50,809 nucleotides of DNA from a virus, in the IMG/VR virus record IMGVR_UViG_3300044700_000325, positions 1 through 50,809 of that record. One strand, given 5' to 3'. The position numbers and the translations under genes were made by a program. The notes under the pieces are model-generated. The model did no database searches. It was not told the origin of the DNA and was given only the letters and a program-made list of their open reading frames with translations. Positions 1-50,809 of the stretch are shown here, piece by piece; within the stretch, counting starts at the first letter, position 1, and the number at the start of each line of letters is the position of its first letter.

Positions 1-684
1 ATATGTTGACCATATGATGTGTTTAGAATAAGGTATAACTTCTTTATACGGAACTTCCTCACTTATAATTAAAATACCTGTTAATAAAGACGGTAAAACT
101 CTAAATTCTTCTAAAGTGTGATGAATATCTAATTGATGTATATTGACCAATATTTTGTAATTGTCTAATACATTTTTTATTTTATTTTTATCAAACACAT
201 TGTAACCGACAATATTATGAAAATAATCCATATCTATTTGGTTATGAATATGGTTTCTTCTTTGGTTTGAATTATGTATTGTAATTATATTTTTATTTCT
301 TTCACCATCATCCGATAGTTCATAAATTAAAGGTGGGAAATAAATTAATTTATTTAAATACTCAGGATTCACATCACATCTTTTTGAATGTTCAATATTT
401 GCGTTTGAATATTCTAAAACATAATCCATAGTATTTAAATAATCATAATTATGAATTTTGGATATGTATTGATTACCTTCTAATATTATTGTATGTTCAT
501 ATTGAAAATCAATATTTATATCTTTTTTAAGGTCACATCCAAAATTAACCGATATTGGTGATGAAACATTATGACAAGAATTTTTAATTTCTGTTAAAAT
601 AAAATTTCGATATTCTTCTAAATTAGAATTTAACCATTTATCGTCATAATATATTTCACATCCGTTTACGGTTTCAAGATTCAT
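1..684 (-). CDS. Glycosyltransferase-like protein, C-terminus cut by window edge
   Basis: The frame is open for 228 codons from an ATG at 684 down to base 1, with no stop, so the gene continues outside the window. The last 50 residues visible (VNIHQLDIHHTLEEFRVLPSL.., then a stretch ending in ISEEVPYKEV) have the pattern of the C-terminal half of GT-B glycosyltransferases: a conserved Glu/Arg helix followed by a 'G..iISE' strand. The gene starts 2 bases after the stop of the preceding GT2 gene and is the last visible member of a minus-strand modification operon. The coding call is firm. The glycosyltransferase call is a moderate inference from pattern and neighbours. Confidence 0.7.
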   Translation of the reverse strand, partial: MNLETVNGCEIYYDDKWLNSNLEEYRNFILTEIKNSCHNVSSPISVNFGCDLKKDINIDFQYEHTIILEGNQYISKIHNYDYLNTMDYVLEYSNANIEHSKRCDVNPEYLNKLIYFPPLIYELSDDGERNKNIITIHNSNQRRNHIHNQIDMDYFHNIVGYNVFDKNKIKNVLDNYKILVNIHQLDIHHTLEEFRVLPSLLTGILIISEEVPYKEVIPYSKHIIWSTY

Positions 685-686
685 AA

Positions 687-1436
687 TTACAAATTATTTC
701 TATTTTCTTTAAAGAATTTCTCAAAAGGATATTGTTGAGGGTTATCAATTATTTGTTCACACTCAATACCTTCGGGAAAATAATAAATGTCACCATCGCA
801 TTTGTACTTTTTATTAAACATATAATCACGATTAAAAAATGAATATTTACCAACACCACTTTTAATGTGTGTATGTCTAATATCCGAAACAATATTTTCA
901 ATACCTGACGCGTATAATCTAAAGATACTATGACCACTATGTTTCTTAACTCGATACATAATATCACCATCCTCTTCACCAAACCCTAATAATCGTTCAT
1001 CAAAATAATTTAAACTATCCAAATAATCTTTATTAACGACAAAGAATGAAAACGTATTATTAATAATACTAAGACCAAAATATTCAGATGATTCTATATG
1101 ATTTGAAACAACGTTAAACATATTATCTGACGATACTTTAATGTCGTCATTTAATATTAATAAATTACCACTTGTTGAATGTATTGATAGTGTGTTCCAC
1201 ATTTTAGACAAACCTCTCGTCTCAATAAAAAATATCGGGTAAACGTTTGTATATTCAGAACATAAATTTAAAATATTTTTTCTATATGTTTCATCAAAAT
1301 TAGAATCCTTTTCACCATTAACACATATTAAAATATTATTATTAACACCTAATTCTCGAATATTTTTAACTAAATCTTTAACAAAATTAAATCTTAATGA
1401 AAATGTTGTTATTCCAATATCAAAATTATTTTTCAC
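687..1436 (-). CDS. GT2-like (GT-A fold) glycosyltransferase
   Basis: A 249-residue protein with a GT-A start (FDIGITTFSLR) followed by an alternating strand/helix pattern. NLLILNDDIKV (Asp97-Asp98) sits where the metal/nucleotide-sugar-binding DXD motif belongs. Asp or Glu residues later in the chain (FDERLLGFGEEDGDIMYRVK) match the 'ED.D' acceptor-side motif of GT2 enzymes. It would transfer a sugar from a nucleotide donor; donor and acceptor cannot be told from sequence. Its start overlaps the stop of the upstream methyltransferase by 4 bases (ATGA), so the two are probably translationally coupled in the operon downstream of the giant fibre gene. Confidence 0.85.
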   Translation of the reverse strand: MKNNFDIGITTFSLRFNFVKDLVKNIRELGVNNNILICVNGEKDSNFDETYRKNILNLCSEYTNVYPIFFIETRGLSKMWNTLSIHSTSGNLLILNDDIKVSSDNMFNVVSNHIESSEYFGLSIINNTFSFFVVNKDYLDSLNYFDERLLGFGEEDGDIMYRVKKHSGHSIFRLYASGIENIVSDIRHTHIKSGVGKYSFFNRDYMFNKKYKCDGDIYYFPEGIECEQIIDNPQQYPFEKFFKENRNNL

Positions 1437-2044
1437 ATCACTTTTTTTTTTATAATTGAGGTAACACTTTGATTATACTCAGGTGTTCTAGTCCATATTC
1501 TAATATCCTCAACATTATTTTTAATGTAACTTTTTTCGTCATCAGTTATGTGATTTGAAATTACATTTTTAGTATAATGTATAGTGTATAACATATCTAA
1601 AGTTGTGATTAAATCGTCAGAATGTATAGTTCCAAATTGGTCTAATCTTGACGTGTGTAAGTCTTCTAAAACATAGATACCCCCCTTTTTTAATCTTTTA
1701 AATAACATACCAAATGAAACTTGTTGTTGTCTCATAGTATGACCACCGTCATCAATAATTAAGTCAAACTCAATATTATTTTCATTGATGAATCTTTCAA
1801 GGTCGTCTCTATTCTCTTGATTTACAATGTATGTTTTAATTCGTTCTGTATCATATTGAGTTTTATTTTCAATATCAATACCGTATATTTTAGCATCTTG
1901 AAATTTAGATTCTAAATATTGTAAACTACCACCGTTATATACTCCGATTTCTAAAACGTTTTTTACATCTTTTAAATTGTTAAAATAAGGTTCATAAAAA
2001 TCAATAAACCCGTGTTCGTATTTATCTGTATCAAATTGTTTCAT
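1433..2044 (-). CDS. SAM-dependent O-methyltransferase, TylF/MycE-like
   Basis: A 203-residue class I methyltransferase. Motif I is VLEIGVYNGGS (residues 30-40, SAM binding), an acidic ribose-binding strand follows (IYGIDIEN, 53-60), and FDLIIDDGGHTMRQQ (93-107) carries the Asp-Asp-Gly-x-His metal site typical of macrolide and sugar O-methyltransferases such as MycE. GGIYVLEDLH follows as the post-motif strand. The likely role is methylating a sugar added by the neighbouring glycosyltransferases. It lies 4 bases after the GT60-like gene and overlaps the next gene by 4 bases. The family call is good; the substrate is inferred from neighbours only. Confidence 0.85.
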   Translation of the reverse strand: MKQFDTDKYEHGFIDFYEPYFNNLKDVKNVLEIGVYNGGSLQYLESKFQDAKIYGIDIENKTQYDTERIKTYIVNQENRDDLERFINENNIEFDLIIDDGGHTMRQQQVSFGMLFKRLKKGGIYVLEDLHTSRLDQFGTIHSDDLITTLDMLYTIHYTKNVISNHITDDEKSYIKNNVEDIRIWTRTPEYNQSVTSIIKKKVM

Positions 2045-2048
2045 AATA

Positions 2049-3299
2049 TTAATATAAATTTCCTGTTAATCTATCACACCATCCTTTAGACACTGAGTAT
2101 GGCCAAACCACCCAATATTTTGGTTTATGTGAGGTTTGGAACTCTCTCCATACTTTACAATATCCATCAGGGTCATTTTTCATACGATTAATTTCGTTAA
2201 TATCGGCATCTTGTCTATGGATTGTTTCATCATTTTCATCGTGGAATGCTACAACCCAAAATTCATAATCTGTTTCAGGTACAGCGTCATAACCGACATC
2301 AATACAATGTTTAAATATGGTTGCAAAACTATCTTCCCATTCCTCATCAGTTTGGTAAATCGTTGGATTTGGTGGATAATTTTTATCTAATGTATATTGT
2401 TGTACCGCACGTCTTGAAAATCGTAGACCTGAATAAATTTCATATTCTTTAAGTGTTCTCTCAGTACCAAATCCGTAAATATCAAAATCAACATCGGATA
2501 ATTCACCATCCATACCAAACAATTTTCTGTTTTTACTATGTGACACATTATTTCTATTCACCCATTCTTTATCATCGTCCCATTGTTTTGTTCTACCTTT
2601 TCTAGTGTATTCGTGCCAAACCAATGTTTTATGTGGGTGGAATAAATCATATCCGTGAGTATAGGCTCTAGCCGCAATTGATATTTCCTCCCCGTGGAAA
2701 TAAAACTCAGGGTCGTGTTGTACCTCAACACTAAATTGACCTACCGTAAATGCGAAGTGAGCTGAATAAAATCTTGATGTTACAGGTTCTTTCATTTTTT
2801 CCCAACCTGGTATTGTTTCAGGTAAAAAGAATACAGCACCTTCAGGGATAAAACGGTCAAATACCATTCTCCAAGGTTCTTTAATTCTTTCAGCTGGGTC
2901 GTTTTCAGGATTAAATGACGATACATATCCTGTTAATAATGGTTTTGGAAAACCTTTCTTTTGTAATTGTTTTACCATTTTAATAAACTCATCATCCCAA
3001 TTTTTTTCAAATCTCATATGTGAGTCAATCTGAAGAGTGTATTCTTCACCACCATATAATTGTTGTACTTGATTTCTCGCCCAACAAACACCTTTAGATT
3101 CGGTATATAGAACGTCTAAGATTCTGAATTTCTTATCTTTTCTATACTCATTTAGGGTGTCAAAACCATCTTCAGGATGGTATTGTCTACAAACACCAAT
3201 TCTAAGGTTGTTAGGTTTTTTAGCATTTTCAATCATGCTTTTAATTGTTTTCTCCAATTCAGGGTCTCTATACGATGCTATTTGCACAAAAATTTTCAT
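2049..3299 (-). CDS. GT60-like polypeptide N-acetylglucosaminyltransferase relative
   Basis: A 416-residue protein matching the GlcNAc-transferase family PF11397 (GT60): N-terminal FVQIASYRDPEL, then GVCWARNQVQ (70-79), and LQIDSHMRF (89-97) with the family's Asp-Ser-His metal/donor site, followed by the WDD segment. The C-terminal half has further family-like blocks (FHGEEISIAARAYTHGYDLF). Known members attach GlcNAc to protein: Dictyostelium Skp1 hydroxyproline, and Thr in Trypanosoma cruzi mucins. It is the first gene after the 4292-residue Thr-rich fibre, on the same strand with a 52-base gap. That makes the fibre's Thr residues an attractive acceptor; this link is inference. A TATTTAT motif lies 36 bases upstream. 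Confidence 0.82.
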   Translation of the reverse strand: MKIFVQIASYRDPELEKTIKSMIENAKKPNNLRIGVCRQYHPEDGFDTLNEYRKDKKFRILDVLYTESKGVCWARNQVQQLYGGEEYTLQIDSHMRFEKNWDDEFIKMVKQLQKKGFPKPLLTGYVSSFNPENDPAERIKEPWRMVFDRFIPEGAVFFLPETIPGWEKMKEPVTSRFYSAHFAFTVGQFSVEVQHDPEFYFHGEEISIAARAYTHGYDLFHPHKTLVWHEYTRKGRTKQWDDDKEWVNRNNVSHSKNRKLFGMDGELSDVDFDIYGFGTERTLKEYEIYSGLRFSRRAVQQYTLDKNYPPNPTIYQTDEEWEDSFATIFKHCIDVGYDAVPETDYEFWVVAFHDENDETIHRQDADINEINRMKNDPDGYCKVWREFQTSHKPKYWVVWPYSVSKGWCDRLTGNLY

Positions 3300-3335
3300 A
3301 CTTCATTTTTTTTTAAAAAATAAGTTTATTATTAT

Positions 3336-3342
3336 ATAAATA
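3336..3342 (-). promoter_or_regulatory. Candidate late promoter (TATTTAT) before GT60-like gene
   Basis: On the minus strand this reads TTTATTTATATAA, 36 bases before the ATG at 3299, in the only sizeable gap of this operon segment. It matches the TATTTAT core seen before many virion genes here. It is the weakest member because of the larger spacing. Confidence 0.3.
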
Positions 3343-3351
3343 AAGGTTTAA

Positions 3352-6300
3352 TTATAAACCAAATCTATCTTTTTGGGAGTTAAAATTAGATAATACCTCA
3401 TCAGATGTTAATATTCTATCGTATACTCTAAACACAGATTGAACACCTTCAAACCAATACGCATTCCCTGTAAATACACCGATTTCAAGAATACCACTAT
3501 TTGCCTGTTGTTGTAATATTTTTGAGTTATCATATCCACCACTAACACCATTAATGTATGTGAAGAACCCTGATGGTGACCAAACACCCACTAAATGAAC
3601 CCATTGATTAACTACTGTTGATGCGGTACTTGTGTATTGTTGGTAAAATGGGGATATTGGTGAACCTCCTAAAATTGATAAACAACCATTTGTTTCTATC
3701 CACATTCTAAACCCACTATTACTATCTTTACTAAAGATTTGAGTTTTTCCAACATTACTAAGATTAGTAGGTTTTAACCAAACTTCTACTGAAACAACGG
3801 TAGTTATTCCTGAAATTGTTGGGTTTGCAGGAAAAGCTACTTTTTGATTAGTACCGTTAAAGTAAAATCCTCCCATTTTGTCAGGTAAGAATGTTGGTGT
3901 GGTTGGGTTTGGTAACGTAATGAAATTTCCGTTAACGTTATTATTAGTGATATCGTTCCAAACAGTACCTGAACCCGGCCAAGATAAATCACTACCAGCA
4001 TCTAACCATAAAATAAGACCATCTGATTCAATTGGGTATTGTGGTGTTGACCCAATAATTGAAGTTGATTGATATGACAATGTTTCCCATTCATTAAACG
4101 GACTACTAAGTGGTTCTGTTGGTGATGAATTTTGTAAAGTTGCGTATAAATCACCTGAACCTAATACCGATGAATTATTCCAACTTGACGTTGAGGTATT
4201 ATACCAAACATATGATTGTGTACCTGAATAGTTGGTTGTTGGTATTTCATAGTAAGGGCTAGTACCATACGTACCTTTAACATCCGAATATACGGTTGTT
4301 GTTGTATCATTAGTCCAATCACGCCATCTCCATCTCCAAGGAGTAGGTTCAACATATACAGGACAAGGGTCAAAACCACATAATGATTGAGTGTAAGGTG
4401 GTACAGGTAAAGTTGTTATTTTACTGTTTAAATTAAAATAAATTACACCACTTGCTACGGTAGAAACGGTAAATGAGTAATATTGGTTATCACATCTTGA
4501 TGTGTAATCATTTGTCAAATAACCAACACCCCATTTAATTCCTGGGAAATAAATATCAACAATAACACCAACACCCACAGTTATTGAGTTTAAGATTGTG
4601 TATGTGGTGTCATTTGCACTAATAACGTTAGTTAATGTTATCCAAGTTCCGTTATTCACACGATATACCATACTAGTACTCGTGACAGTATCACAAGCAT
4701 AATATGGGTTTAAGTTTGTTTGTGCTACAATATCTAGAGTAACAACATTAGTACATGTAGGACAAGTAACAAATGTTGTTGTACCACTTTGGTATAGTAA
4801 TGTTCCGTTGTATGAGGAATTTATTGGCCATTCCTGAAATGCGTTATAACATAACCCATTATTATCTTTAACAACAGTATTGTATGGTAACGATTTAGGT
4901 AACACCATTTTGTAAGTACTAGTGTCTTCTAAACAACCTATATAAGTAAGAGGTGTAGATGGTTCTTCAATCATCATTCCATCGTTAGTTAAACTTAACG
5001 GACCTGCTGGTAATGTATAACTTTTATATTTAACAAATTGGAATGTTGGGATGTAAATACCTATAGATAAAAATGGGAATTGAGATAAAATCAATGAGGA
5101 TTTTTTCTGCCCCAATTGATTTCTTGATGACACCATCTCATTTAATAAATCCTTCATATTTAGAGCAATACAACTTGTGCTATTAATATCGGTCCAAGTC
5201 GAACCTGACGGATTCCAAAAATAAGTTGATTGAGTAGTACCTGTTGTCATAACAAATTTACCAATAACATTAGGTGTTGGTGCTAACGATATGTTATTAA
5301 TCGGTGCTAAAAAGCTAAAAGAAGTGATACCTGTAAATATTGCCGATAATGATGTCGTACAATTATTTGGTATGTTCCAATTCTCATAATGATTTAAAGT
5401 TCTAAATCCTTTAAAGTTAACATTTCTAAGTTTACCTTTACTAAAAGTCGTATTGTTATTACCAAAAAATTGATAATATGACGTTAATGGATATGTGTTA
5501 GACGGCCAACCTGAAAAAACTAATTGGTTATTATTGTTAGCGTCTTTCATATATAGGTCTCTGTTAGCTCTGTATGCGGTATCAAAATCTTCCCAATCAC
5601 TATTACAGTTAAATGTGTCTAAATCACTACAAGTGATATTAAAAAATTTATCATCTAAGAAATCAACCGCAATCATAGGTATTGAGTACGAATATGTTAT
5701 CGGGTCATTAATACAAGTACTTGGTAACACACAGTTTGATTCCGGATAAACACAAGTTAATGAATAACAAGGTGAAACACAATATAGAGACGTACAAGTA
5801 TTATCATAAACATAACCTGCCATAGAACACAAATGAGGAACTGATGTAGGTGTTACTGTTCTTGTAGGTGTTTGAGTTCTTGTGTTAGTTGGTGTTTGAG
5901 TTCTTGTAACACTTGGGGTTTGGGTTCTTGTTGGGGTTTGTGTAGGAGTTTGGGTTGGAGTTTGGGTTTGAGTTGGAGTTTGGGTTCTTGTTTGGGTTGG
6001 AGTTTGGGTTGGGCAAGGATTACTATTAGTACATTCAACACATTTATCACCAACAAAGTCTTTTACCGCATAAGTACCGTTCCATACTTTATTAGCAACT
6101 CCTGTTGCCGTACTTAATAATATCTGATAACATTGACCTAACGTGTCTTTAACAACCCAAGTAAAAAATGGACTAGCACTTGGTGTGTATATTGTTGGTA
6201 ATAATATTTTAAATTCTGTTACTAAATCACAACAACTAACCACGTTAAATAAAGTATATGGTGTTGTTTTTGTTGGGGTTTGAGTTTTAGTTTGAGTTGG

Positions 6301-9300
6301 GGTTTGAGTATTAGTTGGGGTTGGGGTTTTAGTTTGAGTTATAGTTTGTGTTGGGGTTTTAGTTTGAGTAATAGTTTGTGTTGGGGTTTTAGTTTGTGTT
6401 GGGGTTTGAGTTTGGGTTGTTGTTGGTGTTGGTGTTGGTGTTGGACAAATGGCTGAGTTTGAAACAATACCAAATCCCATTCTTAACCAATTTTGACCAT
6501 TTAAATCACTTCTCCAAACCTGACTTGAATACGATGCCATACTTGAAACATCTCCGGCTGAATTATACGGTCCGGCATTACCTTGAATAACCGATGTTGA
6601 TTTTATCATTACCTCCAACCATTGAGATTGATTATCTCGATAAAAATTACCTATCCATGATGTTGGTGTTGTGGTATCACCATATCGTCCCCCATAAACT
6701 ATTAGTTTTGCATAAAATTTACCATTATTATCAGTACCTGTTTTATACCAAACATTTTGAATATCTCCTTGACCTTGACCAACCATAACTAAACCTGGTT
6801 CTAACCAATTGTCACCGGGGTTACCACCTAAACTTGCGGGTGGGCCAACATATGGTGTTCCTGGGTCTGAGTAAGACGTTAAACCTGTAAATATGGTAAA
6901 ATACCCATTAGTTCCAACATATAACTTATCCGAAAATGTTGCATTTTGTGCAAATGTTGTTGGTAACGTGATTGGTGTAACCATATAACCTTCATCAAAA
7001 TCTGTAAACCCACCATTGTATAAAATATAATCAATTGTGTTAGGCCAAGTTAACGATACGTTTGGACAAAACACATAACCGGCAGGTGTTGTTGTTGGGG
7101 TTGGGGTTTTTGTTTGTGTTATAGTGTTAGTGGGTGTTTGTGTTCTTGTTACTGTATTAGTTGGTGTTATTGTATTAGTTGGTGTTATTGTATTAGTTGG
7201 TGTTACAGTTCTTGTTGGTGTCACTGTTCTTGTAATAGTGTTAGTTGGTGTTTGTGTTATAGTGTTAGTCGGTGTTGAAGTTCTTGTGATGGTTGGTGTT
7301 GGTGTTGGTGTTGGACAAATATTTGTTTGTACACATTCAACACAAGGGTTAACCTGAAACGCGGAGTTTTGTGTTGGGGTTTGATTATTCCAAATCTTAT
7401 TTGGTAAACCTGTTGTTGTGCCAATTATTTTATAACAAAAACCATCAGTCCCAATAACCGACCAAGTAACCGTGTAGAACTCGTCAAAATCAAAATAAGG
7501 TGTGTAAAATGTCGGTAATGACATTATATGTAGTGATGAATCACAACAACTTTGAATTTGGAATATTGAATATGGGGTTGTTGGGGTTTGTGTTTGAGTT
7601 CTTGTTACAGTATTTGTAGGTGTTTGTGTTATTGTATTTGTAGGTGTTTGTGTTTGAGTTCTTGTGACTGTATTTGTTGGCGTTTGAGTTCTTGTGACTG
7701 TATTTGTTGGCGTTTGAGTTCTTGTGACTGTATTTGTTGGCGTTTGAGTTGGTGTTTCAGTAACAGTTGGGGTAATTGTGTTAGTTGGTGTTTGGGTTGG
7801 TGTTTTTGTTGGTGTGCGAGTTATACAAGTATTACAGTAGTAATAACACTCTTCACAAGCATATACATAACCCGGAGGACATGTGTATCCGTTAGTTGTT
7901 GGTGTACCACCTGACGTTTGAACAACGTCAAAATAATAAGGACCACCCGTTTGATATGATTCGGTTGTAAATATTCTATTTAATTGAGAAACTGATGTTG
8001 CATTAATCAATTCAGATACTGTGTTATCATAAATTTCTGCCGCCATCGACGCTAAACCATCACAGTTATACGAGACCATTTCGATAACGTGTCTACCCGC
8101 GGATAAGTAGACTTCGTAAACTCTAAAATGGTAAAATGCCTGTGCGGTACATGGTGAACAAGTATATGAATTTGAAAATAATACACCATCAATTGAAAAT
8201 TTAAAGTTATTGTCAGAAACCATACCAATGAAATATCGTTTACCGACAGGTATGTCAATACATTTAGTGAACCCAATCCATTTTTGGTCACCAAGTGATG
8301 TTGGGTTAGAATAAATCCCAACTCTATTTAATGGGCCTGTAAATGAATCTGTTGACCTCCAAACATCAGGAGTTACTAAAGTATAACTAGGAGTTGTTGT
8401 TGTAAAACAAGTTGGTATTGAGTAATCACTTTCTAAATAGATTTGAGTCCCATTTTGACAATAACTACCATTTTTATTACCAGGACCTACAGGATATTGG
8501 GATATTGGTGGTATTGCCGGTGTTACATCACAAACATCTATACATCTTCTACTTGGAGTGACCGTTTGTGTCGGTGTTTGTGTTGATGTTTGTGTTTGAG
8601 TTGCGGTATTAGTTGGCGTTACTGTATTAGTTGGGGTTGATGTGATAGTATTTGTTGGGGTTGATGTGATAGTATTTGTTGGTGTTACAGTTCTTGTCGT
8701 GGTTGGTGTTGGTGTTGATGTAATGGTATTTGTTGGGGTTATATCTGGTGTTCTTGTGTTAGTAGGTGTTTGAGTAATTGTGTTAGTTGGCGTTACAGTT
8801 CTTGTCGGGGTTTGGGTGATAGTGTTAGTTGGTGTTACAGTTCTTGTCGGGGTTTGGGTGGTAGTTTTTGTTGGTGTGTTAGTTTGGGTGTTAGTGTTAG
8901 TTGGTGTGTTAGTTGGGGTTATATTTGGTGTTCTTGTTTGTGTGTTTGTTTGTGTGTTTGTTGGGGTTTGTGTTCTTGTTTGTGTGTTTGTTGGAGTTTG
9001 TGTTCTTGTTTGTGTGTTAGTTGGTGTTATATTTGGTGTTGGTGTTTTAGTTGGGGTTATAGTGGCTGTTGGGGTTTGAGATGGTGCAACAACATAATCA
9101 CAAATACATAGTGTGAATCCTGAAATTGAGCCCCCATTATTAACACCAAAATCTTGAATGTATAATCCCCAAGTCCCATTCGCGATAGTGTGCGACATAC
9201 CAATAAACGTGGATAAACTATAACCTGATTGTCCTGCACTATACTGAGGTAATGTGGCATTATTCCAATATGTTGTATAATTAACTTGTGGGTCATTAGT

Positions 9301-12300
9301 GAAAGTTCCTGGTGAATAACCATCCCATAACGTTCCTGAATAATTAGTTAATGTAACATCAACGTTACTAATTGAATTATTACCTTGTCTACCTGTTATA
9401 AGTGCGGTTGAGGTATTATGTGTTAAATAATCAGGACCTAATAATATCATACCAACATCGTTTGTTTGACTATGACTATATCCGCTTATACGTAGTTCAA
9501 TTCTTGTTATTGGAGAATCGAGACCTGATACATTGAATAAGATAGGGTTTGTTGTTGGGTTACCTAATGAAGGTATTATAACTCCGTTGGCGTTAAAACA
9601 ATGACAATCAATTGGCGGTGTTGGTGACGGTGTATTAGTATTTGTTGGTGTGTTAGTTGGTGTTTTTGTAACAGTTGGGGTTTGTGTTCTTGTTTGTGTG
9701 TTAGTTGGTGTTATATTTGGTGTTACAGTTCTTGTTGGTGTTTGTGTTCTTGTGTTAGTTGGTGTTTGAGTTCTTGTATTTGTTGGTGTTTGGGTTATAG
9801 TATTCGTAGGTGTAATCGTATTTGTTGGCGTATTTGTTGGTGTAATCGTATTTGTTGGTGTGTTAGTTGGTGTTAAAGTATTTGTTGGTGTGTTAGTAAT
9901 TGTTGGTGTGTTAGTTGGTGTTGGACAAAAACCTAAAGATGATTTACTCATACCAGATGTTCCCCCAAAAGTATTTAACCAAACAATAGTTAAATCACTA
10001 ACAGGGTATGGTGATGGTGAAGAAAGTCTTGCATATACTGAACCACCATCTAAAAGGGTACTAAACGTCCATTTATCTAAAGATGGTGAGTACCAAACAT
10101 ATCCAAACACACTTAAATCAGTGTTTGGTATTATGTAGTATGGTCGATTGTTGTAAACTCCTGATGGTGAAACGTTAGAACTCCAAGAACCATTTGGGTT
10201 GAATGTTGTAAAACAAATTAAAGGTGAAGGTGTTGGCGTTTGTGTTTGGGTGTTAGTGTTTGTTGGTGTTTGTGTTCTTGTTATTGTGTTCGTTGGGGTG
10301 TTAGTCGGTGTTTGGGTTGGTGTCTCAGTGTTAGTTGGTGTTTGAGTAACTGTTGGTGTGATAGTATTAGTTGGTGTCTGAGTAACTGTTGGTGTGATAG
10401 TATTAGTTGGTGTTTGTGTCTGAGTATTTGTTGGTGTGTTAGTTGGGGTCTTAGTGTTAGTTGGTGTCTGTGTAATAGTGTTAGTTGGTGTCTGTGTAAT
10501 AGTGTTAGTTGGTGTTTGTGTTTGAGTTATTGTGTTAGTTTGTGTTTGAGTTCTTGTGTTAGTAGGTGTTTGAGTTATTGTATTAGTTGGGGTTATTGTA
10601 TTGGTTGGTGTAACAGTGTTAGTCGGAGTTTGTGTAATTGTAGGAGTTGGTGTTGGCGTCGGACAAGGATTGAAAGTGTTACATTGAATACAAGGGTTAC
10701 TATTTATCGCTTCATACACTTGATTAATGTTACCATTCCAAAATTTATTAGGTGGTAATGGTGAGGTTATTAATTCATTAACCACAAAACATTGTCCTGT
10801 CGTGTCAACAACCGAATATATATAACTATTACCACCTGGAGGTCCTATCACGGGTTGGTATATTGTTGGTAATGACATATAAAAACTACCAGGCGATGAT
10901 GAACAACAACTTAAAACATCAAATATTGAGTAAGGGGTTGTTGGTGTTTGTGTTATTGTGTTGGTAGGGGTTTGTGTTATTGTGTTAGTTGGGGTTTGGG
11001 TGATAGTATTAGTCGGTGTTTGTGTTTGTGTTCTTGTGTTGGTAGGGGTTTGGGTGATAGTATTAGTCGGTGTTTGTGTTCTTGTTGGTGTTTGAGTTAT
11101 GGTATTAGTCGGAGTTTGAGTTATGGTATTAGTCGGAGTTTGAGTAGGTGTTTTAGTGTTAGTTGGGGTTTGAGTAATAGTGTTAGTTGGGGTTTGAGTA
11201 ATAGTGTTAGTTGGGGTTTGTGTTTTTGTTGGCGTAACTGTGTTTGTTGGTGTTTGAGTAATTGTATTTGTTGGTGTTACAGTATTCGTTGGGGTGTTTG
11301 TTGGGGTTTGTGTTCTTGTGGGTGTGTTAGTTCTTGTCACTGTTTGGGTTTGTGTAATTGTATTTGTTGGGGTTTGGGTTTGAGTAATCGTATTAGTTGG
11401 TGTTTGTGTTTGTGTAATCGTATTAGTTGGTGTTTGTGTTTGTGTAATCGTATTAGTTGGTGTTTGTGTTTGTGTAACTGTTGGTGTTGGTGTTGGTGTT
11501 GGTTCAATACAAGGTAATGACCCTAAAATACAACCACTAATAATGTCGTAAGTGAATGTTCCAATACATTGAGTTTGTGTACATTGACTATTTAATATTG
11601 TTAAAGGACTTTGAGGAAAATTTCGTTGTGCTAATAATACACCACCAACATTTTGGAACCCAAAATTGGAATCACCTACCATAGTACCCCCCGAATAAGA
11701 GTACATTGTTATATTTAACGCACCTGTACCAACTGATGTAAACCAATTAGCTTTAGCTGTAAATTGTATTGATGGTAATGAAGGGTATGTAATTTTTAAT
11801 GTTTTTAAATTAACATAAATTGTTTCAGAACCTTGTGAGTTAATGTTATCACCACCCCAATATAAATATGGACCACCATAAACACCTGAAGGTAGATTAC
11901 CTGTTGTACAATAACCTAAAGGTCCTTGAGTTAATGGGTTTATTAATGTTGTTTCAGTGTCTAAATCAGTTCCCGAACCCGGAGGGAAATTATAAACGAA
12001 CACAACATAATCGGCCCCCGGATAACAAGGTTTTGTAGGTGTTGGGGTTTGAGTGGTTGTGGGAGTTGGTGTCTGTGTTTGTGTTTGTGTATTAGTAGGG
12101 GTTTTGGTTGGTGTTTGAGTTTGTGTTGATGTGTTAGTTGGGGTTTGTGTAATAGTGTTTGTTGGTGTGGATGTTTTGGTTGGTGTTGAAGTATTTGTCG
12201 GTGTTTGAGTTATTGTATTTGTTTGTGTTTGTGTGATTGTGTTAGTTGGCGTTGATGTTCTTGTGATGGTGTTTGTTGGGGTTTGGGTAATCGTATTTGT

Positions 12301-15300
12301 TGGGGTTTGAGTAATCGTGTTCGTCGGTGTAACAGTTCTTGTTGGGGTTTGGGTGATTGTGTTAGTTGGGGTTTGGGTGATAGTATTAGTCGGTGTTGAT
12401 GTGTTCGTTGGTGTCTGTGTTATAGTATTTGTTGGTGTTTGAGTAATTGTGTTCGTTGGTGTAACAGTTCTTGTTGGGGTTTGGGTTATAGTGTTTGTAG
12501 GTGTTTGAGTTACAGTGTTCGTTGGTGTTGAAGTGTTAGTTGACGTTATTGTGTTAGTTGGTGTCTGTGTAATAGTGTTAGTTGGTGTTTGGGTTATTGT
12601 ATTTGTATTTGTTTGTGTTTGTGTTCTTGTGTTGGTAGGTGTTGAGGTGTTTGTTGGTGTTATTGTGTTAGTTGGTGTTACTGTGTTGGTAGGTGTTGAG
12701 GTGTTTGTTGGTGGAGGTGTAGCACCTGGGCTTAGTGTGGGTGTTGGGGTTACATCTGAAGTTCTTGTCACCGTAGGTGTTATTGTCTTAGTTGGGGTGT
12801 TAGTTTGGGTTGGTGTGTTTGTTGGTGTATTTGTTGAAGTCTGAGTTATTGTATTTGTAGGTGTTGAGGTGTTTGTTGGTGTTTGAGTACTGGTATTCGT
12901 TGGTGTTTGTGTGATAGTATTAGTTGGTGTAATTGTGTTAGTTGGTGTTAACGTATTAGTTGGGGTTTGGGTAATTGTGTTAGTTGGTGTTACAGTATTA
13001 GTGGATGTAATAGTGTTAGTTGGGGTTTGAGTAATAGTGTTAGTTGGGGTTTGGGTAATTGTGTTAGTTGGTGTTTGTGTGATAGTATTAGTTGGTGTTG
13101 ATGTGATAGTGTTAGTTGGTGTTGAAGTATTTGTTGGTGTTGAAGTATTTGTCGGTGTTTGAGTTATTGTATTTGTTGGGGTTTGAGTTATTGTATTAGT
13201 AGGAGTTATAGTATTGGTGGGTGTTTGTGTGATAGTATTGGTAGGTGTTTGTGTGATAGTGTTTGTTGGTGTTTGTGTGATAGTATTGGTAGGTGTGTTA
13301 GTTGGGGTTGATGTTTGAGTATTTGTTGGTGTTTGAGTATTAGTTGGGGTTGATGTTATAGTGTTAGTTGGTGTTTGAGTAGTGGTAGGTGTTGGGGTGG
13401 GTGTAGGACAAATACCGATATTTGAAGATAACATAGAATTACCACCAAATGAACCCGTCCATGTATTTGAAAAATCGTCTAAAGGGTAATCGCTATTAAC
13501 ATTTAATATACTATAAACGGAACCACCACCGATTAATGATGAATACTTCCAAAGTGATAATGTGGTATCAAACCAAACGTATCCAACTACAGTGAATGAA
13601 TCAATAATCCCATAGTAAGGTTTACCGTAAACAAACCCACTTGCGGTTGTGTTATAAAGAATCTGACCTGGTGTTATGTTATTTGTGTGTCTAAAACAAA
13701 TCAACGGTGGTGACGTTGGTGTCGGGGTTTGCGTGTTTGTTTGGGTATTAGTCGGTGTTTGGGTGTTAGTCGATGTTTGTGTTTGAGTTCTTGTATTTGT
13801 TGGTGTTTGTGTTTGAGTTCTTGTATTTGTTGGTGTTTTAGTATTTGTTGGTGTCTGTGTGTTAGTTGTTGTTGGTGTCGGTGTCGGACAAGGGTGGGTT
13901 GAATTACAATTAACACAACCATTACCTGTGTCTACGTATACATCGTTATAATTACCGTTCCAAAATAAATCAGGGGTTTCACCTCCAGGTCCTGAAGATA
14001 GGATTGTATAACAAAATCCATTAGTATCTGAAACTACAAATGATGAATATGTTGGGAAAAAAGTTGGGGTGAAAATAATTGGTAATTCCATAAACCCTGT
14101 AATACCATTACAACAACTTTCAACGAAGAATAAATCATACGGTGTTGTTGGTGTTGGTGTTTGAGTTGTGGTAGGTGTGTTTGTTATGGTATTTGTTGGG
14201 GTTTGAGTAATTGTGTTAGTAGGTGTGTTGGTATTTGTCGTTGTATTTGTTGGTGTTACGGTTACGGTAGGTGTTTGGGTTTTTGTTGATGTATTTGTAG
14301 GTGTAACAGTTCTGGTAGGTGTTTGTGTAATCGTGTTAGTTGGCGTTTGTGTTATAGTGTTTGTAGGTGTTACTGTGTTAGTAGGGGTTTGTGTTATAGT
14401 ATTAGTTGGTGTTTGTGTGATAGTGTTAGTTGGCGTTACAGTTTTTGTTGGGGTTTGGGTATTTGTGTTGGTAACTGTATTTGTTGGTGTTTGGGTTATG
14501 GTATTTGTTGGTGTTGATGTAATAGTATTTGTTGGTGTTACAGTTCTTGTTGGGGTTTGAGTAATTGTATTAGTCGGGGTTTGAGTAATAGTGTTAGTTG
14601 GGGTTTGAGTTTGTGTAATCGTATTAGTTGGGGTTTGAGTTTGTGTTTGTGTAATTGTATTTGTTGGTGTTTGAGTTCTTGTTGGTGTTTGGGTGTTTGT
14701 TTGGGTTTGAGTTTGAGTTATAGTATTTGTTGGAGTTTGAGTTATAGTATTTGTTGGGGTTTGAGTAATAGTATTTGTTGGTGTTTGAGTTCTTGTTGGG
14801 GTTTGTGTTTGGGTAATTGTGTTTGTGGGTGTGTTGGTTGATGTTATAGTATTAGTTGGCGTTTGAGTTGGTGTTTCAGTATTCGTTGGTGTTTGAGTTC
14901 TTGTATTGGTTGGTGTTTGAGTTCTTGTATTTGTTGGTGTCTGTGTTTGTGTGATAGTATTTGTTGGTGTCTGTGTTGGTGTAATAGTGTTTGTTGGTGT
15001 GACAGTGTTTGTTGGTGTAATAGTGTTTGTTGGTGTGTTAGTTGGGGTTTGTGTGTTAGTCGGGGTTTGAGTAATTGTGTTAGTTGGTGTAACTGTATTT
15101 GTTGGTGTAATAGTGTTAGTCGGTGTTTGAGTTCTTGTGTTAGTTGGGGTTTGAGTTATAGTATTAGTTGGTGTTTGGGTTTGTGTAATAGTGTTAGTTG
15201 GTGTGTTAGTTGGTGTGACTGTATTAGTCGGTGTAACTGTATTTGTTTGTGTTACTGTTTGAGTTGGTGTTTCTGTAACAGTTGGCGTTTGAGTTGGTGT

Positions 15301-16230
15301 TTCTGTAACAGTTGGAGTTTGAGTAATTGTGTTAGTTGGTGTTTGAGTTGGGGTTTCTGTGACAGTTGGTGTTTGAGTTGATGTTTTAGTAACAGTTGGT
15401 GTTTGAGTTGGGGTTATTGTGTTAGTTGTTGTAACAGTTGGTGTTGGTGTTGGTGTTAAACACAAATAACTTGGATTCTCAATTTGGCAATCATAACAAT
15501 TAGTTGATTGACCCATAAATTGGTGTTGGAATATAATTGTTGAACTTGTACTTCCAATATATTGAGCACAACCTTCAAAGTTTGTATTTGTAATAAAATA
15601 GGTCCCACCTAATGGTGAATATGATGCCGGAATATTAGATATTCTAAATTCATAAGTTGAATCACAACAACTTCTAAAACTACCAACGATTGGTGGTAAA
15701 GTTGGTGTTATTGTAGGAGTTGGTGTTGGTGTCGGTGATGGGTCAGGACATCCGTTAGTATCACAACCATTAATTGGCGGAGGAATATAACCAGGGTCTG
15801 ATATTGATGGGTTATAACCACAAAAATATAAAGTTGTATTACCAAGAATTGTTGTTGTTAATATATTACCATCACATAAAGTTATAGTGAATGGTACTGG
15901 GTTAACGCTAGGATTAATTAAAGTATAACACTTACACTTATTAGGTGTTGGTGTTACTGTTGGTGTGTTTGTATTAGTTGGAGTTGGGGTGGGTGTTGGT
16001 TTACATGATAAATATAATAATTCCTCACAACCTTTTGAGTCAGTGGCGATAACTAAAACTTCAGATAATGGTTCATCACCATCAAAAAAAACAGGTGATG
16101 GTATTTCTAAAACAGGCGGTACTGATACAACACCTGTCAAGACAACTTCACAGTATGTTCTTGTTAAATCACAGATTGTTATATCGTAAGGTGAATGCCC
16201 CGTTAAACTTGTTATATATATTACACTCAT
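3352..16230 (-). CDS. Giant mucin-like multidomain fibre/adhesin protein (4292 residues)
   Basis: One open frame of 12.9 kb. A small N-terminal domain (residues 1-75) is followed by about a dozen Thr/Pro/Asn/Gln-rich tracts in which nearly every second residue is Thr ([12 protein letters not shown] style). The tracts separate globular modules: a six-Cys module in five or six copies, a 'GYVW/GGSVYA' module in three, a unique beta-rich module near residues 1400-1575, a P-domain-like jelly roll near 2207-2381, a PA14-like domain near 2561-2801, another unique module near 3050-3260, and a C-terminal LamG/concanavalin-like domain near 4067-4292. No signal peptide or membrane segment is seen. It sits with three other fibre genes, so a long receptor-, glycan- or mucus-binding virion fibre is likely. 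The exact virion location is unknown. Confidence 0.9.
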   Translation of the reverse strand: MSVIYITSLTGHSPYDITICDLTRTYCEVVLTGVVSVPPVLEIPSPVFFDGDEPLSEVLVIATDSKGCEELLYLSCKPTPTPTPTNTNTPTVTPTPNKCKCYTLINPSVNPVPFTITLCDGNILTTTILGNTTLYFCGYNPSISDPGYIPPPINGCDTNGCPDPSPTPTPTPTITPTLPPIVGSFRSCCDSTYEFRISNIPASYSPLGGTYFITNTNFEGCAQYIGSTSSTIIFQHQFMGQSTNCYDCQIENPSYLCLTPTPTPTVTTTNTITPTQTPTVTKTSTQTPTVTETPTQTPTNTITQTPTVTETPTQTPTVTETPTQTVTQTNTVTPTNTVTPTNTPTNTITQTQTPTNTITQTPTNTRTQTPTNTITPTNTVTPTNTITQTPTNTQTPTNTPTNTITPTNTVTPTNTITPTQTPTNTITQTQTPTNTRTQTPTNTRTQTPTNTETPTQTPTNTITSTNTPTNTITQTQTPTRTQTPTNTITQTPTNTITQTPTNTITQTQTQTNTQTPTRTQTPTNTITQTQTQTPTNTITQTQTPTNTITQTPTNTITQTPTRTVTPTNTITSTPTNTITQTPTNTVTNTNTQTPTKTVTPTNTITQTPTNTITQTPTNTVTPTNTITQTPTNTITQTPTRTVTPTNTSTKTQTPTVTVTPTNTTTNTNTPTNTITQTPTNTITNTPTTTQTPTPTTPYDLFFVESCCNGITGFMELPIIFTPTFFPTYSSFVVSDTNGFCYTILSSGPGGETPDLFWNGNYNDVYVDTGNGCVNCNSTHPCPTPTPTTTNTQTPTNTKTPTNTRTQTQTPTNTRTQTQTSTNTQTPTNTQTNTQTPTPTSPPLICFRHTNNITPGQILYNTTASGFVYGKPYYGIIDSFTVVGYVWFDTTLSLWKYSSLIGGGSVYSILNVNSDYPLDDFSNTWTGSFGGNSMLSSNIGICPTPTPTPTTTQTPTNTITSTPTNTQTPTNTQTSTPTNTPTNTITQTPTNTITQTPTNTITQTPTNTITPTNTITQTPTNTITQTPTNTSTPTNTSTPTNTITSTPTNTITQTPTNTITQTPTNTITQTPTNTITSTNTVTPTNTITQTPTNTLTPTNTITPTNTITQTPTNTSTQTPTNTSTPTNTITQTSTNTPTNTPTQTNTPTKTITPTVTRTSDVTPTPTLSPGATPPPTNTSTPTNTVTPTNTITPTNTSTPTNTRTQTQTNTNTITQTPTNTITQTPTNTITSTNTSTPTNTVTQTPTNTITQTPTRTVTPTNTITQTPTNTITQTPTNTSTPTNTITQTPTNTITQTPTRTVTPTNTITQTPTNTITQTPTNTITRTSTPTNTITQTQTNTITQTPTNTSTPTKTSTPTNTITQTPTNTSTQTQTPTKTPTNTQTQTQTPTPTTTQTPTPTKPCYPGADYVVFVYNFPPGSGTDLDTETTLINPLTQGPLGYCTTGNLPSGVYGGPYLYWGGDNINSQGSETIYVNLKTLKITYPSLPSIQFTAKANWFTSVGTGALNITMYSYSGGTMVGDSNFGFQNVGGVLLAQRNFPQSPLTILNSQCTQTQCIGTFTYDIISGCILGSLPCIEPTPTPTPTVTQTQTPTNTITQTQTPTNTITQTQTPTNTITQTQTPTNTITQTQTVTRTNTPTRTQTPTNTPTNTVTPTNTITQTPTNTVTPTKTQTPTNTITQTPTNTITQTPTNTKTPTQTPTNTITQTPTNTITQTPTRTQTPTNTITQTPTNTRTQTQTPTNTITQTPTNTITQTPTNTITQTPTTPYSIFDVLSCCSSSPGSFYMSLPTIYQPVIGPPGGNSYIYSVVDTTGQCFVVNELITSPLPPNKFWNGNINQVYEAINSNPCIQCNTFNPCPTPTPTPTITQTPTNTVTPTNTITPTNTITQTPTNTRTQTQTNTITQTQTPTNTITQTPTNTITQTPTNTKTPTNTPTNTQTQTPTNTITPTVTQTPTNTITPTVTQTPTNTETPTQTPTNTPTNTITRTQTPTNTNTQTQTPTPSPLICFTTFNPNGSWSSNVSPSGVYNNRPYYIIPNTDLSVFGYVWYSPSLDKWTFSTLLDGGSVYARLSSPSPYPVSDLTIVWLNTFGGTSGMSKSSLGFCPTPTNTPTITNTPTNTLTPTNTPTNTITPTNTPTNTITPTNTITQTPTNTRTQTPTNTRTQTPTRTVTPNITPTNTQTRTQTPTVTKTPTNTPTNTNTPSPTPPIDCHCFNANGVIIPSLGNPTTNPILFNVSGLDSPITRIELRISGYSHSQTNDVGMILLGPDYLTHNTSTALITGRQGNNSISNVDVTLTNYSGTLWDGYSPGTFTNDPQVNYTTYWNNATLPQYSAGQSGYSLSTFIGMSHTIANGTWGLYIQDFGVNNGGSISGFTLCICDYVVAPSQTPTATITPTKTPTPNITPTNTQTRTQTPTNTQTRTQTPTNTQTNTQTRTPNITPTNTPTNTNTQTNTPTKTTTQTPTRTVTPTNTITQTPTRTVTPTNTITQTPTNTRTPDITPTNTITSTPTPTTTRTVTPTNTITSTPTNTITSTPTNTVTPTNTATQTQTSTQTPTQTVTPSRRCIDVCDVTPAIPPISQYPVGPGNKNGSYCQNGTQIYLESDYSIPTCFTTTTPSYTLVTPDVWRSTDSFTGPLNRVGIYSNPTSLGDQKWIGFTKCIDIPVGKRYFIGMVSDNNFKFSIDGVLFSNSYTCSPCTAQAFYHFRVYEVYLSAGRHVIEMVSYNCDGLASMAAEIYDNTVSELINATSVSQLNRIFTTESYQTGGPYYFDVVQTSGGTPTTNGYTCPPGYVYACEECYYYCNTCITRTPTKTPTQTPTNTITPTVTETPTQTPTNTVTRTQTPTNTVTRTQTPTNTVTRTQTQTPTNTITQTPTNTVTRTQTQTPTTPYSIFQIQSCCDSSLHIMSLPTFYTPYFDFDEFYTVTWSVIGTDGFCYKIIGTTTGLPNKIWNNQTPTQNSAFQVNPCVECVQTNICPTPTPTPTITRTSTPTNTITQTPTNTITRTVTPTRTVTPTNTITPTNTITPTNTVTRTQTPTNTITQTKTPTPTTTPAGYVFCPNVSLTWPNTIDYILYNGGFTDFDEGYMVTPITLPTTFAQNATFSDKLYVGTNGYFTIFTGLTSYSDPGTPYVGPPASLGGNPGDNWLEPGLVMVGQGQGDIQNVWYKTGTDNNGKFYAKLIVYGGRYGDTTTPTSWIGNFYRDNQSQWLEVMIKSTSVIQGNAGPYNSAGDVSSMASYSSQVWRSDLNGQNWLRMGFGIVSNSAICPTPTPTPTTTQTQTPTQTKTPTQTITQTKTPTQTITQTKTPTPTNTQTPTQTKTQTPTKTTPYTLFNVVSCCDLVTEFKILLPTIYTPSASPFFTWVVKDTLGQCYQILLSTATGVANKVWNGTYAVKDFVGDKCVECTNSNPCPTQTPTQTRTQTPTQTQTPTQTPTQTPTRTQTPSVTRTQTPTNTRTQTPTRTVTPTSVPHLCSMAGYVYDNTCTSLYCVSPCYSLTCVYPESNCVLPSTCINDPITYSYSIPMIAVDFLDDKFFNITCSDLDTFNCNSDWEDFDTAYRANRDLYMKDANNNNQLVFSGWPSNTYPLTSYYQFFGNNNTTFSKGKLRNVNFKGFRTLNHYENWNIPNNCTTSLSAIFTGITSFSFLAPINNISLAPTPNVIGKFVMTTGTTQSTYFWNPSGSTWTDINSTSCIALNMKDLLNEMVSSRNQLGQKKSSLILSQFPFLSIGIYIPTFQFVKYKSYTLPAGPLSLTNDGMMIEEPSTPLTYIGCLEDTSTYKMVLPKSLPYNTVVKDNNGLCYNAFQEWPINSSYNGTLLYQSGTTTFVTCPTCTNVVTLDIVAQTNLNPYYACDTVTSTSMVYRVNNGTWITLTNVISANDTTYTILNSITVGVGVIVDIYFPGIKWGVGYLTNDYTSRCDNQYYSFTVSTVASGVIYFNLNSKITTLPVPPYTQSLCGFDPCPVYVEPTPWRWRWRDWTNDTTTTVYSDVKGTYGTSPYYEIPTTNYSGTQSYVWYNTSTSSWNNSSVLGSGDLYATLQNSSPTEPLSSPFNEWETLSYQSTSIIGSTPQYPIESDGLILWLDAGSDLSWPGSGTVWNDITNNNVNGNFITLPNPTTPTFLPDKMGGFYFNGTNQKVAFPANPTISGITTVVSVEVWLKPTNLSNVGKTQIFSKDSNSGFRMWIETNGCLSILGGSPISPFYQQYTSTASTVVNQWVHLVGVWSPSGFFTYINGVSGGYDNSKILQQQANSGILEIGVFTGNAYWFEGVQSVFRVYDRILTSDEVLSNFNSQKDRFGL
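3355..4030 (-). other. LamG/concanavalin-like C-terminal domain of the giant fibre
   Basis: It opens with SDGLILWLDAGS and includes WNDITNNNVNGN, FNGTNQKVAF, VEVWLKP, NQWVHLVGVW and FRVYDRILTSDEVLSNF. This is the usual strand order of Laminin_G_3 domains, which commonly bind glycans. The same architecture ends the fibre gene at 18875-22060. Confidence 0.8.
7652..7750 (-). repeat. Exact 30-base tandem repeat, 3.3 copies
   Basis: The plus strand shows the same 30-base unit three times in a row (starting GTTTGAGTTCTTGTGACTGT), plus a partial copy. On the coding strand each unit encodes ten residues of the Thr-every-second-residue tract. Perfect identity between copies indicates a recent expansion. 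Confidence 0.9.
7830..8550 (-). other. PA14-like domain of the giant fibre
   Basis: The stretch includes KWIGFTKCIDIPVGKRYF, IGMVSDNNFKFSIDGVLF, YEVYLSAGRHVIEMVSY and LASMAAEIYDN. This is the PA14-type order of a solvent-exposed 'D/N..+..iDG' strand, an 'l.aG.+.i.' strand and a closing hydrophobic strand. PA14 domains bind carbohydrates in adhesins. The call is by pattern only. Confidence 0.55.
9090..9610 (-). other. P-domain-like jelly roll of the giant fibre
   Basis: The segment from FNVSGLDSPITRIELRISG through DVGMILLGPDYLTHN to ANGTWGLYIQDFGVNNGG and SISGFTLCICD follows the proprotein-convertase P-domain pattern: 'H...DL...L.sP', 'NGtW.L.v.D...g..G.l..w.L'. Such domains are common C-terminal modules of secreted Bacteroidetes proteins. 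Two Cys residues near the end (CICD) may pair with the CHC at the start. Confidence 0.7.
11391..11477 (-). repeat. 30-base tandem repeat in the Thr-rich tract, about 2.9 copies
   Basis: The plus strand repeats a unit starting TGTTTGTGTTTGTGTAATCG followed by TATTAGTTGG two full times with flanking partial copies. It encodes a ten-residue TNTITQTQTP-type unit on the minus strand. This is a second, independent recent expansion inside the same gene. Confidence 0.85.
12031..13410 (-). repeat. Longest Thr-x-Thr-x low-complexity tract
   Basis: About 460 residues of [12 protein letters not shown]-like sequence with no globular break. Thr occupies almost every second position and Pro recurs every four or six residues. 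The plus strand is nearly pure G/T with a few A, giving extreme strand bias. Thr and Pro codons vary (ACA, ACT, ACC; CCA, CCT, CCC) while the residue pattern is kept, which suggests selection on the protein. Confidence 0.95.
14139..15460 (-). repeat. Second long Thr-x-Thr-x tract
   Basis: About 440 residues with the same alternating Thr pattern. It lies between the first two six-Cys modules (counting from the N-terminus) and has more VTET and TQTPTNT variants near its start. Other, shorter tracts lie at about 5845-6012, 6262-6450, 7084-7318, 7575-7826, 8555-9085, 9611-9925, 10224-10665, 10934-11505 and 13711-13890. Confidence 0.95.
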
Positions 16231-16237
16231 TTAAAAA

Positions 16238-16244
16238 ATAAATA
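16238..16244 (-). promoter_or_regulatory. Candidate late promoter (GGTATTTAT) of the giant fibre gene
   Basis: The minus strand reads AGGTATTTATTTTTT, with only 7 bases between the motif and the ATG at 16230. It lies in the 83-base gap that separates this gene from the preceding fibre gene. Confidence 0.5.
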
Positions 16245-16313
16245 CCTAAAAAATTGATATTTTAACATTTTGATTATTAAAATATAATAAGTTTTTTTTG
16301 AAAATCTTAAATA

Positions 16314-17480
16314 TTAAAAATCAACACAGTTAACACTATTAAACATTCCACATATTGAGTTTTGTAATAATGTTGTAATTTGATTATTAGAAATAATAGT
16401 TGACGGTAATGATGAATTGTATTTTGATAATAGTATCATACCGATAAACCCATTTTTACCTATAACAGTTACGGTTGAGTCTAATTGATTTGGGTTAGAT
16501 ACGCTACCTCGATTATCTTCAACACCTGAAATTACTGTACCCCAATTTGGTGATTCTACAGTAAACCAAACATATTCAATTGATGGACAAGGTGTTTGTC
16601 CTGATAAGAAGACAGGATTGACACCTATATTACTATAACGATACCAACTACCGTTAATATTATCACAACTATATGTCCCTTCGGTTAACGTGACCTCACG
16701 AGTTATTGTGTATGGACCATAAGTTGGGTCATTATCTGAAATAATCGCAGGTAACCCAAGTTCAGCAATTGAATGAGGACTAATGGTTGTCCCTAAATTA
16801 ACCAATGTTATTTGAGGCCAAATGTTTGGTTTACTGACAAAAAAGTCAACACCGATAGTTCCATAAACTTTTGGGAAAGGAGTGTTTAATAAAATGGTGT
16901 TACCAACATTAAACATACGTAAACCACCTGTGTTAATAAAAGTAGACCCAGGTAAATAGGAATATGTGTAATAATTAGTTATTGATGAATAAGATGGAAA
17001 TGAATTATTATTCCACCAAACATTGTATTTTTGAAAACAACTTAATGGTGTTAATGTTGGTGTTGGGGTTCTTGTTAATGTTGGTGTTGGTGTTTTTGTA
17101 AATGTTGGGGTAACTGTTGGTGTTACAGTTGATGTTGGTGTTGGTGAAATTAAACAAGGGTTTGGTGTGATTGTTGGGGTTGGTGTTTTTGTTGGAGTTT
17201 TAGTGACGGTTGGTGTTATTGTGTTAGTTGGGGTTTGTGTTGGTGTTGGTCTAACAACGTTCATAATATTTGGGCATGTCGAATTACTAACTAATATTGT
17301 GTAAGTTCCAAATACATCGCGAGGTGGTATTAATGTTGAAGGGTCAAACGTGTATGGTAATATGATTTGACCGAATTCTTTATTTAAATTTATTGTGACA
17401 TTATCATTATCAGGTTTAAATAAAATATTAGCTGACTCACCGTCATAATTAACACTTGATATTACTATTGTATTACTCAT
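16314..17480 (-). CDS. Fibre-type virion protein with Thr/Pro linker
   Basis: A 388-residue protein. Residues 1-80 (TIVISSVNYDGESANILF... DVFGTYTILVSN) share a domain with the start of the next upstream gene (TVVIGTRNYSGETADITFYP... IFGTYELFFSS). Then comes a Pro-Thr linker (about 81-145, [23 protein letters not shown]), then a beta-rich C-terminal domain of about 240 residues with several Cys and Trp that I do not recognise. It begins 4 bases after the protease-fibre gene. It is probably a shorter paralogue-type fibre or adaptor sharing the same attachment domain. Confidence 0.8.
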   Translation of the reverse strand: MSNTIVISSVNYDGESANILFKPDNDNVTINLNKEFGQIILPYTFDPSTLIPPRDVFGTYTILVSNSTCPNIMNVVRPTPTQTPTNTITPTVTKTPTKTPTPTITPNPCLISPTPTSTVTPTVTPTFTKTPTPTLTRTPTPTLTPLSCFQKYNVWWNNNSFPSYSSITNYYTYSYLPGSTFINTGGLRMFNVGNTILLNTPFPKVYGTIGVDFFVSKPNIWPQITLVNLGTTISPHSIAELGLPAIISDNDPTYGPYTITREVTLTEGTYSCDNINGSWYRYSNIGVNPVFLSGQTPCPSIEYVWFTVESPNWGTVISGVEDNRGSVSNPNQLDSTVTVIGKNGFIGMILLSKYNSSLPSTIISNNQITTLLQNSICGMFNSVNCVDF

Positions 17481-17484
17481 TTAA

Positions 17485-18870
17485 TTAAAAATTATTTTCG
17501 ATTGCTAAACAAACTTCACCATTCATAGATATTAATCTTGACATATCATTGAATGAGATAAACGCGTGCCCTTGTTTACCCCAAGTTTGTCCCCAACTAT
17601 TTTTTATTCTAAAAAGTTTTTTCTCTTTATCCACACCATTTATTAAATATGCGTGACCTCCCACAATACCTCCTGTAACTCTAATTATTCCATTTGAATC
17701 GGGATAGAACATCCCTGAATACCAATAAGTACCAACAACTACAGGACCTAATTCAAATACTGATTTAATTAAAGTATTTAAATCGTAAGCCCAATAGTAA
17801 GATTTAATTACATTTTGAGATTGTAAGTATTTCGCACCTGCTCTAACAGATGTTCCATTATAATTTTCACCAGGCCATTCATCTATTTTTTGGGCTTGGT
17901 TATATATAGTTACAGGTGAAATTATTGGTGGTGTACCATCGTGACCAACAGGACCGTCTTCAACCCAATGAGCCCAAGAATATCCAACACAATGTGGTAA
18001 ATTACGTTGATTACCCCACCAACCATCAGAATCCCAATACTTAAATAGATAAACAGGGGTTTTTGTTGGTGTCGGTGTTGGTAACACAGGTTTAGATTTA
18101 CTCGGTGTTGGTGTTATTGCTTTAGATTTACTTGGTGTTGGTAATGGTTTGGATTTACTTGGTGTTGGTGTTATTTTAAATTTATTAACTACAGGTCTTG
18201 TAATAACAACACTAAGTAGATAATCGTAATTATCCTTAATTAGGTAATTTTTATCTCTAATATCAGGAATATACATTCTACCTAATAGTGAAACATCTGG
18301 CTTAACTTCTAACGGTGGTTCTAATTCTTGAGTGTCATTAATTACGTATGTAAAATCATTGATAGCACAACTGTCTGTAGAACAATCAGGACAATCGGGG
18401 TTAAACATTATAAATGGGTTCTTCAGTAAACTAAAGTTGTGTTTAACTTCAGGGGCGGATAATGGTGAGGTGTAGAATCTAAACTGAGATATTGCACCTT
18501 CAAAGGAACCTGCAAAATGTTTGTTTATTAATATATTAGTGTTTAGACCGCTAAATGTTGTTCCACTTAAATCAACGTCAGAAAAATTTTCAGGGTCTTG
18601 TGTATATCTTTGGAATAAATCATATTCAACTGTTGTCGCTGTTATTGTTTGGGGGGCTGGTATTGGATTTGATGTTGATATTGTAAATTCACAGGTAAAA
18701 TTATATGATGAAAAAAATAGTTCATACGTTCCAAAAATATAATTAGTTGAATAATTGTATGGAACAACGTGTGAACCAACATTAATTGTTCCACCTGTTT
18801 CCGGGTAAAACGTAATATCCGCAGTTTCACCACTATAATTTCTTGTTCCTATAACTACTGTTGATGCCAT
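17485..18870 (-). CDS. Fibre-type protein with papain-like (C1A) cysteine protease domain
   Basis: I place the start at the ATG at 18870 (MASTVVIG, 461 residues). The frame extends 30 codons further but overlaps the upstream gene's end. The N-terminal domain (1-80) matches the one at 16314-17480. A short LamG-like tail end follows (GAISQFRFYTSPLSAPEVKH), then a linker of PTPSKSK repeats (about 230-270), then a papain-fold domain. The catalytic residues are present: NQRNLPHCVGYSWAHW gives oxyanion Gln288 and Cys294, GGHAYLINGVD gives His406, and KNSWGQTWG gives Asn424. An active protease carried on the virion could cut host surface protein or process fibres. Confidence 0.88.
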   Translation of the reverse strand: MASTVVIGTRNYSGETADITFYPETGGTINVGSHVVPYNYSTNYIFGTYELFFSSYNFTCEFTISTSNPIPAPQTITATTVEYDLFQRYTQDPENFSDVDLSGTTFSGLNTNILINKHFAGSFEGAISQFRFYTSPLSAPEVKHNFSLLKNPFIMFNPDCPDCSTDSCAINDFTYVINDTQELEPPLEVKPDVSLLGRMYIPDIRDKNYLIKDNYDYLLSVVITRPVVNKFKITPTPSKSKPLPTPSKSKAITPTPSKSKPVLPTPTPTKTPVYLFKYWDSDGWWGNQRNLPHCVGYSWAHWVEDGPVGHDGTPPIISPVTIYNQAQKIDEWPGENYNGTSVRAGAKYLQSQNVIKSYYWAYDLNTLIKSVFELGPVVVGTYWYSGMFYPDSNGIIRVTGGIVGGHAYLINGVDKEKKLFRIKNSWGQTWGKQGHAFISFNDMSRLISMNGEVCLAIENNF

Positions 18871-18874
18871 AATA

Positions 18875-21800
18875 TTAAATACCGTAATTTGTTTTAGTTG
18901 TATTAAAGTTTTGTAAAACTTGAGCCCCTGATAAACCAATGTTGTAAATTTGAACCGCACCCAATCTATAAGAACAAGCGGAAGTTGTTGTTGTCAAATC
19001 TGTTGAATCGGGATATCCGAAATTGAAGTACATTGGTACACTACCACCATCATTGTATGGTGTGCTTCTTGGATAGGTTGATATTCCAACCATTGTTCCG
19101 TTTACATACGCGGTAAGTGTGGTTCCATTATATGTCCAACCAACATAATACCAATTATTCAGAGGAAAAACAATTGATGATGTTATTGGTGGCGTATCAA
19201 TTACATATGGCCAAACTCCGAATAAAAATCTACCACTTGAATCTCTTTGAATTTGAACGTCATGCCAAATAGTTTCTGGTGACAGTGAGCCTTGTTCAGA
19301 ATAAATCACACCATTTGATGTCGGATAAATCCAAAGAAAAATAGATTGAGTAGTACCTGTGTTAACAGGTGATAAATATGGGTTGATGTCAGAAGTGTTT
19401 ATGTATTCGGGAACACCACCCTCAATAGTTAAATATTTTGGTGATGCGTTAGTGTATGAAATAGTTCCTGTCATTTCTCCGTTTATATTCCCTTGTAAGT
19501 CAGTTATTACTGACCCCGTACCATTATAAGAACTATTATTTTGAATATCCCAATTCATTATTAAACCTGAAGTAACAAAAGATGTTGACGGTGTAACTGT
19601 TGGGGATGGTGTAATTGTATTAGTGGGTGTTACTGTTGGGGTTGGTGTTTCCGTATTAGTAATTGTTGGTGTTATTGTTTGAGTTGGTGTTGGGGTTTGT
19701 GTTATTGTATTAGTTGGGGTTTGTGTTATTGTATTAGTTGGGGTTTGTGTTATTGTATTGGTCGGTGTTTGTGTTTGTGTAACTGTATTGGTCGGTGTTT
19801 GAGTTTGTGTAACTGTATTGGTCGGTGTTTGTGTAGGTGTTGGTGTTTGGGTTCGTGTATTTGTTGGAGTTTGTGTATTTGTTGGTGTTTGGGTTCGTGT
19901 ATTTGTTGGTGTTACGGTTCTTGTTATTGTATTTGTTGGTGTTTGAGTTATTGTCGGTGTTGGGGTAGGTGTTGGTGTTGCAAATATTGGTGGATTTACG
20001 TTAATATTACAACATTTAGACAAAGTCGGGTTTGTGGTCTCAACAGATGTGAATGATGTTACACCGTTTAAATTACCATAATCATCAGGTAAACTAACAA
20101 ATGTAGTCCCCGTCAATTGACCTGAACTAATTGTTACACCCGTTATTATTTCAATTGTGTTACCTGTTTTAACCCCTAAAATATGTTTGAAATCCACAGT
20201 TAAATTTTCATTAAGTATTGATGATGATGTTAAAGTGTAAGTAATGTTAACAGACCCAGGTAAAATTTCTGAAGTTAATTCAACATCAATCAAAACCCCA
20301 CCAACAATATCACAAACAGGTATTTGTTTTGGGATTAAATGTTCTCTTAAACCTTGAGTTCCTCCACCCCAAGAAATGTTAAATGGAACACCAACTTGTT
20401 TTTCTTTATCGGTTGATAACGCTCTTGGTATCAACTCTTCAATATTTTCAAACGTTTGAAACAATTTACCGTTTATGTAAATTTTTAAACGACCATTACG
20501 ATATTGTTTGTTAATTAACCATTTTTCATTTAATTTCACCAAATCAATTTGTTCGGCCGGTGTAGCACCTTCGTGATTATAAAATGGTGTTATTAATATT
20601 TCAGTGTTGTTTACTAATGATTCTAAATATTGTTTTTCAGTGATATCATCTAAACCCCCTCTATATTTTAAATCACATTCGTCTAACCAAGTATAACGTT
20701 CCCATACGGCATTAAATTGAAACCAATGTTCTTCTTCTAACCACGCAGGGTTCTCTATTTGACATCTTGGGTAAATTGGTGAGGTACAATGTTCGTCAAC
20801 TGTATATCCTGTTGTATACGTAATTCCTGTTGTAGTACAAGACCCGGTAGTTTCACAATCACCTGTTATTCTTAATATTCTAACACAAATACTTGGATTT
20901 TTAGGGTCACCTGACAATTTAAATGATAACGCATTTGACATTGAATCATCTAATGGATTACTTTCACAAGTACTCTGTATTGATGAGGTTGTACCTGTTC
21001 CACAAGTGTGTAGTTTACATTCCCAACCACAATTAACATATTCGTCAGGTGGGCAACCACAACTATTACAACTACCATTACCGTTGACTGTACTACAACC
21101 ACAAACATTACAACCGTAATTTACGTGAGGGTCGTGTTTGTCGTCAACTGACCTTGGTGGGTAAACAAATATACATCTACTATCAGTTACACCGGTATTA
21201 CAACAAGCACAAGTCTCAAGACTAACTAAAGGTTCTGTAATTCTTGTATAACCTGTTAATGAACTTGGTGAACCATCGGCGTGATGGTAATATTTGTTTT
21301 CGGCTCTAGCTCCAAAATAGAAAAATGTGTCTTTGTTATTTGGATAAATTTCGTTTAATGTGGTTTCACCTGAACTAGGGGAATACTCATCAACTAATCT
21401 TGGTTTTAATAACATTTCAACCGACCATCCCTTATTCATTCTTTCAGGGAAGATATCATAATCATAACCAAATAATTTGTAGAAACCTTGATAAAAACCA
21501 CCGTATAATTCGTGGTATCTACCGATATATGGACTATTTTTACTAACTACTTCGTATAAGATATTATCTTCAAAACCTGAAAATCTAAAATTAGGGGTGT
21601 TAGTATATCCTGTCACTTGAAACATTTTAAATCGTCTGTCAAAAACTAAACGATTAAACTTATCAGTATCATTAACTAATCCATTTGTGAATGTAATTGT
21701 TTGTGCGGTCATGCCGGTTACTAAACCGTTATCAGTACCGGTTAAACCAATGTCGCAAGATGTTTTTGCGGTAAAACAATTAATATCTTCACCCTCATTT

Positions 21801-22060
21801 ATTTTAAAATTTTGGGATACAAAAACGTTATTAAAATTATAGTTTTTATATGTTAAAACTAAATTTTGTGCGGTTAATGTATTATTAATATCAAAATATA
21901 TTGGTAACCTATTACCGTATGTTTGAGCAATTAAATAAGGTGAATATACAACTTCTTGATTGAAGTTTATCTCATCTGATGATAAAGACATATCGTATGA
22001 GTCCAAACTAAGTTTTAAACCCACACTTGAATTTTGATATTGATAAATATTCTGACTCAC
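18875..22060 (-). CDS. Large fibre/adhesin protein with Cys-rich insert, Thr-rich linker and LamG domain
   Basis: 1061 residues. The start is GTG at 22060 ([12 protein letters not shown]); no ATG lies upstream in frame before a stop. The N-terminal 280 residues look like a virion attachment domain. Residues about 283-380 are very Cys-rich ([25 protein letters not shown]), suggesting disulfides or metal binding. A beta-rich region follows, then a Thr-every-second-residue linker (nucleotides about 19600-19970), and a C-terminal LamG-like domain ([10 protein letters not shown].. [10 protein letters not shown].. [10 protein letters not shown]). The gene begins the minus-strand fibre operon, divergent from 22115, with a TATTTAT motif 13 bases before its start. 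Confidence 0.85.
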
Positions 22061-22073
22061 AATCTTTTTTATG

Positions 22074-22080
22074 ATAAATA
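22074..22080 (-). promoter_or_regulatory. Candidate late promoter (GTATTTAT) of the fibre operon
   Basis: The minus strand reads GAGTATTTATCATAA, 13 bases before the GTG start at 22060. It is one of two oppositely directed copies in a 54-base divergent intergenic region. Confidence 0.5.
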
Positions 22081-22093
22081 CTCTATATCGTGG

Positions 22094-22100
22094 TATTTAT
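22094..22100 (+). promoter_or_regulatory. Candidate late promoter (GTATTTAT) of the 22115 gene cluster
   Basis: TGGTATTTATTAATA on the plus strand lies 14 bases before the ATG at 22115. Its mirror copy at 22074-22080 serves the opposite operon. Confidence 0.5.
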
Positions 22101-22114
22101 TAATAAAAAAGAAG

Positions 22115-22945
22115 ATGATTAAGTATAATACTGGATATTTTGGTAATAATTGTTATTTCTATCTAAAGGAGGGGAGTGAGAATATTACACTATATTATTC
22201 AACAGGTGAGACTTTAAATGAATCTAAAAAAGATTTTGAAAAACAATCTTTTAAAAAGAACGATGCAAAAAAAGTTGTTGACTCTTTAAGAAAAATTTTA
22301 AAAAGTAAAAAGAGATATAGTAAAGATAGCATAAGAAAAGAATTAACTAAAAAACCATCAGGTGAACTTGATGAATTAGTTGATTCTGACGGTACTATGT
22401 TATCATCAAGAATCCCTAATCTAAATCAAACATTAACCCCACACAAAACTATGGACCAAACGGTGGCTATGAGTAGGATACCTAGTAATCCTGTTTTAAG
22501 AGGTTATCGTGTTTATTATGGTGAAAGTGTTGAAGATAATGATAATGTTATGTCAGAAGTTGATTACTCAGATGCGTTTGGATATGAGGAGACTGAAGAT
22601 ATGGATTATAAAAACACCGTTAAAACATTAAAACAAATGGGTGTTGAAAATGCGGATGAAAGAGCCGAACAATTTGGTAAATTACCTAAAATTAAAAGAA
22701 AGGGTAAATTCTTAAAACAACGTTTAGTTGAAAAAGACCAACTTGATGAAGAACAAAGACAGAAGATGGTTAAAATGGTTGAGGATATCTTAACTAAGAA
22801 AAACAAATCAGAATCTGACATTATTTCAAAATCTAACCCTGTTAGTAAAATATTGGCAAAAAATTTACAATCAATTAAAAAAATTGCCGAAAAAGAAGGT
22901 ATTAGTGTTAGTGAATTAATTAAAATTTTAAAATCTAATGAATAA
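22115..22945 (+). CDS. Hypothetical protein, probable virion component
   Basis: 276 residues. I choose the ATG at 22115 (MIKYNTGYFG) because the longer frame would overlap the divergent fibre gene and its promoter. The N-terminus is compact (FGNNCYFYLKEG); the rest is highly charged and mostly helical, with Lys-rich stretches (residues about 55-85) and a C-terminal helix (KKIAEKEGISVSELIKILKS). A late-promoter-like motif lies 14 bases upstream. No family is recognised. It leads a run of five closely spaced genes ending at a terminator. Confidence 0.8.
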   Translation: MIKYNTGYFGNNCYFYLKEGSENITLYYSTGETLNESKKDFEKQSFKKNDAKKVVDSLRKILKSKKRYSKDSIRKELTKKPSGELDELVDSDGTMLSSRIPNLNQTLTPHKTMDQTVAMSRIPSNPVLRGYRVYYGESVEDNDNVMSEVDYSDAFGYEETEDMDYKNTVKTLKQMGVENADERAEQFGKLPKIKRKGKFLKQRLVEKDQLDEEQRQKMVKMVEDILTKKNKSESDIISKSNPVSKILAKNLQSIKKIAEKEGISVSELIKILKSNE

Positions 22946-23408
22946 AGATTTATACGGAAATACTGTTAATTTACCTGAAGACGTTCTGAAATATTTAGAT
23001 GAATGTTTTAACTCGGCTATTGGGGCTGACGATTCAACTGAAGGATTTAGAAGAAATAAAGAATTGAGGGATAAAGGTAATATTTCTTACCAACAATTAA
23101 AAAGAATGAAGAATTGGTTTGATGACTTTAACGGACATCAAAATGATTTACCTTTTATTCTAAATGGTGGTGATTATGTAAAAAATTGGGTGAACAATAC
23201 TTTAACCTCAATGAGAGGTGACGTTCAGCGTTCTAAAGAAATTAAATCAATCGGATTAGATAACCAATTTATCGCACCTCACGAAAAAAATAATATAGTA
23301 AATCAAAATAGACCAAGTAAAGACCATCACTCAAATCTTGAACGATATAATTTAGCCGTAACAGAAAGTTTACGTAGAATAAACGACTTAATAAAAAAAA
23401 TAATTTAA
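22938..23408 (+). CDS. Hypothetical protein
   Basis: 156 residues, overlapping the end of the previous gene by 8 bases. It contains LPEDVLKYLDECFNSA and YQQLKRMKNWFDDFNG, then a loop with NGGDYVKNWVNN and a C-terminal helix (AVTESLRRINDLIKKII). It looks soluble and helical. No function can be named. The position between probable virion genes suggests a head or tail accessory protein. Confidence 0.75.
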   Translation: MNKDLYGNTVNLPEDVLKYLDECFNSAIGADDSTEGFRRNKELRDKGNISYQQLKRMKNWFDDFNGHQNDLPFILNGGDYVKNWVNNTLTSMRGDVQRSKEIKSIGLDNQFIAPHEKNNIVNQNRPSKDHHSNLERYNLAVTESLRRINDLIKKII

Positions 23409-23409
23409 T

Positions 23410-23706
23410 ATGCCGTCAAACGAACCATTAAATTTTGAACAACCTAAAAATAGATTGTCAGAAATTGCAGACTCAGAAAGAAAAAAATTAATCCCTAAAA
23501 ATGATTATAATCAAACAGGTAACCTATATTCTGCGGTTAATCCTGATGCGTTAGCTGATGGTGATGCCAAAGGTAGAGGAACAGGTGGTGATTTAGATGT
23601 TCATAACGAATCAGCGGGTACATTACTTGATATTGTTGAACGTAAAAATGAAATAAAATTAAACTACTATAAATCAGTATCACCATATACAACTCCAAGT
23701 GCGTAA
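23410..23706 (+). CDS. Hypothetical small protein
   Basis: 98 residues starting one base after the previous stop. It is polar and low in hydrophobic residues, with a Gly/Asp-rich middle (ADGDAKGRGTGGDLDVHN), so it may be partly unstructured. Its last base is the first base of the next gene's ATG (TAATG overlap), implying coupled translation. No family is recognised. Confidence 0.7.
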   Translation: MPSNEPLNFEQPKNRLSEIADSERKKLIPKNDYNQTGNLYSAVNPDALADGDAKGRGTGGDLDVHNESAGTLLDIVERKNEIKLNYYKSVSPYTTPSA

Positions 23707-24113
23707 TGAAACTTTACAATACATTTAAATCTCTTATTTTAGAAGTGGCGTCAGTTGACTCAATAGTTGATGCAATTAAAAAAAGAAAGAAGATTGTGAT
23801 TTATTATGATGGGGATGAACCAGGAGGTCGAGGATTACGTGAGATTGAACCTGTTTGTTTCGGTTATAGTAAAGCAGATAACCCTATATTAAGGGCTTGG
23901 GATTATGAAGGTGCGTCACATACAGGATACAAAGGAGAACAACCATTACCGGGTTGGAGGATTTTTAGAGTTGACAAAATACTTTCATTTAAACCAACAG
24001 GTGAAGATTTTAATGAAATGAAACCTGGTTATAACCCTAGAGGTGATAAAAGTATGACGAGAGTTATTGTTAATGCAATTTTTGATAATAACCCTAATAA
24101 TGAAAATGTTTAA
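23706..24113 (+). CDS. WYL-like single-domain protein with a capsid-targeting-like N-terminus
   Basis: 135 residues. From residue about 18 the chain follows the WYL pattern: SIVDAIKKRKKIVIYY, then LREIEPVCFGYS, LRAWDYEG, and WRIFRVDKILSF. WYL domains are SH3-like folds that bind ligands or nucleic acids, usually in regulators of bacterial defence or DNA-damage responses. Here there is no helix-turn-helix. The first residues, MKLYNTFKSLILE|VAS, resemble a T4 capsid-targeting peptide ending in a gp21-type I/L-x-E site. It may therefore be packaged in the head; that is inference. Confidence 0.65.
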   Translation: MKLYNTFKSLILEVASVDSIVDAIKKRKKIVIYYDGDEPGGRGLREIEPVCFGYSKADNPILRAWDYEGASHTGYKGEQPLPGWRIFRVDKILSFKPTGEDFNEMKPGYNPRGDKSMTRVIVNAIFDNNPNNENV

Positions 24114-24123
24114 TTTTTGAAAT

Positions 24124-24771
24124 ATGACAAATGAGAATGATTTAATGATGAAATTAGTTGCTGCTAAACAAATTATGAATAAACATAATGAAATTGGTCG
24201 TGGTGGAATGCCAACGTCAATAAATGAAACTCCTAAAGTTGAGACATATAATCAACCTAACGCAACTTATAACATACCACAGGAATATATGAATGAGTCA
24301 ATGACTATGGGACATATGCAAAATGATGATGTTAATTACCCATTGTTGTCTGAAAGTGCTATGAATGAAAAAAACTTAACTAAAACATATTCACCTGCAC
24401 CAAGTGAAAGAATTATGTCATCAAAATTACCTGACGCGATTAAACAATTAATGATTGAACATCCAATTCATCAACCTGACAATCCATTATCAGGTGGTGC
24501 TCAGATTTCAAATGAATTGGTTGAGAAAGCATCTCGTTTAATGGGTACAAACGCTAAAGGTGAACAACAGACACAGAGAAGACCCGTTCAAGAACAACAA
24601 ATCCAACCAACGGGTGATTTAAAATCAATGATTAGAGAGGCGGTTAGAGAAGTGTTATCTGAAAACGGTTTAATTACCGAATCAGTTTCAAAAGCTAACG
24701 ATGTCTTCACATTTAGAGTCGGTTCTCATGTTTTTGAAGGTAAGGTAACCAAAATTAAAAAAGTAAAATAA
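24124..24771 (+). CDS. Hypothetical protein, probable virion component
   Basis: 215 residues. It is Met/Asn/Gln-rich and probably disordered through residue 150, with a Gln-rich segment (EQQTQRRPVQEQQIQ) and then an amphipathic helix (LKSMIREAVREVLSENG). A compact C-terminal end follows (DVFTFRVGSHVFEGKVTKI). It is the last gene of the 22115-24771 run and is followed directly by a strong terminator. I recognise no family. Confidence 0.75.
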   Translation: MTNENDLMMKLVAAKQIMNKHNEIGRGGMPTSINETPKVETYNQPNATYNIPQEYMNESMTMGHMQNDDVNYPLLSESAMNEKNLTKTYSPAPSERIMSSKLPDAIKQLMIEHPIHQPDNPLSGGAQISNELVEKASRLMGTNAKGEQQTQRRPVQEQQIQPTGDLKSMIREAVREVLSENGLITESVSKANDVFTFRVGSHVFEGKVTKIKKVK

Positions 24772-24779
24772 CTTAACAA

Positions 24780-24805
24780 ACCTCACTGAAAAGTGGGGTT
24801 TTTTT
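24780..24805 (+). terminator. Rho-independent terminator
   Basis: CCTCACT / AGTGGGG stem (7 pairs, one G-T) around a GAAA loop, followed by seven T. It closes the 22115-24771 run. No TATTTAT motif follows before the next gene at 24867. Confidence 0.85.
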
Positions 24806-24866
24806 ATGCCATATCTTTATTCTAACAAATTTAATGATTATTATTTTGAATAATTAAATTAAATTT

Positions 24867-26084
24867 ATGAAAGAAAAAATTAAGGTATTAGTTCTCCCAT
24901 CCGATACTACAGGTGTTGGTAAATTCAGGTCACTTGACCCTCACACTTTTTTACAAGACATGTATACTGACGATTTTCACGTTGATATTGATTATGAACC
25001 AAAAATTAACGATTTAAATTATTGGAAAAAATATCAAATTGTTCACGTTCACAGAAATATCGGACATGATTATGATGCTTCACCTAAAATTATTAAAAAT
25101 TTACAATCAATTGGTATTGTGGTTATTGTTGATATTGACGATTATTGGTTACCAACAAAAGAACACCCAATCCATAGTATTATAGTTGCTAATAAATTAC
25201 ACGAAAAAATTGTTGCTAACTTAAAGGTTGCGGATTACGTAACCACAACAACTAAAGTGTTTGCTGAGGAAATTAGAAAATTCAATAAAAACGTAGTTGT
25301 TTTTCCAAACGCTATTAACCCAAAAGAACCCCAATTTAATGAACCAACACCTAAGTCAGATAGAATCAGAATTGGTTGGTTAGGTGGTTCATCACACCTT
25401 CACGATTTAAAATTATTAGATGGTATGGTTAATAAAAACTCGTCCCTTAAAGATGAGGTTCAATATGTTATATGTGGATTTGATACTAGAGGAACTGTTA
25501 CCGAACTTAATAAAGAAACAGGTGAACAAAAACAAAGACCAATTAAACCTGAAGAAACTGTTTGGGTTCAATACGAGAAAATTTTTACAAACAACTATAA
25601 AATAATTGATGAGAATTATTTGAAATTTTTAAATGAGTTTAAAGAAGGTGATTATGGTAATGTTCTTGAGTTACCTTACAGACGTGTTTGGACTTTACCT
25701 GTTAATACATATGCGATAAATTATTCTAAATTTGATATATCTTTAGCACCGATTAAAAATCACATCTTTAATAGAATGAAGTCACAACTTAAAGTTATTG
25801 AAGCGGGATTTTATAAGAAAGCGTTAATTGCGTCAAATGTTGGACCTTACACGATTGACTTGAAACATTCATTAAATAATGGTAACTTTGTTGACGGGAA
25901 TGCTTTATTAGTGAACGAACATAATAATCATAGTGATTGGGCTAAGTTTACTAAAAAATTAGTACAGAATCCTAATCTTATTGAAGATATGGGTAATCGT
26001 CTTTATGAAACAGTTAAAGACACTTACGATTTAAATAAAGTAACCAAAGATAGAGCTGAATTTTACAAATCTTTAATTAAATAA
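24867..26084 (+). CDS. GT-B fold glycosyltransferase
   Basis: 405 residues with a GT-B layout. The N-terminal Rossmann half starts IKVLVLPSDTTGVGKFRS and contains IVHVHRNIG and IVDIDDYWL. The C-terminal half opens with RIRIGWLGGSSHLHDLKLL, a typical GT4 donor-domain strand, and continues to FDISLAPIKNHIFNRMKS and LKVIEAGFYKKALIASN, which holds the E-x-G donor-binding pattern. It would transfer a nucleotide-activated sugar. It is the first gene of the main modification cluster, which continues with 2-base and smaller gaps. Confidence 0.88.
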   Translation: MKEKIKVLVLPSDTTGVGKFRSLDPHTFLQDMYTDDFHVDIDYEPKINDLNYWKKYQIVHVHRNIGHDYDASPKIIKNLQSIGIVVIVDIDDYWLPTKEHPIHSIIVANKLHEKIVANLKVADYVTTTTKVFAEEIRKFNKNVVVFPNAINPKEPQFNEPTPKSDRIRIGWLGGSSHLHDLKLLDGMVNKNSSLKDEVQYVICGFDTRGTVTELNKETGEQKQRPIKPEETVWVQYEKIFTNNYKIIDENYLKFLNEFKEGDYGNVLELPYRRVWTLPVNTYAINYSKFDISLAPIKNHIFNRMKSQLKVIEAGFYKKALIASNVGPYTIDLKHSLNNGNFVDGNALLVNEHNNHSDWAKFTKKLVQNPNLIEDMGNRLYETVKDTYDLNKVTKDRAEFYKSLIK

Positions 26085-26086
26085 TA

Positions 26087-26818
26087 ATGATAAAAATACC
26101 ATTAACTAAAATTTTATTCCTTGACATTGAGACTGTGGGGATTGAAAAAGATTATGATACTTGTCTTGAAAAAAGACCTGAGTTGGCGAATCAATTTATA
26201 AAATATTATGATTGGTTTCAGAAACGATTTCCTGAAGACCACGTTACCACACCATCTTATACGGAGGAAAAGATTGTACGTCTTAATGAAGTTTTTAGTA
26301 GAAGAACCGCATTAGTTCCTGAGTTTGCTAAAATTGTTTGTGTTAATGTTCAGTTTGTTACTGACAATGGGGATGTTAAATCACAATCATTTTCAGGTGA
26401 TGATGAAAAAGAATTATTACGTAACTGTAAAAAAGTTTTAGATAAGTGTTATAAATTGGATTTCCATATTTGTGGTCACAACCTAAAGAACTTCGATATT
26501 CCAATGTTGGCGAAACGAATGATAATTAATGGAATTGCCCCATCATCAATGTTACCATCATATGATACTAAACCTTGGGAAGTTAAGGCGATTGACACTA
26601 AAGATGTTTGGCAATATGGTGCTTATAGTGCGATAGGTTCGTTAGATTTACTATGTACTGCATTAGGTATTCCTTCACCAAAAGAAGGTGAGATTACGGG
26701 TGATAAAGTACACACAGCGTATTGGAATGATGGGAAATTAAAAGAAATAACCGAATACTGTGAACGTGACGTTAGAGTATTGATAGATATAATAATAAAA
26801 CTAAAAGAATTAGAATAA
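26087..26818 (+). CDS. DEDDy 3'-5' exonuclease, PolB-exonuclease-like
   Basis: 243 residues of the predicted DNA_pol_B_exo2 type. The four acidic positions are visible: FLDIETVG (Asp13, Glu15), GHNLKNFDIPML (Asp137) and YCERDVRVL (Tyr224, Asp228). The enzyme would remove nucleotides 3' to 5' on DNA; in related organisms it is a stand-alone nuclease of unclear role. It lies between a glycosyltransferase and a dUTPase, overlapping the latter by one base, so a nucleotide/DNA pair is embedded in a glycosylation cluster. Confidence 0.88.
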   Translation: MIKIPLTKILFLDIETVGIEKDYDTCLEKRPELANQFIKYYDWFQKRFPEDHVTTPSYTEEKIVRLNEVFSRRTALVPEFAKIVCVNVQFVTDNGDVKSQSFSGDDEKELLRNCKKVLDKCYKLDFHICGHNLKNFDIPMLAKRMIINGIAPSSMLPSYDTKPWEVKAIDTKDVWQYGAYSAIGSLDLLCTALGIPSPKEGEITGDKVHTAYWNDGKLKEITEYCERDVRVLIDIIIKLKELE

Positions 26819-27423
26819 TGGATTTTGATGAACATTTTAATAATTTTTTATCTGACGATGAAATTAAAAAATTATTAGGGGAAGAGTTTAATACCTCAGA
26901 AGATTTAGATATAAACTCAGAGTTATCTAAAATGGGTATTGATTTAAGTGAACTTGAAAAAAGTTTTGAAAATTATCAACCTAAACTTGAACTTGGGTAT
27001 ACGGTTTCTCATACTGATTCGGTAGAACCTAAATACAATTACGACAGTGATTCGGGATTTGATTTACATTCAACAACAGAGTTAGATATTCCTGCATTTG
27101 GTAGAGTATTAGTTCCGACGGGATTATCGTTTGATATTAAAGATGGGTATGAAATACAAGTTCGTTCTAAAAGTGGGTTAGCCCTTAAACAAGGTTTAAT
27201 GGTTCTTAACTCACCAGGAACAGTGGACAATGGTTATGTTGGGGAAGTTCAAGTAATAGTATTTAACACAAATAATCACACTGTAACCATACCTAAAGGA
27301 ATGAAAGTCGGTCAAGCGGTTTTATGTCCTGTAGTTAATGGTAAGTGGGTTAATTTAGTTAAGAAAACAAAAATAAACGAAAAAGAAAGAGGTGAGAACG
27401 GATTTGGCTCAACGGGAATTTAA
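26818..27423 (+). CDS. dut: dUTP diphosphatase with N-terminal acidic extension
   Basis: 201 residues. It hydrolyses dUTP to dUMP and diphosphate, keeping uracil out of phage DNA. All five motifs of the trimeric family are present: SDSGFDL (77-83), RSKSGLAL (116-123), NSPGTVDNGYVGEV (131-144, catalytic Asp137), GMKVGQAVLCPV (161-172) and RGENGFGSTG (191-200, the P-loop-like tail). The first 55 residues are an extra acidic, helical segment not found in typical enzymes of about 145-150 residues. The start ATG overlaps the previous stop by one base. Confidence 0.97.
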   Translation: MDFDEHFNNFLSDDEIKKLLGEEFNTSEDLDINSELSKMGIDLSELEKSFENYQPKLELGYTVSHTDSVEPKYNYDSDSGFDLHSTTELDIPAFGRVLVPTGLSFDIKDGYEIQVRSKSGLALKQGLMVLNSPGTVDNGYVGEVQVIVFNTNNHTVTIPKGMKVGQAVLCPVVNGKWVNLVKKTKINEKERGENGFGSTGI

Positions 27424-27425
27424 TT

Positions 27426-28214
27426 ATGAAATGGTTTTCAGGTTTAAATAATCATAATCGAGAAAAATATCTTGATTATATTAAAATGTATACAGTTGCG
27501 GTGGTTTCTGCAAAAGAAACAAACCCATTGATTGAACCTTACTTAATTTTTGATGGTGATAAAGATGAATATATTGAGTTATTAGAAAAATTAGGTGTGT
27601 CTATTTTATACGAAAAATCGTCAATATATGATGATTTAGTTATTAAATATAATAATGACAGTGTTGCTTTAGGTGCGTTTTTACGTGTTGATATACCAAA
27701 AATTTGTCACGAATTATCTATTCAAGATGAGTATGTTTTATATACGGATAATGACGTTATGTTTTTGGATGATGTTAGTGATTTGAAAAAATTGGTTCCT
27801 AAATATTTTTTATGTGCTGGTGAGTTTAATAAAATGTTAACTAACTCTCTGTTCAACTCAGGTGTTATGTGGATTAATTGGAAAAATATGTATAAGGACT
27901 ATACCAATTTTAAAACTTTTATTAAATCCAAAATCCCAAACTTTGGGGCTTATGACCAAGGGGCGTTACAAGAATATTATGGTTCAAGATTTGAAGTGTT
28001 AAATTATAATTTTAACTATAAACCTTATTGGGGTTTTGATAATGGTATTAAGATTTTACATTTTCACGGACCTAAACCAACAGAAACTGAAATAATTGAT
28101 ATTCATCCACTTAAAAATTTGGCAACACCTTTTTATTTTGAAATATCAAAAAAATTTAATATCATTTTAAATGAAATTAATGAAAATAATAACAATATTT
28201 TTAAATTAAATTAA
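27426..28214 (+). CDS. GT8-like glycosyltransferase
   Basis: 262 residues. YVLYTDNDVMFLDD (103-116) gives the D-x-D metal site (Asp108, Asp110). NSLFNSGVMWINW and GAYDQGALQEYYG match the 'FNAGVm.iN' and 'DQ..lN' blocks of GT8 enzymes such as LgtC. ILHFHGPKP is the C-terminal His-containing metal ligand block. The fold would use a UDP-sugar with retention of configuration. It starts 2 bases after the dUTPase stop. Confidence 0.9.
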   Translation: MKWFSGLNNHNREKYLDYIKMYTVAVVSAKETNPLIEPYLIFDGDKDEYIELLEKLGVSILYEKSSIYDDLVIKYNNDSVALGAFLRVDIPKICHELSIQDEYVLYTDNDVMFLDDVSDLKKLVPKYFLCAGEFNKMLTNSLFNSGVMWINWKNMYKDYTNFKTFIKSKIPNFGAYDQGALQEYYGSRFEVLNYNFNYKPYWGFDNGIKILHFHGPKPTETEIIDIHPLKNLATPFYFEISKKFNIILNEINENNNNIFKLN

Positions 28215-28218
28215 ACCT

Positions 28219-28854
28219 ATGTCAAACGGAATTTATAAAATAACTGAAGATTTTGAAAAAGACCTTTCAGAATACACAGGAGCCCCTTATGTGGTTACTG
28301 TGGACAACCAAAGTAATGCTTTATTTTTGTCATTAATGTATGAAAAAGTAAAAGGTGTAGAAATTGAAATCCCAAATAGAACTTATCCATCAGTACCTTG
28401 TGAAATAATTCATGCAGGTGGTAAAGTAAAATTTAGACAAGTTGAGGGTAAAACAATAAAAGGTTCATACCAATTGTCACCAACTAAAGTTTGGGACTCT
28501 GCATTATCATTCACACATAATATGTATAAGCCAAATACACACATGTGTATTTCATTTACAGGTCCTTACAAACATTTTAAATTATCTAAAGGTGGGGCTA
28601 TATTAACAGATGATTATGAAGCTTATCTTTGGTTTAAAAGGGCGAGATATAGCGGTAGACGTGAATGTTCTTATCACGACGACCATTTTGATATGATTGG
28701 ATGGAATTTTTATATGATGCCGGAATTGGCGGCTAGAGGAGTTCTATTAATGAAACAATTTTATGATGTGAATGGAACTCCAAAACATAATGAGGATTTA
28801 GAATTACCATATCCTGATTTGTCTAAATTTAAAATATATACTGATTATGAATGA
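28219..28854 (+). CDS. Short DegT/DnrJ/EryC1/StrS-type sugar aminotransferase-like protein
   Basis: 211 residues against about 370 for the family. The visible core is ALFLSLMYEKVKGVEIEIP then NRTYPSVPCEIIHAGGKVKF (the 'SGT.AL..al...GDEVi.P..TY.at' segment), a conserved Asp93 in VWDSALSF, and FTGPYKHFKLSKGGAILTDD, where Lys118 aligns with the PLP lysine. Full family members make amino sugars such as 4-amino-4,6-dideoxyhexoses. Most of the C-terminal domain is absent and the next gene starts 8 bases before its stop. It is either a minimal enzyme or a decayed one. Confidence 0.75.
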   Translation: MSNGIYKITEDFEKDLSEYTGAPYVVTVDNQSNALFLSLMYEKVKGVEIEIPNRTYPSVPCEIIHAGGKVKFRQVEGKTIKGSYQLSPTKVWDSALSFTHNMYKPNTHMCISFTGPYKHFKLSKGGAILTDDYEAYLWFKRARYSGRRECSYHDDHFDMIGWNFYMMPELAARGVLLMKQFYDVNGTPKHNEDLELPYPDLSKFKIYTDYE

Positions 28855-29569
28855 TTATTTTTTAGTTAAAAATTTTTTTAATTATGAGAAATTAATATCA
28901 CCACCTAAAAATTTACCAAAAAATTTAAAAACTGTTTATGTTACTGATAATGAAAATAATACTGAATTGTTACAAAATTTAGGGTGGGAAATTGTTAAAA
29001 TAGTTAAAGATTTCATACATTTAACTGATTTATTTGAACGTCGTAAAGTAATTTCATATATTAATTCATATCCTTTAAAAGTTGTTCCTGAATTAATTGA
29101 CCCTAGATATATATTCATTTGTGATAGTAATATTGATTCTTTATGGTTTAAGTATCAAAATTTTGTTGATACCTGTAGTGATGAGTTCGCACTATTTGTG
29201 ACTTCAGGATATTATCAAAATGGACGTGATAATATTGATTCCGAATGTATAGCTTCTTGTAATCAACCTAGATGGTCTTACAATCATAATGAAATTAGAG
29301 AATCAACTAACAAATATAAAAAAACATTGACAGATGCTGGTGTTAATACAGAACAGTTGAGTATTGTTTCAGCTAAATATATTGGGTGGAATGTTAAACA
29401 CCCTAAATATGGTGAATTATCGGATACACTTTATTCTGAATATTCTGTTAATTTACAAGGCAATATTATTTTAACATATATTAGTGGATTATACAAAAAT
29501 TTTGTATATAATTATTATGAAAATGATTACTCAGGTGGTGTTGTAAATCAACACAACTTTCAGGCGTAA
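28847..29569 (+). CDS. Possible DUF616-like glycosyltransferase
   Basis: 240 residues. It shows TVYVTDNENN, a strand with LGWEIVKI, then RRKVISYINSYPLKVVPEL followed by YIFICDSNIDSL, where a D-x-N could be the metal motif. This order (a 'vyvTDn' opening, then 'yIDsNi') resembles the DUF616/MUCI70-type GT-A family. The remainder has QPRWSYNHNE and a Tyr-rich C-terminus. The fold call is tentative. Its place between an aminotransferase-like gene and a dioxygenase in the modification cluster supports a sugar-related role. Confidence 0.55.
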   Translation: MNDYFLVKNFFNYEKLISPPKNLPKNLKTVYVTDNENNTELLQNLGWEIVKIVKDFIHLTDLFERRKVISYINSYPLKVVPELIDPRYIFICDSNIDSLWFKYQNFVDTCSDEFALFVTSGYYQNGRDNIDSECIASCNQPRWSYNHNEIRESTNKYKKTLTDAGVNTEQLSIVSAKYIGWNVKHPKYGELSDTLYSEYSVNLQGNIILTYISGLYKNFVYNYYENDYSGGVVNQHNFQA

Positions 29570-29610
29570 ATCATGTAATATATAATTAATTAATTAAAAA
29601 AAAAAGTATA

Positions 29611-30477
29611 ATGATTGGTGAATTTTTTATTGAAAATGGATTTTTTAAATTAAAAAATATTTCAAAAGAATTATGTGAAGAATCTTTAAATATTATTAAA
29701 AATAATAGAGTTTTTGGTCCTAATTTATTTTTAGACGAGTCAGATTTTAATAATCAAACTGTTAGATGGGGTACAAATCCAAAACCTGGTAGGAATTTAA
29801 CTGAGAAATTAAATATTGACTCAATAATTAATGAAATAAAAAATGAATTATCTGAAGTTTTAGGTAATGATTTTGAAATGATGTTCCCTAAAGTTATTTG
29901 TGGTGTTCCTGAATCGTGGTTACCTGAGTATGTTAAAAATGAAATCCATATGAACGCTATACCTAATTTAGGGGCATTTATAAAACCTGAATATAGGGAT
30001 ATAACTTATTTTCACGGGATTGATTACCATCAAGACATTATTGATTATAAAGATAGAGTTACTGATTTTATAACGCTTTATGTTTATTTAGATGATGTTA
30101 GTGAAAATGACGCACCATTATACATTTTACCTAAAACCCATTTACAGGGGTGTCACACATTCCCACACGATTTAGTCTCGGAAGATAATAAACGTTACCT
30201 TTATAATGGGACTCAAATAACTGAAGAATTGGTTTTAACCGGTAATGTTGGTACATGTTATTTTTGGCATTCGTGTTTATTACATGGAACACAACCAACT
30301 AAAAATGACAAAGAAAGAATATCGTTACGATTTTTAATATCTAAAAAAAGGAGTTTAATTGATTTATGTAATGATAATATAAATGGTGATTTAAAATTAA
30401 CCGTAACTAGAGTTGATGTTGATGAAAATCATGTTCCAATTATAAAAGGTAATATTTTAAGAAATAAAACTAATTAA
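29611..30477 (+). CDS. PhyH-type Fe(II)/2-oxoglutarate dioxygenase
   Basis: 288 residues. The iron site is visible: YHQDI gives His140-x-Asp142, and SCLLHGTQPT gives His225. RISLRF (about 236-241) supplies the Arg that holds 2-oxoglutarate. The strands VTDFITLYVYLDDV and APLYILPKTHL are typical of the PhyH (phytanoyl-CoA dioxygenase) double-stranded beta helix. It would hydroxylate an unknown substrate; in biosynthetic clusters such enzymes often act on sugars or peptides. A 41-base gap precedes it, the largest within this cluster. Confidence 0.88.
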   Translation: MIGEFFIENGFFKLKNISKELCEESLNIIKNNRVFGPNLFLDESDFNNQTVRWGTNPKPGRNLTEKLNIDSIINEIKNELSEVLGNDFEMMFPKVICGVPESWLPEYVKNEIHMNAIPNLGAFIKPEYRDITYFHGIDYHQDIIDYKDRVTDFITLYVYLDDVSENDAPLYILPKTHLQGCHTFPHDLVSEDNKRYLYNGTQITEELVLTGNVGTCYFWHSCLLHGTQPTKNDKERISLRFLISKKRSLIDLCNDNINGDLKLTVTRVDVDENHVPIIKGNILRNKTN

Positions 30478-30479
30478 TT

Positions 30480-31040
30480 ATGTTTATTAAAGATGTAGAA
30501 TCAATTGGGTTCAAGAACGTCGGTAAAAATGTTCTTATCTCAGATAAATCAACTATTTATAACGCGAAAAATATTGAAATTGGTGATAACGTTAGGATTG
30601 ATGATTTTTGTGTTATTAGTGCTGGTGACGGAGGAATCAAAATTGGAAATAATATCCACATTGCGGTATTTTCATCTATGATTGGTAATGGAAGAATAGT
30701 TATGAGTGACTTTTCAGGACTTTCATCTAGAGTTTCGATTTATAGTTCAACAGATGATTATAGTGGTGATTATTTGACAAATCCAACTATTGATAAAAAA
30801 TTTACTAATGTAATCTCAGGTGATGTTTATATTGGAAAACATGTTATTATTGGAGCTGGTTCTATTGTATTACCTAATGTTAAAATCAATGATTATAGTT
30901 CTGTAGGAGCATTATCTTTAGTTAATAAAAACGTTGATGAATTTAAAATTGTTGCCGGTGTTCCCGCTAAAGAAATAAAAAATAGAAATAAAAACCTTAA
31001 AAAATTAGAAAAAGATTTTTTAAAGTATATTAAAAAATAA
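30480..31040 (+). CDS. Hexapeptide-repeat (left-handed beta helix) O-acetyltransferase
   Basis: 186 residues with repeated hexapeptide turns: IEIGDNVRIDDFCVIS, IKIGNNIHIAVFSSM, VYIGKHVIIGAGSIVLPN, VKINDYSSVGALSLV and the closing VVAGVPAKEI-type signature (IVAGVPAKEIK). This is the WbbJ/maltose-acetyltransferase family, which uses acetyl-CoA to acetylate sugar hydroxyls. The catalytic His is not at an obvious canonical position and could not be assigned. A Lys-rich C-terminal tail follows. It begins 2 bases after the dioxygenase gene, consistent with decorating a glycan. Confidence 0.9.
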   Translation: MFIKDVESIGFKNVGKNVLISDKSTIYNAKNIEIGDNVRIDDFCVISAGDGGIKIGNNIHIAVFSSMIGNGRIVMSDFSGLSSRVSIYSSTDDYSGDYLTNPTIDKKFTNVISGDVYIGKHVIIGAGSIVLPNVKINDYSSVGALSLVNKNVDEFKIVAGVPAKEIKNRNKNLKKLEKDFLKYIKK

Positions 31041-31044
31041 AAAT

Positions 31045-31755
31045 ATGAAATTTGCAATAAACATACCGACCTATTATAGAAGTGATGGTAAATCATTATC
31101 ATATTTAAAAACAGCATTAGATTCGATTTTTAATCAAACACATCAAGATTTTAAAATATTTTTAATTGGTGATAAATACGAAAATGAATCTGAAATTATT
31201 GATTTGATTTCAACTTATGACTCAAATAAATTGGTTTTTGAGAATTTAACATACGCTAAAGAAAGAGATAACTATATTAACAATAAATTAGCGATATGGA
31301 ACTATGGTGGTGTTAACGCAACTAATATTAACGTTGATAAAGCATTAAATGATGGTTATGAATATATTTGTCATTTAGACCATGATGATTGGTGGTTACC
31401 AAATCATTTATTTGAAATTAACAAATGTATTGAAGAGACAAATGCTGATTGGGTTTGTACTAAATCAACCTATTCATCAAACCAAAATTATTTACCGATA
31501 ACTAATAACTTAGATGAATATCAGACATTTTATCCTAGTTACGCCGGATTAATACATTCTTCAGTTTGTATGAATTTTAAAAAAATACCTATAAAATACC
31601 GAGATTTGTTTGAATTAAATAAAACAATTGGATTACCAACTGATGGTGACTTGTGGGAAAGATGTAGAATTGTAATAAAAAGTTTAAACTTAAAAAGTAT
31701 ATTCATAAATAAATTAACTTGTAGACACGATGAAGAAGGTTTTGAACGAAATTGA
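31045..31755 (+). CDS. GT2 family glycosyltransferase
   Basis: 236 residues. FAINIPTYYRSDGKSLSYLK starts the nucleotide-binding half, TALDSIFNQTHQDFKIFLIGD matches the 'sl..Q...d.eiiivdD' block, and YICHLDHDDWWLPNHL (107-122) contains the DXD site (Asp112, Asp114, Asp115). The C-terminal part has a conserved Asp region (TDGDLWERC). It is a short, single-domain inverting GT-A enzyme. Its last 26 bases overlap the methyltransferase start. Confidence 0.92.
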   Translation: MKFAINIPTYYRSDGKSLSYLKTALDSIFNQTHQDFKIFLIGDKYENESEIIDLISTYDSNKLVFENLTYAKERDNYINNKLAIWNYGGVNATNINVDKALNDGYEYICHLDHDDWWLPNHLFEINKCIEETNADWVCTKSTYSSNQNYLPITNNLDEYQTFYPSYAGLIHSSVCMNFKKIPIKYRDLFELNKTIGLPTDGDLWERCRIVIKSLNLKSIFINKLTCRHDEEGFERN

Positions 31756-32386
31756 TTTTCAGATTACTGAAGACTCAATAAATCTCTTAAATGAGATTAT
31801 TAGTAAAATGGAAGGTAACACCTTTCATAATCATTATCATATTTTATATGATATTTGTAACTCGATTGATAATGAAAATATTAAATATTTTGAAATTGGG
31901 TCATTTGCCGGTGGTTCGGCATCCTTAATGTCAAGTAACCCTAAAGTTAGTCATTGTTATAGTTTAGATATTGGATATCCGATTAACAAAGAAATACCAA
32001 TAAGGAACGTAAATAATTTTAAACATAATAAATGTGAATATGAGTACATTGAGGGTAACTCAACAAATGTTGAAATTGTTAATCGAGTTAATGACCAAAT
32101 AACTGATATTGATATTCTGTTTATTGATGGTGACCATTCTAGAAATGCGGTTATTAGCGATTTTAATAATTATGAAAAGATTGTTAAACAAAATGGTTAT
32201 ATAGTTTTTGATGATTATATGGATGAAATATATAGTCCTGAAGTGTTTGGAGCTGTTAACGAAATAGTTAAAAATTTAAATCCAAATTCATTTGAAATTA
32301 TCGGAAGTCTTGAGTATGATTTAATAAAAAAGACAAATTGTCCCGATTTAAAAAGTAGTAATTTATTTATACTTAAAAAAATATGA
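31730..32386 (+). CDS. SAM-dependent methyltransferase (Methyltransf_24-like)
   Basis: 218 residues. Motif I is YFEIGSFAGGSASL, the acidic strand is CYSLDIGYP, and DILFIDGDHSRNAVISDF followed by NGYIVFDDY matches the Methyltransf_24 'lfiDg.Hsy......D......l..gG.iv.DD' signature. It would methylate a small molecule or sugar. It starts inside the previous gene (26-base overlap) and its stop overlaps the next ATG (ATGA), so the three genes look translationally coupled. Confidence 0.88.
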   Translation: MKKVLNEIDFQITEDSINLLNEIISKMEGNTFHNHYHILYDICNSIDNENIKYFEIGSFAGGSASLMSSNPKVSHCYSLDIGYPINKEIPIRNVNNFKHNKCEYEYIEGNSTNVEIVNRVNDQITDIDILFIDGDHSRNAVISDFNNYEKIVKQNGYIVFDDYMDEIYSPEVFGAVNEIVKNLNPNSFEIIGSLEYDLIKKTNCPDLKSSNLFILKKI

Positions 32387-33894
32387 TAACAGTTATATAT
32401 TCAACACACAAAGATTCTGAATACAATAAGAAATTTAAAAAACATATATTAGAAACTATTGGGGTTAAAAACCCTCAAATATTAGAAGTTGAGAATAGAA
32501 ATGAGTATTCATTATCCTATGTTTATAATTTGGGTATTGAAATATCTGAATATGATATTATAGTTTGTTGTCATAATGACATCAAACTTGAAAAAAATTG
32601 GGGTAAAAAATTATTAGAAGATTTTTCAAACAATCCTGATTATGGTATAATCGGTAAAGCCGGTAGTTGTTATTTTCCAGAATCAGGTGTTTATTGGGAT
32701 AGAATGAATCAGACTATGGTGGGTCAAGTGTATCATCATCCTGAAGGTTCTAATAAATGGTTGAGTAAATATTCACCTAAATTACCTTTCATAATACCTG
32801 TTGTTACTATTGATGGTTTATTTATATCTTTTGATAAAACAAAAGTTAAACATCAATTTGATGAATCTATAGGTAGATTTCATTACTACGACCATTTATT
32901 TTGTTTACCAAATTATTTGTCAGGTGTTAAAATTGGCGTTACGTCATCATTTGAAATAACTCATCAGTCTGTTGGTAGACCAAACCAAGAATTTTTCCAA
33001 TCAAAAGAATTATTCCTTAAAAAATATGGGGAAAACCTACCTTTGGAATTAAAACCTGATACTATCTTCGTACCAACAATTAATGAAAAACCATTAAAAA
33101 ATATTGGTAAAATGGCTGTTATTATACCAACAAAAGGTAAAGTTGAGATGTTGTTTGATTGTATTAATTCATTTTATCAACATTGTAATTCTAATCTATT
33201 TGATGTTTTTATCTCGGACACCGGCTCAACAAATGAAGAAAAAGAATGGATTAAACAAAACATACAAAATATGGGTAACGTTAAATTAATTGAATTTGAT
33301 TACTATAATTTTGCAAAAATAAATAATGAGGTAGTTAAAAATCATATTGGTGATGAATACGAGTTCTTATTGTTTTGTAACAACGATATCAAATTATTAA
33401 ATAATGTTGTTTATGGGATGTTAAAAACATTTAAAGAAAAACCTAAAACAGGTACTATTGGTTGCCGATTACATTTTGAAGATAATACAATACAACACGA
33501 TGGGATAAGATTGTTTTTTAACCAAAAAAACAATAATATTGGTTTAACACATTATGGGTTAGGTAATTATTTTAATTACACAATTAATAGTAAATCCGGT
33601 GTTGGGTCAACAGGTGCATTATTAGGTGTTAGAAAAAAATCTTTTATTAATGCGGGAATGTTTAATGAAGTTTATCTCAATTGTTTTGAAGACGTTGAGT
33701 TAAATTTAAAATTAATTATGTTAGGGTTTGAAAATATAGTTGACGGTTCATTAGTTGCTTATCATTATGAAAGTCAGACAAGAAAAGAACTGAGTAATCA
33801 TAATGAAACTATGGGTAAAGATTTAAATAAAACATTATTACCGTTTATTTTTAAAAACCAGCAATATTTTAAAAAATTTATAGATGTCATTTAA
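32383..33894 (+). CDS. Two-domain GT2-type glycosyltransferase
   Basis: 503 residues. The N-terminal part (1-230) has VIYSTHKDSEYNKKF, YVYNLGIEISEYDIIVCCHNDIKL and YDHLFCLPNYLSG. It resembles the GT-A-like domain found next to streptomycin/glycan biosynthesis genes (Glyco_tranf_2_5). The C-terminal part (about 240-503) is a classical GT2: MAVIIPTKGKVEMLFDCINS, FLLFCNNDIKLLNN (DXD position), TGALLGVRKKSFINAGMF and FEDVELNLKLIMLG. Such enzymes are common in rhamnan and O-antigen clusters. It is the last gene of the 24867-33894 cluster. Confidence 0.92.
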   Translation: MITVIYSTHKDSEYNKKFKKHILETIGVKNPQILEVENRNEYSLSYVYNLGIEISEYDIIVCCHNDIKLEKNWGKKLLEDFSNNPDYGIIGKAGSCYFPESGVYWDRMNQTMVGQVYHHPEGSNKWLSKYSPKLPFIIPVVTIDGLFISFDKTKVKHQFDESIGRFHYYDHLFCLPNYLSGVKIGVTSSFEITHQSVGRPNQEFFQSKELFLKKYGENLPLELKPDTIFVPTINEKPLKNIGKMAVIIPTKGKVEMLFDCINSFYQHCNSNLFDVFISDTGSTNEEKEWIKQNIQNMGNVKLIEFDYYNFAKINNEVVKNHIGDEYEFLLFCNNDIKLLNNVVYGMLKTFKEKPKTGTIGCRLHFEDNTIQHDGIRLFFNQKNNNIGLTHYGLGNYFNYTINSKSGVGSTGALLGVRKKSFINAGMFNEVYLNCFEDVELNLKLIMLGFENIVDGSLVAYHYESQTRKELSNHNETMGKDLNKTLLPFIFKNQQYFKKFIDVI

Positions 33895-33954
33895 TGATAA
33901 TAATTTGACAATTTTCTAAAATTTTGATATTTAATATTAAGAAATATATTTTAT

Positions 33955-34728
33955 ATGGGTAGAGGTAGAAAACCAAGTGCAACCCCAACATCTGAGGTTG
34001 AAAAATTACCAACAAAAGTTTTAGTCGTTGACAAAAAAGAGTTTGACTCCGCTAAACTTTTAGACCACATCAGTGTGAGAGTCCAATGTAAAAATGAAAC
34101 TCAGAAAAAATTAATCAAAACTATCAAGGAAAAAGAGATTACAATCGTCTCAGGATTGCCTGGAACAGGTAAGACTTTCTTAGCGTGTGCAGAAGCTCTT
34201 AGAATGGTTAAAAATCACGAATTTAAACAAATCATTTTAGTTAAATCAGTAACACAATTAAAGGGTGAAGAGACAGGTTTCTTACCCGGAGATATTAAAG
34301 AAAAGTTAGAACCATTTATGATTTCTTTTATTGATAATTTTGAAAAAATTGTTGGTGAGGAAATAACTAATAAGTTAAGGGAATCCGGTATCATAAAAAT
34401 ACAACCATTAGCGTTTATTAGAGGACGTTCAATTGATAATTCAATTATCATTGCGGATGAGTGTCAAAATATCACATTAGAGAATATGAAAACATTACTA
34501 ACAAGGATTGGTGATAATTCTAAAATGGTGATACTTGGTGATACAAAACAAAAAGATATCCGAAATAAAAAAGAATCTTCATTGGAAATTGTATATAAAA
34601 TGTTTGAAGATGAACCTGAGTTTGGTTGTGTGTCATTAAATAATCCTGATGAAATTGTTAGAAATAAAATCATAAAAATCATAGAACAAAGATTCGACGA
34701 ATACGAAGAGAAAAAAGGTAAATTATAA
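33955..34728 (+). CDS. phoH: PhoH-like P-loop ATPase
   Basis: 257 residues. Walker A is GLPGTGKT (67-74), the Walker B strand is IIIADECQN (164-172), and LLTRIGDNSKMVILGD (181-196) is the sensor region typical of PhoH. VRVQCKNETQKKLIKTIKEK precedes the P-loop, as in most family members. PhoH proteins are frequent in T4-like and marine phages; their activity is thought to involve RNA helicase/ATPase functions. The 60-base gap before it contains no TATTTAT motif, so it may be under a different promoter class from the virion genes. Confidence 0.95.
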   Translation: MGRGRKPSATPTSEVEKLPTKVLVVDKKEFDSAKLLDHISVRVQCKNETQKKLIKTIKEKEITIVSGLPGTGKTFLACAEALRMVKNHEFKQIILVKSVTQLKGEETGFLPGDIKEKLEPFMISFIDNFEKIVGEEITNKLRESGIIKIQPLAFIRGRSIDNSIIIADECQNITLENMKTLLTRIGDNSKMVILGDTKQKDIRNKKESSLEIVYKMFEDEPEFGCVSLNNPDEIVRNKIIKIIEQRFDEYEEKKGKL

Positions 34729-34767
34729 TATTGTTTACAAATTTAATATTCTAAATATATTGGTATT

Positions 34768-35382
34768 ATGGAAAAACCAAAATTTAGAATCGGATTTGAT
34801 ATTAATGGTGTTTTAAGAAACACTATTGGTAAAATAGAACAAACGTATGAGAAGTATCATTTATCAAAAACTGACGGTATTGATGAAGATGATAATTTTG
34901 AATATGAAATGAATTTACCCGTAACTTCGTTAGAGTTAAAAGAACATTTTAAATTTCAAAACGACGAAGAACTTTATTCTTTTTTATATGAAGAATTTGC
35001 TATGGAAATTTTTGGACACGCACAATCCACCGAATACTCAACGTTTAATGACTTACAAAATTTATATTTAACATATCGAGACGATAATGATTTAGTTATT
35101 GTTTCGGATGAAATTGGTAAATCAAAACCTGCAACACTTTTTTTCCTATCTAAGTTCATTTGTCAGATTGAAAAAATAAAATTCTACAGTAATATAACAA
35201 TAAAATCAATGTGGGATGAGATTGATGTTTTACTTACGTCAAATCCTATATTATTATTAGATAAACCTTCAGATAAGATTGTGGTTAAGTATGAGACTGA
35301 ATACAACAAAGATGTTGATTGTGAACATACCATTAAAACATTAAACGAGTTTGACAATAAATTAAAAGAACTATTAAAATGA
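34768..35382 (+). CDS. HAD-like protein with altered catalytic motif
   Basis: 204 residues. FRIGFDINGVLRNT (6-19) matches HAD motif I (DxDGVL), but the second Asp is Asn13, which normally should be the acid/base residue. DLVIVSDEIGKSKPATLFFL looks like motif II/III, and ILLLDKPSDKIVVKYE could be the final strand. Loss of the second Asp usually abolishes phosphatase activity, so a binding or regulatory role is possible. It overlaps the next gene by 4 bases. Confidence 0.65.
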   Translation: MEKPKFRIGFDINGVLRNTIGKIEQTYEKYHLSKTDGIDEDDNFEYEMNLPVTSLELKEHFKFQNDEELYSFLYEEFAMEIFGHAQSTEYSTFNDLQNLYLTYRDDNDLVIVSDEIGKSKPATLFFLSKFICQIEKIKFYSNITIKSMWDEIDVLLTSNPILLLDKPSDKIVVKYETEYNKDVDCEHTIKTLNEFDNKLKELLK

Positions 35383-35639
35383 TTAAATTATTAAATGAGC
35401 ATTACTATATAGATGTTGATAAATTAGAAGAATGTGTTAACATTGAAAAGTCATCATCTACAGGTGAGACTCAAATTAATCTAGTTAAATATGAAGTATT
35501 TAAAACTATGATTGAAATCCTTATGACGGAAAGTGATGAAGTCGATGAAACATTAGGGGCTAAAAGTTCTGAACTATCAATCCCTTTTAAACTTGCGTTT
35601 AATACGTTAATAAATAAAAAAATAATAAACAAGTACTAG
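35379..35639 (+). CDS. Hypothetical small protein
   Basis: 86 residues, overlapping the HAD-like gene by 4 bases and ending one base before the next ATG. It has an N-terminal LLNEHYYIDVDKLEECV, a TSTGET-like loop (SSTGETQINLVKY), and helices KTMIEILMTESDEVDE and SIPFKLAFNTLINKKIINKY. No family is recognised. It is probably a soluble helical accessory protein. Confidence 0.75.
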   Translation: MIKLLNEHYYIDVDKLEECVNIEKSSSTGETQINLVKYEVFKTMIEILMTESDEVDETLGAKSSELSIPFKLAFNTLINKKIINKY

Positions 35640-35640
35640 T

Positions 35641-36702
35641 ATGAATCAAGAACAAATTTCAAAGGTTGAACTATCTATTGAAAACTTAAAAAACAAAACA
35701 TCTAAAATTTATTTTATTGTACAAGACACTAAAGGTAATGCTAAAGCATCTGTTGAGTACATACATAATTTTGCATTGGCATTACAAGAAAATGGTTACA
35801 ATCCTGTTATTTTACACGAAAAATCAGATTACGTGGGTGTATCATCTTGGTTAGGCAATAAATACGAATCATTACCTCATCAAGTAATCGAAGGTGGTAA
35901 TTTACAAGTTGCTCCTGACGATTTCATTGTTATTCCTGAATTATTTGGTTTTGTTATGGAACAAATTAAACAATTACCATGTGGTAAAATTGTATTATCA
36001 CAAGCGTATGATAATATTTTAGAAACTTTAAAACCAGGTGAAACTTGGGCACAATTTGGTTTTTTAAAATGTATCACAACGTCAGAAGAACAAAAAGAAT
36101 ACATTCAACAAGTTATGAAAAATGTTTCTTTTGATATTTTAACACCATTTATTTCTGAAGAATTTAAACCTAATTCATTACCCGCAAGACCAATTGTGTC
36201 CGTTCATTCTAGAGAACAAAGAGATACGGTAAACTTAATTAAAACATTTTATGTGAAATACCCACAATATAGATGGGTAACGTTACGAGATTTAAGAGGT
36301 TTATCTAAAGATGAATTTGCTGATAAATTGAGTGAAAGTTTTGTATCTGTTTGGATTGATGAAACAAGTTCATATGGGACTTACCCACTTGAATCAATGA
36401 AATCTAACGTTCCGGTAATTGGTTTAGTTCCTAATGTATTACCGTCTTGGCTTAATGAAAATAACGGTATTTGGGTTAACAATAAAACACATTTAGTTGA
36501 TGTGGTTGCTGACCATTTACAAAATTGGTTAGAAGACAATATTAGTGAAGATTTTATTACTAATATGAATGAAACAGTAAATTCTTTACAAACTAAAGAA
36601 GATTTTAATAAACAATCGGTTTCTTTATTTGATGAATATTTCTCAATTAGATTACAATCATTTGAGGACCAAATCTCTAAACTACAAACAATCGAAGAAT
36701 AA
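35641..36702 (+). CDS. GT-B fold glycosyltransferase (GT4-like)
   Basis: 353 residues. KIYFIVQDTKGNAKASVEYI opens the N-terminal Rossmann domain with LALQENGYNPVIL. The C-terminal domain shows RPIVSVHSREQRDTVNLIK and then SFVSVWIDETSSYGTYPLES followed by MKSNVPVIGLVPN. The latter is the GT4 donor-site pattern, in which the E-x7-E Glu residues contact the sugar-nucleotide. It is followed one base later by a GT2 enzyme, making a second, smaller glycosyltransferase pair outside the main cluster. Confidence 0.85.
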   Translation: MNQEQISKVELSIENLKNKTSKIYFIVQDTKGNAKASVEYIHNFALALQENGYNPVILHEKSDYVGVSSWLGNKYESLPHQVIEGGNLQVAPDDFIVIPELFGFVMEQIKQLPCGKIVLSQAYDNILETLKPGETWAQFGFLKCITTSEEQKEYIQQVMKNVSFDILTPFISEEFKPNSLPARPIVSVHSREQRDTVNLIKTFYVKYPQYRWVTLRDLRGLSKDEFADKLSESFVSVWIDETSSYGTYPLESMKSNVPVIGLVPNVLPSWLNENNGIWVNNKTHLVDVVADHLQNWLEDNISEDFITNMNETVNSLQTKEDFNKQSVSLFDEYFSIRLQSFEDQISKLQTIEE

Positions 36703-36703
36703 T

Positions 36704-37507
36704 ATGGAAAAATTTGATGTATCAGTAATCTTACCTATTAAATCGTCAAAAAATCTTAATTTTGATGAGTACTTTAATAAGGCAATTCAATCTATTAAAA
36801 ATCAAAAATTAGGAATTAATGAATTAATTATAGTTCATACTAATGAAACGTCATTGGTTGAATTTTTAAATTCATTTGATTTTGGTGATATTAAAGTTGA
36901 AAAAGTTGAGTGGACTAAAGAACCTAATTATGCGTCACAAGTTAACTACGGTGCTCGTTCTGCAAAATCTAAATGGATTTCTTTATTCGAATTTGATGAT
37001 GAGTATTCATCAATTTGGTTTAAAAATGTTGCAAAATATGTTGAGGCTTATCCTGAATATGACGCGTTTTTACCAATTGTTGTTGACACTACCGATAAAG
37101 AACTATTTGCTGGATTTACAAATGAGGCAACATTTGCAGCTAACTTCAGTAGTGAAATGGGTGTGTTAACTAATGAAACATTACAATCATATCAAAACTT
37201 CCAACCATCAGGGATTGTTATTAAAAAGGATAAATTCGTTGACTTCGGTTTAATTAAACCTTCAATCAGATTAACATTTGGTTATGAATTTTTCTTACGT
37301 ATGACATATAACTCAGTTAAAATTATGTCAATCCCAAGAATTGGATACAAACACACAAATTTACGTGAAGGGTCTATTTTTTGGAATTACAAAAATGGTG
37401 AGAATGTGTTAACTGATGATGAGGTTAGTTTTTGGGTTGAATCGGCTAAGAAAGAATCTTTCTTCATTAATGACAGAGCTATAAAATATGAACCCCAAGA
37501 AAATTAA
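36704..37507 (+). CDS. GT2-like glycosyltransferase
   Basis: 267 residues from the ATG at 36704 (MEKFDVSVILPIK). An upstream in-frame start would overlap the previous gene by 74 bases and lacks the GT start. SVILPIKSSKNLNFDEYFNK, ELIIVHTNETSLVEFL and KWISLFEFDDEYSSIWF (Asp98-Asp99 as the DXD) define the GT-A fold. The C-terminus contains GYEFFLRMTYNSVKIMS. Its last base is the first base of the sigma factor ATG (TAATG). Confidence 0.87.
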   Translation: MEKFDVSVILPIKSSKNLNFDEYFNKAIQSIKNQKLGINELIIVHTNETSLVEFLNSFDFGDIKVEKVEWTKEPNYASQVNYGARSAKSKWISLFEFDDEYSSIWFKNVAKYVEAYPEYDAFLPIVVDTTDKELFAGFTNEATFAANFSSEMGVLTNETLQSYQNFQPSGIVIKKDKFVDFGLIKPSIRLTFGYEFFLRMTYNSVKIMSIPRIGYKHTNLREGSIFWNYKNGENVLTDDEVSFWVESAKKESFFINDRAIKYEPQEN

Positions 37508-38253
37508 TGAGTACTAATGAAGTTGTAAGTGAATCAAGTACGGAGTTAAAAAAGAAAGGTAGAAAACCAACACAAGAAAATTATTTTGATGTTAGAGAGG
37601 AATTAGCGGTTGTAAATTATTTAACCGCTTCTTCATTTGAAGAAAAGAATAAAATTTACAATGACTTTTTACGTAAACCTTTAGATAAGATGATATCTTC
37701 AATTATTCGAAGATATAAATTATACAGAAAAGATATGGATTTCTATGAAATACATATAGACACACACTCCTTTTTAATGACCAAAATAGATAAGTTTAAA
37801 CCTTCCAAAGAAAAGAAGGCGTATTCTTACTTTGGAACTATCTGCAAAAATTATTTAATGGGTCAAATCATTAAAGACCAAAAAGAAATGAATCGAAAAA
37901 TATCATATGAAGACATATCATATGATTTAGAAAATAGTAACGATTTTTCATATCATATTGAAAATGACGCTATTGATGCCACAACAATAATTAAACAATT
38001 TTTAATTGAGCTGGATGAGTTTTTAAAGTTATCTAATTTATCTGAAAACGAAATTAAGTTAGGACATGCTTTGTACGAATTATTTGATAACTACAATGAA
38101 GTTTTTATAGGTAATGATAACAATAAATTTAATAAAAATGTTGTTTTATTATCTATAAGAGAAATGACAAATTTATCGACAAAAGAAATAAGAAGTTCTA
38201 TGAAAAAGTTCAAGAACATATATTATAGCTTAATACAGAAAATGGTTAAATAA
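37507..38253 (+). CDS. gp55-like late-transcription sigma factor
   Basis: 248 residues. A basic N-terminus is followed by a helix with RKPLDKMISSIIRRYKLYRK, then DTHSFLMTKIDKFKPSKEKK and AYSYFGTICKNYLMGQIIKD, which aligns with the region-2-like core of T4 gp55 ('hAYit...fn..v..I.keRKE') and other small phage sigma factors. The C-terminal half contains a possible region-4-like helix pair (EMTNLSTKEIRSSMKKFKN). The role would be directing host RNA polymerase to late promoters; the recurring TATTTAT motif is the obvious candidate target. The next gene carries that motif 6 bases before its ATG. Confidence 0.72.
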   Translation: MSTNEVVSESSTELKKKGRKPTQENYFDVREELAVVNYLTASSFEEKNKIYNDFLRKPLDKMISSIIRRYKLYRKDMDFYEIHIDTHSFLMTKIDKFKPSKEKKAYSYFGTICKNYLMGQIIKDQKEMNRKISYEDISYDLENSNDFSYHIENDAIDATTIIKQFLIELDEFLKLSNLSENEIKLGHALYELFDNYNEVFIGNDNNKFNKNVVLLSIREMTNLSTKEIRSSMKKFKNIYYSLIQKMVK

Positions 38254-38254
38254 G

Positions 38255-38261
38255 TATTTAT
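38255..38261 (+). promoter_or_regulatory. Candidate late promoter (GTATTTAT)
   Basis: AAGTATTTATGTTAT ends 6 bases before the ATG at 38268. It marks the start of the tail/baseplate block, immediately after the sigma factor stop. Confidence 0.5.
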
Positions 38262-38267
38262 GTTATT

Positions 38268-38645
38268 ATGGGAAGACCAGCAAAAAAAGAAATTAATTTA
38301 ACTAAAGAATCTATCTTATCGTTAATGCAAGAAATCTACAATGAACTTGTAGAACAAAGAAATACTGCAATTAGAATACAAAATAAAATGTTGTCATTAA
38401 TGAAGGAGGTTGAAGATATGACTTTGATTGGTCCTATCATTGAAAAACAACAAAAAATCATAAATGAATGTGTTGAGAAAAAACTTTCTCTATCTAAATT
38501 ACAATCAAGTATTTGGGAAAAAACTAATAGTACCTCAAACAATGATAATTTCACACTATCAGATATTGATTTGGATGACGATGTAATTAAAAGTTTGATA
38601 GATAAAGATACCGACACATCAAATGGTTCTTATAAATTAAAATGA
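38268..38645 (+). CDS. Hypothetical coiled-coil protein
   Basis: 125 residues. A central helix of about 60 residues (IYNELVEQRNTAIRIQNK, MLSLMKEVEDM, then IIEKQQKIINECVEKKLSLS) has heptad-like hydrophobic spacing and probably forms a coiled coil. The C-terminus is acidic. It is followed one base later by a large tail protein gene. It could be a tail/baseplate accessory or chaperone. No family is recognised. Confidence 0.78.
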   Translation: MGRPAKKEINLTKESILSLMQEIYNELVEQRNTAIRIQNKMLSLMKEVEDMTLIGPIIEKQQKIINECVEKKLSLSKLQSSIWEKTNSTSNNDNFTLSDIDLDDDVIKSLIDKDTDTSNGSYKLK

Positions 38646-38646
38646 T

Positions 38647-40605
38647 ATGGCGTTAGATTTAGATAATAGTTACAAAGATGTTAAAGATAAGATTAGTTCC
38701 GCTAAGGCGTACACTGATTTAAAAAGTCAATATGATACGTTAAAGAAAAGTGCCGGTGACTCATTTGATGAGAGTAAGGATTTGGCTGAGCAAAAAATTA
38801 ATGATTTAAAGTCTAATGCGAAAAAATATCAAAAAGAATTGAAGAACCAATTCGAACAATTAATTGATATTAAAAAAGTTCTTGCGGGTAAAGGTGGTAG
38901 TACCACAAAATATTTAAAAAGAATCTTAATGAGGACACTACGTAAAGTAGAACCTAAAATTGCTAATATATTAATGGCGGAATGTTTATCGGTTGTCGGT
39001 TGTGACCAACAACAATCGTACTCATCTGGTAATGCGGGACAAGTTTTATATATTAGAGTTAGTTCTATCGACTTAGGTAAATTATTAAAAAAGGATTATC
39101 AAGGAAGTCCGGGTAAAGCGTTGTATGAAAAACAATCGCTAAGTGCGACTCAATCGTACCCATACCCAATGAATAAACAATTATACCAACGTATTCAAAG
39201 TAACGACCCGTATTCAATAGATAACGGTGGGTCATTATATATGGGTAGGTCAGGTCAACCATTGTTTGATATCGAATATACCGAAGTAAACGATTTGGGT
39301 GAAACAGGTAGTTTTTACAAAGTAACGTTACAACAAAGAATAACATTAAATCGTTTAAATAACGTAAGTGAATTTATTCAAGATTATTATAAAACAATTA
39401 AAGTTGTTGATTTTAATTCCACATTAGCATGGATTTTAGAATGTATGTTAGGGGTTATTTCCATTCAAGGAAATATCGGACTTAAACAAGTTGAGGATAC
39501 AAGTAAGGTTATGGCAATTATCCAAAGAATTTTGGGAATCTGTTTTGACAATAGAAAAACAATTGATGTTAGTGGTATTGCTAAATTATCGGAAATTGAT
39601 GATACGGATAATTCATTTTACGAATTAAACAGTATGGATTTACGTAAAATTGATGAAAGAGTTAGTAATATTAAAAATGGTGTTGTTAAATTTGTAACCT
39701 GTAATGATGTTGCATTACCATTAGATACTAACACAATATTTGAGGCGTTAGATAATATAACATTTATTGAGGATGAGGATAAACAAATTGATGCTGCCGA
39801 TAAATTAACTGACGACATTGCAAATAACCCTGATTGGAATGGGTTTGCGATTGATGGTAGTTTAAAGGCTGAGTTAGATTTGAACTTCTTAAAAAATATG
39901 ATAATGGGATTAGCGTTGTCTTTATTCTCACCTAAAATTTTATTACCATTAGCGATAATGTTAAAAGCTTTAGGTAAATCAATTTTTGAAACAATTAAAT
40001 CATTTTCAGATTTTATTAAGAAATTTGCAACATTTTTCAAAAATGTTGTGTCAAAAATTGCCGCTATTTTTATTAAAGAATTATTTAAAGAAATTAAAAA
40101 AGATATTCGTAATTTGATACAATCAATTTTAGTTGATTTAGCAAAAGAAAAAGCTGCTAAACAAATTTCGGTTATCTTAAAATTAATTCAGTTACTAATA
40201 ACGATTGGACAGTTTATTAAAGATTGGAGGGAATGTAAAAGTGTTGTTGATGAAATTTTATGGTTACTCAAAATAGCCACCTCGGCTTGGGGTACAGGAC
40301 GTAATCCTATATCCTCGGCAAAAAACAATCTACCATTACCATTATTATTTGCCGCTCAATTATTGGATGGGTATTCCGAAACTAGGTCATTTATAAATAC
40401 AATTCAGGAATTACAAAAAGTAGGTATTCCAACAGGTCCTATGCCTGATGGTAGTCCTAATTTAACGGTGTTAAGTATATATTCATCTATTAAAGGTCAA
40501 GGTGCTGAAATGACAAATGCTAAGGTACAAGTTGCTATACCACCATTAACAATGACGCCAGCAGGATTTACAATACCATCACAAGGATTTGGGTTATCAA
40601 TTTAA
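38647..40605 (+). CDS. Large virion protein, probably tail/baseplate
   Basis: 652 residues. Residues 1-75 are a charged coiled coil. A mixed alpha/beta region follows with LMAECLSVVGCDQQQSYSS, YIRVSSIDLGKLL and FYKVTLQQRITLNRLNN. From about 410 to 530 it has long hydrophobic and amphipathic helices (MIMGLALSLFSPKILLPLAI, ISVILKLIQLLITIGQFI), and it ends with a Pro/Gly-rich tail (IPPLTMTPAGFTIPSQGFG). Its place just before the gp5-like spike gene suggests a baseplate hub or tail component; tape-measure-like helices are another reading. No known family is recognised with confidence. Confidence 0.7.
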   Translation: MALDLDNSYKDVKDKISSAKAYTDLKSQYDTLKKSAGDSFDESKDLAEQKINDLKSNAKKYQKELKNQFEQLIDIKKVLAGKGGSTTKYLKRILMRTLRKVEPKIANILMAECLSVVGCDQQQSYSSGNAGQVLYIRVSSIDLGKLLKKDYQGSPGKALYEKQSLSATQSYPYPMNKQLYQRIQSNDPYSIDNGGSLYMGRSGQPLFDIEYTEVNDLGETGSFYKVTLQQRITLNRLNNVSEFIQDYYKTIKVVDFNSTLAWILECMLGVISIQGNIGLKQVEDTSKVMAIIQRILGICFDNRKTIDVSGIAKLSEIDDTDNSFYELNSMDLRKIDERVSNIKNGVVKFVTCNDVALPLDTNTIFEALDNITFIEDEDKQIDAADKLTDDIANNPDWNGFAIDGSLKAELDLNFLKNMIMGLALSLFSPKILLPLAIMLKALGKSIFETIKSFSDFIKKFATFFKNVVSKIAAIFIKELFKEIKKDIRNLIQSILVDLAKEKAAKQISVILKLIQLLITIGQFIKDWRECKSVVDEILWLLKIATSAWGTGRNPISSAKNNLPLPLLFAAQLLDGYSETRSFINTIQELQKVGIPTGPMPDGSPNLTVLSIYSSIKGQGAEMTNAKVQVAIPPLTMTPAGFTIPSQGFGLSI

Positions 40606-40613
40606 ACTAAATT

Positions 40614-40832
40614 ATGAATAAAGAAGACATTGCTAAAAAAACAATTGAGGTGATTAATACCCCCTCTAATTCATCTAATAGTGATTTACAAATGGCTATG
40701 GATATAGTTCAAAAAGATTTTGAAACCGTTAAAAACGATATCATAAAATTAACTTATCATTTGGATAGTTTAGAAGAAACTTATAATAAATTATTAAAAG
40801 AATATAATACAAGAAATGGGGTCAGAAAATAA
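40614..40832 (+). CDS. Small coiled-coil protein
   Basis: 72 residues. A Ser/Asn-rich loop is followed by a single long helix (LQMAMDIVQKDFETVKNDII then KLTYHLDSLEETYNKLLKEY) with heptad spacing. It overlaps the start of the gp5-like gene by 17 bases, which suggests coupled expression. It may be a chaperone or small baseplate part. No family is recognised. Confidence 0.72.
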   Translation: MNKEDIAKKTIEVINTPSNSSNSDLQMAMDIVQKDFETVKNDIIKLTYHLDSLEETYNKLLKEYNTRNGVRK

Positions 40833-42444
40833 TCCGTCTCAAAATCAAATAATATTCCCTGGTTTTGTTTACAAAAATGATGACCCAATGGTTTTGGGTA
40901 GACTTAGAGTTTTACCCGAAGGTAAAAAATATGAAGATATGATTGGGGCAATTGCCGATTGGAATGAGGAAACTGACCCGTGGACTTCAAAAGACCCTAT
41001 TATATTCTTACCGTTATTACCGTTTTTTTTAAGTATTAATCCTAAACCTGATGAGTACGTTCATATTATTTATCAGAATAAAGATTTCCCAACCCAAAAC
41101 CAATTTTATATGCCAGGAGTGTTTTCTTCACCAATGGCATCTCAATTTGAGAATTATGTTGGGAGTAAAAAGTTTTTATCATGGGGTGACCGTATTAAAC
41201 AAACATTATCATTAAAGGATGATAATAATCAGTATCGTAAAAAAGAAAGTGATGGTATATTTCCCCAACCACAAGATAATGCTATGTTGGGTAGAGGAAC
41301 TTCTGATGTGATTTTAAAAGATAATGAACTATTATTACGTGCCGGTAAAGTTAAAAATTTAAACCCAAATGTTCTACCTGTTGGTAATCCTAATCGTGCG
41401 TTTTTACAATTAAGTAGGTTTGAACAGAAAAAAATTCAGATACCTAGTGTATTACAAGGTAGGTTAAAAAAAGAAGTACAGGTAGTTAAAAAAGCCATAA
41501 TTTGGAATATTCTAAATTTAGATAACCAACAAGATTCATTTACAGGTGATGTTGGTTTATACAATGTTAAACCATCACAAAATGTTAATACTGTCAATTT
41601 TACAATTGATAGTATTTTAACTCTATCAACAGGTATTGATTATTCAGGTCCAACAGAATCTGTAAGGTTTGTTGGTAAAACATATAAAGAAACTATAGGT
41701 CTTATTAATGATTTTGTTACAGGAGTTATTAATGGGTTTGTTGATTACAAATTACCTGTTAATAACAAACAAAACGTTGCACCCGAAACAACATTCCCTT
41801 TAGTTGTTACACCATCAAAAAAAACATTTGAGATTATTGAGAAATTTAAATCATATCAGAATCCCGATAATACAGTTGATGTGAATGGTCTTAAAGAAGA
41901 TTCGACAATAGTAACTAATTTTACCAAATTTATGGCGGGTATAACACCGGGATTTTTAAGTGTAAAACGAGGATTCTTTACTGTATGGGGTGTAAAAGAA
42001 GGGACACCAATCATTATTCCACCAACAAAACCACAATTTGAGGTGGTTAATCTTTTTAAGTACAGTCTAACTGAAGATGTTACATACGCAACTTTAGGAG
42101 CTCAAAAATTGTATTTACTTTCTCACGACTCAGACGGTCCTAATGGTAAGATATCATTATCAAATACATTATACGGTATCCCTCAAGATATGTTTGTGGG
42201 TGGATTAGGTAAAACAGGAAGTAAAGATAGTATTAACGCCAAAACTTACCCTATGGTTAGAGGAGATAAGTTGATGGAATTATTAACAAAAATTGTGGAA
42301 TTCTTAGCAGGACACGTTCATGCAATCTCAACATTACCCCCTGTTCCGATATCTTCAGGTAGTGGTCAATCCATTGATGAGATATTTCAAATACTTGCAG
42401 ATGCAGAAAATCAAGTTCTTAATCAAAATATTAGATTGAATTGA
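40816..42444 (+). CDS. gp5-like baseplate spike protein without lysozyme domain
   Basis: 542 residues. The N-terminal 110 residues look like the gp5/VgrG OB-fold: PGFVYKNDDPMVLGRLRVLP, then LPFFLSINPKPDEYVHIIYQ and FYMPGVFSSP. T4 gp5 then has a lysozyme domain; none is seen here. Instead there is a middle region, then an RGDKLMELLTKIVEFLAGHVH block and a C-terminal helix. GHVHAIS carries an His-x-His that could hold a metal ion. The product would form the membrane-piercing spike under the tail tube. Confidence 0.75.
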   Translation: MGSENNPSQNQIIFPGFVYKNDDPMVLGRLRVLPEGKKYEDMIGAIADWNEETDPWTSKDPIIFLPLLPFFLSINPKPDEYVHIIYQNKDFPTQNQFYMPGVFSSPMASQFENYVGSKKFLSWGDRIKQTLSLKDDNNQYRKKESDGIFPQPQDNAMLGRGTSDVILKDNELLLRAGKVKNLNPNVLPVGNPNRAFLQLSRFEQKKIQIPSVLQGRLKKEVQVVKKAIIWNILNLDNQQDSFTGDVGLYNVKPSQNVNTVNFTIDSILTLSTGIDYSGPTESVRFVGKTYKETIGLINDFVTGVINGFVDYKLPVNNKQNVAPETTFPLVVTPSKKTFEIIEKFKSYQNPDNTVDVNGLKEDSTIVTNFTKFMAGITPGFLSVKRGFFTVWGVKEGTPIIIPPTKPQFEVVNLFKYSLTEDVTYATLGAQKLYLLSHDSDGPNGKISLSNTLYGIPQDMFVGGLGKTGSKDSINAKTYPMVRGDKLMELLTKIVEFLAGHVHAISTLPPVPISSGSGQSIDEIFQILADAENQVLNQNIRLN

Positions 42445-42451
42445 TATTTAT
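42445..42451 (+). promoter_or_regulatory. Candidate late promoter (ATATTTAT)
   Basis: TGATATTTATATGTA lies 14 bases before the ATG at 42466, in a 21-base gap between two virion genes. Confidence 0.5.
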
Positions 42452-42465
42452 ATGTAAAAGATAAG

Positions 42466-43914
42466 ATGTCAATAAATAATTCGTATTTTAGTAAGAACGA
42501 CACCATCATATCAAATAGTTACACGAATACAGGTAGAAACCCTGTTACCGAACTATTTTATGGGTCAGTAATAAACACACAATACCCTTATGGTTTTAGT
42601 CGTTTTATATTCGACCTTAACTTAGATTTATTAATCGAAAAATACCAAGATGGTACAATTTCAGACCAATGTGGTAATATAAACCACACGTTAAGGATGA
42701 TTAATACGTCAACGTTTAATGATTACTTAAATACAAGTACATCACAAGGTAGACAAAGAGCAACATCATTTGATTTAGTATTATTTAGAATACCATCACC
42801 CCAACTTTGGGATGAAGGTGTTGGTTATGATTTTGCTGATTTAATGTATGAAATCACTAACGATAAAAATTATTCTGTCAGACCAACAAATTGGTTCCAA
42901 AGAACAACATTAGATAATTGGAGTCAACAAGGAATTTATAATAATAAAGGTACAGGTGTTGTTAATTATTCTAATTTAACAATCCTTGATGTTCAACATT
43001 TCGAATTTGGAAATGAAAATATATCATTTGATATGTCAAATGAAATAAACTCAATTCTTGATGGAACTTTAACTAACGTTTCAGGTTGGGGAATTGCATT
43101 TAAACCTCAATTAGAAAATCTTACAGGTTTAACTGAAAACTATGAAGTACAATTCTTTACTAGACATACCCAAACATTTTATGAACCTTACTTAGAGACA
43201 TCATATGATGATTTAATTGAAGATGATAGAAACTTATTCACGTTGGGTAAAACCAACAAATTATATTTATATGTTTATGACGATGGAAACCCATCTAACT
43301 TGGATTCTAATCCAACAGTTACTATTGGTGACTCAACAGGTACGCCCATACCTGGGTTAACGTCATTATCAACATGTAATAAAACTAAAGGGGTGTATGA
43401 AGTTACAATCCCACCGTTAATTGGTTATAAAACACCTTGTACGTTTTTTGATAAATGGGGTGGACTTTACTTAAATGGGTTCGCATTATCAGACATTCGA
43501 AATGAATTCACAATTTACCCAACAAAAAATTCAATTCAAATTGGTTCAACCTCATCAGCTGACCCTAAATTATATGGGTTTGATTTCTACGGTTTAAAAC
43601 AAGATGAAAAAATTTATAACACAGATATTCGTAAAGTTGGGGTAATAATCAAACAAGCGTTCTCAACACAAAAACTATTACAAAAAGTTGACGCTTATTA
43701 TAGAATATACGTGAGAGAAGGTCAAACGGAAGTTGAAGTTCAAGATTGGACCAAAATTAATAGAACACCTAATGAGTATTATTTTATCTTCGACACTAGA
43801 GATAAAATACCTAACGAATATTATGTTGATATGAAAGTGATTAGTAGTGGTGAAATAAACACTTACAAAAAACAAATCAAATTTCAGATAGTTAACATAA
43901 AATATTTAGAATAA
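42466..43914 (+). CDS. Virion structural protein, probable tail/baseplate
   Basis: 482 residues, beta-rich throughout. It starts with SYFSKNDTIISNSYTNTGRN and PVTELFYGS. The middle has LTGLTENYEVQFFTRHTQTF, then a likely immunoglobulin-like domain at about 265-350 (LYLYVYDDGN, GVYEVTIPPLIGYKTPCTFF). The C-terminus (KVDAYYRIYVREGQTEVEVQ, YYVDMKVISSGEINTYKKQI) is another beta sandwich. No signal peptide is seen. The position after the gp5-like gene and the TATTTAT motif 14 bases upstream suggest a late virion protein. I do not recognise the family. Confidence 0.72.
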   Translation: MSINNSYFSKNDTIISNSYTNTGRNPVTELFYGSVINTQYPYGFSRFIFDLNLDLLIEKYQDGTISDQCGNINHTLRMINTSTFNDYLNTSTSQGRQRATSFDLVLFRIPSPQLWDEGVGYDFADLMYEITNDKNYSVRPTNWFQRTTLDNWSQQGIYNNKGTGVVNYSNLTILDVQHFEFGNENISFDMSNEINSILDGTLTNVSGWGIAFKPQLENLTGLTENYEVQFFTRHTQTFYEPYLETSYDDLIEDDRNLFTLGKTNKLYLYVYDDGNPSNLDSNPTVTIGDSTGTPIPGLTSLSTCNKTKGVYEVTIPPLIGYKTPCTFFDKWGGLYLNGFALSDIRNEFTIYPTKNSIQIGSTSSADPKLYGFDFYGLKQDEKIYNTDIRKVGVIIKQAFSTQKLLQKVDAYYRIYVREGQTEVEVQDWTKINRTPNEYYFIFDTRDKIPNEYYVDMKVISSGEINTYKKQIKFQIVNIKYLE

Positions 43915-43919
43915 ACAGA

Positions 43920-43926
43920 TATTTAT
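43920..43926 (+). promoter_or_regulatory. Candidate late promoter (ATATTTAT)
   Basis: AGATATTTATAATAA lies 16 bases before the small gene at 43943. Having its own copy of the motif supports that small gene being real. Confidence 0.5.
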
Positions 43927-43942
43927 AATAAAAAACATTATA

Positions 43943-44119
43943 ATGGCAAATCTAAGTGCAAATACTGAAACAACAGTTTGTGTCAATGACGAGAACAACT
44001 GTGCGACTAATCCCATAGTTGTTTACCCACCACATCCCGTATATAACGGAACTTCAGGTAATACTGTAATGCAATTGAATATGATTGTGTTAGGTGGTCA
44101 AAATGGTCTAAATGCTTAA
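43943..44119 (+). CDS. Small hypothetical protein (58 residues)
   Basis: ATG at 43943 to TAA at 44117-44119, translated directly. It starts MANLSANTETTVCVND, has two Cys (13 and 20), a Pro-rich middle (VVYPPHPVYNG) and ends IVLGGQNGLNA. It has its own TATTTAT motif 16 bases upstream and is followed by a terminator 24 bases after its stop, so it is the last gene of the tail block. It is possibly a small virion or decoration protein. No family is recognised. Confidence 0.65.
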   Translation: MANLSANTETTVCVNDENNCATNPIVVYPPHPVYNGTSGNTVMQLNMIVLGGQNGLNA

Positions 44120-44142
44120 TAAATAAAGTATCTTTAAAATAT

Positions 44143-44171
44143 AAGGGGGTTATTAACAACTCCCTTTTTTT
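44143..44171 (+). terminator. Rho-independent terminator
   Basis: AAGGGGGTT pairs with AACTCCCTT (nine pairs, one G-T) around ATTAAC and is followed by T residues. It closes the 38268-44119 tail block. Confidence 0.85.
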
Positions 44172-44207
44172 GTTAACAATTTAACAACTTTTTCTCGGTT
44201 GAGTTTA

Positions 44208-44238
44208 TTGAATCGTATCTGAAAAAACACTATGTTTG
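44208..44238 (+). promoter_or_regulatory. Bacteroidetes-type promoter (TTG-N20-TATGTTTG)
   Basis: TATGTTTG at 44231-44238 fits the Bacteroidetes TAnnTTTG element. A TTG at 44208-44210 lies 20 bases upstream, matching the usual -33/-7 spacing. It sits between a terminator and the 44260 gene, with no TATTTAT motif there. Confidence 0.5.
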
Positions 44239-44259
44239 TTCTATATAAAAGATACCATT

Positions 44260-44673
44260 ATGAACTACATTAAACGATTAATTAAACGATTGTACGCTAA
44301 ATACCTAAAAGGTGTTAGATATTCTGTTAACCAAAACTCCGAAAACACACAAAATGAGAGGATTTGCAAGTCTATCTGTTATAAGATGATAAACAACCCA
44401 CACTCTAAGTTTTTAATCGCTCCATTGTCAGGAAAACGTTATATTAAGAATGAAGTGTTAAAAGTCTTTATTATATTAGACGATAAGAAAATTACAATAA
44501 CAAATCACATTTATCATTATGACGTTATTTTAACTCAAAGAGATTTTGACAGAGTAACTCATATGTATGATAATAAAACCGAAGAAATTAGAAATGAATT
44601 TGAAAATGAAATGATGTCTCAAATTATGGTGTCGTTATCAACAATCCTACATAAAATATCTGAGAAGATATAA
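44260..44673 (+). CDS. Hypothetical protein
   Basis: 137 residues. I start at the ATG at 44260; a TTG eight codons upstream also keeps the frame open. The N-terminus is very basic (MNYIKRLIKRLYAKYLKG). Then come NERICKSICYKMINNPHSKF, a beta hairpin (VFIILDDKKITITNHIYHYD) and an acidic C-terminal helix. It is flanked by two terminators with a host-type promoter in front, so it looks like an independently expressed early or middle gene. No family is recognised. Confidence 0.75.
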   Translation: MNYIKRLIKRLYAKYLKGVRYSVNQNSENTQNERICKSICYKMINNPHSKFLIAPLSGKRYIKNEVLKVFIILDDKKITITNHIYHYDVILTQRDFDRVTHMYDNKTEEIRNEFENEMMSQIMVSLSTILHKISEKI

Positions 44674-44676
44674 TTG

Positions 44677-44707
44677 AAAAACCCCACTGTTTAGATGGGG
44701 TTTTTTT
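44677..44707. terminator. Bidirectional terminator between convergent genes
   Basis: CCCCA/TGGGG stem with flanking A/T pairs; T7 follows on the plus strand and T5 on the minus strand. It serves both the 44260 gene and the convergent 44706-45134 gene, whose stop codon overlaps it. Confidence 0.8.
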
Positions 44708-45134
44708 ATTTTATTTCTTTAATAATTTCGTTAATAATCTTTAATAATTGATTTTCGGTTAATCTAACAATTTTTCTATTATAATTTTCTTTAATAGGAA
44801 CTATACCTTTTTTATTTTTACCATTAGGGTATTGATTTACAATATTACCATCCTCGTCACTAAATGTTGAATTGGGGTGTTTTTTAATATAGTCCGTAAT
44901 TTTTTTTGCTTGAGACTCAATTTTTTTTATCTGAGACTTCCTTTCATCCATTTTACCATCATAACTATCAAATTCAAGTAATGGACTATCATAATCAGAT
45001 ACCGATATTGTAAATGGACCAAGTGCTGAGTTACTAAAATCTCTAATACCGGGTTGTAATGGTGCTACATATGAACCTCTACTACCTGAACTATCAGAAG
45101 TTGCTTCACTTATATGTTTTTTTTTACTATTCAT
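44706..45134 (-). CDS. Hypothetical protein with capsid-targeting-like N-terminus
   Basis: 142 residues. It starts MNSKKKHISE|ATSD: ten residues ending in I-x-E before Ala, like the T4 capsid-targeting peptide MKTYQEFIAE. A Ser/Gly-rich stretch follows, then SQIKKIESQAKKITDYIKKH, and the C-terminus RKIVRLTENQLLKIINEI is a basic amphipathic helix. It is a possible internal head or core protein. A TATTTAT motif lies only 5 bases before its ATG. The family is otherwise unknown. Confidence 0.68.
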   Translation of the reverse strand: MNSKKKHISEATSDSSGSRGSYVAPLQPGIRDFSNSALGPFTISVSDYDSPLLEFDSYDGKMDERKSQIKKIESQAKKITDYIKKHPNSTFSDEDGNIVNQYPNGKNKKGIVPIKENYNRKIVRLTENQLLKIINEIIKEIK

Positions 45135-45139
45135 TATAT

Positions 45140-45146
45140 ATAAATA
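45140..45146 (-). promoter_or_regulatory. Candidate late promoter (TAATATTTAT)
   Basis: The minus strand reads TTAATATTTATATAT, 5 bases before the ATG at 45134. The other direction leads into the 45154 gene only 7 bases away. Confidence 0.45.
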
Positions 45147-45153
45147 TTAAGTT

Positions 45154-45387
45154 ATGGAAGAACAAGAAATATATGGTAAATTATTTAATGTAATACCTTT
45201 AATGGATGAAACCCACATTGAAGTATTATTAAACACTATGACTAAAGAAACTGCGATATATTATTTAACACACGCAGTTAATTTAGCATATCATAATGGG
45301 GTGTTTTCATTAGGTGAATCTGAAGTCCTTTCTAAATCAATTCGTGTATTGAATAATTCAGAAACAACCTCATCAGACTCTAATTAA
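45154..45387 (+). CDS. Hypothetical small protein
   Basis: 77 residues. It is helical: EQEIYGKLFNVIPLMDETHI then EVLLNTMTKETAIYYLTHAV, followed by GVFSLGESEVLSKSIRVLNN and a Ser/Thr-rich end. It is divergent from the 45134 gene (19-base gap) and overlaps the convergent 45384-46223 gene by 4 bases. It is a lone plus-strand gene inside the minus-strand head module. No family is recognised. Confidence 0.65.
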   Translation: MEEQEIYGKLFNVIPLMDETHIEVLLNTMTKETAIYYLTHAVNLAYHNGVFSLGESEVLSKSIRVLNNSETTSSDSN

Positions 45388-46223
45388 AAATTCTGACCTG
45401 CTCCGGGAATTTCTTTAAGAGTTTCAGTTCCACCTTGAGGATTTGCTTGTGCAACCATTTTTTCCGCGGTTTTAAGTACGTCATTAAGGGCCAAAAATAA
45501 TCCGGTACCTTTTGTTGTTGTTAAATTATTAGGAATACCTGAAGATGCTAAATCCTGTCTAACTTTAGTTAATAGTTCAGGTGTTAATTTTTTCAACTCA
45601 TCAGACCATTTATAAATAGAATTATCTTCTATTGATTGTTTTAACTTTTCAGTATTAAGTTTACCATCCTGTATCCAAGGATAATAAACAGGAGCTCCCG
45701 GTAATGTCTCATTTTTTACCGCAACATTTGTAGCTGAAGCGACAGTTTTTACTTCACCACCTGCAGGTGCTTTTCCGTCAGGAAACTGTTTATTTAATAA
45801 ATCAACACTTGCTTTATATTTTGGGTTTGATGATAAATCAAATTCTTTTGTCGTTCCCTTTCTTCTTGTAAACCATTTATTATCTTTTTTAAGATATTCA
45901 TAGTTTTTATCTTTAGGTAATGTTAACCAAGTTTCTGCGGCACCTACGGGTTTAACAGTTGTTGTTGTTGTTGTTCCGGCATCACCTCCGGGTGTTAATG
46001 ATTGTGTTTTCATTGCGGTATCATATTCTTGTTGTGTAATCTTTGTTGCACCTGCGGGTAATGTATTAAGAGGACCAACTAACTTACCAACTTTACCATC
46101 AGAACCTTTATAAAATTGTTCTTGTTCTGTTAAAACATTTAGATATTGTTTTTTTGTTGAATTTTCATGTAGTGATAATATTCGTTGTCTTTCAGACTCG
46201 GCAATTATAAATTGATTTTTCAT
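45384..46223 (-). CDS. Probable internal head protein with capsid-targeting-like N-terminus
   Basis: 279 residues. The start MKNQFIIAE|SERQ closely resembles the T4 capsid-targeting sequence MKTYQEFIAE|A, and RILSLHE|NS gives a second L-x-E site within 20 residues. The remainder is polar: YKGSDGKVGKLVGPLN, a Thr/Gly-rich linker (GGDAGTTTTTTVKPVGA), a short WFTRRKGTTKEF segment and an Ala/Gln-rich C-terminus. It lies downstream of the major capsid gene, behind a terminator and its own TATTTAT motif. The role is inferred; it may be a core or injected protein. Confidence 0.65.
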   Translation of the reverse strand: MKNQFIIAESERQRILSLHENSTKKQYLNVLTEQEQFYKGSDGKVGKLVGPLNTLPAGATKITQQEYDTAMKTQSLTPGGDAGTTTTTTVKPVGAAETWLTLPKDKNYEYLKKDNKWFTRRKGTTKEFDLSSNPKYKASVDLLNKQFPDGKAPAGGEVKTVASATNVAVKNETLPGAPVYYPWIQDGKLNTEKLKQSIEDNSIYKWSDELKKLTPELLTKVRQDLASSGIPNNLTTTKGTGLFLALNDVLKTAEKMVAQANPQGGTETLKEIPGAGQNF

Positions 46224-46240
46224 ATTGTTTTATTTTTTAA

Positions 46241-46247
46241 ATAAATA
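46241..46247 (-). promoter_or_regulatory. Candidate late promoter (TAATATTTAT)
   Basis: The minus strand reads CTAATATTTATTTAA, 17 bases before the ATG at 46223, directly after the terminator of the capsid gene. Confidence 0.5.
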
Positions 46248-46257
46248 TTAGTTAAAT

Positions 46258-46287
46258 AAAAAAAGGGACTGTGAAGTCCCTTTTTTT
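46258..46287 (-). terminator. Terminator after the major capsid gene
   Basis: GGGACT/AGTCCC stem with a 4-base loop and A7/T7 flanks, symmetric but positioned 17 bases after the capsid gene stop. High-level capsid transcripts would end here. Confidence 0.85.
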
Positions 46288-46303
46288 ATTATGAAATTGT
46301 TGA

Positions 46304-48118
46304 TTATCTCAATTCTTTCAAGTCAAATGTACGAACACCATCAACTGTGATTCTCGCGTAGAAACGGTTGTTAACCATTTTCTTAGCGTATCTCGTCATT
46401 ATACCTTTGATAGGTGTAAAGTTGAATGGGTTATACATTGTTGGAGTTAATTGTAGAGGTACATACGGTGCGTAGATGTAACCTGTGTCTAACAATGATG
46501 TTCCTTTATGACCCAACAATACTGTGTTTGGTGGGAAGTAAGGGTCACGGTAAACTTGGTAACGACCTGCTAATGTACCAACTCTTTCAATACCCATGTT
46601 GTATTGGTCTTGCTCAGGAGACGCGTTAGATACGTGGAAGTATTCTAAATCATCAAAGATAGCTGAAACTTCAGAAGAAACAACAATCCAGTTAGCTCCA
46701 CCTCTTAATGTAGATTTGTGAATTTGTGCTGATAATTGGTTAATAGCCGTAATCAACGTTTGATTCCAATCTTTTTGAGTATAAGATGTAGTTAAACCGT
46801 TCACTCTTCTCCATCCGTTGTAATCCCAACGTAGGTTCCAAGCTGCTCCTTTACGTAAGTCACGTAAAATTTCACGGTCGATTTCAGCTGCAACTTGTTC
46901 TGACAATAAAGCCGTTAATTCAGCTTCAGCATCAATGTTATGGAACGCCGCAACGTCTTGAGCTAATTCAGGAGACCATTGTGCTCTTAATTTTCTTTCA
47001 GTTACAGAAACTGTTACAGATTCTAAATCGAAAGAAACCTCACCAATTTTGTCTTCGAATTCTAACTCTTTGTATCTTTTGTAAACTGCTACGAATGATG
47101 TAGTAGTTGCCGCAGATGTAATTGTTGTACCTGTGTAACCATCTAAAGTGTCAGCTCCACATCCGACACAAGCCGGACAAGATAAATCAACTTCTAAATA
47201 GATAAAACCTTCAGCATCACAAATATCTTGGAATGAACCACCACCTGTGTTTGATTGAGCTCCACCAAATGAAGTATTTCTTCTTTCACCGTATTGTACG
47301 ATACCTTTTCCGTATTGTTGAGTTACTACTCTAAACAATAACGCTGTGTTCGCTTCAACCGCACAAGCTGAAGTTGCTGAAATTGTTAAACCAGCACCTT
47401 TAGTAACAACTAAATCAGATAAGAAAGTTTCTGTATCCATTTCTTGTCCGTCAGGTCCGATTAATTTACCAGCACCTACGTTAGAGAAACCTGATACTTT
47501 AATAATTACTTTTCTTGTAGTAACACCACTATATGTTGCTGATGTAGCATCAACTAAGTTAGAACCATTCCAAACTTGAACTCTTGTACTTGCAGTTACT
47601 GCAGTAAATTGTCCTTTAGAATAATCGAATAAACCCGCTGGATTTAAACCTGGTTCAGAACCTTCGTAGAATAAGTCATACAAGTTTTGGTTAGCGTAAG
47701 TACTACCTGCACCGTAACCATCACCAACTTCAGCACCGTTAGGAGCACCTACAGGAGCGTAATGTTCGTTGTTTGAGTTATATCCTTGAATTTTAGGTAC
47801 GAAGAAGAACAATTTACCGATAGGTAAGTTCATTGCTTGTACTGATACGATGTCGTTCGCCAATAATTTAGAGAACACACGTCTTACGATTGGGAAAACT
47901 ACAGTTTCAAACGCTCCGTTTGAACCTTCTGCAGTAGCCTCATTAATTAAGAAAGACGCTTGGTTTTCATATAATTGAGCTACGTTTTCTTTTAAGTGAC
48001 CTTTTAAATCGTCAAGAAAACCTAATTTATCCCATTTATTAATAGTGTCTTCTTTGATAACTTTTAAATGTTTCAATCCGATGTTACCAACAAGACCTGA
48101 TTCTAATAATGCACCCAT
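46304..48118 (-). CDS. Major capsid protein, T4 gp23-like
   Basis: 604 residues; T4 gp23 is 521. SFLINE|ATAEG (56-65) matches the T4 maturation site SFLTE|AEIGG, so cleavage after Glu60 is expected. VRRVFSKLLANDIVSVQAMN, PIGKLFFF, WSPELAQDVAAFHNIDAEAE and SEQVAAEIDREILRDL align with gp23 landmarks, and the C-terminus (YAPYVPLQLTPTMYNPFNF, IKGIMTRYAKK) is conserved. A Cys-rich segment (DLSCPACVGCG, near residue 318) appears within an insertion relative to T4. It forms the hexagonal capsid lattice. Confidence 0.95.
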   Translation of the reverse strand: MGALLESGLVGNIGLKHLKVIKEDTINKWDKLGFLDDLKGHLKENVAQLYENQASFLINEATAEGSNGAFETVVFPIVRRVFSKLLANDIVSVQAMNLPIGKLFFFVPKIQGYNSNNEHYAPVGAPNGAEVGDGYGAGSTYANQNLYDLFYEGSEPGLNPAGLFDYSKGQFTAVTASTRVQVWNGSNLVDATSATYSGVTTRKVIIKVSGFSNVGAGKLIGPDGQEMDTETFLSDLVVTKGAGLTISATSACAVEANTALLFRVVTQQYGKGIVQYGERRNTSFGGAQSNTGGGSFQDICDAEGFIYLEVDLSCPACVGCGADTLDGYTGTTITSAATTTSFVAVYKRYKELEFEDKIGEVSFDLESVTVSVTERKLRAQWSPELAQDVAAFHNIDAEAELTALLSEQVAAEIDREILRDLRKGAAWNLRWDYNGWRRVNGLTTSYTQKDWNQTLITAINQLSAQIHKSTLRGGANWIVVSSEVSAIFDDLEYFHVSNASPEQDQYNMGIERVGTLAGRYQVYRDPYFPPNTVLLGHKGTSLLDTGYIYAPYVPLQLTPTMYNPFNFTPIKGIMTRYAKKMVNNRFYARITVDGVRTFDLKELR

Positions 48119-48149
48119 TGTTTTTTTTTATTTGTTTTTAGTTTATTTT

Positions 48150-49598
48150 TTATTTAAGTTTACTCATCAAATCTCTCATTCGTAAGAATTGTGGATTTTC
48201 ATAAGTTTTTGATTCAATTAAGTTAATTGCCGACCCTGTTGAAGGTGAATTGTCGATACTTCTCTCAATTGATTCGTTAATTGGTTTTGAAGAATTATCT
48301 TTATTTAATTCTTGTTTTATTGTTTGATATAAGTTTTTGGATTCTTTAATAGTTTCTACAGAATCAAAACGTTGTAATATGTTGATTTTTTCGTGTTTAG
48401 TTGTGGTGTGTTCAGTAAACAAACGAGTAGCGTAAGCTAAGTTTGAGTTAAACACTGCAACTTCATTCAACTTATCTCTAAATACGTTTAATGCGTTTCT
48501 GTATTCGTTATTCTTTTCTCTTAATAGATTTAATTCACCATCAACTGATTCTTTTCTTAAATGTCTTGGTGCTGCTTTAGGTTTGTCTAAACTATTTTTA
48601 CCAAATCTTTTTCCTGCTCCTAAAGTTCTTGACGCTTCATTAGCCTCAACTTTTTTCTTAGGATTTATTTTAAACTCACCATCTAAATTTTCACCATCTT
48701 TGTAAGTAAATTTAGCTTTTCCTGTACCAACTGATTTAGGTCCTTCTTTCTTTTTAGTATTAAAACCACCTTCTTGGTTAGGTTTTGACGAATACTTAAA
48801 TTTGTTAGGTGTACCAAAACCTTTACCTTTTGGTTTAAATGATTTCGACTCATATAGGTCCATATCCTCATCCATGTAATCCATAGATAATTGGTCCCCA
48901 TCTGTTTCATCTAAATCACCGTCATCCCCTAATTCAAGTTCGTACATTAAACTATCATCCTTATCCATTTCTCCCTCTTCCTCATCATATTGTTCTGAGA
49001 AAACGTCTTCAAATGCTTTGTCAAGATTTCCTTGATAATCATCTTCCTCATCATCTTCAAATTCGAAGATATCTTCAGGATTTAAATCAGATTCGTAAAA
49101 TTCTTCTGTTTCGTCAAATTCACCATCCATTTCAGATTCTTGTACAATCATATACTCTTTACTTGTTTTGGTATCTTTTAAATTAATGTTACCATCAGTA
49201 TTTTTAGTTACGATAACTTCATCTTCAGGACCCATCAATTGGAATACTTTAAGAACTTCTTCATCGGTAACATCATCACCGGTTAAGTCGATTGGTTCTT
49301 CGTCATCCATTGACATTTCTTCATCGTCCATTGAGAATTCATCATCACCCATACTTAGGTCTTCATCATCTTCAAGATTATCAACGTCTGCGTCAAATTC
49401 CATATCAGAATCTTCCACGTCAGCATCCATTTCAACCTCATCTTCTTCTTCTTGTTCGAATAGAGATTCTTTTACTAAGTCTTTGATTTCTTGCTTCATA
49501 GTAGATGCAAGTATTCCCTTTGCGTTTTCTGCAACGGCTTCCTCCAAATTCTTCATTTGGATAAAAGTCTCTTCAACTAATGTTTTTTCTTTTGCCAT
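48150..49598 (-). CDS. Acidic prohead core scaffold, gp22-like
   Basis: 482 residues. The N-terminal helix (VEETFIQMKNLEEAVAENA) is followed by an intensely acidic region, residues about 48-260 (MDADVEDSDMEFDADVDNLE, DDEFSMDDEEMSMDDEE), and then a Lys/Gly-rich region and a helical C-terminus. Composition, size and position between the protease and the capsid genes match T4 gp22, which shapes the prohead and is degraded by gp21. Sequence identity to gp22 is not evident, so the call rests on context. A TATTTAT motif lies 27 bases upstream. Confidence 0.78.
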   Translation of the reverse strand: MAKEKTLVEETFIQMKNLEEAVAENAKGILASTMKQEIKDLVKESLFEQEEEDEVEMDADVEDSDMEFDADVDNLEDDEDLSMGDDEFSMDDEEMSMDDEEPIDLTGDDVTDEEVLKVFQLMGPEDEVIVTKNTDGNINLKDTKTSKEYMIVQESEMDGEFDETEEFYESDLNPEDIFEFEDDEEDDYQGNLDKAFEDVFSEQYDEEEGEMDKDDSLMYELELGDDGDLDETDGDQLSMDYMDEDMDLYESKSFKPKGKGFGTPNKFKYSSKPNQEGGFNTKKKEGPKSVGTGKAKFTYKDGENLDGEFKINPKKKVEANEASRTLGAGKRFGKNSLDKPKAAPRHLRKESVDGELNLLREKNNEYRNALNVFRDKLNEVAVFNSNLAYATRLFTEHTTTKHEKINILQRFDSVETIKESKNLYQTIKQELNKDNSSKPINESIERSIDNSPSTGSAINLIESKTYENPQFLRMRDLMSKLK

Positions 49599-49625
49599 TT
49601 AAAAAAATGTTTGTTTTATTTCTAA

Positions 49626-49632
49626 ATAAATA
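49626..49632 (-). promoter_or_regulatory. Candidate late promoter (TAATATTTAT)
   Basis: The minus strand reads TTAATATTTATTTAG, 27 bases before the scaffold ATG at 49598. Confidence 0.5.
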
Positions 49633-49706
49633 TTAAGAAAATTAAAAAAAACTAATTTTTATGATTGACTATGTAAAATAAATTAACTATTAATGGATTT
49701 TTAGTG

Positions 49707-49742
49707 AAAAAAAAAAGGGAAGACTAATGTCTCCCCCTTTTA
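49707..49742 (-). terminator. Terminator after the small 49767 gene
   Basis: A GGGAAGAC/GTCTCCCC-type hairpin with one mismatch and a TAAT loop. On the minus strand it is followed by more than ten T. It separates the protease transcript from the scaffold promoter. Confidence 0.75.
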
Positions 49743-49766
49743 AAATGGTATTATTTTTAAGTTAAA

Positions 49767-49982
49767 TTATTCGATAACTTCATCAATTTTACTTTCAACT
49801 ATCCCTGTGATTCTCCAATCCATAGTATAGTTTTCGTAAAGTTTAGTGACTTTGGCTTCAACGTCAGTTGGTGTATAACCAAGAACTAATTTTTCTTCTC
49901 TCATTTTTTTAACTTTTCCTGATTCAGTGTCTAATAAATCAGAACTAATTTTTGCTACAAAATACTTTTCTCCTTGTTCCAT
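49767..49982 (-). CDS. Small protein, possibly DUF4494-like
   Basis: 71 residues: KYFVAKISSDLLDTESGKVK, then KMREEKLVLGYTPTDVEAKV and DWRITGIVESKIDEVIE. The pattern of a first strand, 'v.e.ylv.a.s.teAe..v' and a closing 'i..i..sk..EV' resembles the Bacteroidetes DUF4494 family, whose function is unknown. The similarity is weak. It sits 11 bases after the prohead protease gene and is followed by a terminator, so it is co-transcribed with it. Confidence 0.6.
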   Translation of the reverse strand: MEQGEKYFVAKISSDLLDTESGKVKKMREEKLVLGYTPTDVEAKVTKLYENYTMDWRITGIVESKIDEVIE

Positions 49983-49993
49983 ATTAAATTATT

Positions 49994-50716
49994 TTATCTA
50001 TTTCCCAAATAATCGTTCAATTTTTTCATTAAGTCAAGTGATTTGTTATTACCGTCTAATTCTTTTTCTTTTTTCGATTGTTTTTCTTCTTCAATGTTTT
50101 CATCAAATTTCGTTCTATCATTTGGGTCTAAGAATAAATAAGCACCTGGTGTTGATGGTGAAGATACTAAGTCAAAACAAATTAACTCAAAATCATCTTG
50201 AACTTCATTTTGTTCTCCCACTTTTTTAAGGGAACCAACACCTCTTGATGATATACCTAACGTAACACCTTGTCTTAGGTAGTTTGCCGCCATATCACCT
50301 TTAGTTGATACAATACCTCTTTCGTGGAAACCTGGGCTTGTAAGTAATTTTAAAACACCCATTAGTACATTACCTTCCCACCATACTTTAGTAATGATGT
50401 GAGATACACGGTCTAAATCAATTAACGATGATTCAGGGTGGTTCAATTCTGATAATGAAACACCCTTCTCAATCATTTTTTTATAATTTTCAGATTCTCG
50501 TTTTAAAATCCTTTCAGGATACACACGACCATTTCTATTTGGTGTGTCATATTTTTGTAGAACGGCATAAAATTCAAATGGTTTTGAATGGTCTAAAAAG
50601 TTAGTAGACTCCATTATGTATTTATTGTGTTCTGTTGTTGGGGAAATATATCCAGCATCTTGTTCGATTAAGATACCTTTACCCAATTCATATGGTTTTA
50701 ATATTTTTAAATTCAT
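49994..50716 (-). CDS. Prohead protease, T4 gp21-like
   Basis: 240 residues from the ATG at 50716 (MNLKILKPYE). An ATG five codons upstream is possible but overlaps the TATTTAT motif. The serine protease landmarks are LSELNHPESSLIDLDRVSHI (His93) and LGISSRGVGS (Ser156/157), followed by the FELICFDLVSSPSTPGAYLF block typical of gp21/herpes-type assembly proteases. It would cut scaffold, capsid protein and packaged proteins after I/L-x-E. It starts the head operon. Confidence 0.93.
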   Translation of the reverse strand: MNLKILKPYELGKGILIEQDAGYISPTTEHNKYIMESTNFLDHSKPFEFYAVLQKYDTPNRNGRVYPERILKRESENYKKMIEKGVSLSELNHPESSLIDLDRVSHIITKVWWEGNVLMGVLKLLTSPGFHERGIVSTKGDMAANYLRQGVTLGISSRGVGSLKKVGEQNEVQDDFELICFDLVSSPSTPGAYLFLDPNDRTKFDENIEEEKQSKKEKELDGNNKSLDLMKKLNDYLGNR

Positions 50717-50730
50717 TGTTTCTTTTAACA

Positions 50731-50737
50731 ATAAATA
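50731..50737 (-). promoter_or_regulatory. Candidate late promoter (TAATATTTAT) of the head operon
   Basis: The minus strand reads TTAATATTTATTGTT, 14 bases before the protease ATG at 50716. The remaining bases to the window end show no gene. Confidence 0.5.
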
Positions 50738-50809
50738 TTAAATATTTTCGGTTTTGACAGTTTTATTGATTGGTTTATTTGTTTTAGAAAGATAAAACTT
50801 AAAATATTG

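Follow-up and report, generated by a model that had tools for sequence, protein, structure and literature searches.

The giant Thr-rich gene and its surroundings

We analysed a 50.8-kb virus record at its full length (the window), which carries a T4-type gp23 capsid gene and comes from a large aquatic T4-type phage. The features of the window are listed in Table 1.

Table 1. Genes and features of the window
Feature	Position	Strand	Basis
Third decorator ORF, incomplete at window end	1..684	-	gene order
Probable GT2-like glycosyltransferase, exchangeable decorator gene	687..1436	-	sub-cut-off Glyco_tranf_2_2 and Glyco_transf_7C, E 0.002-0.005
Methyltransferase, exchangeable decorator gene	1433..2044	-	Methyltransf_24 E 1.6e-7
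GT60-type (PF11397) glycosyltransferase, 416 aa, proposed initiating polypeptide HexNAc-transferase	2049..3299	-	PF11397 E 4.5e-71
Proposed mucin-like fibre and main acceptor	3352..16230	-	4292 aa; 13 Thr-x-Thr tracts between globular Cys-bearing blocks
388-aa protein with short TxT tracts	16314..17480	-	upstream of giant ORF
TP-linker protein with papain-like C1 peptidase domain	17485..18960	-	Peptidase_C1 E 8.4e-7; phrog_16701 peptidase
1061-aa protein, TxT tract and C-terminal LamG_3 domain	18875..22060	-	Laminin_G_3 E 3.5e-11; phrog_8510 virion structural protein E 1.1e-10
Partial DegT aminotransferase	from 28219	+	second sugar-gene group
PhyH-type dioxygenase	29611-30477	+	second sugar-gene group
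GT2	from 31045	+	second sugar-gene group
Methyltransferase	from 31730	+	second sugar-gene group
Two-domain glycosyltransferase	32383-33894	+	second sugar-gene group
Another GT2	from 36629	+	second sugar-gene group
T4-type gp23 capsid gene	46304-48118		

Thr accounts for 1195 residues (27.8%) and Pro for 457 residues (10.6%) of the giant protein. Its 13 tracts, 21-473 aa each and 2043 aa in total (948 Thr, 307 Pro), are long, repetitive and Thr/Ser/Pro-rich as in mucins, and they alternate with the globular blocks and a block of 824 aa at the C-terminus. The preliminary description of this DNA, which saw a protein dominated by Thr/Pro tracts, was correct on this point. Within the tracts Thr is found at almost strictly each second residue, mostly with P, N, Q, I, V, R, S or K in between; T-x-T occurs 938 times in the protein vs. 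at most 369 times in 200 shuffled sequences of the same composition. Short, imperfect tandem repeats are frequent in the tracts, and the hexapeptide TPTNTI is present in 89 copies with 56 distinct DNA encodings. Because identical peptides are written with many different codons, the order of the Thr ladder is maintained at the protein level. This codon diversity, together with the near-absence of the reversed TPTxTPTxT codon pattern from related genomes, rules out a DNA simple-repeat artefact. An assembly artefact is also unlikely, given the related giant ORF at the loci L001/L041, where the globular blocks are mostly 57-87% identical and the tract lengths are different. The sole PHROG match of the protein was phrog_15511, a Thr/Pro-rich family of unknown function.

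Three further ORFs upstream of the giant ORF, on the same strand, bear shorter TxT or TP tracts. The 1061-aa protein with the LamG_3 domain is likely a virion structural protein, judging from its domain and PHROG matches. The true start of the peptidase ORF is probably an ATG ∼31 codons inside; its papain-like C1 domain is carried on a fibre-like Thr/Pro-linker protein, possibly a virion protease. A second group of sugar genes occupies positions 28219-37507 on the opposite strand.

The GT60-type enzyme and the genes that follow it

The GT60 gene begins 52 nt downstream of the giant ORF on the same strand, and its product contains both CWARNQ and QIDSHMRF, which agrees with the PF11397-core gene first noticed at this place. 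The protein belongs to PF11397 (240.6 bits vs. a curated cut-off of 21), with a match that spans positions 94-350 of the profile and a further stretch at the N-terminus, and it also matches phrog_24687 (E 2.9e-162). We found 305 relatives in IMG/VR. The dN/dS ratio of about 0.04-0.08 indicates strong purifying selection. A scan for promoters and terminators around the gene gave results at chance level.

PF11397 was the only Pfam match of the enzyme, with no ricin-type lectin domain, and sequence searches against the PDB returned no GalNAc-T and no solved chain with detectable similarity; neither by sequence nor by lectin domain does the protein fall into GT27. An AlphaFold2 model built from aligned phage and bacterial homologues reached a pLDDT of 94.4 and superseded a model from a shallow alignment (pLDDT 73). 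When this model was compared with the PDB by Foldseek, polypeptide GalNAc-Ts took the first 33 ranks at moderate TM scores of 0.44-0.53; below them ranked other GT-A enzymes, whose acceptors are not proteins. The predicted fold is closest to that of the mucin-initiating polypeptide GalNAc-transferases, which is a similarity of fold and not GT27 membership. Residues D92, H94, E205, R211, H229 and W240 are invariant in 56/56 phage and bacterial GT60 sequences, including the metal-binding-type D-x-H core of the family (D92 and H94). The Mn ligands of GalNAc-T2 are Asp224, His226 and His359 (PMC4432651), a pattern that the D-x-H and distal His of the GT60 sequences resemble. The T. cruzi polypeptide alpha-GlcNAc transferase and the Skp1 enzyme, which uses hydroxyproline, both belong to GT60, and the members of known activity act on polypeptides (PMC6939170).

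The methyltransferase that had been described after the GT60 gene was recovered. The two additional glycosyltransferases of the preliminary description fared less well: the gene at 687-1436 is a weak case with sub-cut-off Pfam matches, and ORF 1-684, cut by the window end, had neither a Pfam nor a PHROG match. All three decorator genes were found in the same order in a locus whose GT60 is 75% identical (L057), at 79% identity for the methyltransferase, 75% for the gene at 687-1436 and 63% for ORF 1-684. None of the three was detected in L001, the locus with the closest GT60 (95% identical).

Association of GT60 with TxT proteins and an exchangeable gene block

Among the 77 loci with a GT60 relative and enough upstream sequence, a TxT-rich ORF immediately precedes GT60 in 55; counting every locus with one inside 10 kb raises the number to 70. 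After removal of near-duplicates it is adjacent in 25/37 loci and within 10 kb in 10 more. The tract sequences differ strongly between loci. In a second phage clade (GT60 ∼40% identical), 43 of the 58 loci have a TxT ORF within 10 kb, frequently one for a ∼540-aa protein a short distance after GT60. Three records recovered solely via their capsid gene carry GT60 as well, and TPTxTPTxT tracts were present in all 15 large GT60-bearing records searched. PF11397 was detected in 20/64 viral records of at least 20 kb picked by TxT vs. 0/32 records chosen through a random 14-mer (p = 9e-5); the TxT pattern was also found in 0/32 of the latter. Because clade members share descent, which inflates the locus counts (70/77 and 43/58 within 10 kb), the independent evidence amounts to two clades and the weaker case of phage XacN1. 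The expected association of GT60 with Thr-rich fibres elsewhere was borne out in these two clades and against the random background, and is weak in the XacN1 lineage.

No TxT ORF was found near the viral GT60s that diverge most (L444, L445 and L447). One of them is an 820-aa ORF (L445, 7993-10452, - strand) whose GT60 domain is 33% identical; given its length and GT60 domain it is probably a fusion. Its 311-kb record has TxT tracts at other places. Bacterial PF11397 loci showed no enrichment of Ser/Thr/Pro-rich neighbours (3/139 neighbours vs. 13/843, p = 0.49), as counted by a simple ORF picker that failed in nine loci. One strikingly Ser/Thr/Pro-rich neighbour was observed in each of three bacterial loci (L457, L462 and L483); the extremely Ser/Thr/Pro-rich proteins of Jiulongibacter (L462, 8944-9810, - strand) and Prosthecobacter (L483, 2918-4129, - strand) adjoin the PF11397 gene. 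Three Bacteroidota MAG contigs (L456, L457 and L458) encode 69-70% identical GT60s; they probably represent phage contigs, or prophages, that were binned with Bacteroidota, which gives a hint of the host.

It is conceivable that the TxT tracts act as spacers that hold receptor-binding domains apart and share the fibre neighbourhood with a GT60 acting on other sites or other fibre proteins of the virion. Thr/Pro linkers are common in modular proteins, and the upstream neighbours without TxT are usually still fibre-like (LamG-type end, Gly-rich, or a short TPTP end), as in three loci with a Gly-rich ORF before GT60 (L054, L061 and L062). A 28% identical GT60 lies in a long operon without TxT (L446), and many TxT records have no PF11397, including 6/17 of those of at least 100 kb, where records may be incomplete. 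Against this, Thr is held at nearly every second position with free variation of the remaining residues, a regularity that greatly exceeds the needs of a spacer, and GT60 adjoins the TxT ORF in most of the non-redundant loci. We consider the spacer explanation unlikely.

On the downstream side, GT60 opens a glycan cassette as its conserved 5' gene, and an HtrL/YibB-type gene closes it. A ∼563-aa HtrL_YibB-type gene was found downstream of GT60 in 35/40 representative loci at a median distance of 3.2 kb, and HtrL occurs as a single copy in 14 of the 15 large GT60-bearing records and is located close to GT60, XacN1 and Stenotrophomonas RAS14 included. Between the two are 0-8 genes in 45 loose clusters, mainly glycan genes: GT25, GT34, GT10, GT11 and PLOD-type glycosyltransferases, FkbM and other methyltransferases, GNAT acetyltransferases, carbamoyltransferase, DegT aminotransferase and nucleotidyltransferase. 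These genes are exchanged even among loci with near-identical GT60s: pairs with at least 90% GT60 identity have a mean of 9% of decorator genes in common, whereas HtrL is common to 86% of pairs. In line with the suggestion that the neighbours extend or cap a sugar, the genes do look like extension and capping types, and they are swapped among relatives. This exchangeable block is a new element added to the original idea.

HtrL is followed by a ∼230-aa protein in 30/40 representative loci and by a ∼937-aa protein in 21/40, the latter being DNA polymerase B in L001. Several members of the ∼230-aa family (15444-16082 in L001 and its equivalents) have runs of six or seven Thr (TTTTTT), which may mark a second acceptor.

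The cassette could instead modify a host surface glycan, for receptor masking or superinfection exclusion, and not a phage protein. Several of the decorator types (GT25, GT10, GT11, FkbM and DegT) are used for LPS, O-antigen and capsule, and phage glycosyltransferases are known for serotype conversion. Such conversion is also mentioned in PMC12619734. The conserved position beside fibre genes, the polypeptide acceptors of GT60/PF11397 activity so far (PMC6939170) and the virion glycoproteins of XacN1 (PMC5852040) speak against a host target, which appears quite improbable. We give still less credence to glycosylation of phage DNA against restriction. A DNA polymerase gene does follow the cassette in relatives, and the C-terminal part of the HtrL-type protein matches phrog_842, beta-glucosyl-HMC-alpha-glucosyltransferase, weakly (E 6e-4). 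On the other side, the thymidylate synthase/dCMP hydroxymethylase family was present in only 8/15 records (several of them fragments), and the family and fold of GT60 indicate polypeptide acceptors.

Proposed virion O-glycosylation and its relation to known systems

The reading that we prefer, with a probability of close to 60%, is that the phage encodes its own virion O-glycosylation, in which GT60 initiates on Thr of the TxT tracts and the decorator genes extend and cap the sugar. GT60 would be an initiating polypeptide HexNAc-transferase acting in the host cytoplasm. Its acceptors would be long fibre-like virion proteins, chiefly the giant protein encoded upstream. In the window, extension and capping would fall to the methyltransferase and the probable glycosyltransferases, and in relatives the cassette closes with an HtrL/YibB-type enzyme. 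GT60 and HtrL form a fixed frame and the genes between them are traded among phages, so that the type of glycan would change while the anchoring chemistry stays constant. The coat may serve shielding, adhesion or evasion; mucin mimicry as its function is speculation.

Hydroxyproline of the TPT motifs, formed by a phage or host prolyl hydroxylase, might replace Thr as the acceptor, in the manner of Skp1 Gnt1 of GT60 (PMC6939170). The Pro content of the tracts and the PhyH-type dioxygenase of the window would fit such a route. It is disfavoured because a PF13640 oxygenase was found in only 1/15 GT60-bearing records, in a survey of this one oxygenase family; moreover, the constant residue of the tracts is Thr, not Pro. 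We regard this route as very improbable and retain Thr as the candidate acceptor.

A bolder version of Thr-linked O-glycosylation is that widespread aquatic T4-like phages build a true phage mucin, with hundreds of Thr-linked HexNAc stubs per fibre, a cap set by the exchangeable block between fixed GT60 and HtrL, and a glycan identity switched by recombination, much like bacterial O-antigens. We offer this picture tentatively, as one that may well prove too strong.

Glycosylation of phage virion proteins is, to our knowledge, known in only a few cases, and our search of the literature turned up no earlier report of GT60 or of Thr-rich fibres in phages. If the proposal is true, mucin-type O-glycosylation and the switching of glycan antigens have an equivalent in viruses, and roles of phage surface sugars in adhesion, shielding and evasion become testable. 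It also offers a likely function for the PF11397 genes of >300 phage contigs; the PHROG family of these genes is so far described just as 'glycosyltransferase'. The giant Thr-rich protein beside GT60 and the swapped decorators that follow suggest that these phages cover their particles with sugars of a kind that can change.

Among known systems, the window enzyme is of the same family, PF11397, as the GT60 polypeptide alpha-GlcNAc transferases of T. cruzi mucin and of Dictyostelium/Toxoplasma Skp1 (Gnt1), with a very strong score. In contrast to these enzymes it is phage-encoded and set in a fibre region with a variable glycan cassette, and its acceptor and sugar are putative. The GT27 GalNAc-Ts provide the nearest solved folds to its model and a similar D-x-H and distal His pattern, but they lack detectable sequence similarity to it and have a ricin-type lectin domain, which is not reported for the window protein.

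In Xanthomonas phage XacN1, GT60 (ORF334, 47-50% identical) is followed by a carbamoyltransferase, two ORFs and an HtrL_YibB gene, and a TxT-tract protein (ORF350) adjoins an annotated structural protein. XacN1 shares GT60, HtrL and a TxT-bearing ORF with the phages described here, but its GT60 is not directly beside the TxT ORF and its decorator block contains a carbamoyltransferase. According to the XacN1 paper, proteomics found at least two virion glycoproteins, and the two glycosyltransferases of the phage are suggested to make them (PMC5852040). Four core glycosyltransferase families are described for the large aquatic 'moraphage' lineage (PMC12619734). Phage glycosyltransferases have been tied to sugars on virion proteins in mycobacteriophages Che8 and Rita, as cited in PMC11256854 and PMC12619734. 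The sites in Che8/Rita are the C-termini of capsid and tail-tube proteins, whereas here we propose a fibre with a Thr ladder, which GT60 would initiate on, together with a block of swappable genes.

In bacteria, glycosylation islands for O-antigen or flagellin keep their ends conserved and swap the transferase genes that lie inside. The GT60-HtrL cassette has the same layout, but it is phage-borne and, by hypothesis, its product is attached to a fibre.
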